Below, piece after piece: positions 1-40,514 of a stretch of 40,514 nt of DNA. The stretch is from a virus. How positions within the stretch are numbered: position 1 is the first letter of the stretch; each line of letters starts with the position of its first letter. A program made the position numbers and the translations under genes. The notes beneath the pieces were generated by a model, which was not told where the DNA came from, made no database searches, and saw only the letters and a list, made by a program, of their open reading frames with translations. Location: the IMG/VR virus record IMGVR_UViG_3300033821_000038, positions 1-40,514 of that record; one strand, given 5' to 3'.

Positions 1-1055
1 ATACTGGTACTACCAATACAGCAATTGGTAATAGATTATTAACAACTACTTTTAGTACCTATACTGGAACAACAGCACCTGCAAATTATTATAATAAGAC
101 ACAGATTAAGAGTTATACTGGTGCTACTTCAACTGCAATTGGGTTGAAAGCAAATACTGATAGTCCAACATTTACAACATTTGCTAAATCTATTACTTCT
201 GTCGTAAATGACAATAGTACTTGTATTGCAACAACAGCATGGTATTTTGGTCAGTGCGCAACAGCAAGTCCTTTAATGGATGGTATTGGTACTGTAGGTT
301 CATCAACATTATGGGCACATCAAGATCATGTACATCCAAGAGATACTACTAAAGCAAGTTTAAGCGGTGCAACATTTACAGGTTTACTTACTGCAAATTT
401 AGGTGCAACAATTAATGGTGCAATAATAAATTTAAATAGTAATTCGAATTTTGTAACTAATATAAATGACGGTACTTCAACAGGTACAATTACTTTAGGC
501 GGTACTGGTATACAAGCAATCAATATTGGCGCAAATACAGGTGTTAAAACAATTAACATTGGTAATAATAACTCACCTACAAACATTATTGATATTGGTG
601 GTAATTTAAGTACTGTTTGTATTGGTGGAGTAACTAATATAATTGGTATTGCAGGTACTGCTAACCGTAATGGTATTCGTAATGGCGCATCAAGAATTAT
701 TGAATCAAATAAACCAACAGCACCAATAACAGCATTAAATGCAAATTGTACTTTAACCGTTACAGAAGTTCTTGAAATGGGTATTATTGGTTTTTCTGCA
801 AGTGCTACACGTTGTTTAACACTTCCAACAGCACAAGGCGCAACAGGTTTGGTGCAAGCATTACCTAATGCACAAGTTGGCGATATAGTTAGATTTACAG
901 TTTTTAACACTTGTACATGTGGTGTTTGTATTTGTGCTGGTACTGGTGGAACAATTGTTAATCCTGTTCCTGTTACATGTGTTAATAGTTCAAGAAGTGT
1001 TATTATTAGAATTACATCAATAACAAGTGGTTCAGAAACAATAAGCGTATATTAA
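1..1055 (+). CDS. Tail-fibre-like structural protein, C-terminal part (5' end outside window)
   Basis: The frame is open from base 3 with no stop, so the gene begins upstream of the window; about 350 residues are visible. The sequence is rich in Thr, Asn, Ala, Gly and Ile with loosely repeated YTGxTxxxY and TANLGATINGAIIN-type segments, the look of a fibrous beta-structured phage tail-fibre or tail-spike shaft. The last third has a Cys-rich patch (TCTCGVCICAG) and ends ITSGSETISVY. It is followed 12 bases later by a small gene on the same strand. The structural role is inferred from composition and repeats; no specific family is recognised. Confidence 0.6.
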   Translation, partial: TGTTNTAIGNRLLTTTFSTYTGTTAPANYYNKTQIKSYTGATSTAIGLKANTDSPTFTTFAKSITSVVNDNSTCIATTAWYFGQCATASPLMDGIGTVGSSTLWAHQDHVHPRDTTKASLSGATFTGLLTANLGATINGAIINLNSNSNFVTNINDGTSTGTITLGGTGIQAINIGANTGVKTINIGNNNSPTNIIDIGGNLSTVCIGGVTNIIGIAGTANRNGIRNGASRIIESNKPTAPITALNANCTLTVTEVLEMGIIGFSASATRCLTLPTAQGATGLVQALPNAQVGDIVRFTVFNTCTCGVCICAGTGGTIVNPVPVTCVNSSRSVIIRITSITSGSETISVY

Positions 1056-1067
1056 TGATGAATATTT

Positions 1068-1277
1068 ATGAGTCAGTTAAGTGAAATTTATGACGGCTGG
1101 AAAAATTATGTGTTTCAAGACCCACAAGTAGAAGAACTTGCAAAAAAAAGAATTGCAATTTGTGTTATTAATGAATGTAAAAAATTTAAAGCAAACAAGT
1201 CATGCGCAATGTGTGGTTGTTTTATGCCCGCCAAGGTAAGAAGTTTAAAATCAAAATGTTCGCTTAATAAATGGTAA
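1068..1277 (+). CDS. Small Cys-rich protein, possible zinc binder
   Basis: This 69-residue protein starts at an ATG 12 bases after the tail-fibre-like gene and is probably co-transcribed with it. The N-terminal half is mixed alpha-like (LSEIYDGWKNYVF). The C-terminal half carries six cysteines, including CAMCGC and later CSLNKW, which could hold a zinc ion. Small proteins of this kind sit next to structural genes in other large phages, but I cannot name a function. Confidence 0.6.
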   Translation: MSQLSEIYDGWKNYVFQDPQVEELAKKRIAICVINECKKFKANKSCAMCGCFMPAKVRSLKSKCSLNKW

Positions 1278-1283
1278 AACATT

Positions 1284-1314
1284 GTATTTATATTTTATTT
1301 TATACTATATTTGC
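1284..1314 (+). promoter_or_regulatory. Promoter-like site, TTG(TATTTAT)..TATATTTG
   Basis: TTGTATTTATA is followed by TATATTTG, which fits the Bacteroidetes -33/-7 pattern (TTTG..TAnnTTTG). It also contains the GTATTTAT motif seen before many genes here. It would transcribe the interrupted homing-endonuclease gene. A 15-codon ORF (MLKIYKHQTYPNKNE) begins shortly after, but no terminator follows it. Confidence 0.45.
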
Positions 1315-1382
1315 AAAGTAAATTTAAATAATGCTTAAAATTTATAAACATCAAACATATCCCAATAAAAACGAATAATTAT

Positions 1383-1547
1383 ATGAAACGTACAAGAAAT
1401 GAATTTATTGAAAAAGCAATTTTGGTACATGGTAATGAATATGATTATAGTTTAGTTAATTATATAAAAAATAACGATAATATTATAATAATATGTAAAA
1501 AACATGGACAATTTTCTCAATTACGTAGTCACCATCTTAAGGGTTAA
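1383..1547 (+). pseudogene. Homing endonuclease, N-terminal fragment (interrupted by IS607-like element)
   Basis: The 54-residue ORF has the pattern FIEKAILVHGNEYDYSLVNYI..IICKKHGQFSQLRSHHLKG, the N-terminal module of a homing-endonuclease family common in large phages. In that family the next residues are normally CPKC and then a Vsr-like nuclease domain. Here the frame stops right after HLKG. The missing continuation (GCPKCSMSKGEN...) resumes at 4061, on the far side of the inserted element. Joining ...CTTAAG to GGTTGTCCC restores the reading frame exactly, so the two pieces were one gene. Confidence 0.8.
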
Positions 1548-1639
1548 TTAACTGCTACGATAATATTTCACAAAATTATACAAAAATTAATAATAATTAA
1601 CAAAATTTTTCGTACTTTTACAAAAAATATACTATTTAT

Positions 1640-1855
1640 ATGAAAAAGATTAACAAAATTATGGAAAATTTGAAGAACCAAACATTAAAAGTTGTCCGTG
1701 TTGATAAACACGAGTTCGAACTTGATAATGGTGATGTGTATCCAATACCTTTCGAATTGGATGTTGATGAAGATATCAGCGTTGAAGAATTTCAGAAGAT
1801 TCTGGATTCATCAAAAGAACTGATGCTAAAGATACTTGAACAGTCAAATGAATAA
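1640..1855 (+). CDS. Small acidic protein, element cargo
   Basis: This 71-residue acidic protein (LKVVRVDKHEFELDNGDVYPIPFELDVDEDISVEEFQKIL) is the first gene inside the IS607-like element. An ACTATTTATA motif lies just before the start. Its stop codon overlaps the likely ATG start of the transposase at 1848 (ATGA-type overlap), implying translational coupling. The hydrophilic beta-then-helix character would suit a small DNA-binding or regulatory accessory, but I recognise no family. Confidence 0.6.
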   Translation: MKKINKIMENLKNQTLKVVRVDKHEFELDNGDVYPIPFELDVDEDISVEEFQKILDSSKELMLKILEQSNE

Positions 1856-2483
1856 GTTATTATCCATACAACAAGTATCTCTGACTCTTGGTGTCACCAA
1901 GAAAACATTAAGGATATGGGATAACGAAGGTAAACTCATATCAGTTAAAACCGTTGGTGGACACCGTAAATACCGTGAAGAAGACATTAACAACTACATG
2001 GGTGAACACAATGTTGAAGTAGTTGTAAATGGTGTTGCCACATACAGTCGTGTCAGTTCACATGAACAGAAAACCAAAGGAGATTTGGACAGACAGTCTC
2101 AGAGGATTTCTGAGTACTGTGCAAAGAAGAAATATAGCGTGGAACACATTATAAAGGATGTCGGGTCTGGACTTTCGGACACCCGTGTTGGTTTTGTTAA
2201 ACTTGTGGATTTGGTTATTAAGAAAAAAATTAGTAAAATTGTAATCGAAAACAAAGACCGTCTTACCAGATTTCAATTCAATCTGATTAAGACTTTCTTT
2301 AACAGTTATGATGTTGAATTGGAATGTGTAGATAACAACAATATATCCAATGAGGAAGAATTTGTGAACGATATTATGATGCTCATGGCTTCGTTCTCAG
2401 GTAAGTTGTACGGGAAGCGTAGTGCGAAGCGTAAAAAGGAATTGAAAGAACAAAAACTAAAAGAAAAACAAATTATAAATTAA
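1848..2483 (+). CDS. tnpA: IS607-family transposase TnpA (MerR-HTH plus serine recombinase)
   Basis: Residues 1-50 form a MerR-type helix-turn-helix (SIQQVSLTLGVTKKTLRIWDNEGKL..VGGHRKYREEDI). From about residue 64 comes a small serine recombinase domain with VATYSRVSSHEQ, placing the nucleophilic serine at about residue 70. It continues with DLDRQSQRISEYCAKK and IVIENKDRLTRF, all typical of IS607 TnpA. The ATG at 1848 is chosen over the upstream TTG at 1836 because it overlaps the preceding stop and puts the HTH directly at the N-terminus. At about 211 residues it is full length for the family. Known IS607 transposases cut and join at GG dinucleotides, matching the junctions seen here. Confidence 0.9.
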   Translation: MNKLLSIQQVSLTLGVTKKTLRIWDNEGKLISVKTVGGHRKYREEDINNYMGEHNVEVVVNGVATYSRVSSHEQKTKGDLDRQSQRISEYCAKKKYSVEHIIKDVGSGLSDTRVGFVKLVDLVIKKKISKIVIENKDRLTRFQFNLIKTFFNSYDVELECVDNNNISNEEEFVNDIMMLMASFSGKLYGKRSAKRKKELKEQKLKEKQIIN

Positions 2484-2501
2484 ATATAATAAAATGAAAT
2501 T

Positions 2502-2720
2502 ATGAACGCAAAAGAATTTTTACAAACAATCAGAGAATTTTTAAACAAGAATTCTGAAATTGAGTTAACATCACCAACGATGTACGACCCAAATAAATTG
2601 GAACAAAAGGTATCATTCATCGTTTTTGGAAAAAACGAACTCGGAATTTATAAAAAATTCACAATAACAATTGAAGAAACTGCGCCACCAGTAGAACCCG
2701 AAAGATATAATATACAATAA
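2502..2720 (+). CDS. Small protein paralogous to the 7983 gene
   Basis: This 72-residue protein lies between tnpA and tnpB. It contains ITSPTMYDPNKLEQKVSFIVFGKN..KKFTITIEE. The gene at 7983 elsewhere in the window has the parallel string ITPTMYDPTKMQYDVSFIIMEK..PRFTVNVKD, so the two are clearly homologous. Finding a phage-gene paralogue inside the element suggests cargo captured from phage DNA, or the reverse. Function is unknown. Confidence 0.65.
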   Translation: MNAKEFLQTIREFLNKNSEIELTSPTMYDPNKLEQKVSFIVFGKNELGIYKKFTITIEETAPPVEPERYNIQ

Positions 2721-2722
2721 AA

Positions 2723-2926
2723 ATGGAAAAATTTAAAATCAATTACATATTGTTCGATAATTTTCAAAGTAATAAAACATATTTCTTTGAAAAAGAGCCA
2801 ACTAAGGAAGAATGTAAGTATTGGCTTTGGAATACTATAAATCAGTATGAAAAAGAAACTTTGGATTGGGAGTTAACCATAAATGATATCGAGATAATTA
2901 AAATTAAAAAACAATTGATTAAATGA
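2723..2926 (+). CDS. Small unknown protein, element cargo
   Basis: This 67-residue protein begins 2 bases after the previous stop and ends overlapping the tnpB start (ATGA at 2923), so it is translationally coupled to tnpB. It contains FFEKEPTKEECKYWLWNTINQYEKETLDWELTINDIEIIKI and has no recognisable motif. Tight packing between tnpA and tnpB suggests one transcript for the whole element. Confidence 0.6.
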   Translation: MEKFKINYILFDNFQSNKTYFFEKEPTKEECKYWLWNTINQYEKETLDWELTINDIEIIKIKKQLIK

Positions 2927-4059
2927 AACTAATCAGGTCGACCAAATGTAGTCTGAAATTCGCAACAGCGAAGAAACAGAATGAACTATCGGTCATCTTG
3001 AGCGAATACTCAAAGGTGGTTAATATCTTCATTGACTATTTTTGGTTGAATACTGATAAAGCAACAAAAGGTGAACTCCTTAAACCTATTGTGGATTTAC
3101 CACAAGACTCATGGTTGTCGGCTCGACTAAGAAAAGTTGCAGCCAGAGAAGCCATTGATATGATAAACGCTTCGAAACAAAGGTGGAAAGAGAAAGCCGT
3201 TAAACCACTACATAAAGGTAATCGAATGTATGTTAGTTGTACCATCGCTGATTTAGTACCGACAAAAAATAATGGATATAAGACTGAGGACAGTAGACTC
3301 TTTGATGCTTGGTTACACATAGCCTCAGTAGGTAATAAAATAATAATGGATTTACCAATAAAATACCACAAGCACTTCAACAAATACAATAATATCGGTA
3401 AGAGACTGAACTCATACATCATCACCAAGAACTATGTGCAGTTCAGTTTCGAGATAATAACTGAGACAAAGAAAGAAGGCACGAAGTGTATTGGTATAGA
3501 TACTGGTATAAACGCATTAGCAAGTCTTAACAATGGCAATCAATATGGTAAGGACATCAAAGGCTGTATCGAGAGAGTTAAAAGATGTAAGCAGAAGTCC
3601 AATGGTTATTATGTAGCCAAGAGAGCATTGAAACAAAGGATTGATGAAACAGCAAAGGAAATATTAGTTAAAGAAACCCCAGATTTAATTGTTGTAGAGC
3701 AACTAAAGAAAATGGGATTTAAAAGTAAAGCCAAACGCTTGTTGGCTAAAAATATCAGGCGTTCTATCGGAACTTGGAATTGGAAGTATTGGTTGAAAAG
3801 GTTAGAAGCACAATGCGAGATTAACCGTGTTAGTTTTCGCAGTGTAGCACCTTATTACACCAGTACAACCTGTCCAATATGTGGTCATTCCGATAGGGGA
3901 AATCGACTCGGAGAAGTGTTCTTGTGTCTCAGTTGTGGTCACGGAGACAATGCAGATATAAATGCGGGTAAGAACATTTTGAATCGGTTTCTCACGGGAC
4001 AATACGGTGCTCGTTACAAGGAAATAAAGGATGTGCAAGTTTGTGCAGATTTATTTTAA
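2923..4059 (+). CDS. tnpB: TnpB, RNA-guided RuvC nuclease of IS607-like element
   Basis: The 378-residue protein has the OrfB/TnpB layout: an N-terminal OrfB_IS605-like domain, then a RuvC domain with D193 (CIGIDTGINA), E259 (DLIVVEQLKK) and D345 (NADINAGKN). A zinc ribbon is inserted with C317, C320, C335 and C338 (CPIC..CLSC). All catalytic and zinc residues are present, so it is predicted active. TnpB proteins cut DNA using an omega-RNA made from the 3' end of the gene and the flanking DNA beyond the right end. The stop codon lies one base from the element's right GG, as expected for an omega-RNA overlapping the end of the gene. Confidence 0.92.
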   Translation: MKLIRSTKCSLKFATAKKQNELSVILSEYSKVVNIFIDYFWLNTDKATKGELLKPIVDLPQDSWLSARLRKVAAREAIDMINASKQRWKEKAVKPLHKGNRMYVSCTIADLVPTKNNGYKTEDSRLFDAWLHIASVGNKIIMDLPIKYHKHFNKYNNIGKRLNSYIITKNYVQFSFEIITETKKEGTKCIGIDTGINALASLNNGNQYGKDIKGCIERVKRCKQKSNGYYVAKRALKQRIDETAKEILVKETPDLIVVEQLKKMGFKSKAKRLLAKNIRRSIGTWNWKYWLKRLEAQCEINRVSFRSVAPYYTSTTCPICGHSDRGNRLGEVFLCLSCGHGDNADINAGKNILNRFLTGQYGARYKEIKDVQVCADLF

Positions 4060-4423
4060 CGGTTGTCCCAAATGTTCAATGTCCAAGGGCGAAAACATAA
4101 TTAAAAAATATTTAACAAAAAATAAAATAGATTTTGTGTTTCAAAAAATGTTTAATGATTGTAAATACATATCAACATTACGTTTTGATTTTTATTTACC
4201 AACATACAATATTCTAATTGAATTTGATGGAATACATCATTACAAAGCATTTAATTATTTTGGCGGTGAAAAAACATATAATGACACAATAATTAAGGAT
4301 AATATAAAAAATGAATATGCTAAAAATAATAATATTATTTTACACAGATTATCATACATTGATTTAGATAAGAATATAGTAGAAAATAAATTAAAGAAGA
4401 TTTTAAATTCATATTATTGTTGA
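4031..4423 (+). pseudogene. Homing endonuclease, C-terminal nuclease fragment
   Basis: From 4061 the frame reads NGCPKCSMSKGENIIKKYL..FQKMFNDCKYISTLRFDFYLPTYNILIEFDGIHHYKAFNYFGG..DNIKNEYAKNNNIILHRLSYIDLD. This is a Vsr/PD-(D/E)XK-like nuclease domain with the acidic FDFYLP and EFDGIHH core. It is the continuation of the fragment ending at 1547. An ATG at 4031, inside tnpB in another frame, leaves an open frame of 130 residues, so the nuclease half could still be made as a truncated protein. It lacks the N-terminal module. Confidence 0.8.
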
Positions 4424-4434
4424 AAAAATGGTAA

Positions 4435-4845
4435 TTAAAAACCATTTGTAGTGAGAGCATAACTGTCTTCAAGTGCTATACCTTGAAATTCATCAACATC
4501 TAAAGAAAGTTTTTTAAAACCAGTAAGATAAATAACAGTACCATTTACATTAACTTCAAGTTTTCCGCTTAAACATGATATCGTTTTAACATATTCTCTT
4601 TTTTTAAGTTCAATTATAGCACCTTTAGGAAGAAAATAAAAAATTGTAATGTCTTCAGAATTATTTTCATTAATAATTTTATGATATTTAATATTATTAA
4701 CACAATCATCCCATTCACTAAAAAAACGAATGATAATGCCATCATCAACTTCGTGAATAGAAGGAAATCTCTTAAGCAATTCTACTTTTCGTTTATTAAT
4801 TAGCATATTAACCTTTTCCAATATTAATTTTCTTTCATTTGACAT
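4435..4845 (-). CDS. Cupin-like small protein
   Basis: This 136-residue minus-strand protein has a helical N-terminus (NERKLILEKVNMLINKRKVELLKRF) followed by beta-rich sequence: TIFYFLPKGAIIELKKREYVKTISCLSGKLEVNVNGTVIYL. The pattern 'GA.I...K......I.CLSGKLEV..NG' resembles the barrel of cupin or RmlC-like proteins, although the usual metal-binding His residues are absent. It lies 12 bases downstream of the next minus-strand gene and is probably co-transcribed with it. The fold call is tentative. Confidence 0.55.
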   Translation of the reverse strand: MSNERKLILEKVNMLINKRKVELLKRFPSIHEVDDGIIIRFFSEWDDCVNNIKYHKIINENNSEDITIFYFLPKGAIIELKKREYVKTISCLSGKLEVNVNGTVIYLTGFKKLSLDVDEFQGIALEDSYALTTNGF

Positions 4846-4857
4846 ATCATGTTATTG

Positions 4858-5478
4858 TTAACAATATGGTACATTTTGAATTTTTTCTTTTGCTTCGGGA
4901 GTATCAATATCCATGCTCGTATAATTACCAACATATCCTTCAACATATTCCCTAATAAATAACATTTTTATTTTCGAAGGTGCTCTTTCAAATGCCACAA
5001 ATTTAATTTCATCACCTTCACTTGTGTTTAAATCAACATTTATATCCAGCCAATTAAAGCCATTAAACCATGTTCTGCCAGATGGTGCAATATCACTATC
5101 GGTTGTACCACCAAGTCTTCCTTTATCATAATCATCCCTCTTACTTATAGAAATATTATCACTATAAAAACTTAAATCGAATTTAACAGAGTCTTTCCCT
5201 TGATCATATTTATATTCAACCTTAAGAAAATAGTCAAGAGTAAGATTTGAGGCATCTTCAGAATCATCTTCCCAATCACCACCGATTTTTGACTCAAAAA
5301 CATCAGTTTTTATTTTATTTTTTCTTTCTAAAAGTGAATCACAAATAAATTGTTTTTGAAATTCTTCATTTTGCAATAAATCAATGATTTCTCGTTCTTT
5401 TAAATAATCTTCATTACCTAAAAAATCAAAATTCGATGCTTCTTCATTAATTATCTTGATAATATCTTTCTCTACCAT
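4858..5478 (-). CDS. Unknown phage protein with INEE-type N-terminus
   Basis: The 206-residue protein begins MVEKDIIKIINEEASNFDFLG. The N-terminal helix ending in IINEE resembles those of the proteins at 20572 (minus) and 24135. Mid-sequence, DDSEDASNLTLDYFLKVEYKYDQGKDSVKFDLSFYSD and RTWFNGFNWLDINVDL are beta-rich. A reverse-oriented GTATTTATA lies just upstream of the start (near 5490-5500). No family is recognised. It may be a virion-associated protein, inferred only from the N-terminal resemblance. Confidence 0.6.
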   Translation of the reverse strand: MVEKDIIKIINEEASNFDFLGNEDYLKEREIIDLLQNEEFQKQFICDSLLERKNKIKTDVFESKIGGDWEDDSEDASNLTLDYFLKVEYKYDQGKDSVKFDLSFYSDNISISKRDDYDKGRLGGTTDSDIAPSGRTWFNGFNWLDINVDLNTSEGDEIKFVAFERAPSKIKMLFIREYVEGYVGNYTSMDIDTPEAKEKIQNVPYC

Positions 5479-5489
5479 TAATTTTATTT

Positions 5490-5501
5490 TACTATAAATA
5501 C
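5490..5501 (-). promoter_or_regulatory. GTATTTATA phage promoter motif (minus strand)
   Basis: On the minus strand the sequence reads AGTATTTATAGT about 12 bases before the start codon of the 5478 gene. It is the same motif in the same spacing as before many plus-strand genes, which supports a directional promoter element. Confidence 0.5.
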
Positions 5502-5667
5502 TGAATACTTAGTATAAATGCTAAACAAACCATCGTGTTCAAGTATTTATAGATTGAAAGTCATTGCTTAATTTTCGAATTAAGTTAGGTTTGATAACAT
5601 CACGAATGCCTTTAAATTTTATTGCCAAATAGTGGTTATGCAAAATTTCGAGACTTGACTGAGAACA

Positions 5668-5706
5668 AAAAAAATTGCATCATATAAAAATGATGCAATT
5701 TTTTCA
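5668..5706. terminator. Bidirectional Rho-independent terminator
   Basis: AAAATTGCATCAT-ataaaa-ATGATGCAATTTT forms a 13-bp perfect hairpin flanked by an A-run on the left and a T-run on the right. It separates the minus-strand pair at 4435-5478 from the plus-strand gene at 5742. Confidence 0.8.
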
Positions 5707-5741
5707 TGTGATAATTAAGTATTTATAGAAAATTTGTTATT

Positions 5742-6449
5742 ATGAAAAAAAATGCTACCAAAGAAAGACTTTTCGAAGTTACTGCAAGATTGGATAAAAC
5801 ATTCAAACCAGTTTTAAATGAAGAGGTTCTTCCAGCAGAAGATAAAAGAATTGCCACAACATATCAAACAGTAACACCTGAAAGTGCAAAAGAAGGTGAT
5901 TTTGCTGATCAGGGATGGGAAAATGAAGAAGGTGAATCAATGATTCCAGATCAATATGATGCCGAAGATGGTATAACAGCAGTTGATAAAGCAGTTAAAT
6001 TCTTAAAAGATAATGGTGGTAACGAGCCATCATCAAGTCAATTTAATACTGGTGTTTGGTATTCAACTATTGACCCAGATCATAATAATGATTATTTCAC
6101 CAAAGGAATAGAAAAATATTATTCATTTCATTTAAAAGGATTTACTCCTGAAGAAGAAGCTGAGATATTTAACAAAATGAAAGGCAATGTACATGAAGAA
6201 GTAACTGCTGCTCAAACAACAATAGCTGGGCAATCTGCAATACCTCAATCACCAGATGTGCAATATGCAGATCAAACATATAAAATGATTGCACCAACAT
6301 TACAACGAATAAGAACCATTGATCAATTTCCAGCAGCATTTAAAGGATGGTTTTCAATGTTAGGATATAAACCACAAACATCAACTATTACTATTACACA
6401 AATTAGAATTGATGTCGAACAAGTAATGAGAGAATTGGGTTATAAATAA
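5742..6449 (+). CDS. Phage protein with shared KERLFEV..LDKTFKP N-terminus
   Basis: The 235-residue protein begins with the peptide TKERLFEVTARLDKTFKPVLNEE, which recurs with small changes at the N-termini of the genes at 9794, 10286, 10747 and 20115. The body is acidic and soluble, with no catalytic motif I recognise. The middle segment (FNTGVWYSTIDPDHNNDYFTKGIEKYYSFHLKGFTPEEEAEIF) looks folded. A GTATTTATAG motif lies about 20 bases before the ATG. The shared N-terminus may be a virion-targeting peptide with an L-x-E cleavage site, an inference from T4-like phages. Confidence 0.65.
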   Translation: MKKNATKERLFEVTARLDKTFKPVLNEEVLPAEDKRIATTYQTVTPESAKEGDFADQGWENEEGESMIPDQYDAEDGITAVDKAVKFLKDNGGNEPSSSQFNTGVWYSTIDPDHNNDYFTKGIEKYYSFHLKGFTPEEEAEIFNKMKGNVHEEVTAAQTTIAGQSAIPQSPDVQYADQTYKMIAPTLQRIRTIDQFPAAFKGWFSMLGYKPQTSTITITQIRIDVEQVMRELGYK

Positions 6450-6485
6450 AAAATTTAAAATAATTTGAAAATAATTTGTATTTTG

Positions 6486-6516
6486 TTTGTATTTATGATT
6501 TTAATGTATATCTTTG
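6486..6516 (+). promoter_or_regulatory. Promoter of tRNA leader 1
   Basis: TTTG at 6486-6489 and TATCTTTG at 6509-6516 are separated by 19 bases, matching the Bacteroidetes housekeeping consensus TTTG/TAnnTTTG. It lies 36 bases before the leader-peptide start. Confidence 0.8.
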
Positions 6517-6551
6517 CAGAGTAAATTTTTTTAATTAATGTTATTTGTTAG

Positions 6552-6626
6552 ATGATGAAAAATTTAGTAAACATAGTACCGCAACCCCAACATCCACAGA
6601 AATTGGAATGGGGAAACTATGCTTAA
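6552..6626 (+). CDS. Leader peptide 1 (Pro/Gln/His-rich) of tRNA attenuator
   Basis: This 24-codon ORF encodes MMKNLVNIVPQPQHPQKLEW plus GNYA. Seven consecutive codons, CCG CAA CCC CAA CAT CCA CAG, specify Pro, Gln and His. These are exactly the identities, by anticodon, of the next tRNA genes: UGG, Pro UGG, His GUG, Gln CUG and Gln UUG. The ORF sits between a Bacteroidetes promoter and a strong terminator. CCCCA (6585-6589, in the control codons) can pair with TGGGG (6609-6613); that same segment can instead pair with the terminator. Ribosome stalling on these codons would free it. The function is inferred from arrangement and pairing. Confidence 0.85.
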   Translation: MMKNLVNIVPQPQHPQKLEWGNYA

Positions 6627-6673
6627 ATTTTTCAAAAGAAAAGGTTTTAGGTTAGACAAAGAAGACCCCATTC
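6606..6673 (+). promoter_or_regulatory. Attenuator 1 antiterminator pairing
   Basis: GAATGGGG at 6606-6613, in the last codons of the leader, is perfectly complementary over 8 bases to CCCCATTC at 6666-6673, which includes most of the 5' arm of the terminator. Formation of this helix excludes the terminator hairpin. The alternative pairing of TGGGG with upstream CCCCA completes the classic three-state attenuator. Confidence 0.8.
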
Positions 6674-6698
6674 ATATCGAGTGGGGTCTTTTATTTTT
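6662..6698 (+). terminator. Attenuator 1 Rho-independent terminator
   Basis: AAGACCCCA (6662-6670) pairs with TGGGGTCTT (6682-6690) in a 9-bp stem followed by a T-rich tail. It lies between the leader ORF and the first tRNA, only 6 bases before the tRNA. Confidence 0.9.
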
Positions 6699-6703
6699 AT
6701 CAT

Positions 6704-6798
6704 TAGGGATTGATCGAGTTGGTTGAAGATGCAAGTCTTGGAAACTTGTGACGGCACAAAGGTAGTGTTGTCCGTGGGTTCGAACCCCACATCCCTAA
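6704..6798 (+). tRNA. Class II tRNA with UGG anticodon (Ser-like body)
   Basis: TAGGGAT pairs with ATCCCTA, and the T arm is GTGGG-TTCGAAC-CCCAC. The variable arm is long (about 25 nt, GACGGCAC/GTGTTGTC stem). The anticodon arm is CAAGT-CTTGGAA-ACTTG, giving UGG (Pro) at 34-36. The body with its GAGTTGGTTGAAG D arm is Ser-like. The leader upstream has Pro but no Ser codons, favouring a Pro-decoding role. Identity is therefore ambiguous. Confidence 0.75.
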
Positions 6799-6902
6799 CA
6801 AATTTAAGTTCTTTGAAATTATTGTTATAGAAATATGTTTTGAAATTGTTTCAAATCAAGTCTTTTTGACATATCTTTGTATTTAAATAAAAAAAGATTA
6901 TT

Positions 6903-7478
6903 ATGAAAGAAATTATTTTGAAATCAAATTCCTTACGTGAAGTATCAATAAAATATTTTGGTTATGTTAATATAATAACATATAGTAAAATTAAGAAATA
7001 TATAAAAGATAATAATATTAATATTTCACATTTTTCTAAAAATCCTGCAAATATTAGACGAATAAAATATCCAAAAATAATTAAAATTTGTCCTATTTGT
7101 GAAAATGAATTTGAAACTAAATCAGGACATCCAAGAGAAAAAACAGTTTGTTCTCATTCCTGCGCTAATACTTATTATCGCACAGGAGTAGAACATCCTA
7201 ATTATAAAGAAGATGTTGATTTAAATGGTGAAGCAAAGCATAGAATAATATGTTTTAGATATCATGAAAAAAAATGTGTTTGTTGTGAAGAAAAAAATAT
7301 TGTGGAAGCACATCATCATGATGGAAATAAAAAAAATAATAAACCAGAAAATTTAGTTCCTTTGTGCCCAACACATCATCGTTATTGGCATAGTAGATTT
7401 AGACATTTAATTGAATTTGTTGTTGATGAATATGTAAAAAAATTTAAAGAAAAATCGAGTAGTAGTTCAGTTGGTTAG
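6903..7478 (+). CDS. HNH homing endonuclease
   Basis: The 191-residue protein has an N-terminal segment (SLREVSIKYFGYVNIITYSKIKKYIKDNNINISHF) also seen in the 11557 protein, then a Cys/His zinc knuckle (CPICENEF..VCSHSC). The C-terminal HNH module has CVCCEEKNIVEAHHHDGN..PENLVPLCPTHHRYWH. It lies between tRNAs of group 1, and its stop codon falls 23 bases inside the following tRNA-Pro gene. TATCTTTG at 6869-6876 is a likely -7 element. It is a free-standing homing endonuclease; its cut site is not visible but is probably a neighbouring tRNA gene. Confidence 0.85.
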   Translation: MKEIILKSNSLREVSIKYFGYVNIITYSKIKKYIKDNNINISHFSKNPANIRRIKYPKIIKICPICENEFETKSGHPREKTVCSHSCANTYYRTGVEHPNYKEDVDLNGEAKHRIICFRYHEKKCVCCEEKNIVEAHHHDGNKKNNKPENLVPLCPTHHRYWHSRFRHLIEFVVDEYVKKFKEKSSSSSVG

Positions 7479-7529
7479 AATGGGTGGTTTGGGACCATCA
7501 GGTCGGGGGTTCGAGTCCCTCTTACTCGA
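7456..7529 (+). tRNA. tRNA-Pro(UGG)
   Basis: CGAGTAG pairs with TTACTCG, and the T arm is GGGGG-TTCGAGT-CCCTC. The anticodon arm is GGTGG-TTTGGGA-CCATC with anticodon UGG. The variable loop is short. The first 23 bases overlap the end of the upstream HNH gene. Confidence 0.92.
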
Positions 7530-7552
7530 CTGATTGTCAAATAATTAACATG

Positions 7553-7628
7553 GTGATTGTAGAGGAATTGGCAGACTCATCTGACTGTGAATCAGAAATC
7601 TTGCGGGTTCGAACCCCGTCTTTCACCC
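7553..7628 (+). tRNA. tRNA-His(GUG)
   Basis: The anticodon arm is TCTGA-CTGTGAA-TCAGA with anticodon GUG. The T arm is GCGGG-TTCGAAC-CCCGT. The acceptor GTGATTG/CTTTCAC contains two T-T oppositions, so it is weaker than usual. Ends are placed from the acceptor stem plus discriminator. Confidence 0.85.
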
Positions 7629-7671
7629 CAAAATACGTGATAATTTGATTTATCATCTTATTACGTGATAT

Positions 7672-7744
7672 TGTCTCGTAGTGTAACTGGCAACATTTTT
7701 GACTCTGAATCAAAAGAGTGCAGGTTCGACCCCTGCCGAGACAG
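7672..7744 (+). tRNA. tRNA-Gln(CUG)
   Basis: TGTCTCG pairs with CGAGACA. The anticodon arm is TTTGA-CTCTGAA-TCAAA with anticodon CUG, and the T arm is GCAGG-TTCGACC-CCTGC. The matching CAG codon is present in leader peptide 1. Confidence 0.93.
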
Positions 7745-7794
7745 CAATAGATTTTATGCAATAAAAGCCGTTTTTCAGCTTTTTGCGCAAAAAT

Positions 7795-7877
7795 TCTCCT
7801 CTGGCAGAATGGTTAATGCATCGCCCTTTGAAGGCGACACTCTAACGGGTTTACAGGTTCGAGTCCTGTGGGGAGAT
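7795..7877 (+). tRNA. tRNA with UUG (Gln) anticodon on a Ser-like class II body
   Basis: TCTCCTC pairs with GGGGAGA, and the T arm is ACAGG-TTCGAGT-CCTGT. The anticodon arm is TCGCC-CTTTGAA-GGCGA, giving UUG. The 15-nt variable region (ACTC/GGGT stem) and TGGCAGAATGGTTAATGC D arm are those of serine tRNAs. CAA codons in leader 1 favour decoding as Gln. Confidence 0.85.
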
Positions 7878-7934
7878 CAAAATAACATGGGTATAAAACG
7901 CCCATGTATTAAAAACGTGGGCAAAAAAATTCCT

Positions 7935-7964
7935 TTTGATATCTCGTAATTATTATTATCTTTG
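7935..7964 (+). promoter_or_regulatory. Bacteroidetes-type promoter
   Basis: TTTG (7935-7938) and TATCTTTG (7957-7964) with an 18-base spacer lie 19 bases before the start of the 7983 gene. Confidence 0.8.
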
Positions 7965-7982
7965 TAAAAAATATTTATAATT

Positions 7983-8189
7983 ATGGAAGCAGAAGAATTA
8001 TTAAAGTATTTGAAAAAATGTGTTAAAGATTTAGATTGTGGATTTGAACCAATCATAACACCAACTATGTATGACCCAACAAAAATGCAATATGATGTTT
8101 CATTTATAATTATGGAAAAAGTCGAAGGTGGTTGTATACCAAGATTTACTGTAAATGTAAAAGATAGATTAAAAAGAAATTTTAATTAA
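7983..8189 (+). CDS. Small protein paralogous to the 2502 gene
   Basis: The 68-residue protein contains EPIITPTMYDPTKMQYDVSFIIMEK..PRFTVNVKDRLK, homologous to the cargo protein at 2502 in the IS607-like element. It has its own strong promoter and is followed after 3 bases by the receiver-like gene, so the two probably form an operon. Function is unknown. The association with an RNA-repair-type protein is the only hint. Confidence 0.7.
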   Translation: MEAEELLKYLKKCVKDLDCGFEPIITPTMYDPTKMQYDVSFIIMEKVEGGCIPRFTVNVKDRLKRNFN

Positions 8190-8192
8190 AAT

Positions 8193-8576
8193 ATGTACAA
8201 TTTATTTTTAGATGACTTCAGAATGCCTGAAGACGTATATAAATATTTACTACAACCAATATATATTAGCGTAAATTGGGAGATAGTTCGTAGTTATGAT
8301 GAATTTGTAAAAATCATTGAAGAAAAAGGAGTGCCTGTAATTGTTTCATTTGATCATGACCTTGCAGACGAGCATTATATGCAACGATTAGAATATGATC
8401 AGTATACTGAAAAGACAGGATATCATTGTGCCAAATGGTTAATTTATTATTGCATTGACAAGAAAAAAGAACTTCCAGCAACAATTCTTATACACTCAAT
8501 GAATTTTGCTGGAAGTCAAAACATTCAATCATTATTTGATAGTTATATTAAATCACTTACATTACCTTCTGCCTGA
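8193..8576 (+). CDS. Cyclic-phosphate-processing receiver-domain protein (cREC-like)
   Basis: The 127-residue protein begins NLFLDDFRMPEDV and continues WEIVRSYDEFVKIIEEKGVPVIVSFDHDLAD..TGYHCAKWLIYYCIDKKKELPATILIHSMNFAGSQNI. The LDD.R.P, VSFDHDL and TGY..AKWL blocks, then an H-S-M..G element, match the receiver-like family predicted to process cyclic phosphate ends in RNA repair. Such proteins are frequent in phages carrying RNA ligases, and this window has one at 22182. The family resemblance is clear; the biochemical role is a published prediction rather than something visible here. The C-terminus overlaps the 3' end of the converging gene by 15 bases. Confidence 0.8.
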   Translation: MYNLFLDDFRMPEDVYKYLLQPIYISVNWEIVRSYDEFVKIIEEKGVPVIVSFDHDLADEHYMQRLEYDQYTEKTGYHCAKWLIYYCIDKKKELPATILIHSMNFAGSQNIQSLFDSYIKSLTLPSA

Positions 8577-9692
8577 ACTACCACCAGAACTTCTACCACC
8601 ACCACTATAGCTACCAGAACTTCTACTACTACTGCCAGAACTCCCACTTGAATAATTAGAACCACTTGAATAGTTTGAACTTCTACTACTACTACTGCCA
8701 GAATTATAATTAGAACTGCTTCTTGATGAAGAATTATAACTTCTTGATGGTACAGAGTAACTACGTGATTGTGTAGTTCTTTGACTGTTAGGTGCAATAC
8801 TTCTCTGAGTGTTTGTCTGAGAATAAGTACGTGTTTGAGTACTTACGTTTGCCCTTCTGTTAAATAAACCGCCAGTTGTATTGACTCTACTATTATTATA
8901 TGCAGGTCTCGTACTCATACGTGGATTATTATATGAAGGACTATAGCTTCTATTAGTTTTTGAATATAATTCTTTAGTTTGTGGTTGAACTGTACGTCTA
9001 TTAGTATTTAACGAACTTTCCTGACGAGTATATTTATATCCATGATTACTATTATATCCACTACCACCACCATTATAATTATTATGTGAATACCAGTTGT
9101 TATTATTGTACTCATTATGATTCCAATAATTATATCTCCAAGGACTCCAATTAGAATACCACCAATTATTGAATCCAAAACCATAACCAAAGCCAAAATC
9201 ATTATAATACCAAGGATTCCAGAATGTACCCATAAACCCATAGTCCCAATTCCAGTAATAATTATCCATCATCCAATAATTACTATAAAGCCAAGGGTCA
9301 TTGTACATCCAGTAATTAAAACCACCATGATAAAATCTACCTATATTATAAGAGTATAAAAAAGGTTCGTATTCATAATAATTAACATTAATATCAGGAT
9401 TTTGTTTTACAAGAGTATCAACAATATATCTGAGAGTATCTTCGGTACTCATTCTTTTCTTATTTTTATGCTTTATTATTTTAGCATCTTTATCTGGTTG
9501 ATAATATATATCATCATACTCAGGTTTTGCAGAAGTCAGTTGATTTTCTGTTGCGTTATTACTTGAAGTCATTTGACTTTTTGTAATTGAATCTTCTCTT
9601 ACTTGCCAATATTTTTCATAATTGGACTGCTTTTGTGCTAATAATGTGAGTGTTAAGAGCACAAACATAACACTTAACAATAAATTTTTCAT
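8562..9692 (-). CDS. Secreted Tyr/Trp/Asn-rich low-complexity protein
   Basis: This 376-residue minus-strand protein has a typical signal peptide (MKNLLLSVMFVLLTLTLLAQ). A charged spacer is followed by a centre dominated by Y, W, N, F and G (NYWMYNDPWLYSNYWMMDNYYWNW). The long C-terminus is Ser/Arg/Gly/Tyr-rich with SGSSSR-type repeats. Proteins with this composition are common in Bacteroidetes bacteria as surface or matrix proteins but unusual in phages. A reversed CTATTTATATGAT motif lies upstream near 9723. It may act at the cell surface during infection or be host-acquired; no enzymatic domain is visible. Confidence 0.75.
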   Translation of the reverse strand: MKNLLLSVMFVLLTLTLLAQKQSNYEKYWQVREDSITKSQMTSSNNATENQLTSAKPEYDDIYYQPDKDAKIIKHKNKKRMSTEDTLRYIVDTLVKQNPDINVNYYEYEPFLYSYNIGRFYHGGFNYWMYNDPWLYSNYWMMDNYYWNWDYGFMGTFWNPWYYNDFGFGYGFGFNNWWYSNWSPWRYNYWNHNEYNNNNWYSHNNYNGGGSGYNSNHGYKYTRQESSLNTNRRTVQPQTKELYSKTNRSYSPSYNNPRMSTRPAYNNSRVNTTGGLFNRRANVSTQTRTYSQTNTQRSIAPNSQRTTQSRSYSVPSRSYNSSSRSSSNYNSGSSSSRSSNYSSGSNYSSGSSGSSSRSSGSYSGGGRSSGGSSGRR

Positions 9693-9763
9693 AATTTTAT
9701 TTATAAATTAAACATAATATCATATAAATAGCAAATTTCGTACCAAAAATTTAGTTAAAAAAT

Positions 9764-9775
9764 AATGTATTTATA
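9764..9775 (+). promoter_or_regulatory. GTATTTATA phage promoter motif
   Basis: TGTATTTATATA lies about 20 bases before the ATG at 9794. A similar motif (TGTATTTATTAT near 10262) precedes the next gene, at the same distance. Confidence 0.5.
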
Positions 9776-9793
9776 TAAAATATCATTATTGAT

Positions 9794-10258
9794 ATGAAAA
9801 ATAACAAACAACGACTTTTTGAAATGATGAATAAGGTTGGCGGTATGCCAATAAATGAATTTAATGTTACGCCAGAAGAAAATCAAAATAAATATCAAAA
9901 TTTAATTGATTTTATTGGAGAATCTCAAGGATATTCTTTTTATTTACATACAACAAATACTGAAGAAAATGCTAAATCAATATGCCAAACTGGTTTACGA
10001 TTTGAAATTTTTCAAAAAACTGTTGATTATATTAATAACGTTGATGGTTTAGTTTATATGTTAGATATCAGAAAACCATATGGAAATTTTACTGTTATTA
10101 TTCAAATCAATTCAAGTATTAAAAATTATGAGTCAATAAGTAAAAAAATTACGAATGAAAATGGTGAAGAAATATTTATTCTTCCATCACAATATATTAA
10201 AGGATATTATGATAGAACAACAAAGAAAATATTTCCAAATTCATCGTTTAAAAAATAA
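9794..10258 (+). CDS. ADP-ribosyltransferase-like protein with shared N-terminus
   Basis: The 154-residue protein opens with KQRLFEMMNKVGG, a shortened form of the peptide found on four other proteins here. The body, GYSFYLHTTNTEENAKSICQTGLRFEIFQKTVDYINN..YMLDIRKPYGNFTVIIQI, follows the pattern of small ADP-ribosyltransferase-fold proteins (H-T-T near the start, C..GL, then beta strands). T4-like phages inject ADP-ribosyltransferases packaged in the capsid, which would fit the shared N-terminus. The catalytic set cannot be assigned with certainty, so the activity is inferred. Confidence 0.6.
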   Translation: MKNNKQRLFEMMNKVGGMPINEFNVTPEENQNKYQNLIDFIGESQGYSFYLHTTNTEENAKSICQTGLRFEIFQKTVDYINNVDGLVYMLDIRKPYGNFTVIIQINSSIKNYESISKKITNENGEEIFILPSQYIKGYYDRTTKKIFPNSSFKK

Positions 10259-10285
10259 TCATGTATTTATTATAAATTCAATATT

Positions 10286-10729
10286 ATGAAGTCGAAATAT
10301 GGTAAACAAAGACTTTTTGAAGTTATGGGTAAATTGGATAAAACCTTCAAACCGACCTTAAAGGAAGATGTTAATTTGGGCGAACTTAATATTGATGAAA
10401 TTTTAAATAGTTATCTTGAAACCGCATTATGGGCAGAAGAAAGTGAAGAAAATGATTTAAAGGATAAAACAATTTACGATGTTGATAAAGAATCTGTAGT
10501 AAATTCAAAAATTGAAATTTATAATTTCATAAAAAAAGCACAACAAGAAGCACCTGATGAATTGAGTACATATGATTCTAAAGCACTTGGTCATAATTTA
10601 TGGCTATCCAGAAATGGACATGGTGCAGGATTTTTTGACGACAATAATGATAAATTACAAAACTTAGCCAGAAGCATAAAACCAGTTGACATATACTTGG
10701 GCAATGATGGCAAAGTTTATATTAGCTAA
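10286..10729 (+). CDS. Phage protein with shared KQRLFEVMGKLDKTFKP N-terminus
   Basis: This 147-residue acidic protein begins YGKQRLFEVMGKLDKTFKPTLKED, the best-preserved copy of the shared peptide. It is then largely helical (ELNIDEILNSYLETALWAEESEE; IYNFIKKAQQEAPDEL) and ends in a small folded-looking segment (DIYLGNDGKVYIS). No known family is recognised. It is the middle member of three consecutive genes (9794, 10286, 10747) with this N-terminus, each preceded by a short AT-rich leader. Confidence 0.65.
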   Translation: MKSKYGKQRLFEVMGKLDKTFKPTLKEDVNLGELNIDEILNSYLETALWAEESEENDLKDKTIYDVDKESVVNSKIEIYNFIKKAQQEAPDELSTYDSKALGHNLWLSRNGHGAGFFDDNNDKLQNLARSIKPVDIYLGNDGKVYIS

Positions 10730-10746
10730 TATTAATAATTAAAACT

Positions 10747-11100
10747 ATGAAAAAGTACGACAAACAAAGACTTTTCGAAGTCTTGGGTAAAATAGACCCG
10801 ACATTTAAACCAAGTGCACAACTTCTTACTGAATGGAATTTTGATAAGAAAAAAGGTGAAGGCAAAGAAGATGAAAAAGAAAAAGATTCTAAAAAGGACG
10901 AAAAAGAAGAAGGTTCTGGAAAGAAAAAATTTAATTTCGAAAAAAAGGAAGATAAAGAATCCAAAGAACATGAGGAAGCTGAAACTCCTGCAGAAGAAAA
11001 AGAAGAACACGAAGAAAAAGAAGAATTGAAGGAAACTGATGCTCCTGCAGCAAAAAAAGTGCCTGTTGTGAATTGGGATAAAGCAAAAGTTGGCAAATAA
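10747..11100 (+). CDS. Highly charged Lys/Glu-rich protein with shared N-terminus
   Basis: The 117-residue protein begins KYDKQRLFEVLGKIDPTFKPSAQLL, then becomes almost pure Lys/Glu/Asp/Ser low-complexity sequence, and ends VPVVNWDKAKVGK. The composition recalls phage internal-head proteins packed with DNA, though that is analogy. Extreme AAG/GAA content creates long open frames on the other strand, which I take as shadows. Confidence 0.65.
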   Translation: MKKYDKQRLFEVLGKIDPTFKPSAQLLTEWNFDKKKGEGKEDEKEKDSKKDEKEEGSGKKKFNFEKKEDKESKEHEEAETPAEEKEEHEEKEELKETDAPAAKKVPVVNWDKAKVGK

Positions 11101-11150
11101 TTTAGAATAATTCTAAATTATACATTTTATTGAATTTTTTTATAAAAACA

Positions 11151-11180
11151 TTTGTATTTATGAAAAAATGATTATCTTTG
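11151..11180 (+). promoter_or_regulatory. Promoter of tRNA leader 2
   Basis: TTTG (11151-11154) and TATCTTTG (11173-11180) are separated by 18 bases, matching the Bacteroidetes consensus. The -33 box runs into GTATTTATG. The leader start is 33 bases downstream. Confidence 0.8.
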
Positions 11181-11213
11181 TGCTTTAATATTAATTAATA
11201 AAAAATAGAAATA

Positions 11214-11312
11214 ATGAAAAGATTACTCGACATTCTGATGGCAGCCTTGAACTCAGTCCTATTATGGGCAGTGGAAGAGGATGATTATATCTTGTCGGGT
11301 CATGTGAATTAA
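11214..11312 (+). CDS. Leader peptide 2 (Leu/Val/Ala/Glu/Asp/Trp) of tRNA attenuator
   Basis: This 32-codon ORF encodes MKRLLDILMAALNSVLLWAV followed by EEDDYILSGHVN. Leu is encoded by TTA, CTC, CTG, TTG, CTA, TTA and TTG, five different codons. The downstream group carries Leu tRNAs with AAG, UAG, CAG, UAA and CAA anticodons, and also Asp, two Glu (leader GAA and GAG), two Val, Ala and a CCA (Trp) tRNA; all these residues are in the peptide. CTCGAC (11226-11231) can pair with GTCGGG (11294-11299), giving the non-stalled state. Function is inferred. Confidence 0.85.
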   Translation: MKRLLDILMAALNSVLLWAVEEDDYILSGHVN

Positions 11313-11354
11313 CACACAGAAACAACCTCCTTTCTTAAAAAGAAAAGACCCGAC
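11294..11354 (+). promoter_or_regulatory. Attenuator 2 antiterminator pairing
   Basis: GTCGGGTC at 11294-11301 (leader codons near the stop) is perfectly complementary to GACCCGAC at 11347-11354, the 5' arm of the terminator. The two structures are mutually exclusive. Confidence 0.8.
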
Positions 11355-11380
11355 TACCCTAAATTTAGTCGGGTTTTTTT
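11348..11380 (+). terminator. Attenuator 2 Rho-independent terminator
   Basis: ACCCGACT (11348-11355) pairs with AGTCGGGT (11367-11374), followed by a run of T. It sits between leader 2 and the tRNA-Asp gene. Confidence 0.9.
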
Positions 11381-11390
11381 GTGAGGTAAA

Positions 11391-11413
11391 GTTCTTTGAC
11401 ATGTTGGAAATTT
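11391..11413 (+). promoter_or_regulatory. boxA-like element before tRNA-Asp
   Basis: GTTCTTTGACATGTTGG followed by AAATTT lies between terminator 2 and tRNA-Asp. The same 21 bases, beginning TCTTTGACATG, occur at 36030-36050 directly before tRNA-Cys in group 4. GTTCTTTGA resembles the boxA antitermination signals of Bacteroidetes rRNA leaders. Confidence 0.5.
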
Positions 11414-11484
11414 CGAGATCGTAGTGTAATGGTAACATGACTCACTGTCTATGAGTTGTAGGAGTTCGAATCTCACGGTCTCGG
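11414..11484 (+). tRNA. tRNA-Asp(GUC)
   Basis: CGAGATC pairs with GGTCTCG. The anticodon arm is ACTCA-CTGTCTA-TGAGT with anticodon GUC. The T stem has two mismatches at its base. GAC and GAT codons are present in leader 2. Confidence 0.9.
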
Positions 11485-11556
11485 CAATGTTTGGAAATGT
11501 GATAATTATATATTATCTTTGCCGAACACATAAGTATTTATATTTAAAAATTAATT

Positions 11557-12228
11557 ATGAAAACAATTGACGAAAATACATTAAAATTTGCAGTTTTAAA
11601 CGCAAAAAACATTGCACAAGTAATGGCAAATATGAAACATGTAGATTCTTCCAGTGGAAGAAAAACAATAAAAAAATATATTATTATATATAATATAAAT
11701 ACTTCACATTTTGAAACAGTAAAAGAAAGATACGAAAGAGCACCGTATGTAATAAATGCCAAAATACCAAATTCTGATGTTTTTATTGAAAACAACAATC
11801 ATCACTTATCTGGATATAGTTTAAAAAAAAGATTATATGAAGAAGGATTAAAAAAACCAATTTGCGAAAAGTGTGGACAAGATGAAAATTGGCATGGTGA
11901 ACATATTGGTATGATACTTGATCATATTAATGGTATACATAATGACAACAGATTAGAAAATTTAAGAATTCTTTGTCCTAATTGTAATGCAGCATTACCA
12001 ACACATTGTAGAGGTAACATAAAATTAAACAAACAAAAACAAAAAATAGAACACATAAAGAAACGTTATATTAATCTGTCAATATCACAACGTAAAGTAA
12101 AACGCCCCGAATATGAAATATTAAAACAAGAAATAAACGATTTTGGATATACAGGAACAGGTAAAAAATATGGTGTAAGTGATAATGCAATAAGAAAATG
12201 GGTAAAAATTTATGAAAAATATCAATAA
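11557..12228 (+). CDS. HNH homing endonuclease
   Basis: The 223-residue protein has an N-terminal segment ending IKKYIIIYNINTSHF that matches the 6903 protein. A classical HNH module follows: CEKCGQDENWHGEH..LDHINGIHNDNRLENLRILCPNCN. The C-terminal helix-turn-helix-like tail is GKKYGVSDNAIRKWVKIYEKY. A TTTG..TATCTTTG promoter (near 11489-11520) and GTATTTATA (near 11531) precede it. The stop codon lies one base before tRNA-Glu(CUC), again placing an HNH gene directly against a tRNA. Confidence 0.87.
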   Translation: MKTIDENTLKFAVLNAKNIAQVMANMKHVDSSSGRKTIKKYIIIYNINTSHFETVKERYERAPYVINAKIPNSDVFIENNNHHLSGYSLKKRLYEEGLKKPICEKCGQDENWHGEHIGMILDHINGIHNDNRLENLRILCPNCNAALPTHCRGNIKLNKQKQKIEHIKKRYINLSISQRKVKRPEYEILKQEINDFGYTGTGKKYGVSDNAIRKWVKIYEKYQ

Positions 12229-12229
12229 T

Positions 12230-12303
12230 GCTCTCATCGTCTAATTGGTTAGGACATCACTCTCTCAAAGTGGGAATTACGGATTCAAATTCCGTTGGGA
12301 GTA
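12230..12303 (+). tRNA. tRNA-Glu(CUC)
   Basis: GCTCTCA pairs with TGGGAGT (G-T and T-G wobbles). The anticodon arm is TCACT-CTCTCAA-AGTGG with anticodon CUC, and the T arm is ACGGA-TTCAAAT-TCCGT. It decodes GAG, which is present in leader 2. Confidence 0.92.
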
Positions 12304-12307
12304 CAAA

Positions 12308-12370
12308 AAGTCAGATTGATATGAGAGTATTGTCTGGCTATCAGACAGTCAACCTAAATCTTTTTGACTT
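12308..12370 (+). ncRNA. Structured inter-tRNA spacer
   Basis: AAGTCA (12308-12313) pairs with TGACTT (12365-12370), enclosing the perfect hairpin TGTCTG-gctat-CAGACA (12331-12347). It fills the gap between two Glu tRNAs, and may be a processing element or a small RNA. Confidence 0.4.
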
Positions 12371-12373
12371 CAT

Positions 12374-12444
12374 GCTCGGTTCGTATAACGGTAGTACCTA
12401 AGACCTTCAATCTTAGTATGCGGGTCCAACTCCCGTACCGAGTA
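12374..12444 (+). tRNA. tRNA-Glu(UUC) with C33 and C55
   Basis: GCTCGGT pairs with ACCGAGT. The anticodon arm is TAAGA-CCTTCAA-TCTTA: anticodon UUC, but position 33 is C rather than U. The T loop is TCCAACT, with C at position 55. Pairing is otherwise clean. Confidence 0.88.
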
Positions 12445-12481
12445 CAAAAAATAAAAAGTGTTGCATATTATCTCTCAAATG

Positions 12482-12495
12482 ATTATATTTGCGAA
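12482..12495 (+). promoter_or_regulatory. Bacteroidetes-type promoter, -7 region
   Basis: TATATTTG, with a GTTG about 20 bases upstream, lies shortly before the ATG at 12505. It gives the PD-(D/E)XK/HTH gene pair its own transcription inside the tRNA group. Confidence 0.55.
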
Positions 12496-12504
12496 AAATA
12501 TATT

Positions 12505-13005
12505 ATGGGAAACTTAGATATCAACTCAGAAAAAGGACAGATAACAGTTCAACAAGAAACTAAAATGCTTAAGTACATTGAAGAATGCTGGGGAGTAACA
12601 GCAGTCAATACAAAGAAAAAAAGCGATCATGCAGATGCAGCTTGTGATGGTTTTTTAATTAAAGATGGTGAAGTGATTGCACTTTTTGAAAGTAAATGCA
12701 GAAAAATGACTCTTGAACAACTTAAAAATTATGGTACGTGGCTTATCACTTATAATAAAATAAAAAAATGCAAATTATTATCAGAATATCTTCGAGTACC
12801 ATTTGTTGGATTTTTATATTTACTTGATGATGATAAAATAATGCATTGGAATATAACTGATAGTGATGGAAGGTATCTTTTCGAATTCACACATGAAGAA
12901 ACATCAACACGAAGAACAATAAATGATGCTACACCAACAATCAGAGATAATGCATACCTACCAGTTTCTGAAGGTAAAATTGTTGAAAGTAGAAAAATAA
13001 AATAG
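12505..13005 (+). CDS. PD-(D/E)XK nuclease-like protein
   Basis: The 166-residue protein starts at ATG 12505; the frame is open further upstream only because it runs through a tRNA. It contains HADAACDGFLIKDGEVIALFESKCRKMTLEQLKNYGTWLITYNKI. The D..(x)..E-S-K spacing fits the PD-(D/E)XK nuclease core, followed by VPFVGFLYLLDDDKI. It is followed 3 bases later by an HTH gene. Such a pair could be a phage-encoded defence or exclusion nuclease with a regulator, but activity is only inferred from the motif. Confidence 0.6.
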   Translation: MGNLDINSEKGQITVQQETKMLKYIEECWGVTAVNTKKKSDHADAACDGFLIKDGEVIALFESKCRKMTLEQLKNYGTWLITYNKIKKCKLLSEYLRVPFVGFLYLLDDDKIMHWNITDSDGRYLFEFTHEETSTRRTINDATPTIRDNAYLPVSEGKIVESRKIK

Positions 13006-13008
13006 AAA

Positions 13009-13305
13009 ATGAAACAACTAATATTATTGCCTAAAATGCAACGCCAATTAGATACTGTTGGAGAAAACATTAAACTGGCAAGATTGCGTAGAAAATTTTC
13101 TATAGAACAAGTCATGGAAAGAGCAGATATATCATTGGATGATTTAAATGAAATCGAAAAAGGGTCACCAAATATCAATATTGGCAAATATCTTTTAGTT
13201 CTTAGGGTATTGAATTTAGAAAAAGATATTTATAAGATAGCCGAAAACGATATCTTAGGCAGAAAACTTCAAGATATCGAATTATTAAATAAAGAAAAAA
13301 AATAA
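13009..13305 (+). CDS. XRE/HipB-like helix-turn-helix regulator
   Basis: The 98-residue protein contains VGENIKLARLRRKFSIEQVMERADISLDDLNEIEKGSPNINIGKYLLVLRVLNLEKDI..ILGRKLQD. This is the Bacteroidetes HipB-type XRE domain, usually the DNA-binding antitoxin paired with HipA. No hipA is adjacent; the neighbour is the nuclease-like gene. It may regulate that gene or act as an orphan antitoxin against a host toxin. Its stop lies just before a tRNA-Val gene. Confidence 0.8.
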   Translation: MKQLILLPKMQRQLDTVGENIKLARLRRKFSIEQVMERADISLDDLNEIEKGSPNINIGKYLLVLRVLNLEKDIYKIAENDILGRKLQDIELLNKEKK

Positions 13306-13306
13306 C

Positions 13307-13380
13307 GCATCTTTAACTCAGGGGTTCAGAGTTCCTGCCTTACAAGCAGGGTGTCGGTGGTTCGAATCCATCAAGATGCA
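13307..13380 (+). tRNA. tRNA-Val(UAC), first copy
   Basis: GCATCTT pairs with AAGATGC. The anticodon arm is CCTGC-CTTACAA-GCAGG with anticodon UAC, and the T arm is GGTGG-TTCGAAT-CCATC. CCA is encoded (13381-13383). Confidence 0.94.
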
Positions 13381-13384
13381 CCAT

Positions 13385-13458
13385 GCTCCTTTAACTCAGT
13401 CCGGGAGAGTGTCTGTCTTACATACAGAAAGTCGGGGGTTCAAACCCCTCAAGGAGTA
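13385..13458 (+). tRNA. tRNA-Val(UAC), second copy
   Basis: GCTCCTT pairs with AAGGAGT. The anticodon arm is TCTGT-CTTACAT-ACAGA with anticodon UAC, and CCA is encoded (13459-13461). It has the same anticodon as the tRNA immediately upstream but a clearly different sequence, so it is not a recent duplicate. Confidence 0.93.
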
Positions 13459-13464
13459 CCAAAT

Positions 13465-13517
13465 ATCGGGTTGACAACCGATAAGTAATCTCAATCGGGA
13501 TATATCCCGATAATCAA
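13465..13517 (+). ncRNA. Paired hairpins between tRNA-Val and tRNA-Leu
   Basis: ATCGG-gttgacaa-CCGAT is followed by the perfect palindromic hairpin ATCGGGATA-TATCCCGAT. No T-run follows, so these are more likely RNA processing or spacer structures than terminators. Confidence 0.35.
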
Positions 13518-13518
13518 T

Positions 13519-13600
13519 CCGATTGTGGTGGAACTGGTAGACACGTGCGTTTAAGAGGCGCATGCCGAAAGGTTTGTGGGTTCGACTCCCACCAATCGGA
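13519..13600 (+). tRNA. tRNA-Leu(AAG)
   Basis: CCGATTG pairs with CAATCGG. The long variable arm is TGCCGAAAGGTTT. The anticodon arm TGCGT-TTAAGAG-GCGCA gives AAG when aligned with the next Leu tRNA. A reading of UAA would need a G-G mismatch. Confidence 0.8.
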
Positions 13601-13608
13601 CAAAATAT

Positions 13609-13691
13609 GGGGATGTGATGAAATTGGTAGTACATGCGAGTTTTAGAAGCTCGTGCCTATGGGCGTGAGGGTTCGAGTCCCTTCATCCCTA
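13609..13691 (+). tRNA. tRNA-Leu(UAG)
   Basis: GGGGATG pairs with CATCCCT. The long variable arm has a CCTATGGG hairpin. The anticodon arm is CGAGT-TTTAGAA-GCTCG with anticodon UAG, and CCA is encoded (13692-13694). It decodes CTA, present in leader 2. Confidence 0.9.
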
Positions 13692-13697
13692 CCAATT

Positions 13698-13772
13698 GTG
13701 GACGTGCTGGAATTGGTATACGGGTTGGCTTCAGACACCAATATTTTGAGGGTTCGAGTCCCTTCGTCCGCA
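13698..13772 (+). tRNA. tRNA-Leu(CAG), short variable loop
   Basis: GTGGACG pairs with CGTCCGC, and the T arm is GAGGG-TTCGAGT-CCCTT. The anticodon arm is TTGGC-TTCAGAC-ACCAA with a C-A mismatch at the loop, giving CAG. The variable region is only about 6 nt, unusual for a Leu tRNA, so the anticodon is somewhat uncertain. Confidence 0.7.
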
Positions 13773-13775
13773 CGA

Positions 13776-13843
13776 CCTTATTCTGGATAACGAAGCAAAT
13801 AGTTCCAGACACTTAGGCACGAAGTCATGGTTCGTGAATAAGG
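13776..13843 (+). ncRNA. tRNA-like folded spacer RNA
   Basis: CCTTATTC (13776-13783) pairs with GAATAAGG (13836-13843). Directly 5' of the closing strand is CACGAA-gtcatgg-TTCGTG, a stem with a 7-nt loop. An acceptor-like helix stacked on a T-arm-like hairpin recalls a tRNA half, but the loop lacks TTCRA and no anticodon arm is evident. Confidence 0.4.
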
Positions 13844-13849
13844 ACAACT

Positions 13850-13923
13850 GCCCCGTTGATGTAACTGGTAACCATACCTGTCTTAAAAGCAGTTTTCTCT
13901 CAGTCCGAATCTGAGACGGGGTA
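13850..13923 (+). tRNA. tRNA with UAA (Leu) anticodon, C55
   Basis: GCCCCGT pairs with ACGGGGT. The T arm is CTCAG-TCCGAAT-CTGAG, with C at position 55. The anticodon arm is CTGT-CTTAAAA-GCAG, giving UAA. The variable loop is short, unlike a normal Leu tRNA. TTA codons occur in leader 2. Confidence 0.75.
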
Positions 13924-13926
13924 CAA

Positions 13927-14058
13927 AGGTGAATGTGTTTGCTGTTTGCAGTAGCAAATGCCACCTGTGCCGAATGATTTGTAGAGAAGAAAGTAGTACT
14001 TTCCAATACATCATGTATCTGCAACATCTGATGATGGTTGAATCATTAAAAAGGCACA
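13927..14058 (+). ncRNA. Multi-stem structured RNA between tRNAs
   Basis: The first hairpin is AGGTG (13927-13931) with CACCT (13962-13966) enclosing TTTGCT/AGCAAA. The second domain is closed by TGTGCC (13966-13971) with GGCACA (14053-14058) and AATGATT (13973-13979) with AATCATT (14041-14047). It encloses GAAAGTagtACTTTC and ATACATcATGTAT. No ORF or T-loop is present. It recalls the stable RNAs of unknown role in the T4 tRNA cluster. Confidence 0.5.
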
Positions 14059-14061
14059 CAC

Positions 14062-14137
14062 GGGGCATTAGTTTAGTTGGCTAAAACATCTGCTTTGCAC
14101 GCAGAAGATTCCGGGGGTTCGACTCCCCCATGCTCCA
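14062..14137 (+). tRNA. tRNA-Ala(UGC)
   Basis: GGGGCAT pairs with ATGCTCC. The anticodon arm is TCTGC-TTTGCAC-GCAGA with anticodon UGC, and the T arm is GGGGG-TTCGACT-CCCCC. Confidence 0.95.
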
Positions 14138-14189
14138 CTAAACAATAGGATTCGATAGCAAACTTCTCCACTTTTCAGATTTTTCATAG

Positions 14190-14200
14190 TATTTATGTAA
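14190..14200 (+). promoter_or_regulatory. GTATTTATG phage promoter motif
   Basis: TAGTATTTATG lies about 20 bases before the HNH gene at 14212, in the standard spacing for this motif in the window. Confidence 0.45.
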
Positions 14201-14211
14201 AAGTAATTATT

Positions 14212-15183
14212 ATGAAAAATTGGAAAATGGGAAGAAAATTAATTGATGTGGTTTGTGCAAATTGCCAAAACATATTTAAAAAAACCGAATCTGAATTTAA
14301 TCGAAGTGAAAAAAACAATAAAAAACATTTTTGTTCAATTAAATGTAATAAAGATTATCGAAAAAAAAATAGTTTTAATCTTACTAAAAAATGTAAGTTT
14401 TGTGGTTCTGAATTTATTGGAGATAATATAAAAACTGCTTTTTGTTCACATAAATGTTCAGCATCATATAATAATAGAATGAGAACATGTAAAGAAAGAG
14501 TATATACTGAACAAGGAATGAAAAATATTCTTAATGCTAATAATAAAAGATATAACACACAAGAATATTATATTAATCCTAATTATTGCATTGAATGTAA
14601 TAAAATTCTTTCATTTGGCAAAAGAAATTGGAAATTTTGTTCGATTGAATGTAAAAAAATATATGATAGAAAGAATCTAACTGAATATCAAAAATATTAT
14701 AAAGAATGTCAATTTAAATTTAATCTATCGGATTATCCCAATGAATTTAATTTTAATTTAATTAAAGAATATGGTTGGTATCAAGCAAAAAATCATGGCA
14801 ATAATTTAAATGGTGTTAGTAGAGACCATATGATTTCTGTAAAATATGGATATGAAAATAATATAAGTCCTGAAATAATTAAACATCCTGCTAATTGTCA
14901 ATTAATGATACATAATGAAAATTCGAGTAAATGGAAAGCATGCTCAATTACTTCAGAAGAATTAAATAGTAGAATTATTGAATGGGATAATAAATACGGC
15001 TGCATCCATTGGCGAGGTAAGCAATCTCCAAAATTGTGCCGAAAGGTGTGCTTGTTCGATTCGAGCCAGCCGTGCAATGAAGCAATAGTAAAAATCGCAG
15101 GTGTGTACTGCAATCATCGTCCCTTCCAAAAGAACACCGATACCACTGAGGGCAGAAATGTACCCAAGAGCAATATCAGTTAG
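14212..15183 (+). CDS. HNH homing endonuclease with zinc knuckles
   Basis: The 323-residue protein has three Cys2-Cys2-type knuckles (VCANCQNIF..FCSIKCNKDY; CKFCGSEF..FCSHKC; CIECNK..FCSIECKKIY) and an HNH-like C-terminus: YGWYQAKNHGNNLNGVSRDHMISVKYGYENNISPEIIKHPANCQLMIHNENSSKWK. This C-terminal module is shared with the 36181 protein (NNLNGVSKDHIYSVYDGF..LKHPANCKLVQHIDNNKKK). After about residue 262 the frame runs through a tRNA gene (14996-15074) and beyond, so the last 60 residues are probably read-through rather than selected protein. Confidence 0.82.
   Translation: MKNWKMGRKLIDVVCANCQNIFKKTESEFNRSEKNNKKHFCSIKCNKDYRKKNSFNLTKKCKFCGSEFIGDNIKTAFCSHKCSASYNNRMRTCKERVYTEQGMKNILNANNKRYNTQEYYINPNYCIECNKILSFGKRNWKFCSIECKKIYDRKNLTEYQKYYKECQFKFNLSDYPNEFNFNLIKEYGWYQAKNHGNNLNGVSRDHMISVKYGYENNISPEIIKHPANCQLMIHNENSSKWKACSITSEELNSRIIEWDNKYGCIHWRGKQSPKLCRKVCLFDSSQPCNEAIVKIAGVYCNHRPFQKNTDTTEGRNVPKSNIS
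14996..15074 (+). tRNA. tRNA with CCA (Trp) anticodon on Leu-like body, inside HNH frame
   Basis: ACGGCTG pairs with CAGCCGT, and the T arm is GCTTG-TTCGATT-CGAGC. The anticodon arm GCAAT-CTCCAAA-ATTGT gives CCA. The 12-nt variable region (GCC-gaaa-GGT) is class-II-like, and the D stem is weak. A TGG codon in leader 2 supports a Trp role. It overlaps the HNH reading frame. Confidence 0.75.
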
Positions 15184-15191
15184 CAGTACAC
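15103..15191 (+). ncRNA. Structured spacer RNA after tRNA-Trp-like gene
   Basis: GTGTACTGC (15103-15111) is perfectly complementary over 9 bases to GCAGTACAC (15183-15191), enclosing about 70 bases with minor internal pairing (CCCT/AGGG). The hairpin CTATTgtttcagAATAG follows. It overlaps the tail of the HNH frame. Confidence 0.4.
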
Positions 15192-15309
15192 TATTGTTTC
15201 AGAATAGTAGAATTATTTGTAACCTTTTAAGATTTTATTTCGTATAAGTATTAATTTAACAAGAAAGGAGCATGCCTTCAAAACATTAAAATTCAGATAT
15301 CGCAAAACA

Positions 15310-15501
15310 TTGTGGTGGAAATTCATACATTACAATTACTTCCACAAGCAACTCTTTAAGAAATATTATATTCAAAAGAGAAGAAAACCATTCAGTGACA
15401 GAGAAATCAGGAAATATCAATTATACATTAAATTGGATGATCTGATAACATTAAGAAAGATTGATTGGCTACGAGAATTTATTTGGAGATTAGAACCTTG
15501 A
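15310..15501 (+). CDS. Small basic protein, start uncertain
   Basis: The open frame encodes WWKFIHYNYFHKQLFKKYYIQKRRKPFSDREIRKYQLYIKLDDLITLRKIDWLREFIWRLEP, a basic aromatic peptide with coherent composition. No ATG is available in frame. TTG at 15310 is one possible start, and the frame stays open to an ATT at 15250. An AAAGGAG stretch at about 15264 precedes an out-of-frame ATG. The gene is plausible but not certain. Confidence 0.35.
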   Translation: MWWKFIHYNYFHKQLFKKYYIQKRRKPFSDREIRKYQLYIKLDDLITLRKIDWLREFIWRLEP

Positions 15502-15568
15502 ATATTTTCTGTATTTATTTATAATATTATTTGTTTTTCTTAATATTAAATCTTAATTTTGACACATT

Positions 15569-16303
15569 ATGTTGATTATATCAAAGAGAAAGGATTATTA
15601 TGACGGTGTTGTTGGCACAATGGGTGTTGATAAAACTATTGTTTATAATCGTGATACAATTGAGCTTGAAAATCGTAGCACACCAAGTGCTTTCAAGGGA
15701 AAGGATGGCTTTTGGGGTCTAAAGTATAGAGAAACACCTTTTCATGAATTAAGTTATGTTAGTATTAAAAAAAAATATAAAAATATTTGTGATGAACATG
15801 CTCATTTCATTATTGGATTTTGTGGAAAACTTTATATTGGCTGGAAACTTTACAGAGAAATAGATATTGAAACTCATGCTATAAGTACTGAGTTCACATA
15901 TGATACTGAATATATGCAGATTATCTTAGAAGAAAAAAGTTGGCATAATAATCTTGCAGACAATATAAATTATGTTTTATCATATAATGCTTTGCCAATA
16001 TTCAGAGAATTAAAAGTACCTGTTTTTTTATATGACGGAGATTTTGGCAGAACAGCATTTAATAAAAAACGTAGTATATATAATGATCTTAAACCAAAAT
16101 TTTTTGTTAATCCACTTTTAAAGGATTATGAATTTTACAAAGTATTTGACACGTTTCAGGCATTTCAGGAAGTAAGTATGTTCATGGGTGGAGTACTTGG
16201 TGCTGGTGAAAAAGAAATAACTGAAGTTGCAGATAAATATAAGATTACACAACATGGTTTTAATAAATTCTCATTCAGAAAAGATAAAGAAGTAAAGAAA
16301 TGA
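15569..16303 (+). CDS. Conserved large-phage protein of unknown function
   Basis: The 244-residue protein begins MLIISKRKDYYDGVVGTMGVDKTIVYNRDTIEL and ends ITQHGFNKFSFRK. Proteins with this opening (KKDYYDG..G.DKTIVY) and closing (HGFDKWSFRK-type) pattern recur in large phages; the function is not known to me. TTTG at about 15528 with TAATTTTG near 15555 forms a Bacteroidetes-type promoter. Its stop overlaps the next gene's start (ATGA), beginning a run of three tightly packed genes. Confidence 0.75.
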   Translation: MLIISKRKDYYDGVVGTMGVDKTIVYNRDTIELENRSTPSAFKGKDGFWGLKYRETPFHELSYVSIKKKYKNICDEHAHFIIGFCGKLYIGWKLYREIDIETHAISTEFTYDTEYMQIILEEKSWHNNLADNINYVLSYNALPIFRELKVPVFLYDGDFGRTAFNKKRSIYNDLKPKFFVNPLLKDYEFYKVFDTFQAFQEVSMFMGGVLGAGEKEITEVADKYKITQHGFNKFSFRKDKEVKK

Positions 16304-16563
16304 AAAAGTCAATACGTGAAGCATATGGAACTAAACCAGTTAATCCTGCATATTATGATACAATCAAGATCACTGGTGAAAAAGAACCAATTGGATTAAT
16401 GGAAGAGATAAGACAACATGAAGCCAATAAACCACCAGTAAGAATTGAAGAAGAACTGCAAAGACTGAATGTAGTGAATAGAAAACCAAAAGTTATGACA
16501 ATATATGGCGGATTTGAATTCATTGAAAAATTAAGAAAAGCATTATTTAAATACTTTAAATAA
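16300..16563 (+). CDS. Small unknown protein
   Basis: This 87-residue basic protein (IREAYGTKPVNPAYYDTIKITGEKEPIGLMEEIRQHEANKPPVRIEEELQRL) overlaps the upstream stop by 4 bases and is followed by another gene after 1 base, so it belongs to a compact operon. No motif is recognised. Confidence 0.65.
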   Translation: MKKSIREAYGTKPVNPAYYDTIKITGEKEPIGLMEEIRQHEANKPPVRIEEELQRLNVVNRKPKVMTIYGGFEFIEKLRKALFKYFK

Positions 16564-16564
16564 A

Positions 16565-16771
16565 ATGGAAAACTTCAACAAAATAAAAACAGAAATTAAG
16601 GCACAACTTGATAAAGCAGAATATGCTGGTGATTTATCGGACATTGGTAATGAAATTGGCATAGTAATCGGTAATCATCTTAGTGTCTGGAAAACTGGTT
16701 ATAATTTTGATGATTTTATAAACGGTGTGAAACACGGAATATCATTATCAGACAAAACACATGGTCGATAG
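16565..16771 (+). CDS. Small unknown protein upstream of tmRNA locus
   Basis: The 68-residue protein (FNKIKTEIKAQLDKAEYAGDLSDIGNEIGIVIGNHLSVWKTGYNFDDFINGVKHGISL) is probably helical. Its TAG stop ends at 16771, at the first base of the repeated GGTATTTATAAATG sequence that introduces both copies of the tmRNA 5' end. Confidence 0.65.
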   Translation: MENFNKIKTEIKAQLDKAEYAGDLSDIGNEIGIVIGNHLSVWKTGYNFDDFINGVKHGISLSDKTHGR

Positions 16772-16825
16772 GTATTTATAAATGTTCTTTAAAAATAATT
16801 GGGGGTGGTTTGGTTTTGACAGCAA
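16771..16825 (+). repeat. Left copy of tmRNA promoter plus 5' end
   Basis: The 28 bases at 16771-16798 (GGTATTTATAAATG...AAAAATAA) are identical to 17499-17526. They are followed by GGGGGTGGTTTGGTTTTGAC, which matches the first 20 bases of the tmRNA at 17528 at all but three positions. After GACAGCAAAC the homing endonuclease begins. The copy lacks the rest of the tmRNA. Confidence 0.85.
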
Positions 16826-16831
16826 ACATAA

Positions 16832-17509
16832 ATGAAGAAGCGAGTTAAATGCAAAATATGTGGTAAAAATTTTAATTATAAAGGTATTAAAGTTCACATA
16901 TGGAGAGTACATACAAAGGAAGGAATATTATTTAATCCATTTAAAAATTATAATGGCGGAAAAATTGCATGGAATAAGGGATTAACTGGTTTTACTGCAT
17001 GGAATAAAGGAATGACTGGCGAAAAGGCAACTTTTTATAATAAAAAACATACTGAAAAAGCAAAGGATAAAATTAGAGAATCAAGCAGTATAATAATGAA
17101 ACGTTCATGGGAAAATGGCTCATTTGATAATAAATCATATGATACAAATAAAATATTTTCATCAAAAAACGAAAGAATAATATGTAAATATTTTAAATCA
17201 AAATATCCAGAACATGAATGGAAAAGTGGTGGTAGAATAAAATATAATGGTATTGGTCTTGTTAGAGACTTATATTCGGATATATTAAAAATTTGCTTTG
17301 AGTATGATGGAATTTGGCACTTCAAAGATATTAAGGGTCAATTAAAAGACAAACAAAAAAAAGATAAATGCTTGGAAGAATGGTGTTTATTTAACAATTA
17401 TCGTTTAATTAGAATTGACGAAAATGTTTATGTAAATCCAGAACAGATTGAAAATTTAATATATAATACAATTGAACAAATAATTAAACTTGGTGACAGG
17501 TATTTATAA
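16832..17509 (+). CDS. Homing endonuclease inserted at the tmRNA gene
   Basis: The 225-residue protein has an N-terminal zinc finger (CKICGKNFNYKGIKVHIWRVH), then NUMOD3-like repeats (AWNKGLTGFTAWNKGMTGEKATFYNKKHTEKAKDKI). The C-terminus is a Vsr/PD-(D/E)XK-like nuclease domain (NERIICKYF..GLVRDLYSDILKICFEYDGIWHF). It sits between a truncated and a full copy of the tmRNA 5' region. Its stop codon TAA is part of the second promoter repeat. The start context ATAAATGAAGA is identical to 11 bases around the tmRNA resume codon. It is probably a free-standing homing endonuclease that targets tmRNA genes. Confidence 0.87.
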   Translation: MKKRVKCKICGKNFNYKGIKVHIWRVHTKEGILFNPFKNYNGGKIAWNKGLTGFTAWNKGMTGEKATFYNKKHTEKAKDKIRESSSIIMKRSWENGSFDNKSYDTNKIFSSKNERIICKYFKSKYPEHEWKSGGRIKYNGIGLVRDLYSDILKICFEYDGIWHFKDIKGQLKDKQKKDKCLEEWCLFNNYRLIRIDENVYVNPEQIENLIYNTIEQIIKLGDRYL

Positions 17510-17547
17510 ATGTTCTTTAAAAATAACGGGGGTGACTTGGCTTTGAC
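17499..17547 (+). repeat. Right copy of tmRNA promoter plus 5' end (functional)
   Basis: It is identical to the left copy for 28 bases and then leads into the full tmRNA. It contains the GTATTTATA motif and a TGTTCTTTAAAAATA boxA-like stretch, and is the likely promoter and leader of the tmRNA. Confidence 0.85.
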
Positions 17548-17880
17548 TGAATGTCAGACTGGTAATATAAGCAAGTAGTAGTTGAATCGGACTACTTTAA
17601 AAAGGTTCAAAAAATAAATGAAGACATTATGTCTATCTTAACTTCTTTAACAAGAGGTGGCGTATTTGCAGAGAGTGCTGAACTCGCAATGGCAGCTTAA
17701 GAGAGCGAAAAACACAGCAAAAAACTCCTAACTTGAAGGGAAGTAAAATAAATTCAAGACAGTTTTATAGTTGTTCTGGAATAATACAATTAATATTTTG
17801 TTGATTAAGAAAAATCAAATAAACTTGTAGAAATTTTATTATTCGCATTCAACACACGGGTTCGACTCCCGTCACCTCCA
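17528..17880 (+). ncRNA. ssrA: tmRNA (transfer-messenger RNA) with long tag
   Basis: GGGGGTGA pairs with TCACCTCC and the discriminator is A. The T arm is ACGGG-TTCGACT-CCCGT. GAATG near 17550 can pair with CATTC near 17845 (helix 2), and AAGTAGT/ACTACTT forms a pseudoknot-1 stem. AAAAAATAAAT before GAA resembles AAAAAATAGTC before the E. coli resume codon. Reading from GAA gives a 26-residue tag that begins EDIMSILTSLTRGG and ends VFAESAELAMAA before TAA. tmRNA rescues stalled ribosomes and tags the nascent protein for proteolysis. Host tags are usually about 10 residues, so this one is long. Confidence 0.92.
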
Positions 17881-17904
17881 CAATTTATTGAAAATCAATT
17901 GGTT

Positions 17905-18213
17905 ATGACAACATATAACAAATTAGTAAGGGACAAAATCTTGAAAATAATTAAAAAATCTGGTTCAGGTTATAAATATCATATTGCTAAAGATGATGCC
18001 GAATATCTTGTCAAACTTTACGAAAAACTCGATGAAGAAATTGGAGAATTTAAAGAAAAGCCAAGTGTAGATGAATTTGCAGATATACTGGAAGTAATAG
18101 AAAGCATTGGTAAATTTTACGGATTTCATTTAGATAAAGTTAAAGAAGCAAAACAAACAAAAAAATTTAATCGTGGCAGTTTTGACAACAGAATAATACT
18201 TGAAGAATCATAA
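17905..18213 (+). CDS. MazG-like / phosphoribosyl-ATP pyrophosphohydrolase-like protein
   Basis: The 102-residue protein starts at ATG 17905. YNKLVRDKILKIIKKSGSGYKYHIAKDDAEYLVKLYEKLDEEIGEFKEKPSVDEFADILEVIESIGKFYG carries the EExxE...D(x)xxD helix pattern of the all-alpha NTP pyrophosphohydrolase superfamily and the YNKLVRDKI opening of its phage and bacterial small members. These proteins clean aberrant nucleotides or lower (p)ppGpp. It lies 25 bases after the tmRNA and one base before a tRNA-Leu. Confidence 0.82.
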   Translation: MTTYNKLVRDKILKIIKKSGSGYKYHIAKDDAEYLVKLYEKLDEEIGEFKEKPSVDEFADILEVIESIGKFYGFHLDKVKEAKQTKKFNRGSFDNRIILEES

Positions 18214-18214
18214 T

Positions 18215-18299
18215 GGCGTAGTGGTGGAATTGGTAGACACGCAGGACTTAAAATCCTGTGCTCCCAAAGGGCGTGTGGGTTCGACTCCCATCTTCGCTA
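18215..18299 (+). tRNA. tRNA-Leu(UAA)
   Basis: GGCGTAG pairs with CTTCGCT (one T-T). The anticodon arm is CAGGA-CTTAAAA-TCCTG with anticodon UAA. The long variable arm is TGCTCCCAAAGGGCGT, and the T arm is GTGGG-TTCGACT-CCCAT. It starts one base after the preceding stop codon. Confidence 0.92.
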
Positions 18300-18314
18300 C
18301 TAATAAAAAATAAA

Positions 18315-18590
18315 ATGAAAATACCTATTGACATATTATTTGAAAATTGCAAGAAAGCAGTTAGAAAAGAAATTCGAAAAGATTGCTGGAAAGAAGCGTA
18401 TGTAATTCTTGAGCTTTGTGATGAAAAAGATCGTCAGGAGTTTTTAAAATACAGTAAGAAACTGGATAGAGGCAATCTTTGCTGTCTTGTATTAGATTAT
18501 GCTAAGAAAAAATTAGTTGCTGAAGGTAAAATGGAACAGAAAGAATCTGATTGTTTTCATGACCCAGCAGACTTATTTAAAATGAATTGA
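18315..18590 (+). CDS. Small unknown protein
   Basis: The 91-residue protein starts at ATG 18315; the frame extends upstream only through the tRNA-Leu gene. It is helical and charged (DILFENCKKAVRKEIRKDCWKEAYVILELCDEKDRQEFLKYSKKLDRGNLCCLVLDYAKKK) with several Cys residues. No family is recognised. The next small gene starts 2 bases after its stop. Confidence 0.65.
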   Translation: MKIPIDILFENCKKAVRKEIRKDCWKEAYVILELCDEKDRQEFLKYSKKLDRGNLCCLVLDYAKKKLVAEGKMEQKESDCFHDPADLFKMN

Positions 18591-18592
18591 TT

Positions 18593-18706
18593 ATGACCAA
18601 AATAATTAAAGGCAAATCAAAAGAAGATGATTGTCATTGTGGCAAACCTCTCAGGATTAATGACCCAAGAAAAAAAAGAATTATCAGAGTTATAAAGAAA
18701 AAATAA
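18593..18706 (+). CDS. Very small basic protein with CHCGKP motif
   Basis: This 37-residue ORF encodes MTKIIKGKSKEDDCHCGKPL and then RINDPRKKRIIRVIKKK. It starts 2 bases after the previous stop and ends one base before tRNA-Leu(CAA). The CxC motif and basic tail suggest a nucleic-acid or metal-binding peptide. Its position in a tight series supports translation. Confidence 0.55.
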   Translation: MTKIIKGKSKEDDCHCGKPLRINDPRKKRIIRVIKKK

Positions 18707-18707
18707 A

Positions 18708-18788
18708 CCTCAAGTGATGGAATGGTAGACTTGCTGGTTTCAAAAACCAGTGTCGAAAGGCGTGCGGGTTCAAGTCCCGCCTTGAGGA
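18708..18788 (+). tRNA. tRNA-Leu(CAA)
   Basis: CCTCAAG pairs with CTTGAGG. The anticodon arm is CTGGT-TTCAAAA-ACCAG with anticodon CAA. The long variable arm is TGTCGAAAGGCGT, and the T arm is GCGGG-TTCAAGT-CCCGC. It decodes TTG, used twice in leader 2. Confidence 0.93.
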
Positions 18789-18827
18789 CAAATAACAATG
18801 GATGTCGAGACTAAGCCAACTGGCAGG

Positions 18828-18890
18828 AATCTAATGCTAATGACCCGAAAAAGGTGCAATGATGGGCGACACGACATTAGATTTTTTATT
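18828..18890 (+). terminator. Long-loop hairpin terminator after tRNA-Leu
   Basis: AATCTAATG (18828-18836) pairs perfectly with CATTAGATT (18875-18883), followed by a T-run. The 38-base loop contains further complementary bits, so this could equally be a structured spacer RNA ending in a terminator. Confidence 0.55.
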
Positions 18891-18966
18891 AGTATTTATT
18901 TAAAAAGTAATTTATGAAAAAATTAACCTTAGATTTCTTGTAACGCACTAAAGCGTATACAAGATT

Positions 18967-19257
18967 ATGGGAAATAAAAAAATCGTAGAAACAACTACTA
19001 ATCGTGGTGAATTCAATCGTGCTTATAAACAGCACCTTGAAAAAAGTGGAAAAATTCACTGTTCACGTTGTCCTTATCATCGTCATGAAAATGATGGTAG
19101 GAAATTTTATGGTGGTAATAAAAAACGTATCAGATATCCTAACTGGAAACTGGTATCAAAAAATCCACAACAATGGATGGAAAAATCAGTAACCTTAGTT
19201 GAAAAAACTTATGGTTATGGTAGATGGGAAAGAAATTATACTTTAATTAAATTTTAG
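18967..19257 (+). CDS. Small Cys/His protein
   Basis: The 96-residue basic protein has CSRCPYHRHEN, a possible zinc site, then RIRYPNWKLVSKNPQQWMEKSVTLVEKTYGYGRWERN. A GTATTTATT motif lies near 18891, and a 9-codon ORF (MKKLTLDFL) lies between it and this gene. The PNWKL..KNPQQWM pattern is seen in other phage and Bacteroidetes small proteins of unknown role. Confidence 0.65.
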   Translation: MGNKKIVETTTNRGEFNRAYKQHLEKSGKIHCSRCPYHRHENDGRKFYGGNKKRIRYPNWKLVSKNPQQWMEKSVTLVEKTYGYGRWERNYTLIKF

Positions 19258-19268
19258 AAGTGTGGCAC

Positions 19269-19341
19269 ACCGCTATCTGTCCAACGGATAAGACGGCTCT
19301 TTCATAAGGAGTAGATATTAGTTCGATTCTAATTAGCGGTA
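19269..19341 (+). tRNA. tRNA-Met(CAU)
   Basis: ACCGCTA pairs with TAGCGGT, and the T arm is ATTAG-TTCGATT-CTAAT. The anticodon arm GCTCT-TTCATAA-GGAGT gives CAU. Elongator Met is the simplest reading; an Ile tRNA with lysidine-modified CAU cannot be excluded. Confidence 0.85.
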
Positions 19342-19345
19342 CAAA

Positions 19346-19372
19346 AAAAATCCATCGAATTCGATGGATTTA
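19346..19372. terminator. Bidirectional terminator
   Basis: AAATCCATCGAATTCGATGGATTT is a perfect palindrome flanked by A and T runs, between the tRNA-Met and the converging minus-strand genes. Confidence 0.75.
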
Positions 19373-19385
19373 AATTTCCAACATG

Positions 19386-19703
19386 TTATACTGCAGGTGG
19401 TGCAGGTGGAGTTTTATGAAATAATTTATTTATTTCAAGTCCCTGTATTAAAACATAGTATGCTATCATTGCATATAACCATATTCTAACAACAAGAGTA
19501 GCAAAACCAGTACCTGTTCTACCTTTAAGTGTCAAAAATGCAAGTAAAACTACAACAAAATTAGCTATTTCTTTCCAATTTTTTATAATCCACTTAAGTT
19601 CTGAACCCAAAAACCATGTTTTGAATTTCAACCACAATCCTTTTAACCAAGGAAGTACAATTGCTTTAAGCCAAGCTACGAAATTTTTCCAAAGATTTTT
19701 CAT
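19386..19703 (-). CDS. Small membrane protein
   Basis: This 105-residue Trp-rich protein has an amphipathic N-terminus (LWKNFVAWLKAIVLPWLKGLWLKFKTWFLG) and two hydrophobic segments (ANFVVVLLAFLTL and TLVVRIWLYAMIAYYVLIQ), ending HKTPPAPPAV. It could be a holin-like or inner-membrane protein; no lysis partner is adjacent. It is the last of three minus-strand genes. Confidence 0.6.
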   Translation of the reverse strand: MKNLWKNFVAWLKAIVLPWLKGLWLKFKTWFLGSELKWIIKNWKEIANFVVVLLAFLTLKGRTGTGFATLVVRIWLYAMIAYYVLIQGLEINKLFHKTPPAPPAV

Positions 19704-19734
19704 TTTAATAATTTTTATATAAATAATGTTATTT

Positions 19735-20115
19735 TTATTGTTGTGCAGGGTTTATTTTATATGATTTTGCGCCCATGCTTGCTTGTTTACCTGTTGATAC
19801 AATCAAACCTTTTTTAATTAATTGATTTGCTAATTCTTCATTTTCACTCCAACTTTTTAAAAAGAATTCATCTTTTGGTAGACTACCTGATTCTGGAAGA
19901 TTGGTCGAAACATCGGCATATGGTCCTTCTTCATCCACCAAGCCTACGAATAATGCACCATTCATATAATGATCAAATGAAAAACTTACTGGTGTTTCTT
20001 CACCAAATAAATTTAATATAAATGATTTGCCTTGGACTTCTTCATTTAATCGTGGCATAAATGTCTTATCAAGTCTACCCATTACTTCGAAAAGTCTTTT
20101 TTTATCTTTTTTCAT
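19735..20115 (-). CDS. Phage protein with shared KKRLFEVMGRLDKTF N-terminus
   Basis: The 126-residue protein begins KKDKKRLFEVMGRLDKTFMPRLNEEV when started at ATG 20115, preferred over 20142 because it places the shared peptide at the N-terminus as in the plus-strand members. The rest (SFDHYMNGALFVGLVDEEGPYADVSTNLP..FFLKSWSENEELANQLIKKGLI) is a small mixed alpha/beta protein of unknown function. It is the only member of this family on the minus strand. Confidence 0.65.
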   Translation of the reverse strand: MKKDKKRLFEVMGRLDKTFMPRLNEEVQGKSFILNLFGEETPVSFSFDHYMNGALFVGLVDEEGPYADVSTNLPESGSLPKDEFFLKSWSENEELANQLIKKGLIVSTGKQASMGAKSYKINPAQQ

Positions 20116-20125
20116 ATTTAATAAT

Positions 20126-20572
20126 TTAATATTCTTCATCAAAGAAAGTTATCGTACATATTTTAGTTTTAAAATCGAATGCTAATAATTTAATATAAAG
20201 TGTTTTACCTAAATGAAGATTAGCTTCTATTATTTTAAATTTCCAAGGAAATTCAGCAATGTCTTTATCATTTTCCTGTTCAACTTCATCTGAATGTTTA
20301 TTGAGATACATGAGTTTATATGTGCCTTCAAGACCATCAGCTTCAACAATAAAATTTTGAATGCCAGCTTCATTTAGCCAAAATGCAATATGCCAAGTAA
20401 TAAAAATATCACTCTCTAAAATATTCATATCGAAATCATTTGAAAATCCTTCAAAATTATAAAAAGAAGAATTCTTTATTTCTTGTCGAAATTGAAAGTT
20501 TTTATTTTCAAATGAATATGCTTCGTTAAGAATCTTTTTTATTTCTTCGTGAATGATATTGCTTAATTTCAT
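20126..20572 (-). CDS. Unknown protein with ILNEA-type N-terminus
   Basis: The 148-residue protein opens KLSNIIHEEIKKILNEAYSFENKNFQF. The helix ending ILNEA resembles the N-terminal helices of the 5478 (minus) and 24135 proteins, and an L-N-E tripeptide fits a T4-type prohead-protease site. The body is beta-rich (DIFITWHIAFWLNEAGIQNFIVEADGLEGTYKLMYLN). A reversed AGTATTTATAG lies just upstream (near 20587-20597). Confidence 0.6.
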   Translation of the reverse strand: MKLSNIIHEEIKKILNEAYSFENKNFQFRQEIKNSSFYNFEGFSNDFDMNILESDIFITWHIAFWLNEAGIQNFIVEADGLEGTYKLMYLNKHSDEVEQENDKDIAEFPWKFKIIEANLHLGKTLYIKLLAFDFKTKICTITFFDEEY

Positions 20573-20656
20573 TAAAGTTGCGATTTTCTATAAATACTCT
20601 ATGATTGTTTAAAATTCTTTTATATATTTGCAAACTAATGTAGTGATATATAGAAA

Positions 20657-21169
20657 ATGTGGATACAAAAATATACTTCAGCAAAAACATCAATAAAACA
20701 AGTCCCAGCAGGATTTAAAATAGTTGAGAAACATTTTGGATGGCAACCAAATACTTTTAATTTTGACATTGGTGGTGGTAAGTATGATCTGATGACCGAA
20801 AAATTATTGGAGAAAAATGTAACTAATTTGATATTTGACCCGTATAATAGAAATCTGACACATAATCTTGATGTTATACGAACTATTTTTAAAAATGGAG
20901 GTATTGATACCGCAACAATATTTAATGTGTTAAATGTTATCAAAGAACCTGAAATCCAATTAACAGTGCTTAATATGGCTAAAGCAGCACTAAAAAAAGG
21001 TGGAATAGTATTTGTCAGATCAACATATATGAATCCTGCAAAGGTCTCAGGAGTGACAAAAAAAGGTACATTTCAACATTATAAGACCCAGAAAGAATAT
21101 TTGGACATAGTGAAAGAAATATTTCCAAACGCAAAATTAGAATATAGTATAATATCTGCAGTAAAATGA
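20657..21169 (+). CDS. SAM-dependent methyltransferase-like protein
   Basis: The 170-residue protein has FNFDIGGGKYDLMTEKLLEKNVTNLIFDPYNR, a SAM-binding motif I with the acidic D after the second strand. ATIFNVLNVIKEPEIQLTVLNMAKAALKKGGIVFVRS is the usual core of class I methyltransferases. The target is unknown. The stop overlaps the following DNA methyltransferase start (ATGA at 21166), so the pair is co-translated. TATATTTG near 20623 looks like the -7 box. Confidence 0.75.
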   Translation: MWIQKYTSAKTSIKQVPAGFKIVEKHFGWQPNTFNFDIGGGKYDLMTEKLLEKNVTNLIFDPYNRNLTHNLDVIRTIFKNGGIDTATIFNVLNVIKEPEIQLTVLNMAKAALKKGGIVFVRSTYMNPAKVSGVTKKGTFQHYKTQKEYLDIVKEIFPNAKLEYSIISAVK

Positions 21170-22191
21170 AAGAAAAAGAAGAAATACATATAAATGAAAA
21201 TTATTGGAGAAACATGACACCAGTAGAATTGGAGAATTTTGCTAAAATAATTTTTATACATTATAGAGAAACTGGTTTCCCGTATTACCCAACAGATGAT
21301 CTGACCAGACAAAAAGATTTTAAGACATTAATGAAATATAACTTTAAGTCATTATTTGCTGGCAATATGATAATGCAATCAATGCATGGTCTTGGACTTG
21401 CATGGTCTTATTTTCCACATTCTTTTAATGTCAGATCAAATGATAAAATGACACCATACGAAGCGTTTATGAATGATGATATCTTCATGAAAGTTATAAG
21501 AAAAAGATTAGAGATGGGCACGTACATATCAGATTCTGGCATAAGAAAAATGCTAAAGATATTTACTGGTGTACAAGGAGTTTCAAACTTCAGACCAACT
21601 GCTGCAGCATGTATATATAATAGATTTGCAAAAGGTGGAACAGTTTGGGATATGTCTGGTGGCTGGGGTGGAAGATTGCTTGGTGCACTCGCTGGTGGAG
21701 TTGGTGCTTACATTGCTACTGAACCAAGCAAATTAACTTGTGATGGATTATATGATCTTGCTAAAGATTTTGGTGGTAAAACAGAGTGTGTAATATTTGA
21801 ACAAGGTAGTGAAGATTTCACACCAGAAAAAGGAGTACTGGATTTGTGTTTTACTTCACCACCATATTTTGATCTTGAAAAATACGCTGACGAACCTTCA
21901 CAAAGTTATATCAAATTTAATACGAAGGAAACATGGATTGAAGGATTTTTAAGACCAACATTTAAAAATTGTCACCACGGATTAAAAGTTGGTGGATACA
22001 TGTTGATCAATATTGCAGATGTTAAAGGCAAATATAATATTAATTTGGAACAAGAAACTATAAATACTGCAATGGATGTAGGATTTTTATTGGTAGATGA
22101 ATACCAGCTTGCACTTTCAAACATAAATTTACGAAAGAAAGGCATGAAGTTTAAGTACGAACCTATTTATGTATTTAAGAAATGGAAATAA
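21166..22191 (+). CDS. DNA methyltransferase (N4/N6 amino type)
   Basis: The 341-residue protein contains VWDMSGGWGGRLLGALAGGVGAYIATEPS (SAM-binding motif I) and DLCFTSPPYFDLEKYADEPSQS (catalytic S/D-PP-Y motif). GLKVGGYMLINIADVK follows. TSPPY is typical of exocyclic amino-group DNA methylases. A role in protecting phage DNA is plausible. It overlaps the upstream methyltransferase-like gene by 4 bases and the downstream RNA ligase by 10. Confidence 0.85.
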   Translation: MKEKEEIHINENYWRNMTPVELENFAKIIFIHYRETGFPYYPTDDLTRQKDFKTLMKYNFKSLFAGNMIMQSMHGLGLAWSYFPHSFNVRSNDKMTPYEAFMNDDIFMKVIRKRLEMGTYISDSGIRKMLKIFTGVQGVSNFRPTAAACIYNRFAKGGTVWDMSGGWGGRLLGALAGGVGAYIATEPSKLTCDGLYDLAKDFGGKTECVIFEQGSEDFTPEKGVLDLCFTSPPYFDLEKYADEPSQSYIKFNTKETWIEGFLRPTFKNCHHGLKVGGYMLINIADVKGKYNINLEQETINTAMDVGFLLVDEYQLALSNINLRKKGMKFKYEPIYVFKKWK

Positions 22192-23267
22192 AAGTATTAA
22201 AAAAGGTTGACTGGAAAATATTACATGAATATTCAGACAATAGCCTTATAATCGCAAATAAACATCCAGATTATGATATCTGGATACTTAACTATTCCCC
22301 AAAAGTTCAATCAAAAAAATTCTGGGACGAATATACTTTGTCTTCACGTGGGTTAATTATTGATATTGATGGTAATATTTTGGCACGTCCATTTCAGAAA
22401 TTTAAAAACTTAGAAGAATACGACCCTTCAGAGATTGACATGACTCAGGATTACGATGTTTTTGAAAAAATGGATGGTTCATTAATCATTGCATTTTATT
22501 ATGAACCACGCATGAAATGGATAATTGCATCAAGAGGGTCATTTATATCTGAACAGGCATTAGAAGCACAAAAAATGCTTATTGATTTTAGTTGTTTAGA
22601 TAAAGCATATACTTATTTGTTTGAAATAATTTATCCAGAAAACCGTATTGTTGTTGATTATGGCAATAGAAGAGAACTTATATTGCTTACTAAAATCGAA
22701 ACGAAAACAGGTATTGAAACATATTATGACGATTTACTTGCAAAATATTCAAAATATTTCACCGTAGTAAAAAAATATAAAATAAAAAACATTAACAATT
22801 TGAACGAGTTGAAAGAACTTGAAGAAAATAACAAAGAAGGATTTGTGGTAAGATTTTTCAATGGTTTCAGAGTTAAAGTGAAATTTAGTGAATACGTCAG
22901 ACTACATGGTATATTAACAAACGTTTCTAACTTAACTGTTTGGGAACATTTGATGAACAACTATAATTTTGATGCATTGTATGACAGAGTTCCAGATGAA
23001 TTTTATGACTGGTTAAAAAGAACAATAAACTCATTACAGTCAGAATATAATGAAATCGAAAGACAAGCATTAAAAGAATTCACAAGAATTTATCATGTAA
23101 ATGAGATCAGTAATCGTAAGGATTTTGCAATGGAAGCAATAAAGACAGAATACCAGTCAATATTATTCAGAATGTATGATAAAAGATCATACGATGAAAT
23201 TATATGGAAAATAATACGACCTGTGTATAGCAAGCCATTTAAAGATGGTTTTGAGTATAGTATATAA
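22182..23267 (+). CDS. T4 Rnl1-type RNA ligase
   Basis: The 361-residue protein carries the nucleotidyltransferase motifs of Rnl1: DVFEKMDGSLIIAFYY with nucleophile K96, SSRGLIID upstream, ASRGSF, YLFEIIYPENRIVVDYG (motif IIIa), EGFVVRFFNGFRVKVKFSEYV (motifs IV and V). T4 Rnl1 is 374 residues with the same order. It seals tRNAs cut by host anticodon nucleases, and in this tRNA-rich phage the same role is likely, perhaps with the receiver-domain protein at 8193. It overlaps the methyltransferase and ends before a terminator. No polynucleotide kinase is seen in the window. Confidence 0.88.
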   Translation: MEIKVLKKVDWKILHEYSDNSLIIANKHPDYDIWILNYSPKVQSKKFWDEYTLSSRGLIIDIDGNILARPFQKFKNLEEYDPSEIDMTQDYDVFEKMDGSLIIAFYYEPRMKWIIASRGSFISEQALEAQKMLIDFSCLDKAYTYLFEIIYPENRIVVDYGNRRELILLTKIETKTGIETYYDDLLAKYSKYFTVVKKYKIKNINNLNELKELEENNKEGFVVRFFNGFRVKVKFSEYVRLHGILTNVSNLTVWEHLMNNYNFDALYDRVPDEFYDWLKRTINSLQSEYNEIERQALKEFTRIYHVNEISNRKDFAMEAIKTEYQSILFRMYDKRSYDEIIWKIIRPVYSKPFKDGFEYSI

Positions 23268-23289
23268 AAATATGATATATACAATATTA

Positions 23290-23317
23290 AGCGGAGTAGA
23301 AATATTCCGCTTTTTTT
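23290..23317 (+). terminator. Rho-independent terminator
   Basis: AAGCGGAgtagaaataTTCCGCTT is followed by a T-run, just after the RNA ligase gene. GTATTTATTG for the next gene begins directly after it. Confidence 0.85.
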
Positions 23318-23342
23318 ATGTATTTATTGTAAACTATATACT

Positions 23343-24134
23343 ATGGATATACTTACAACATTTTTTAACAAAACTGAGGTTGCTCCTCAAAGAAAATTTG
23401 GCTGGAAAAGAGATTTACATGACCAAAATGACTACCAATTTAAAGTAGTTGCACCTGTACCAACACCACCAATAGTTGATTTATCACCTTTCTGTCCACC
23501 AATTTATGATCAAGGACAACTTGGTAGTTGTACTGCAAATGCTCTGGCTGCAGCATATGAATTTGAAAAAATGAAACAAAAACAATCATATTTTATGCCT
23601 TCACGCCTTTTCATATATTACAATGAAAGAGTAATGGAAAAAACTGTGAAATCAGATGCTGGTGCAGCACTCAGAGACGGTATTAAATCATTGGATACTC
23701 AAGGTGTTTGTCCTGAAGATATATGGGCATACAATATTAAGAAATTTGCTTCAAAACCATCTTGTAAATGTTATACAACTGCAAAGAAAAATGAAATAAA
23801 AGAATATCTTGCTGTTAATCACACATCAATAGATGATATAAGACAATGCTTTGCACAAGGTTATCCAATTGCATTTGGTATCAGCGTATATGCATCATTC
23901 ATGTCAGATGAAGTTGCCAGAACAGGTATTGTACCTATGCCAAAACCAGATGAAACACTTGAAGGTGGTCATGCAATTTTGGGAGTAGGATATAATGACA
24001 CTAAAAGAATGGTACTTGTTAGAAATAGCTGGGGTACAGAATGGGGACTTAAAGGATATTTCTTATTACCATATGAATATATTACATCTTCTCAATTAGC
24101 ATCAGATTTCTGGACAATCAGATTGGTAGCGTAA
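23343..24134 (+). CDS. Papain-like (C1) cysteine protease
   Basis: The 263-residue protein has PPIYDQGQLGSCTANALAAAYEF with oxyanion Q57 and nucleophile C63. The His element is GGHAILGVGYND and the Asn element VRNSWGTEWGLKGYFLLPYEYI. All three catalytic positions are present. There is no signal peptide and only a short N-terminal extension, so it is probably made active in the cytoplasm or packaged in the virion. C1 peptidases occur in several large phages; the substrate is unknown. The next gene begins immediately after the stop. Confidence 0.88.
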   Translation: MDILTTFFNKTEVAPQRKFGWKRDLHDQNDYQFKVVAPVPTPPIVDLSPFCPPIYDQGQLGSCTANALAAAYEFEKMKQKQSYFMPSRLFIYYNERVMEKTVKSDAGAALRDGIKSLDTQGVCPEDIWAYNIKKFASKPSCKCYTTAKKNEIKEYLAVNHTSIDDIRQCFAQGYPIAFGISVYASFMSDEVARTGIVPMPKPDETLEGGHAILGVGYNDTKRMVLVRNSWGTEWGLKGYFLLPYEYITSSQLASDFWTIRLVA

Positions 24135-25079
24135 ATGAATAAAAGTGTCGTTGATATTATAAGCGAAGAATTAAATAATCTTCTTGAAACAGAAATAAAT
24201 TATAATAAATTTCCTCTTTCTGCACTTGTAAAACAAGCAAAGAATTTCAAGGACTTTAATGATTTTGAACATTTTTATTCAATAAACATATATCATGGTT
24301 ATTACTGGCATTGGACAGATAACCCAAACTTTAATTTATCTAATAATATTGCACCAAGAGATATGAGTTCAATGAGTGATGGCGGTAGTGGTAATAAAGG
24401 AGCAATAATGCTTACTTCTGATATGAACTATTGGGATGCTTATTATAATCAACATGAAAAAGGCAAAATAGTTAGACCTTATGTAGTACTATTTGATGCC
24501 TCTGATGTTGACCCAAGGTACTTAAAACAAATAAGCAGAGGATTTGGAAATGAAATATATTTATATCCAGAACAAGCAAAACAACTTAAACAAATGGGTG
24601 TTTATAAAAGAGAACAAGCAAAAGCAATTGAAAGACATATGCACGCAATGATTCCACATTCTAAAGAAGAATTATTTGAACTTTGGAAGTCAGTACAAAA
24701 TAATAATAATATATTAAATATTATAAACGAAGAAATTGAACAATCACAATATGCGTATCATGTGACTTCAAGAAATAATTTGAAGTCCATAATGAAAACA
24801 GGATTAGAACCAAGAATACCTGAAGATTATGCTAATACGGGTGATGTTAAGGGTGTATATTTATTTAAAACTTTAGATGACACAAAAAATGCATTATATA
24901 ATTGGCTGGGAGAAAGAATTGAAGATATCGAAGAAGAAACTGGAAAACCTTATGATGAAGTAGTTTTAAAAATTAATATATCTGGATTAGAAAAATATTT
25001 AATTGATTCAGTTGAATATGAATGGACTTGTGTTGTAAGAATAGAACCATCAAGAATTATTGAGGTTTTTGAGATGTAA
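24135..25079 (+). CDS. ADP-ribosyltransferase-like protein
   Basis: The 314-residue protein starts directly after the protease stop. It begins NKSVVDIISEELNNLLETE, then a region with GYYWHWTDNPNF..GAIMLTSDMNYWDAY. A second unit near residue 200 begins NIINEEIEQSQYAYHVTSRNNLKSIMKTGLEPRIPEDYANTGDVKGVYLFKTLDDTKNAL and ends CVVRIEPSRIIEVFEM. The YHVTS..L..I...GL.P pattern is that of DarT/Tpt1-like ADP-ribosyltransferase folds, and the first half may be a second diverged copy. Phage ADP-ribosyltransferases modify host polymerase or ribosomal proteins, so a similar role is possible. Confidence 0.62.
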   Translation: MNKSVVDIISEELNNLLETEINYNKFPLSALVKQAKNFKDFNDFEHFYSINIYHGYYWHWTDNPNFNLSNNIAPRDMSSMSDGGSGNKGAIMLTSDMNYWDAYYNQHEKGKIVRPYVVLFDASDVDPRYLKQISRGFGNEIYLYPEQAKQLKQMGVYKREQAKAIERHMHAMIPHSKEELFELWKSVQNNNNILNIINEEIEQSQYAYHVTSRNNLKSIMKTGLEPRIPEDYANTGDVKGVYLFKTLDDTKNALYNWLGERIEDIEEETGKPYDEVVLKINISGLEKYLIDSVEYEWTCVVRIEPSRIIEVFEM

Positions 25080-25110
25080 ATAAAATAAATAAAAAATAAT
25101 TATGATTTTA

Positions 25111-25142
25111 TTTGCATATGTCGTATTTATACAATACATTTG
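25111..25142 (+). promoter_or_regulatory. Promoter of tRNA leader 3
   Basis: TTTG (25111-25114) and TACATTTG (25135-25142) are 20 bases apart, and the leader start is 38 bases further on. GTATTTATA also lies in the spacer. Confidence 0.7.
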
Positions 25143-25180
25143 TCACCTGAAATATTAACAAACAATTAAAGAATAAAGAA

Positions 25181-25273
25181 ATGATTACAATTGGTACATA
25201 TTATTACGGTAAAAAATCTTATAAGAAACAGCTTATAGGAATCGGGAATAGTATGTCCAAAAACAAAAAATAA
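25181..25273 (+). CDS. Leader peptide 3 (Tyr/Lys-rich) of tRNA attenuator
   Basis: This 30-codon ORF encodes MITIGTYYYGKKSYKKQLIG plus IGNSMSKNKK, with Tyr codons TAT TAT TAC and TAT, and Lys codons AAA and AAG. The three tRNAs that follow are Lys(UUU), Tyr(GUA) and Lys(CUU). TCTTATAAG (25217-25225, the Ser-Tyr-Lys codons) can pair with CTTATAGGA (25232-25240). The latter overlaps the antiterminator strand, so a ribosome stalled on the Tyr/Lys codons would free it. It is the clearest match of peptide to tRNA cargo among the four leaders. Confidence 0.85.
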   Translation: MITIGTYYYGKKSYKKQLIGIGNSMSKNKK

Positions 25274-25318
25274 ATCAATTTTCCTTTTTTTGCAAATTAG
25301 ACATGGGAAACCCGATTC
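25239..25318 (+). promoter_or_regulatory. Attenuator 3 antiterminator pairing
   Basis: GAATCGGG (25239-25246, within the leader) is perfectly complementary to CCCGATTC (25311-25318), the 5' arm of the terminator. Confidence 0.8.
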
Positions 25319-25336
25319 ACGAGAGTCGGGTTTTTT
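25309..25336 (+). terminator. Attenuator 3 Rho-independent terminator
   Basis: AACCCGATTC (25309-25318) pairs with GAGTCGGGTT (25323-25332) in a 10-bp stem with one G-T pair, followed by a T-run. Confidence 0.9.
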
Positions 25337-25340
25337 GTTT

Positions 25341-25471
25341 TGCATAAAAACGCATATTGTTGCATAAAAACGCATAGATTATGAAAAACAGGTATAAAAT
25401 GGCATATTTTGTGAAAAACAGTTATTTTTCATGAAAAACAGTTATAAATCGACTGTTTCTATGAAAAACAG
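25341..25471 (+). repeat. Short repeats between terminator 3 and the tRNAs
   Basis: TGCATAAAAACGCATA occurs at 25341 and 25361. TGAAAAACAG occurs four times, in 11-base units starting at 25381, 25411, 25431 and 25461, in contexts (A/G)TGAAAAACAG(A/T/G)TAT. All spacings are multiples of 10 bases, so copies would lie on the same face of the helix. They could be protein-binding sites or RNA elements. No such repeats were seen in the other three modules. Confidence 0.6.
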
Positions 25472-25488
25472 ATATTAAATTTTAAATT

Positions 25489-25562
25489 GACCTCTTAGCT
25501 CCAATTGGTAGAGCAACTGACCTTTAATCAGTGGGTTGCGAGTCCGAATCTCGCAGGGGTCA
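25489..25562 (+). tRNA. tRNA-Lys(UUU) with C33 and C55
   Basis: GACCTCT pairs with AGGGGTC. The anticodon arm is ACTGA-CCTTTAA-TCAGT: anticodon UUU with C at 33. The T arm is GCGAG-TCCGAAT-CTCGC, with C at 55. It is otherwise a canonical Lys tRNA. Confidence 0.9.
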
Positions 25563-25568
25563 CAAAAT

Positions 25569-25647
25569 GGAAATGTTGGGTGCTGGAATACCCAAGAGTC
25601 CGTAAAACTCCCGCTTCGGCATGTTGGTTCGAGTCCAACCATTTCCA
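25569..25647 (+). tRNA. tRNA-Tyr(GUA) with C33
   Basis: GGAAATG pairs with CATTTCC. The anticodon arm is GAGT-CCGTAAA-ACTC: anticodon GUA with C at 33. The class II variable arm is CCGCTTCGGCAT, and the T arm is GTTGG-TTCGAGT-CCAAC. Confidence 0.9.
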
Positions 25648-25653
25648 CAACAA

Positions 25654-25725
25654 GCATCTGTAACAAAGTGGTTATGTTCCCGCCTCTTAAGCGGACTTAC
25701 GCAGGTTCGAATCCTGTCGGATGCA
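25654..25725 (+). tRNA. tRNA-Lys(CUU)
   Basis: GCATCTG pairs with CGGATGC. The anticodon arm is CCGC-CTCTTAA-GCGG with anticodon CUU and a normal U33. The T arm is GCAGG-TTCGAAT-CCTGT. Confidence 0.93.
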
Positions 25726-25763
25726 CAAATATTTTATATAACACCTGACTATTAGTCATATCA

Positions 25764-25775
25764 TAGTATTTATAA
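25764..25775 (+). promoter_or_regulatory. GTATTTATA phage promoter motif
   Basis: TAGTATTTATAA lies about 14 bases before the start of the 25787 gene. Confidence 0.5.
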
Positions 25776-25786
25776 GAAAAAATATT

Positions 25787-26185
25787 ATGAAAATATTTGA
25801 TAATTGTCTAACACATACCGATCAAGGAAACATTGGTCTCGCCAAAGCAATCTATGAATTGCAAGTCTTAGGATATCGAATCTCGATTCCACTTACTGAA
25901 AATCAAAAATACGATTTGATTTGCGAAAAAGATAATATTCTTTTTCGTGTACAGGTTAAAACCACCAAACAAAAATCAGAATATGGAATTTTTATGGCAA
26001 ATCTTCGCACAGTAGGTGGAAGCCAAAAAAAATTTCTTGCAAAAAAACGCATTGCTGGTGATTATGATTTATTATATGTTCTTACTGAGGATAATATTTC
26101 ATATTTAATACCTGATTCAACAATTAATGCAAATAGCACAATCAGTTTAGGAAAAAATCTATCAGAATATATAATTAAAATCTAA
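25787..26185 (+). CDS. PD-(D/E)XK endonuclease, group-I-homing-enzyme type
   Basis: The 132-residue protein contains THTDQGNIGLAKAIYELQVLGYRISIPLTENQKYDLICEKDNILFRVQVKTTKQKSEYGIF. The order G.IG.AKAI.EL, YDLI, then VQVKTT matches a small PD-(D/E)XK family (D of YDL, Q-V-K as the third element) that includes I-Ssp6803I-like homing enzymes. It sits directly after the Lys-Tyr-Lys tRNAs, as homing enzymes do throughout this window. Confidence 0.8.
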   Translation: MKIFDNCLTHTDQGNIGLAKAIYELQVLGYRISIPLTENQKYDLICEKDNILFRVQVKTTKQKSEYGIFMANLRTVGGSQKKFLAKKRIAGDYDLLYVLTEDNISYLIPDSTINANSTISLGKNLSEYIIKI

Positions 26186-26241
26186 TTTACAGTATTTCAG
26201 TCACTTACTATTTTTATTTAGTCTAAATTAAAATAACTCTT

Positions 26242-26275
26242 GCTTTTTTAATTAAAACTATTTATATTTGTTAAA
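26242..26275 (+). promoter_or_regulatory. Promoter-like site for VWA gene
   Basis: TTGC followed about 20 bases later by TATATTTG lies before the 26302 gene, fitting the Bacteroidetes pattern with a weak -33 box. CTATTTATAT overlaps the -7 region. Confidence 0.45.
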
Positions 26276-26301
26276 AATAATTTTATTTAAGTATATTAAA
26301 A

Positions 26302-27177
26302 ATGGCTAAAAACAAAAAGAAAGTAACTACAACTGTGGTTACAACCGTTACTGAGGAAACCATTAGTATTCCTACTAACGAAAAAACTCACATCATTTGT
26401 ATCCTTGACCGTAGTGGGTCTATGACAGGAATTATGGATGCCTCCATTAGTGGATTCAATGAATTTCTTGGAAAACAAAAAGCACTCCCTGACAAAGCAA
26501 CTATTACTGTTGTTTTATTTGATGATCAATATCAAATTCTTTATGATAATGTTGATATCAAAAAAGCTGAATTGCTCACTAATAATGTTTGGTATGCAAG
26601 AGGTATGACAGCATTGTATGATGCTATTGGTAAAACAATTAAGACAGAAAAAGGAAAACTCGCTCTTCTTGGTAAAGAAGCACCTTCAAAAGTATTGGTT
26701 TGTATTGTAACTGACGGTTATGAAAATTCAAGTGAAGAATATAAGGGTGAACAAGGTAGAAAACAAATTATTTCTCTTATCAGAGAATGCGAAAAAGATG
26801 ATTGGAATTTCTTGTATCTTGCTGCAAATCAAGACGCATTTGCTGTTGGTATTGGTTTTGGGATAAGCGGTGGAAATACAATCACCTATAATGCTACACC
26901 TGCTGGTGTACGTGGCATGTCAATGACATTAAATTCTGCTTCAGCATCATACAGAAGTATGAGCAGTTCTGATCAGAAGTTCAAAAAAATGTCAAAAACT
27001 TTGATCGATGATAATAAAATTGAAGAAGACGAAAACCAGAAAGATGTTAAAGATGGTTTGAATGGTACAATTCTTACAAATGGTACTACTGGAAACATTA
27101 GCACAACCAATAATAATGTAAATGGAACTGTAGTAACTAATAAGTCAAATCCTGTTACTGAAACAGTAAAAAAATAA
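26302..27177 (+). CDS. VWA-domain protein
   Basis: The 291-residue protein has a Thr/Lys N-terminal tail and then a von Willebrand A domain: IICILDRSGSMTGIMDASISGFNEF (MIDAS D-x-S-x-S), WYARGMTALYDAIGKTI (MIDAS Thr) and CIVTDGYENSS (MIDAS Asp). The C-terminus is Asn/Thr-rich low complexity (TNGTTGNISTTNNNVNG). VWA proteins of this type are frequent in large phages, with unclear roles in metal-dependent protein binding. A second, larger VWA gene is at 31043. Confidence 0.82.
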   Translation: MAKNKKKVTTTVVTTVTEETISIPTNEKTHIICILDRSGSMTGIMDASISGFNEFLGKQKALPDKATITVVLFDDQYQILYDNVDIKKAELLTNNVWYARGMTALYDAIGKTIKTEKGKLALLGKEAPSKVLVCIVTDGYENSSEEYKGEQGRKQIISLIRECEKDDWNFLYLAANQDAFAVGIGFGISGGNTITYNATPAGVRGMSMTLNSASASYRSMSSSDQKFKKMSKTLIDDNKIEEDENQKDVKDGLNGTILTNGTTGNISTTNNNVNGTVVTNKSNPVTETVKK

Positions 27178-27208
27178 TTTCTGTTTTTATATTAAATCCG
27201 TTTTTTTA

Positions 27209-27235
27209 AGGGTGCTTTTTTAGCACTCTTTTTTA
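27209..27235 (+). terminator. Rho-independent terminator
   Basis: GGGTGCT-tttt-AGCACTC is followed by a T-run, downstream of the VWA gene and upstream of nrdJ. Confidence 0.8.
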
Positions 27236-27352
27236 TGTCATAATCAATTAAAATTTATTTAAATGCTTTCACTTATATTTGAATAATGTCTTGTATTTAT
27301 CAATACTTATTAATAGATTTGTAACCTCAATTTTATAAAAAATTATTAATCC

Positions 27353-29932
27353 ATGACTGAAAAAAACTTGAAAATTTATTCCAAACAAGAAGTCGAAAAA
27401 TCAACACTACAATATTTTAAAAATGATGAATTGGCAACACATGTTTGGATGAAAAAATATTGCCTGAAAGACGAAAACAATTATTACGAACTCAACCCAG
27501 ATGACATGCATCATCGAATCGCAAAAGAAATTGCGAGAATTGAAATTAAATATCCCAACTCAATCTCCGAAGAAGAAATTTACAATACAATAAAGAATTT
27601 CGAAAGAATTATTCCACAAGGTTCACCAATGTCAGGCATTGGCAATAATCTTCAGGTAGTTTCTCTTAGCAATTGTTTTGTTGTTGGTAATGACGGAGAA
27701 AGCGACAGTTATGGTGGTATTATTAAAATTGATCAAGAAATAGCACAATTGGAGAAAAGACGTGGTGGCGTAGGACATGATATGTCACATATACGCCCAA
27801 CAGGAAGTCCAGTGAAAAATAGTGCAATTACCAGTACTGGTATAGTACCTTTCATGGAAAGATATTCAAATACTACAAAAGAAGTAGCACAGGATGGTCG
27901 CAGGGGTGCGCTCATGCTTTCTATTTCAATTATACATCCTGATTCAGAAAAATTTATTGATGCCAAATTTGAACAAGGTAAGGTTACTGGTGCAAACGTA
28001 TCTGTAAAAATTACAGATGATTTCATGAATGCAGTTATACAGGGTACGACATTTCAACAACAATTTCCGATTATAAGTGTCAATCCTAAAGTAGTTAAGT
28101 CAGTTGATGCATTAAAACTCTGGAATAAAATTATTCATAATGCATGGCGTTCAGCCGAACCCGGTGTTCTATTCTGGGATGTAGTACTTCGTGAGAGTGT
28201 ACCAGACTGTTATGCAGATTTAGGTTTTAAAACAACATCAACCAATCCATGTGGGGAAATCCCTTTATGCAATGATGATAGTTGTCGTTTATTGGCAATA
28301 AATTTATTTGGATATGTAATTAATCCATTCACTAAAGATGCATATTTTGATTTTGAATGGTTTAGAAAAGATGTTATTATTGCTATGCGTTATATGGATA
28401 ACATTGTTGATCTTGAAATTGAAAAAATTGATGCAATACTCACAAAAATATACTCAGACCCTGAAGATGAATTTCTTAAATTATATGAGATCAAACTATG
28501 GGAAAGAATTAAAGATAAAACAATCAGAGGTCGCAGAACTGGCTTGGGTGTAACCGCAGAAGGCGATATGCTTGCTGCAATAGGTTTACGCTATGGTACT
28601 GAAAAAGCAACAGAATTTAGTGCAGAAGTACATAAGACACTTAAATTAAATGCTTATAGATCAAGTGTTATTATGGCACAAGAACGTGGTGCATTTCCAA
28701 TATTTGACGCAAAACGTGAGGCGAATAATCCATTTATTCTCCGCATAAAATCTGAAGCTCCAGATTTATATAGTGATATGATTAAATATGGTCGTAGAAA
28801 TATTGCTCTTTTAACTATTGCACCAACAGGTACAGCCAGTTTAATGACTCAAACAACTTCAGGTATTGAACCATGTTATTCACCTTTTTATAAAAGACGC
28901 AGAAAAATTAATCCACAAGAAAAAGATGTACATATTGATTTCGTTGATGATGAAGGCATTGCATGGCAAGAATATTCAGTGTTTCATCATAAATTTGAAA
29001 CATGGCTTATAGTAAATGGTTATGATGTTAATGAAATTAAATCTTTACCAAAAGAACAATTTGATAAAATTATTGATGAAATTGTAAAAAAATCTCCTTA
29101 TTATAAAGCAACTGCAAATGATGTTGATTGGGTAAAAAAAGTTGAAATGCAAGGCAGAATACAATCACATATAGACCACTCCATCAGTGTTACAGTTAAT
29201 CTTCCAAGTGATATTACTGAAGAAATGGTTGCAAAAGTATATGAAACTGGTTGGAAAAGTGGATGTAAAGGAATAACTGTTTATCGAGATGGCAGTCGTA
29301 GTGGTGTTTTGATCTCAAATGCTGATAAAAAAGATATTGAATTTCATGAAAACCATGCGCCAAAACGTCCAAAAAGATTAAAAGCCGAAATACATAGATT
29401 TCAAAATAATCTTGAAAAATGGATTGCTGTTGTAGGTATGAAAGATGGTAGACCCTATGAGATATTCACGGGGGTCCTTCAAAATGGTCTTAGTTATTTA
29501 CCAACCAATATAAAAGACTGTGAAGTCGTTAAAAATATTTTTGAGATTGAAGAATCTGATGAAAACGGTAAATTAGTTAAAGTAAAAAAGAAAAGATATG
29601 ACATTGAATATACTGATAGTAATGGTGACAGACAAGTTCATACTGGTTTAAATCAAGCATTTAATCCAGAATTCTGGAATTATGCTAAATTGATCTCAGG
29701 TATTATGAGACATGGAATGCCAACACTTAAATTATATGAATTAATTGAATCACTAAACTTCAAAGAAGATTATATCAATACTTGGAAAAATGGTGTTGCA
29801 CGTACAATAAAAAAATATATTAAAGATGGTCAAAAAGGTAAAGGAAAATGTACTGAGTGCGGTGGTGAAGACTTAATATTTCAAGAAGGTTGTCTTATTT
29901 GTAAAAATTGTGGGTCAAGTAAATGTGGATAA
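27353..29932 (+). CDS. nrdJ: Class II (adenosylcobalamin-dependent) ribonucleotide reductase
   Basis: The 859-residue protein contains PQGSPMSGIGNNLQVVSLSNCFVV, RRGGVGHDMSHIRP, and NPCGEIPLCNDDSCRLLAINL (active-site Cys region). It also contains RTGLGVTAEGDMLAAIGLRYG, and APTGTASLMTQTTSGIEPCYSPFY. The C-terminus carries the zinc-ribbon-like redox Cys tail CTECGGEDLIFQEGCLICKNCGSSKCG. This is the NrdJ layout, which needs vitamin B12 and no small subunit. It supplies dNTPs for phage replication. GTATTTATC near 27292 is a likely promoter motif. A GIY-YIG homing endonuclease follows within 3 bases. Confidence 0.92.
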   Translation: MTEKNLKIYSKQEVEKSTLQYFKNDELATHVWMKKYCLKDENNYYELNPDDMHHRIAKEIARIEIKYPNSISEEEIYNTIKNFERIIPQGSPMSGIGNNLQVVSLSNCFVVGNDGESDSYGGIIKIDQEIAQLEKRRGGVGHDMSHIRPTGSPVKNSAITSTGIVPFMERYSNTTKEVAQDGRRGALMLSISIIHPDSEKFIDAKFEQGKVTGANVSVKITDDFMNAVIQGTTFQQQFPIISVNPKVVKSVDALKLWNKIIHNAWRSAEPGVLFWDVVLRESVPDCYADLGFKTTSTNPCGEIPLCNDDSCRLLAINLFGYVINPFTKDAYFDFEWFRKDVIIAMRYMDNIVDLEIEKIDAILTKIYSDPEDEFLKLYEIKLWERIKDKTIRGRRTGLGVTAEGDMLAAIGLRYGTEKATEFSAEVHKTLKLNAYRSSVIMAQERGAFPIFDAKREANNPFILRIKSEAPDLYSDMIKYGRRNIALLTIAPTGTASLMTQTTSGIEPCYSPFYKRRRKINPQEKDVHIDFVDDEGIAWQEYSVFHHKFETWLIVNGYDVNEIKSLPKEQFDKIIDEIVKKSPYYKATANDVDWVKKVEMQGRIQSHIDHSISVTVNLPSDITEEMVAKVYETGWKSGCKGITVYRDGSRSGVLISNADKKDIEFHENHAPKRPKRLKAEIHRFQNNLEKWIAVVGMKDGRPYEIFTGVLQNGLSYLPTNIKDCEVVKNIFEIEESDENGKLVKVKKKRYDIEYTDSNGDRQVHTGLNQAFNPEFWNYAKLISGIMRHGMPTLKLYELIESLNFKEDYINTWKNGVARTIKKYIKDGQKGKGKCTECGGEDLIFQEGCLICKNCGSSKCG

Positions 29933-29935
29933 TAT

Positions 29936-30727
29936 ATGTTAAGAAAAAAACGCAATTATTGGACTAAAGAAAAGTGTGCAGAAGAAGCCTTAAAATACAA
30001 AAGCAGAATCGAATTTCAAAAACATTCAAAAGGTGCACAATTAGCAGCGTTTAGACATGGTTGGTTAAACGATATCTGTAACCATATGATCAGACCAACT
30101 AATCATAATAAAATTTGGTATAAAGAAAACTGTAAAACAGAAGCATTAAAATACAACACACGACAAGAATTTTTTAATGGTTCTCTTGGTGCATATAAAG
30201 CAGCACATAAAAATAAATGGCTAAACGAAATTTGTTCACACATGATATCCAATAAAAAACCATATCATTATTGGACTAAGAAATTAATATTAATCGAAGC
30301 ACTTAAATATAAAACAAAAGAAGAATTTCATATAAATTCAAAAGCAGCATATGTTGCTGCAAGTAAAAATGATTGGCTTAATGAAGTTTGTCAACACATG
30401 GAAAAATGTGGAAATGTATTACTTCGTTGTGTATATGTTTATGAGTTTCCCGATAATTATGCTTATGTTGGATTAACTTGTAATGATAGTAGAAGACAAA
30501 AAGAACATTTAATAAAACTTAAATCGCCAGTGTCCAAACATACAATTGAAACAGGATTAACACCAAAACATATTTTATTATCTAATAATTATATTGATGT
30601 TTATTTAGCACAACAATTAGAAAAAGAATCATATGATGATTATATTTCAAAAGGTTGGTACATGCTTAATTCTAATAGAACTGGTGGAGTTGGTAGTCAG
30701 AAATTACCGAAAAATAGAATTAATTAA
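29936..30727 (+). CDS. GIY-YIG homing endonuclease with three N-terminal repeats
   Basis: The 263-residue protein has three 45-50 residue repeats of the form YWTKEKCxxEALKYxxRxEFxxxSxGAxxAAxxxxWLNxICxHM, probably DNA-binding. The C-terminal GIY-YIG domain is VYVYEFPDNYAYVGLTCNDSRRQKEHL, then LEKESYDDYISKGWYMLNSNRTGGVG. The catalytic GIY is replaced by AYV, a variation seen in the family. It lies 3 bases after nrdJ; ribonucleotide reductase genes are common homing targets. Confidence 0.85.
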   Translation: MLRKKRNYWTKEKCAEEALKYKSRIEFQKHSKGAQLAAFRHGWLNDICNHMIRPTNHNKIWYKENCKTEALKYNTRQEFFNGSLGAYKAAHKNKWLNEICSHMISNKKPYHYWTKKLILIEALKYKTKEEFHINSKAAYVAASKNDWLNEVCQHMEKCGNVLLRCVYVYEFPDNYAYVGLTCNDSRRQKEHLIKLKSPVSKHTIETGLTPKHILLSNNYIDVYLAQQLEKESYDDYISKGWYMLNSNRTGGVGSQKLPKNRIN

Positions 30728-30733
30728 TAAAGT

Positions 30734-30768
30734 TCTTTGAAATATAAAATATTAATTGTAGCTTTGCT
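30734..30768 (+). promoter_or_regulatory. Bacteroidetes-type promoter with boxA-like start
   Basis: GTTCTTTGAAATATAAA contains the TTTG box, and TAGCTTTG follows after 19-20 bases. It drives the 30786 gene. Confidence 0.6.
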
Positions 30769-30785
30769 TTTTAAACTAAAAAACT

Positions 30786-31037
30786 ATGATAGTATTAGAA
30801 AGCAGAATTAAAAATTCACGTCCCAACGATCATTTATCAGGTCCCACTTATATTTGTGGGGCAAGTATGGAATCTTATGCATCTGGATATTTTTTAACCA
30901 TTGATGATCTGCAAAGACTTGTAAGAGATTTTCAAGCAGATTGTCATGATGGCTTTGTCAGTAATGACACCTCTTATCTTGAAGAATGGTTAAAAAAGCA
31001 TGAACAAATTGTAAAAAATAACTGTAATATAAATTAA
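30786..31037 (+). CDS. Small unknown protein upstream of VWA gene
   Basis: The 83-residue protein (SRIKNSRPNDHLSGPTYICGASMESYASGYFLTIDDLQRLVRDFQADCHDGFVSNDTSYLEEWLKKH) has a folded-looking alpha-rich C-terminus. It is followed 5 bases later by the VWA gene, so the two likely form an operon. No family is recognised. Confidence 0.65.
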   Translation: MIVLESRIKNSRPNDHLSGPTYICGASMESYASGYFLTIDDLQRLVRDFQADCHDGFVSNDTSYLEEWLKKHEQIVKNNCNIN

Positions 31038-31042
31038 ACTGT

Positions 31043-33292
31043 ATGAAAAAGAACACAAAACTGGATGAAAATTATTTTCTTGTCTCGCAAGAAGTTAACC
31101 CTAACACAACTGTAGAAGTTGTGAAGAACATCAATCATTTAATTATTGTTGATGTCAGTGGTTCAATGTCCTATGACTTACCAGAAATTCGTAAAAATCT
31201 TAAAAACAAAATTTCATCACTGGTCAAAGAAAATGACACGGTGAGTATAATTTGGTTTTCAGGTAGAAATGATGCTGGTATACTGAAAGAAGAAGTTCAG
31301 GTGAACTCCCTAAAACAACTCAATGATTTGAATGATGCAATTGACAGGTTCTTAAAACCAATCGGTTTAACTGCATTTGCTAAACCTCTGGAATTAGCTA
31401 ATGATATCATTGGACGTATAAATAAGAATAATCCTAATGGCGTGTTCTCATTGATATTCATGAGTGATGGATACAACAATGATACTTCATGGGAGAATGT
31501 TATGAATGCCGTAAAACAAATCTCACCTAAATTATCTTCTTCTGTAGTGGTAGAATATGGTTGGTATGCAGATTCACGAAGATTAACAGAAATAGCGGGA
31601 GCATTAGGTGGAGAAAAGATAAGTTGTTCGGGATTTGAAGAATATGATGTAGTGATTGGTAAAAGTTTCGGTAAAACTCTTAGTGACGGTAAAAAAGTTG
31701 TTGTTAATATTACCGATAAATATTTATATGACTTTGCATTCAGTGTTGGAAAAGACGGCAGTGTGTTGCTTTACAATATTCAGGATGACAAAATCATAGT
31801 TGGTAGTGATGTAAAAGAAATTTACTTTTTCAGTCCTAATGCAGTTGGAACAGCAGACGCTCCATTATTAAACAACATTGTTCCACAAGAACAAGTTGCC
31901 AAACTTTATGCTGCAATATATATTCTTGCTGATAAACTATTACCAGAAATCGCTGAGAAAGTCTTCTATGCACTCGGTGACAACTTCTATTATAAAATGC
32001 TGGCTGGTGCTTTTGGTAAACAAAAATTAAATTCATTTAAAGCAGCAATAAAAGAATGTGTTGCAAATGCATCAAAAAGATTTCCAAACGGTATTGGTAC
32101 AATCCAAAAAGTCGATGACAATGCATATTGTCTGATGAATCTTATTGAAGACTTGGGAAATACTGAAGGTTGTTTGTTTTATAAAGGACATCCAGACTTT
32201 CAATATAATAAGATCGGTGTAAAACGTGTAACAAGAGGTGAAAATTTATCAGAGGCTGACAAGAAAAGATTATCAGAAGTAAATAAAATTACTGAAGAAC
32301 TTAAAGAAAAGAATGTAGCTGTTAAATTCGTAGATTCTGACCCGAACAGAGGTTATCCACTTACTGATTTGGTATGGAATGAAAAACGTGCAAATCTTTC
32401 TGTACGTGTTTATATTGAAGGTGAAGCAATCATACCTGAAAATAAATACAAAATCGAAAAGGTAGCTTCATTCAGATATAAAACATATACCCTTATTAAA
32501 GATGGTATTGTAAACGTTCAGAAACTTCCAGTAAGTTTTACTCCTGAATTAGATCAGCTATTAGTTAGACATAATATTAAAACTAATTTTGATGTTGATA
32601 AAAAAATCATTGTAATTGATCTTACCAGCTTACCAATCATTAATAGAGTAATGGTTAAGTCAATTTCAGCAAAAGGTCTGGCAGTTCAAGAATGGGAACT
32701 TCAGAAGCTACAGGCAGATAAAAAGGTTTATGATTATTTTAGAAAATCATTATTTCCGAAAGAAAGCAAATCATTTGTCGAATTGCTTGGTCAGGAACAG
32801 GCAGATTGGCTTAAGACAATTGGCATAACAGATTATAATGGTTTTTCACCATTAACTGATGCTGAAGAATCTACAGACTTTTACATGTCAGTCAATCTCG
32901 AAACCAAAATCAAAGGTTTCTCTTCATTACCAAAGGTTGAAGATGTTATTGCCAAACTTAAAAGTGGTACTGCATTGAAACCAAATGAAGGTATAATGGC
33001 TGATGCTGTTAAGAAATATCAGGCACAACTTGAATCTGATATATATAAATCATTGTCAGAAGAACAACAGAAAGGTGTATTGAAAACTTATCTTGAAACC
33101 AAGTCTGACATTCTGAACAAAAAAAGAAGAAAAGCATTACAAGAGATCGCACAAATTAAATTTGCTTTAATTCTCAGTAAAAAATGGTTTACTGAATTTA
33201 AAACCTTTGACGAAAACAAGTTAAGTCTGAAACTTGACGGTCAGGATTTGGATTTTACCTTCGATCTGAGTGAAAAAGAAGAAAAAATTTAA
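31043..33292 (+). CDS. Large VWA-domain protein
   Basis: The 749-residue protein starts with a VWA domain: HLIIVDVSGSMSYDLPEIRKNLKNKISSLV (MIDAS DVSGS), LKPIGLTAFAKPLELAND (MIDAS Thr) and SLIFMSDGYNND (MIDAS Asp). After about residue 200 come several hundred residues without a recognised family, including a Lys-rich helical C-terminus. It is the downstream partner of the 30786 gene. It probably assembles with other proteins through metal-dependent contacts. A strong terminator follows. Confidence 0.82.
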   Translation: MKKNTKLDENYFLVSQEVNPNTTVEVVKNINHLIIVDVSGSMSYDLPEIRKNLKNKISSLVKENDTVSIIWFSGRNDAGILKEEVQVNSLKQLNDLNDAIDRFLKPIGLTAFAKPLELANDIIGRINKNNPNGVFSLIFMSDGYNNDTSWENVMNAVKQISPKLSSSVVVEYGWYADSRRLTEIAGALGGEKISCSGFEEYDVVIGKSFGKTLSDGKKVVVNITDKYLYDFAFSVGKDGSVLLYNIQDDKIIVGSDVKEIYFFSPNAVGTADAPLLNNIVPQEQVAKLYAAIYILADKLLPEIAEKVFYALGDNFYYKMLAGAFGKQKLNSFKAAIKECVANASKRFPNGIGTIQKVDDNAYCLMNLIEDLGNTEGCLFYKGHPDFQYNKIGVKRVTRGENLSEADKKRLSEVNKITEELKEKNVAVKFVDSDPNRGYPLTDLVWNEKRANLSVRVYIEGEAIIPENKYKIEKVASFRYKTYTLIKDGIVNVQKLPVSFTPELDQLLVRHNIKTNFDVDKKIIVIDLTSLPIINRVMVKSISAKGLAVQEWELQKLQADKKVYDYFRKSLFPKESKSFVELLGQEQADWLKTIGITDYNGFSPLTDAEESTDFYMSVNLETKIKGFSSLPKVEDVIAKLKSGTALKPNEGIMADAVKKYQAQLESDIYKSLSEEQQKGVLKTYLETKSDILNKKRRKALQEIAQIKFALILSKKWFTEFKTFDENKLSLKLDGQDLDFTFDLSEKEEKI

Positions 33293-33311
33293 TTATTTTT
33301 ATGTTAATATT

Positions 33312-33340
33312 AAAACCCATCTAAACTGATGGGTTTTTTT
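33312..33340 (+). terminator. Rho-independent terminator
   Basis: AAACCCATC-taaact-GATGGGTTT followed by T-run ends the VWA operon. GTATTTATATG begins right after it. Confidence 0.88.
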
Positions 33341-33553
33341 GTATTTATATGTATAAAAAGAATAATATTTATAATAATTTTAATATTATTCACCACTTCT
33401 TGCGCCACCAGACGAAAAGGGAGGGAATATAATGATTTGCGTGGACTTATGTCATTAGATAATACTCAATTGGAAAGAAATACAGAATTTCATAAACAAA
33501 AATATTACAGTCCCAAGAAAAGAAATCATAGGTGGACATTAAAGAAAAAATGA
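33329..33553 (+). CDS. Small lipoprotein, start uncertain
   Basis: The frame encodes a hydrophobic signal (CIKRIIFIIILILFTTSCATRRK) with a lipobox-like TTSC, then RGLMSLDNTQLERNTEFHKQKYYSPKKRNHRWTLKKK. An RGLM-L-NT motif after a lipidated Cys is seen in short Bacteroidetes lipoproteins. The only in-frame ATG (33329) lies inside the preceding terminator, and the GTATTTATA motif is downstream of it. The true start is therefore probably a non-ATG codon near 33345-33360. It is a candidate spanin- or envelope-associated peptide. Confidence 0.5.
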   Translation: MGFFVFICIKRIIFIIILILFTTSCATRRKGREYNDLRGLMSLDNTQLERNTEFHKQKYYSPKKRNHRWTLKKK

Positions 33554-33554
33554 A

Positions 33555-33566
33555 ACTATTTATGTT
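33555..33566 (+). promoter_or_regulatory. CTATTTATG phage promoter motif
   Basis: AACTATTTATGT lies about 20 bases before the 33581 gene, a variant of the GTATTTATA motif. Confidence 0.4.
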
Positions 33567-33580
33567 AAATATACTTTTAT

Positions 33581-35662
33581 ATGAGTTTATTAAATGAAAG
33601 TAAACGCTTTGATGATTTTACATCTGAAGAAAAACGTCAAATATTCAATATTTTCACCCAATCTTATCAAAAAGCTACTGGTAGTTCATGGGATGAAGGA
33701 AAATTTTATAGCAGAGCATCAGAATGGTTATTTTTTGGTGACCCAACAGGTTTTGTTACAGTTAGACCACAAAAAAGTGGTTATTATAAGCTAACTGGCG
33801 TTGCTGGTAACATGAAATCAATACTAAAAGCATTACAAGAACTTAATACTACTCATTATCCTATTTGGGGGATGTTAACGCAAGAATTGGCGAATATTTT
33901 AGTAAGAAGATACGGTTTTAGAATGCCAAATAGGGTTGAATCTTTCATAATTGGCAAATTAATATCAAATAATGTGTTTGGAAACGTTGAACATAAGCGT
34001 AATTCTGATGGCAGCATAACATTTAACTATAAAGATGTCGGAGAATCAACAAAGGTGTTTGTTGGTAATAGAGAATACTACAAAAAAGCCAGATTAGATG
34101 CCGTAAAAAGGGTATTTTCTCCAAAACAACCAGTAACTGAAGAAGTTATCGATGAAAAAAGAGCAGTTGAACATCATTATGAAGATAGTTTTAAGACTTT
34201 AGTTGCTTTTATATCAAGATTTGGTTATGATAAGATATATGTTTCATTCAGAAAAACAATTAACACAGGTTTTATTAACCGTGAAAATGCTTATGATACC
34301 CCTACTGGATTTTATATGTATCCGATAAAGAGTTATCAGGAAAAAATAGCAAAAGTTACAAACATGAAGAGTTTTATGAAAACATTTCCATTTGCACCTG
34401 ATAGTAAATTTTGTTTTTTATTTACAATGACAAATTATGATAATATTTTAACATCCTTAAACATTGACATTGAAAAAATTCATGGTTATGTGAAAAAAAT
34501 TGAACAATTATATGCTACAAAGAAACCAGCAATCAAAACATTATGTGATTTATATTTTGCTGATGAAAGTTTTAAGTCAAGAGGGGGAAGTGACTATTCT
34601 TATAAAAATGAATTTCAAAAATTCTGGTTATTTTTATATGAAATTGCATATGAATTAAGGACAGATAATACAGTATATAATCCAGATAAATATGAAAGCA
34701 ATTATAAAGAATATCCTTCAACGATTACAATAATAGCAAACGATATTGGTCTTGGTGGTTTTATCGATGATGGTTGTACCTCAACAATACATACTGGTGA
34801 ACCATGTCAAGGTGTTTTACTTAATAATGTAAGAGAAACGCTTGGCAATTTGAAAATTGTACCAATATATCAGAAATATGATGCTCCATTAAATATAGAT
34901 AATCCAGATGCACCAACAGTTGACACATCAGAATATAAACGTAAATATGAAAAATATTTGAAAGGTAAATTAAATGCTAAAGAAGTTTATATTGCCGATG
35001 ATAATTATCAAATGGAAATAAAAAATCATTTACCATTTGTAATTGTTGCTAATAATTATACACCATATTATGTTGATAGGGATGGAAATTTAAGCATAAC
35101 TGGTATTGACACATCACAAATACTTTCTAATAATCCACATGAGGATGAATACGATGATAATTTAAAGCAGAAACGTACAGCATATATTAATTCATTGCAC
35201 AATACGAAATATGAAGAAGTGCGTCTATTTGGTCAATATGGTGTTGATGTTGCACTTGTAACAGACGATAAAGGAAGAATATTTTTTATTAATAAAGAAG
35301 GCAATCCAGATACTACCAATGTTGATTTTGAACAAATAAAAAACAATGATAGATTATTAGCAACATATTTCAATACAATAAATGGTACTGATTTTAAAGA
35401 TATTACTCAACCATCAAAAACTATTAAAACTAATGTATTTTTTGCGAGCTTGTCAAATGGTGGATTTATGTTTGTAAATAAGAAAGGTAAGCCAACAATA
35501 AAAGTTACCAACTTAGAGCAACTTAATAGCTATTATGGCGGAGATACCATTGCTGATGTAATTATTAATACAAAAAAAGCTATAGCTGGTAAACTTAAAG
35601 AAAATTATTCTGTTTTACATTCAATTGTAAATGAAGAAGTTAATAATTATTTTCAAAAATAA
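33581..35662 (+). CDS. Large unknown phage protein, possible acetyltransferase-like N-terminus
   Basis: The 693-residue protein begins MSLLNESKRFDDFTSEEKRQIFNIFTQSYQKATGSSWDEGKFYSRASEWLFFGDPTGFVTVRPQ-type sequence. SGYYKLTGVAGNMKSILKALQEL..LTQELANILVRRYGFRMPNRVES follows. The order of helices, strand and 'Y.L.GV.G' resembles a GNAT-like fold, but this is weak. The middle holds SDYSYKNEFQKFWLFLYEIAYELR and GCTSTIHTGEPCQGVLLNN. Near the C-terminus two units each have a 'V..D..G...(F/I)(I/V)NK.G.P' pattern, suggesting duplicated domains. It ends LHSIVNEEVNNYFQK, again with an NEE element. Probably virion-associated, by inference. Confidence 0.5.
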   Translation: MSLLNESKRFDDFTSEEKRQIFNIFTQSYQKATGSSWDEGKFYSRASEWLFFGDPTGFVTVRPQKSGYYKLTGVAGNMKSILKALQELNTTHYPIWGMLTQELANILVRRYGFRMPNRVESFIIGKLISNNVFGNVEHKRNSDGSITFNYKDVGESTKVFVGNREYYKKARLDAVKRVFSPKQPVTEEVIDEKRAVEHHYEDSFKTLVAFISRFGYDKIYVSFRKTINTGFINRENAYDTPTGFYMYPIKSYQEKIAKVTNMKSFMKTFPFAPDSKFCFLFTMTNYDNILTSLNIDIEKIHGYVKKIEQLYATKKPAIKTLCDLYFADESFKSRGGSDYSYKNEFQKFWLFLYEIAYELRTDNTVYNPDKYESNYKEYPSTITIIANDIGLGGFIDDGCTSTIHTGEPCQGVLLNNVRETLGNLKIVPIYQKYDAPLNIDNPDAPTVDTSEYKRKYEKYLKGKLNAKEVYIADDNYQMEIKNHLPFVIVANNYTPYYVDRDGNLSITGIDTSQILSNNPHEDEYDDNLKQKRTAYINSLHNTKYEEVRLFGQYGVDVALVTDDKGRIFFINKEGNPDTTNVDFEQIKNNDRLLATYFNTINGTDFKDITQPSKTIKTNVFFASLSNGGFMFVNKKGKPTIKVTNLEQLNSYYGGDTIADVIINTKKAIAGKLKENYSVLHSIVNEEVNNYFQK

Positions 35663-35683
35663 TAAAAAATAATTATAAAAAAG

Positions 35684-35714
35684 TTTGCAAATACCAGAAC
35701 TTTATTTACCTTTG
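35684..35714 (+). promoter_or_regulatory. Promoter of tRNA leader 4
   Basis: TTTG (35684-35687) and TACCTTTG (35707-35714) are 19 bases apart, matching the Bacteroidetes consensus and the other three leader promoters. Confidence 0.8.
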
Positions 35715-35767
35715 CGGAGTATTTAATTGAAAACGAACATAACAATAAAGATTTATAATAAATAAAA

Positions 35768-35896
35768 ATGAAAACGTACAGGAACATATCAACTATCATT
35801 ACATCGACCTCAAGTCGCAACGGGATTGTCATATTCTGTTCAGACTTTACAGGCAGAAATAATGGAATTGATACGGGTTCTGGTTTTATTGAGTAA
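35768..35896 (+). CDS. Leader peptide 4 (Ile/Ser/Thr/Asn/Gly/Phe/Cys) of tRNA attenuator
   Basis: This 42-codon ORF encodes MKTYRNISTIITSTSSRNGI, then VIFCSDFTGRNNGIDTGSGF and IE. Ile is specified by ATA, ATC and ATT, Ser by TCA, TCG, TCT and AGT, with Asn, Gly, Phe and Cys codons also present. Downstream are Cys, Asn, Ile(GAU), Ser(UGA), Ser(GCU), Met, Phe, Gly, Ile(UAU) and Asn tRNAs. Six Thr codons fit the Thr tRNAs at 39651 and 39734. Three Arg codons have no tRNA-Arg that I can find. A weak CAGAA/TTCTG pairing is the only candidate for the non-stalled structure. Confidence 0.82.
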   Translation: MKTYRNISTIITSTSSRNGIVIFCSDFTGRNNGIDTGSGFIE

Positions 35897-35930
35897 TTAT
35901 AAAACTCAAAAAAGATTTAACAAGAACCCG
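35874..35930 (+). promoter_or_regulatory. Attenuator 4 antiterminator pairing
   Basis: CGGGTTCT (35874-35881, leader codons) is perfectly complementary to AGAACCCG (35923-35930), which contains most of the terminator's 5' arm. Confidence 0.78.
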
Positions 35931-35954
35931 ATTCGCAAGATTCGGGTTTTTTTG
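35925..35954 (+). terminator. Attenuator 4 Rho-independent terminator
   Basis: AACCCGATTC pairs with GATTCGGGTT (10 positions, one T-T mismatch) around a GCAA loop, followed by a T-run. It lies about 100 bases before tRNA-Cys. Confidence 0.9.
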
Positions 35955-35971
35955 TTCTTTAAAATATAAGT

Positions 35972-36025
35972 CTTACGGCTTATAATCACAACATATAAGG
36001 TTTGCACCTTATATAATTCCGTAAG
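35972..36025 (+). ncRNA. Structured spacer before tRNA-Cys
   Basis: CTTACGG (35972-35978) pairs with CCGTAAG (36019-36025), enclosing the perfect hairpin ATATAAGG-tttgca-CCTTATAT (35993-36014). It lies between attenuator 4 and the boxA-like stretch. Confidence 0.45.
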
Positions 36026-36027
36026 AA

Positions 36028-36050
36028 GGTCTTTGACATGTTGGAAATTT
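36028..36050 (+). promoter_or_regulatory. boxA-like element before tRNA-Cys
   Basis: GGTCTTTGACATGTTGG followed by AAATTT matches 21 bases at 11393-11413 before tRNA-Asp. It occupies the same place, immediately 5' of the first tRNA after an attenuator. Confidence 0.5.
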
Positions 36051-36051
36051 T

Positions 36052-36122
36052 GCCACCCTGTCCGATTGGTCAGGTATCTGTCTGCAAAACAGATTAGAAG
36101 CGTTCGATTCGCTTGGGTGGCT
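36052..36122 (+). tRNA. tRNA-Cys(GCA)
   Basis: GCCACCC pairs with GGGTGGC. The anticodon arm is TCTGT-CTGCAAA-ACAGA with anticodon GCA, and the T arm is AAGCG-TTCGATT-CGCTT. Confidence 0.94.
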
Positions 36123-36152
36123 CGAAGGTTCAAGTCCTATTTTTTACTCGTT

Positions 36153-36164
36153 TTTAAAGTATTT
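36153..36164 (+). promoter_or_regulatory. GTATTTATA phage promoter motif
   Basis: AAGTATTTATAT lies about 18 bases before the HNH gene at 36181. Confidence 0.5.
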
Positions 36165-36180
36165 ATATAAAAATAAAAAA

Positions 36181-36975
36181 ATGAAATGGAATAATGAATT
36201 AGATAATAAATTAAAAAGTTTAATAAACTTAAATAAAGACTATAATGAAATAGCTAAAGAATTTAATGTATCATATAGAACACTTACCAATAGAGCATTT
36301 AGATTGGGACTTAAAGTTTTAAAACAACACCATGAAATTATTTTATGTAAAAATTGTGGTAAATCCATTAATAAAACATTAAGTAATGAAAAAAAGTTTT
36401 GTAATCAAAGTTGTTCAGCACAATATAATAATAAAAGAAGAAAACATAGTGAAGAAACAAAAAATAAAATTAGACATACAATTAAAAGTAAATTTCCCAC
36501 TAAAATGAAAGAAAATAAAATTGTGAGAAATAAAAAATTAAGAGAAAACAGACCATTAATTTCAATTAGAAAATGTAGATTTTGTGGTAATGATAAACCA
36601 ATCTTAAAACATAAAATAATCTGTAGCGATTGTGGTTTTATGTATTATAAGTTTTATCGCCCACTATGTGAGTTTAATATTAACGTTAATGATTATCCCG
36701 ATGAATTTAATTTATCTCTTGTAAAAAAATTGGGATGGTATAGTCCAAGTAATAAAGGTAATAATTTAAATGGTGTTAGTAAAGACCACATCTATTCAGT
36801 ATATGATGGATTTAAAAATAATGTTGATTTCAATATATTAAAACATCCTGCAAATTGTAAATTAGTTCAACATATTGATAATAATAAAAAGAAATGTCAA
36901 AGTTTAATTACATTAGACAAACTTCTATTGAAAATTAAAAAGTGGAATGAAAAATATGTTTCGGTAGTGCAATAA
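36181..36975 (+). CDS. HNH homing endonuclease
   Basis: The 264-residue protein begins with an HTH (LINLNKDYNEIAKEFNVSYRTLTNRAFRLGLK). A zinc knuckle follows (CKNCGKSINK..FCNQSC), then NUMOD-like basic sequence and a second Cys4 site (CRFCGNDK..CSDCG). The C-terminal HNH-like module, GWYSPSNKGNNLNGVSKDHIYSVYDGF..ILKHPANCKLVQHIDNNKKK, is shared with the 14212 protein. The stop codon lies 18 bases inside the following tRNA-Asn. Confidence 0.85.
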   Translation: MKWNNELDNKLKSLINLNKDYNEIAKEFNVSYRTLTNRAFRLGLKVLKQHHEIILCKNCGKSINKTLSNEKKFCNQSCSAQYNNKRRKHSEETKNKIRHTIKSKFPTKMKENKIVRNKKLRENRPLISIRKCRFCGNDKPILKHKIICSDCGFMYYKFYRPLCEFNINVNDYPDEFNLSLVKKLGWYSPSNKGNNLNGVSKDHIYSVYDGFKNNVDFNILKHPANCKLVQHIDNNKKKCQSLITLDKLLLKIKKWNEKYVSVVQ

Positions 36976-37033
36976 TGGTTAAAACGGCTGTCCGTTAAAC
37001 AGCGAGATGTAAGTTCGACTCTTACCCGAAACG
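36958..37033 (+). tRNA. tRNA-Asn(GUU) with C33
   Basis: GTTTCGG pairs with CCGAAAC. The anticodon arm is GCTGT-CCGTTAA-ACAGC: anticodon GUU with C at 33. The T arm is GTAAG-TTCGACT-CTTAC. The 5' end overlaps the HNH stop. Confidence 0.9.
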
Positions 37034-37092
37034 CAATAATGTAAAATATGCTTTACAAAAACCCACCAAAATGTAAAATGTATTTAACGTTA

Positions 37093-37157
37093 TAATGTAT
37101 GAAATATCCATCATTAAGTCATTAAAATGGCGATAATGCATGATAAATCATACATTA
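37093..37157 (+). ncRNA. Structured inter-tRNA spacer
   Basis: TAATGTATG (37093-37101) is perfectly complementary over 9 bases to CATACATTA (37149-37157), with an internal ATGAT-aa-ATCAT. It occupies most of the gap between tRNA-Asn and tRNA-Ile. Confidence 0.4.
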
Positions 37158-37161
37158 ACAC

Positions 37162-37235
37162 TGTCTCGTAGCTCAGTTGGTGAGAGCGTTCGGCTGATAC
37201 CCGAAAGGTCGGGGGTCCAAGTCCCTTCGAGACAA
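37162..37235 (+). tRNA. tRNA-Ile(GAU) with C55
   Basis: TGTCTCG pairs with CGAGACA. The anticodon arm is TTCGG-CTGATAC-CCGAA with anticodon GAU. The T arm is GGGGG-TCCAAGT-CCCTT, with C at 55. Confidence 0.92.
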
Positions 37236-37248
37236 CAAAAAAATAAAT

Positions 37249-37339
37249 GGATGGGTACTCAAATTGGCTAAGAGGATGGTCCTGAAAACCATTAGGTCAG
37301 TTAATCGCTGGCGTGTGAGTTCGAGCCTCACCTCATCCG
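37249..37339 (+). tRNA. tRNA-Ser(UGA) with C33
   Basis: GGATGGG pairs with CTCATCC. The anticodon arm is ATGGT-CCTGAAA-ACCAT: anticodon UGA with C at 33. The variable arm is long (about 22 nt), and the T arm is GTGAG-TTCGAGC-CTCAC. Confidence 0.9.
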
Positions 37340-37354
37340 CAACACATTTTATTT

Positions 37355-37440
37355 GGAAGGATGGGTGAGATGGCTTAAACCAGCAGTTCGCTAAACTGCC
37401 GTATGTAACAGTACCGAGAGTTCGAATCTCTCTTCTTCCG
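37355..37440 (+). tRNA. tRNA-Ser(GCU) with C33
   Basis: GGAAGGA pairs with TTCTTCC. The anticodon arm is GCAGT-TCGCTAA-ACTGC: anticodon GCU with C at 33. The variable arm is long, and the T arm is GAGAG-TTCGAAT-CTCTC. It decodes AGT, present in leader 4. Confidence 0.9.
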
Positions 37441-37452
37441 CAAAAATATTTT

Positions 37453-37554
37453 TTGATGACAGAGTGGCTTAATGTTGACATGGTACTAAAGTCTGAGAGT
37501 GGTAGTCCATTACCAATACTCAAAGACTCATAGATTCGAATTCTATTCATTAAA
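37453..37554 (+). tRNA. Class II tRNA-like gene with enlarged anticodon loop
   Basis: TTGATGA pairs with TCATTAA, the T arm is ATAGA-TTCGAAT-TCTAT, and the D arm is Ser-like (CAGAGTGGCTTAATG). The anticodon arm closes as GAC-atggtactaaa-GTC with an 11-nt loop, and the variable arm is very long (GAGTGGTA...TACCAATACTC). GGU within the loop would be a Thr anticodon. It may be degenerate or contain an insertion. Confidence 0.5.
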
Positions 37555-37570
37555 TGTTTTATTGCAAAAT

Positions 37571-37645
37571 TGACCTTAATATTGGAACAAGAAGAGAGAG
37601 GTGGTCATGACACATCTTCGGGAGGTTCGAAACCTTCAGGGTCAG
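37571..37645 (+). tRNA. tRNA with CAU anticodon (Met or Ile2)
   Basis: TGACCTT pairs with AGGGTCA, and the T arm is GGAGG-TTCGAAA-CCTTC. The anticodon arm AGGTG-GTCATGA-CACAT has one mismatch and gives CAU. The body differs from the tRNA-Met at 19269. It could be a lysidine-modified Ile tRNA, fitting ATA codons in leader 4. Confidence 0.7.
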
Positions 37646-37668
37646 CGAAATCAAGCGAAATGGGTTAT

Positions 37669-37716
37669 CATCACTTGGTACATGCATCATAAAGAAGTCA
37701 TGACTCTTTAGTGATG
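37669..37716 (+). ncRNA. Structured inter-tRNA spacer
   Basis: CATCACT (37669-37675) pairs with AGTGATG (37710-37716), with inner AAAGA/TCTTT around GTCATGAC. It lies directly before the larger structure at 37720. Confidence 0.4.
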
Positions 37717-37719
37717 GAA

Positions 37720-37873
37720 AAGTTCTGGGTTGCATAAGACGCTGCCCTAATGTTCAGCAGAAAGTTTTGTATACGCATTTGGCGATGCGGTTACGTACAT
37801 AATCAACTCCGAGACATTTAAGATAGTTGTAATACTGTCGGGGGTCGTAAGTATAAGGCTTACACCAGAACTT
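37720..37873 (+). ncRNA. Large structured RNA with tRNA-like ends
   Basis: AAGTTCTGG (37720-37728) is perfectly complementary to CCAGAACTT (37865-37873). Just inside the 3' strand is GTAAG-tataagg-CTTAC, a 5-bp stem with a 7-nt loop in T-arm position. Inside are GCTG/CAGC, CGCA-tttggcga-TGCG and CCGAGACA/TGTC-GG pairings. It looks like a tRNA-shaped frame with about 80 extra bases, or an unrelated stable RNA. No ORF is present. Confidence 0.5.
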
Positions 37874-37877
37874 AAAC

Positions 37878-37950
37878 GGAGCAGTAGCAAAGGTGGTCTA
37901 TGCAACGGACTGAAAATCCGTGGATGTTGGTTCAACTCCAACCTGCTCCA
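37878..37950 (+). tRNA. tRNA-Phe(GAA)
   Basis: GGAGCAG pairs with CTGCTCC. The anticodon arm is ACGGA-CTGAAAA-TCCGT with anticodon GAA, and the T arm is GTTGG-TTCAACT-CCAAC. Confidence 0.94.
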
Positions 37951-37959
37951 CAAATTTTT

Positions 37960-38075
37960 AAACAAATCAATTCTATCCTTTCGGGGATTAATTCACCGAT
38001 TGTCCCCACATGGGTTACACGAATGAGAAACACCCCCTGTTCTATACAGGTGAATCCAAGAGGTTCAGCAAAAAG
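37960..38075 (+). ncRNA. Spacer with hairpins between tRNA-Phe and tRNA-Gly
   Basis: GGGGAttaattcaccgattgTCCCC and CACCccctgttctatacaGGTG are visible hairpins in this 130-base gap. No gene or T-loop is present. It is less clearly closed than the other spacers. Confidence 0.3.
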
Positions 38076-38084
38076 TCGTGGCAC

Positions 38085-38157
38085 GCAGAAGAAGCTCATG
38101 TGGTCGAGTGTCAGCCTTCCAAGCTGAATGTAGCGGGTTCGAATCCCGTCTTCTGCT
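38085..38157 (+). tRNA. tRNA-Gly(UCC)
   Basis: GCAGAAG pairs with CTTCTGC. The anticodon arm is TCAGC-CTTCCAA-GCTGA with anticodon UCC, and the T arm is GCGGG-TTCGAAT-CCCGT. Confidence 0.94.
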
Positions 38158-38161
38158 CAAA

Positions 38162-38240
38162 GTCCCATCCTGCTGTGGGTGTGCAAGGTCAGCTAATTTA
38201 ACCTGACTATTCGAAAGAATCCCTTTGATGCACATGGGAC
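38162..38240 (+). ncRNA. Structured inter-tRNA spacer
   Basis: GTCCCAT (38162-38168) pairs with ATGGGAC (38234-38240), and TGTGCA with TGCAC just inside. Inner hairpins are GTCAG-ctaatttaac-CTGAC and ATTC-gaa-AGAAT-type. The outer 7-bp closure and size are tRNA-like, but there is no T-loop or anticodon arm. Confidence 0.45.
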
Positions 38241-38245
38241 GATAT

Positions 38246-38319
38246 TGTGGTGTATGTCTCAATGGTAGAGCATCTGGCTTATATCCAGACGGTTGGGGGT
38301 TCAAGTCCCTTCACCACAA
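38246..38319 (+). tRNA. tRNA-Ile(UAU)
   Basis: TGTGGTG pairs with CACCACA. The anticodon arm is TCTGG-CTTATAT-CCAGA with anticodon UAU, and the T arm is GGGGG-TTCAAGT-CCCTT. It decodes ATA, present twice in leader 4. Confidence 0.9.
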
Positions 38320-38327
38320 CAAAAATG

Positions 38328-38359
38328 TTTGGATATTAAATTTATTTAAATTATCTTTG
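38328..38359 (+). promoter_or_regulatory. Promoter directly upstream of second tRNA-Asn
   Basis: TTTG (38328-38331) and TATCTTTG (38352-38359) are 20 bases apart, immediately before tRNA-Asn at 38362. This tRNA therefore has leader-independent transcription. Confidence 0.75.
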
Positions 38360-38361
38360 AT

Positions 38362-38435
38362 GCTTCGGTAGCTCAGTTGGTAGTAGCATTTGACTGTTAA
38401 TCAAAGGGTCGTAGGTTCGAGTCCTACCCGGAGCG
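38362..38435 (+). tRNA. tRNA-Asn(GUU), second copy
   Basis: GCTTCGG pairs with CCGGAGC. The anticodon arm is TTTGA-CTGTTAA-TCAAA with anticodon GUU and normal U33. The T arm is GTAGG-TTCGAGT-CCTAC. It is unrelated in detail to the C33 Asn tRNA at 36958. Confidence 0.95.
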
Positions 38436-38442
38436 CAAATTG

Positions 38443-38496
38443 AAACACTAATACTATTTATCATAGCATGCAAAAATAATGATAGTGTTTTAATTT
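38443..38496 (+). terminator. Hairpin terminator after tRNA-Asn
   Basis: AAACACTAATACTATttATCAT pairs imperfectly with ATGATAGTGTTTT, with T-rich sequence following. It ends the fourth tRNA group. Confidence 0.65.
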
Positions 38497-38506
38497 AAAA
38501 GTAAAT

Positions 38507-38701
38507 ATGAAAGGTAAATCAATGGAGTATAAGTGGGAAATTACATATAGAATTGTTGGTGGTAATGGGGAACAGACGATGGAGAGAAATTTACATTTCA
38601 ATAAAGCACATAATGTAGGAAAATGGTTTAATATGTGCAATAACGGTATAAATGGTAGAAAAAAACTTGAATTTATAAACGCTAAAATAAAAGAAGAATG
38701 A
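38507..38701 (+). CDS. Small unknown protein
   Basis: This 64-residue protein (MEYKWEITYRIVGGNGEQTMERNLHFNKAHNVGKWFNMCNNGINGRKKLEFINAKIKEE) is beta-then-helix with no family recognised. ATG 38522 is an alternative start. Its stop overlaps the next start by 4 bases (ATGA), beginning a chain of small coupled genes. Confidence 0.65.
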   Translation: MKGKSMEYKWEITYRIVGGNGEQTMERNLHFNKAHNVGKWFNMCNNGINGRKKLEFINAKIKEE

Positions 38702-38898
38702 AAGTAGAAATTGACTGGAGAGTAAACGCAGGAGAAAAAGGATTTTATGGAATCAGACTTTATCCTGAAAACAATGAAGAAATGGCTGATCTTGAAAGAT
38801 TTAAGTCATGTAAGTTTGAACCAAGTGAATACCAAAGAATTGTAACTGGCGATAATCTTAATTATTTAATTACATTTGAAGAAGAAAAAAAGAAATGA
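38698..38898 (+). CDS. Small unknown protein
   Basis: This 66-residue protein (KVEIDWRVNAGEKGFYGIRLYPENNEEMADLERFKSCKFEPSEYQRIVTGDNLNYLITFEEEKKK) looks like a compact alpha/beta domain. It overlaps the upstream gene by 4 bases and is followed by a tiny ORF at 38900. No motif is recognised. Confidence 0.65.
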   Translation: MKVEIDWRVNAGEKGFYGIRLYPENNEEMADLERFKSCKFEPSEYQRIVTGDNLNYLITFEEEKKK

Positions 38899-38899
38899 T

Positions 38900-38995
38900 A
38901 TGTTTGAATATCCAAAGTTAACAGAAAAGCATTTTTTCTGGATTAGAATTTTAAAATTTTTAAATAAAAAGAAAAATGAAAAAGTTTTTAAATAA
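38900..38995 (+). CDS. Very small ORF
   Basis: This 31-codon ORF encodes MFEYPKLTEKHFFWIRILKF and then LNKKKNEKVFK. It starts 2 bases after the preceding stop and overlaps the start of the membrane-protein gene by 20 bases. The coupled arrangement supports translation; the product may be a small basic or membrane-associated peptide. Confidence 0.45.
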   Translation: MFEYPKLTEKHFFWIRILKFLNKKKNEKVFK

Positions 38996-39176
38996 AATTG
39001 TTTATATTAATAAATTCATATTTGGATGGATAATATGGATATTATTATTTGTGACTTCAATATTTTTCAATTTTATAACATGGAATTGGAAAGAAACATT
39101 TACGTTAAATATGAAAATTGTGATTACAGAAATGTTAGGTGAATCAACATGGAATATAATGACGTTAAGTCAATGA
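38976..39176 (+). CDS. Small membrane protein
   Basis: The 66-residue protein has one long hydrophobic span (IFGWIIWILLFVTSIFFNFITW) flanked by Lys-rich N-terminal and polar C-terminal parts. Its stop overlaps the next start (ATGA at 39173). Single-span phage membrane proteins may act as holins or superinfection factors; nothing specific supports either here. Confidence 0.6.
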   Translation: MKKFLNKIVYINKFIFGWIIWILLFVTSIFFNFITWNWKETFTLNMKIVITEMLGESTWNIMTLSQ

Positions 39177-39520
39177 AAAAATACCTATTTGTAGGCGAAA
39201 AACGTAGTGAAAGAGCAAAACAAATGAATGTTACTTGGGTTGACAAACGTTTATGTGCAGGTCATCTTTCAAAAGCGGTAGAAAACATTGGGATTGATTG
39301 GAGTGAATGTGCCTTTGTAAACGTTTTTGAGGACGATATTAACGAGATCAGGACTTTTGAAGGTGTAGTTATAGCAATGGGAAGAAAGGTGGAGAGAGAG
39401 CTTAAAAAGCAGCAAATCGAGCATGAATTCATTTATCACCCTGCAACACGTGGTACTGTAAGAATTATTGAAAATTATAAAGCACATGTGAAACAACAAA
39501 TAGCACACATAGTAATATGA
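39173..39520 (+). CDS. Uracil-DNA-glycosylase-like small protein
   Basis: Started at ATG 39173 (coupled to the upstream stop) the protein is 115 residues. It begins KKYLFVGEKRSERAKQMNVTWVDKRLCAGHLSKAVENIGI and continues FEGVVIAMGRKVERELKKQQIEHEFIYHPATRGTVRIIENYKAHV. The order 'F.GE.RS', 'V.AMG.KV...L', 'HPATRG' resembles the core of small UDG-superfamily-like proteins in phages. Catalytic residues are not certain, so the resemblance is fold-level only. Confidence 0.55.
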   Translation: MKKYLFVGEKRSERAKQMNVTWVDKRLCAGHLSKAVENIGIDWSECAFVNVFEDDINEIRTFEGVVIAMGRKVERELKKQQIEHEFIYHPATRGTVRIIENYKAHVKQQIAHIVI

Positions 39521-39660
39521 AAAAAAGAAAACCGAAAAATCCTGAATCAGTAAATTTTAAATCATTATTGAGATTTATTGATAAAGAAATGAAGTTCATT
39601 GAAAAAATGAAATATGTTAATAGAAAAAAATTAACAATTCCATTTGAATCGCCAGAATAA
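39517..39660 (+). CDS. Very small basic protein
   Basis: This 47-residue ORF encodes MKKRKPKNPESVNFKSLLRF, then IDKEMKFIEKMKYVNRKKLT and IPFESPE. It overlaps the previous stop by 4 bases, and its own stop lies 10 bases inside tRNA-Thr(CGU). The tight coupling argues that it is translated. No family is recognised. Confidence 0.5.
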   Translation: MKKRKPKNPESVNFKSLLRFIDKEMKFIEKMKYVNRKKLTIPFESPE

Positions 39661-39724
39661 CTTTAATTGGTAGAGTATCTCATTCGTAATGAGAAAGTTG
39701 CAGATTCGATTTCTGCTTTTGGCT
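39651..39724 (+). tRNA. tRNA-Thr(CGU)
   Basis: GCCAGAA pairs with TTTTGGC. The anticodon arm is TCTCA-TTCGTAA-TGAGA with anticodon CGU, and the T arm is GCAGA-TTCGATT-TCTGC. It decodes ACG, present in leader 4. Confidence 0.92.
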
Positions 39725-39733
39725 CAAAGAAAT

Positions 39734-39820
39734 GCCTTCTTCCTATAGTTGGTCGATTAGGCGGGATTTGTAACCCCGATTTCCACAAGAAACACGTCAG
39801 TTCGAATCTGACAGAAGGCT
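39734..39820 (+). tRNA. tRNA-Thr(UGU) with extended variable region
   Basis: GCCTTCT pairs with AGAAGGC, and the T arm is GTCAG-TTCGAAT-CTGAC. The anticodon arm CGGGA-TTTGTAA-CCCCG (one A-C mismatch) gives UGU. The variable region is about 17 nt, unusual for a Thr tRNA. Confidence 0.85.
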
Positions 39821-39835
39821 CAAAATTAATTAATT

Positions 39836-40117
39836 ATGAAAGACTGGACAGACGAAGAATTGGAAAAATTTATCAGAGACAATAAAGATGCTCTTGTTGA
39901 TGGCTGCAGACCTGTTGTTGGTCATGAAATAAAATTTATGACAAAACTTAAACTCAGGATGAAAAGTATTATTGATATTACTCCATATTTAATAAAAATT
40001 GCGATAATAACTATTATAATATTTACTGCATCAGCATTGATTTGGAATAATTTTATTCGCAAGGATAAAAACAAACCAATATATGAAAATATTGTTAACC
40101 AATTTAAAAAGAAATGA
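39836..40117 (+). CDS. Small single-span membrane protein
   Basis: The 93-residue protein has an acidic N-terminus (KDWTDEELEKFIRDNKDALVDGCRP), then one membrane span (LIKIAIITIIIFTASALIW) and a basic C-terminal tail. It starts 15 bases after tRNA-Thr and overlaps the next gene by 4 bases. The function is unknown. Confidence 0.65.
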   Translation: MKDWTDEELEKFIRDNKDALVDGCRPVVGHEIKFMTKLKLRMKSIIDITPYLIKIAIITIIIFTASALIWNNFIRKDKNKPIYENIVNQFKKK

Positions 40118-40514
40118 GTAAAAGAGAAACAAGAAAAAAGCACGAAAGCAATAATATTAATACACAGTTATATGCAGCCTTTTGTGGTACTGGTAAGACA
40201 TATGTTTGTGAAAAAACCAATATTAAATCAGTTGAAATTGAATATTGGAAATATAAAGATAAAGACTTGCAAAAAGAATATATTGATGATATTAAGAAAT
40301 ATTTTGGTAAGGTTAATTATATTTTTATTAGTACTGACCCACAAGGATTGAAACTTTTATACGATAATGGATTTAATATAGTTCTTGTTTATCCTAAAAA
40401 TGAATTAAGAGAAGAATATCTTGATAGATTTATTGCAAGAGACAGTCCATACGATTTTATAGGAACATTTATGAAATATTGGAATCTTTGGATTAATGAA
40501 TTAAAAGAACAAAA
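40114..40514 (+). CDS. P-loop nucleotide-kinase-like protein (3' end outside window)
   Basis: About 133 residues are visible. LYAAFCGTGKTYVCEKTNIKSVEIEYWKY carries a Walker A motif (GTGKT), here with F-C before it. VNYIFISTDPQGLKLLYDNGFNIVLVYPKNELREEYLDRFIARDSPYDFIGTFMKYW follows. The layout, P-loop then 'VYP...L..EY..R...R', is that of small phage nucleotide or polynucleotide kinase-like proteins. It runs off the right edge. The exact substrate is not known. Confidence 0.75.
   Translation, partial: MSKRETRKKHESNNINTQLYAAFCGTGKTYVCEKTNIKSVEIEYWKYKDKDLQKEYIDDIKKYFGKVNYIFISTDPQGLKLLYDNGFNIVLVYPKNELREEYLDRFIARDSPYDFIGTFMKYWNLWINELKEQ

Follow-up and report, generated by a model that had tools for sequence, protein, structure and literature searches.

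We propose that the tRNA operons of a huge phage of apparent Bacteroidota are controlled by multiplexed, ribosome-mediated transcription attenuation: shortage of any tRNA decoded in a short leader peptide would switch on the operon behind it. We consider this reading very likely (probability about 0.9), with the reservation that there are no expression or ribosome-profiling data. The window, that is, the whole stretch of a virus record that was analysed, is 40,514 bases long and has 32 tRNA genes and one tmRNA, every one on the + strand. It also encodes ribonucleotide reductase (RNR) and an RNA ligase, and by the RNR its nearest sequenced relatives are huge phages.

In the proposed scheme, RNA polymerase would begin at a Bacteroidota-type promoter and a ribosome would translate the leader. 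When the encoded aminoacyl-tRNAs are all plentiful, the ribosome would reach the stop codon and its footprint would lie over an antiterminator at the 3′ end of the leader. The terminator would then fold and the tRNA operon would stay silent. When the decoding tRNA is scarce at any control codon, the stalled ribosome would leave the antiterminator free to bind the 5′ arm of the terminator, and polymerase would continue past a boxA-like element and transcribe the tRNA genes. Each operon would provide the tRNAs whose shortage its leader senses, making a multiplexed feedback loop. Stalling, the direction of control, derepression by scarce charged tRNA and a role in replacing host tRNAs lost in infection are inferred from sequence alone.

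Anatomy of leader 2 and the other proposed attenuators of the window

The anatomy is shown by sequence analysis; all features given here are on the + strand. Leader 2 is an ORF of 32 codons (11214-11312) that reads MKRLLDILMAALNSVLLWAVEEDDYILSGHVN before its stop and is rich in Leu, Asp, Glu, Val, Ala, Trp and Met. The operon 2 promoter (11151-11180), called with the generally known Bacteroidota consensus, has TTTG at -33 (11151) and TATCTTTG at -7 (11173-11180). A possible protector, segment 1 (11225-11232), has its partner at 11293-11300, and the competitor CTCGAC (11226-11231) pairs with GTCGGG, giving 8 pairs counting G-U (-10.7). The antiterminator, segment 2, is GTCGGGTC (11294-11301) and forms a perfect 8-bp helix with GACCCGAC (11347-11354; -16.8 kcal/mol). 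The intrinsic terminator, segments 3:4 with a T-run, spans 11345-11380 (hairpin 11345-11377, -15.6). By geometry, stalling at the codons of 11226-11282, the sensing window, would free the antiterminator. The first-pass annotation had claimed both the 8-base perfect antiterminator and its CTCGAC/GTCGGG competitor. Both pairings are present in leader 2, the second as a possible protector only: this pairing (1:2) is absent from some homologues, e.g., that of G003.

Downstream, a boxA-like element, TTCTTTGACATGTTGG (11392-11407), resembles Bacteroidota rRNA spacers and precedes tRNA-Asp at 11414. The operon (11414-14138) encodes Asp, Glu, Glu, Val, Val, Leu (AAG, UAG, CAG, UAA) and Ala tRNAs with interspersed ORFs, and a distal part (17528-19342) has the tmRNA, tRNA-Leu(UAA), tRNA-Leu(CAA) and tRNA-Met. 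As ORFs interrupt the operon, co-transcription of the distal tRNAs is an assumption. The annotation had listed downstream Leu tRNAs with anticodons AAG, UAG, CAG, UAA and CAA; all are present, the last in the distal part. It had also matched the GAA/GAG, GAC/GAT, GTC/GTG, GCA/GCC and TGG codons of the leader to downstream tRNAs. This held for Glu, Asp, Val and Ala and only partly for Trp. Neither ARAGORN nor Rfam calls a tRNA-Trp in the window; the sequence at 14997-15074 is probably a divergent tRNA-Trp(CCA), since it aligns to the tRNA-Trp(CCA) of relatives and has a CCA anticodon.

All four tRNA operons of the window share this layout. Attenuator 1 (6509-6692) has a -7 box at 6509, a leader ORF with Pro, Gln and His codons (6552-6626), an antiterminator (6605-6614) and a terminator (6660-6692); its leader, MMKNLVNIVPQPQHPQKLEWGNYA, precedes Pro, Pro, His, Gln and Gln tRNAs (6704-7878). 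For attenuator 3 (25135-25335) the corresponding elements are at 25135, 25181-25273 (Tyr and Lys codons), 25238-25247 and about 25307-25335, and the leader, MITIGTYYYGKKSYKKQLIGIGNSMSKNKK, precedes Lys, Tyr and Lys tRNAs (25489-25726). Attenuator 4 (35707-35951) has its -7 box at 35707, its leader ORF at 35768-35896 (Ser, Thr, Ile, Asn, Cys, Phe, Gly and also Arg codons), its antiterminator at 35873-35882 and its terminator at 35922-35951. This leader, MKTYRNISTIITSTSSRNGIVIFCSDFTGRNNGIDTGSGFIE, stands before Cys, Asn, Ile, Ser, Ser, Phe, Gly, Ile, Asn, Thr and Thr tRNAs (36052-39821). The dN/dS values of leaders 1-4 are 0.26, 0.39 (14 homologues for leader 2), 0.75 and 0.67, indicating purifying selection on the peptides.

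Some further features of the region may be recorded here. Leader 4 (35768-35896) has Arg codons and the window is without an Arg tRNA; Arg tRNAs are predicted just past its end, because operon 4 of relatives continues from the Thr tRNAs into Arg tRNAs. In relatives such as G001, G003, G008 and W04, a lone tRNA with a CUA anticodon (Pyl according to ARAGORN), possibly an amber suppressor, recurs downstream of operon 4. ORFs that by sequence appearance alone resemble HNH homing endonucleases lie between tRNAs and split operons (6903-7478, 11557-12228, 14212-15183 and 36181-36975). The tmRNA (17528-17881) has an unusually long predicted tag, EDIMSILTSLTRGGVFAESAELAMAA, and in W02 it is a tmRNA that comes first behind a leader and terminator. 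The RNA ligase (22182-23267) belongs to PHROG 562, RNA ligase and tail fiber attachment catalyst, and would suit repair of cleaved tRNAs. After tRNA-Ser(GCU), 37453-37800 contains degenerate tRNA-like sequences that ARAGORN does not call, possibly decayed or odd tRNAs.

The promoters of the window are of the Bacteroidota type (TTTG, then TAnnTTTG); a generic sigma-70 scan, the wrong promoter type, gave no excess. A near-identical 25-bp stretch with the boxA-like TTCTTTGACATGTTGG lies before the first tRNA of two operons (11389-11413 and 36026-36050). A 20-mer from before the first tRNA, GTTCTTTGACATGTTGGAAA, was found in 14 genome contigs, mostly Bacteroidota. Six contigs were examined; in the four where rRNA genes were found, the 20-mer comes after the spacer tRNAs and ahead of 23S rRNA, the position of the spacer boxA. 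Such a location is compatible with a Bacteroidota host and with antitermination of the rRNA type for a long untranslated transcript. Five phages of >634 kb have been predicted to infect Bacteroidetes (PMC7162821), and the sizes of LR745206.1, LR756501.1 and LR756502.1 lead us to infer that these are among them.

Leader codons and pairing arms across huge phages

Relatives were sampled first around the RNR gene, in contigs of IMG/VR and in three phage records of GenBank, and then in regions adjoining those that had tRNAs. A script that ignored composition and judged leader ORFs by their promoter, their length and how far they lay from the terminator gave 77 clean leader sites. Four hits without a plausible leader (G006 at 9994, G017 at 19191, G020 at 9345 and 10504) were left out, and the results are unchanged when they are put back. 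Leader-2 homologues in G003 and G021 were missed by the script and spotted by eye. In all, about 88 operons have the attenuator design. They come from more than 20 huge phages, both related and distant, one of which is the largest described (735 kb).

The distant phages divide their tRNAs among operons in quite another way, and their leaders change accordingly. LR745206.1 (634 kb) has MTTTQQIQQQQINQTD before three tRNA-Gln and MKTINNTSKSSSRSSSMSEIRLYS before tRNA-Arg and tRNA-Ser. IMGVR_UViG_3300014208_000024 has a leader beginning MKTLSLCLCLLLSNCSQ before Leu and Cys tRNAs and MKNKVENMNWSSRRRSSSRFTCSWPHII before Ser, Arg and Trp tRNAs. The tRNAs behind MKAISVHIIHIWEHLLEEVNINIM in LR756500.1 are those for His, Glu, Val, Trp and Leu. 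LR756501.1 (735 kb) has MNNILHINLLNSLCLLGIKLIG before five tRNA-Leu, and a leader beginning MLQTSKHSKHFSSSSKWFTTFG before Trp, His, His, Phe, Lys, Ser and Lys tRNAs. Near tRNAs, 32 of 40 terminators have a promoter and short ORF upstream, against 3 of 101 terminators elsewhere. The design is not universal: the tRNA clusters of T4 and T5, taken as controls, have no terminator before the tRNAs, no leader was detected in the control Lak-A1, and some tRNA clusters, such as the Cys cluster of G018, are without a detectable leader.

The match between leader codons and operon is far beyond chance. When leaders were shuffled among operons inside each genome, the true pairing came first in all 23 genomes (for example, 1 of 5040 in LR745206.1, 1 of 120 in G023 and 1 of 24 in the window), and none of 50000 overall permutations reached the observed score. 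In a validation set unused in building the method, the true pairing ranked 1 of 24 in the 735-kb LR756501.1 and 1 of 5040 in LR756502.1 (642 kb). The latter is organised like LR745206.1, so those two are not mutually independent. The match is specific to the reading frame: 84 of 88 leaders exceed z = 1.64 in the ORF frame, and 1 and 0 do so in the other two. It is also specific to position, given the assumption that the leading edge of the ribosome lies 13 nt past the first base of the A-site codon. Within the sensing window the fraction of codons cognate to the operon is 0.70, against 0.28 expected from composition, whereas it is at background at codons 2-4 (0.21 vs. 0.23) and 0.32 vs. 0.23 over or after the antiterminator. 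As read from sequence alone, the leaders track amino acids very strongly.

The complementarity of leader and terminator arm is likewise far beyond chance. In 63 of the 77 leaders the 3′ part pairs with the 5′ arm of the terminator better than in 95% of dinucleotide shuffles; in the remaining 14 a significant antiterminator is missing. The validation set has one at p ≤ 0.05 in 9 of 11. Exchange of arms among operons of one genome abolishes the pairing, none of 20000 permutations being as good. The arms covary, as in G023 (terminator ACGGGAGCAGTT with leader AAATTGCTCCCA) and LR745206.1 (ACCCTCAG with CTGAGGGT). The first-pass claim of attenuation by a tRNA-matched leader is thus strongly supported by the permutations, frame specificity, the position of matched codons, antiterminator covariation and the unseen validation set.

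A ribosome at the stop codon would be well placed to mask the antiterminator in window leaders 1, 2 and 4. In leaders of the leader-3 type about 23 nt separate the end of the antiterminator from the stop codon, which puts the antiterminator just outside the footprint, and full masking is not expected. In folds of leader 2, the antiterminator forms if polymerase has only reached the terminator loop and a ribosome stands no further along than the Leu-Leu-Trp codons. Once the full terminator is present, the hairpin is favoured at equilibrium in most leaders even with a stalled ribosome, and hence the choice must be kinetic, made during transcription. Equilibrium folding with the full terminator was for this reason dropped as a test of switching, and complementarity, swaps and geometry were used instead. 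A drop over the control codons is seen in only some equilibrium folds (window leader 3, G012 leader 4, W02 at 54134 and G021 leader 1).

Possible isoacceptor sensing and rival explanations

The Leu codons of leader 2 are, in order, TTA CTC CTG TTG CTA TTA TTG, so that five of the six kinds occur in seven codons, as first annotated. By itself, this diversity proves nothing (p 0.10). The first pass had reasoned that homologues with a single Leu codon, or with none, would refute its idea, and had raised the persistence of all five kinds as a check. No refuting case was found: of the 15 leader-2 homologues in genomes with Leu tRNAs (14 from the dN/dS alignment set plus that of G007), all keep at least two kinds. 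TTA, TTG, CTC and CTA are kept and CTG mostly is not: the alignment columns TTA, CTC, TTG, CTA and TTA recur, and CTG is limited to the window and one relative. Taken with the conservation and enrichment figures below, this shows that the spread of Leu codons has been selected, but "five codons for five tRNAs" holds for the window and not for the family.

A stronger claim, that of the first pass, is that each synonymous codon reports one anticodon, so that single isoacceptors are sensed. Such sensing would add to attenuation by tRNA shortage rather than replace it, and the evidence for and against it is finely balanced. In its favour, 83 of 126 codons in a non-redundant set are readable by the operon's own anticodons, where phage codon use predicts 69.8 +/- 5.1 (p 0.0075). 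Leu codon identity between phages is 0.61 in leader 2 and 0.38 in RNR (p 0.003), with CTC (17% vs. 5%) and CTA (22% vs. 9%) enriched in the leader-2 homologues and CTT avoided (0 vs. 22%). In W01 the operon with tRNA-Arg(ACG) has CGC/CGA in its leader, and that with Arg(UCU, CCU) has AGA, each suiting its own anticodons. Against it are the restriction of CTG, the non-significance of the five Leu codons in the window, the absence of an isoacceptor preference among Ser codons, and a codon spread that is raised for unmatched residues also (310 vs. 286). The first-pass proposal of isoacceptor sensing is partly supported: the signal is real but modest.

Other explanations would replace the tRNA-specific reading. 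It remains possible, though less likely, that the same attenuator senses amino-acid starvation of the host or a general translational slow-down, as a timing or stress switch, and not the shortage of particular tRNAs. Stalling reports charged tRNA, which starvation also lowers; classical attenuators work in this way (PMC1183508), and two of the phages have aminoacyl-tRNA synthetase genes under the same control. However, extra tRNA is no cure for a shortage of amino acids, the leaders list the tRNAs of their own operon and not residues that are generally scarce, and a global sensor of slow-down needs no codons split by operon. That the leader ORF encodes a small phage protein with a function of its own, next to an ordinary terminator, the codon match being coincidental, can be nearly dismissed. 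The dN/dS below 1 in all families (0.26-0.75) speaks for it, yet the peptides are wholly different between lineages while tracking tRNA content. Moreover, matching drops at the antiterminator, where base pairing with the terminator explains the C-terminal residues, and the permutation, validation, positional and reading-frame results contradict a coincidence. Direct binding of uncharged tRNA by the 5′ RNA, as in a T-box, with the ORF incidental, would likewise control tRNA-related genes through a terminator. It is scarcely tenable, as there is no T-box match in the window, nor over leader 2 at a relaxed threshold, and the signal is specific to the reading frame.

Known systems and synthetase genes

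Ribosome-mediated attenuation is a known class of mechanism. Within the open-access literature searched, and with no expression evidence, what appears new is that tRNA genes are the target, that phages carry the device and that the loop is closed and multiplexed. The phage leaders resemble the attenuators of amino-acid operons (trp, his, leu, thr, ilvGMEDA) in having a leader peptide with regulatory codons, a competing antiterminator and an intrinsic terminator, a design described for trp and his (PMC1183508). The ilvGMEDA and thr attenuators already mix codons of several amino acids. The phage leaders differ in controlling tRNA operons rather than biosynthesis and in covering up to eight or so amino acids each, and the product of the operon is the sensed decoder itself. 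The Rfam Trp, His, Leu and Thr leader families give no match over leader 2 even at E 5. T-box riboswitches also regulate tRNA-charging genes by antitermination, but translation plays no part in them: the RNA base-pairs directly with the uncharged tRNA that it senses. The leader-peptide systems named in a 2010 survey of attenuators (PMC2965389) are all from Proteobacteria, Actinobacteria and Firmicutes. The open-access literature searched, a scope that excludes subscription literature, yielded no description of leader peptides attenuating tRNA operons, or of such attenuation in phages; the recent phage-tRNA papers PMC10264068 and PMC13015707 are silent on it.

The purpose of phage tRNAs has been argued over for decades. 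Phage tRNAs can replace host tRNAs lost to tRNA-cleaving defence nucleases (PMC10264068, PMC11555353). The tRNAs considered here would similarly compensate for lost host tRNAs; regulated expression is not mentioned in PMC10264068. The leaders record in the phage sequence which tRNAs are watched and imply expression on demand, by which "codon supplement" and "replacement of destroyed host tRNAs" become directly testable. A bolder reading, which may as readily prove wrong as right, is that tRNA operons and some synthetase operons of huge phages gauge, through ribosome stalling, their own tRNAs down to isoacceptors and refill only those that run out, e.g., after cuts by a defence nuclease. If so, phage tRNAs would be an on-demand repair supply and not a constant supplement to codon usage. 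The main reading would widen leader-peptide attenuation to cover tRNA genes, phages and multiplexed sensing, and it yields a simple rule for annotating huge-phage tRNA operons; the leaders could act as ready-made biosensors of tRNA charging.

The scan covered LR745206.1 in full, most of LR756501.1 and, in LR756502.1, the tRNA regions. Apart from those before tRNAs, the attenuator-like sites that have a significant antiterminator lie upstream of aminoacyl-tRNA synthetase genes. Synthetase operons are known to be attenuated in this manner: the pheST leader pheM is one example, and the his leader of hisS in Firmicutes is another (PMC2965389). There, as before the phage Val, Leu, Asn and His synthetase-like genes, the leader codons match the synthetase; the phage devices differ in being phage-encoded and in belonging to a set that also covers tRNA operons.

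The 634-kb phage has the device upstream of its Val-, Leu-, Asn- and His-tRNA synthetase genes, with leaders MKTINLNNLVVVNVSV (5 Val codons), MINNNVNILLLPLT (4 Leu codons), MTINNRNRLTDII (3 Asn codons) and MRALHTYKITIDLG (1 His codon), respectively. The LR756502.1 counterpart of the histidine leader is MKTLHTYKNVIDWM, and the aspartate synthetase leader of that phage, MIVIYGLTASQISDR, has a single Asp codon. The synthetase sites with codon-matched leader-peptide attenuators are L146:9831-11096, L204:14381-15709 (- strand), L145:15522-16697, L152:10425-11057 and L187:8364-9638. The Gln operon runs on into a glutamine-tRNA ligase gene. In the His/Phe/Lys operon of LR756502.1 no tRNA-Trp was found; its leader keeps a Trp codon and a TrpRS-like gene is present. 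The enzymes for asparagine, aspartate and glutamine score above the NCBIfam cut-offs, and those for valine, leucine, histidine and tryptophan are shorter relatives that fall under them. The Leu and Val synthetases are unusually short, about 420-440 aa.
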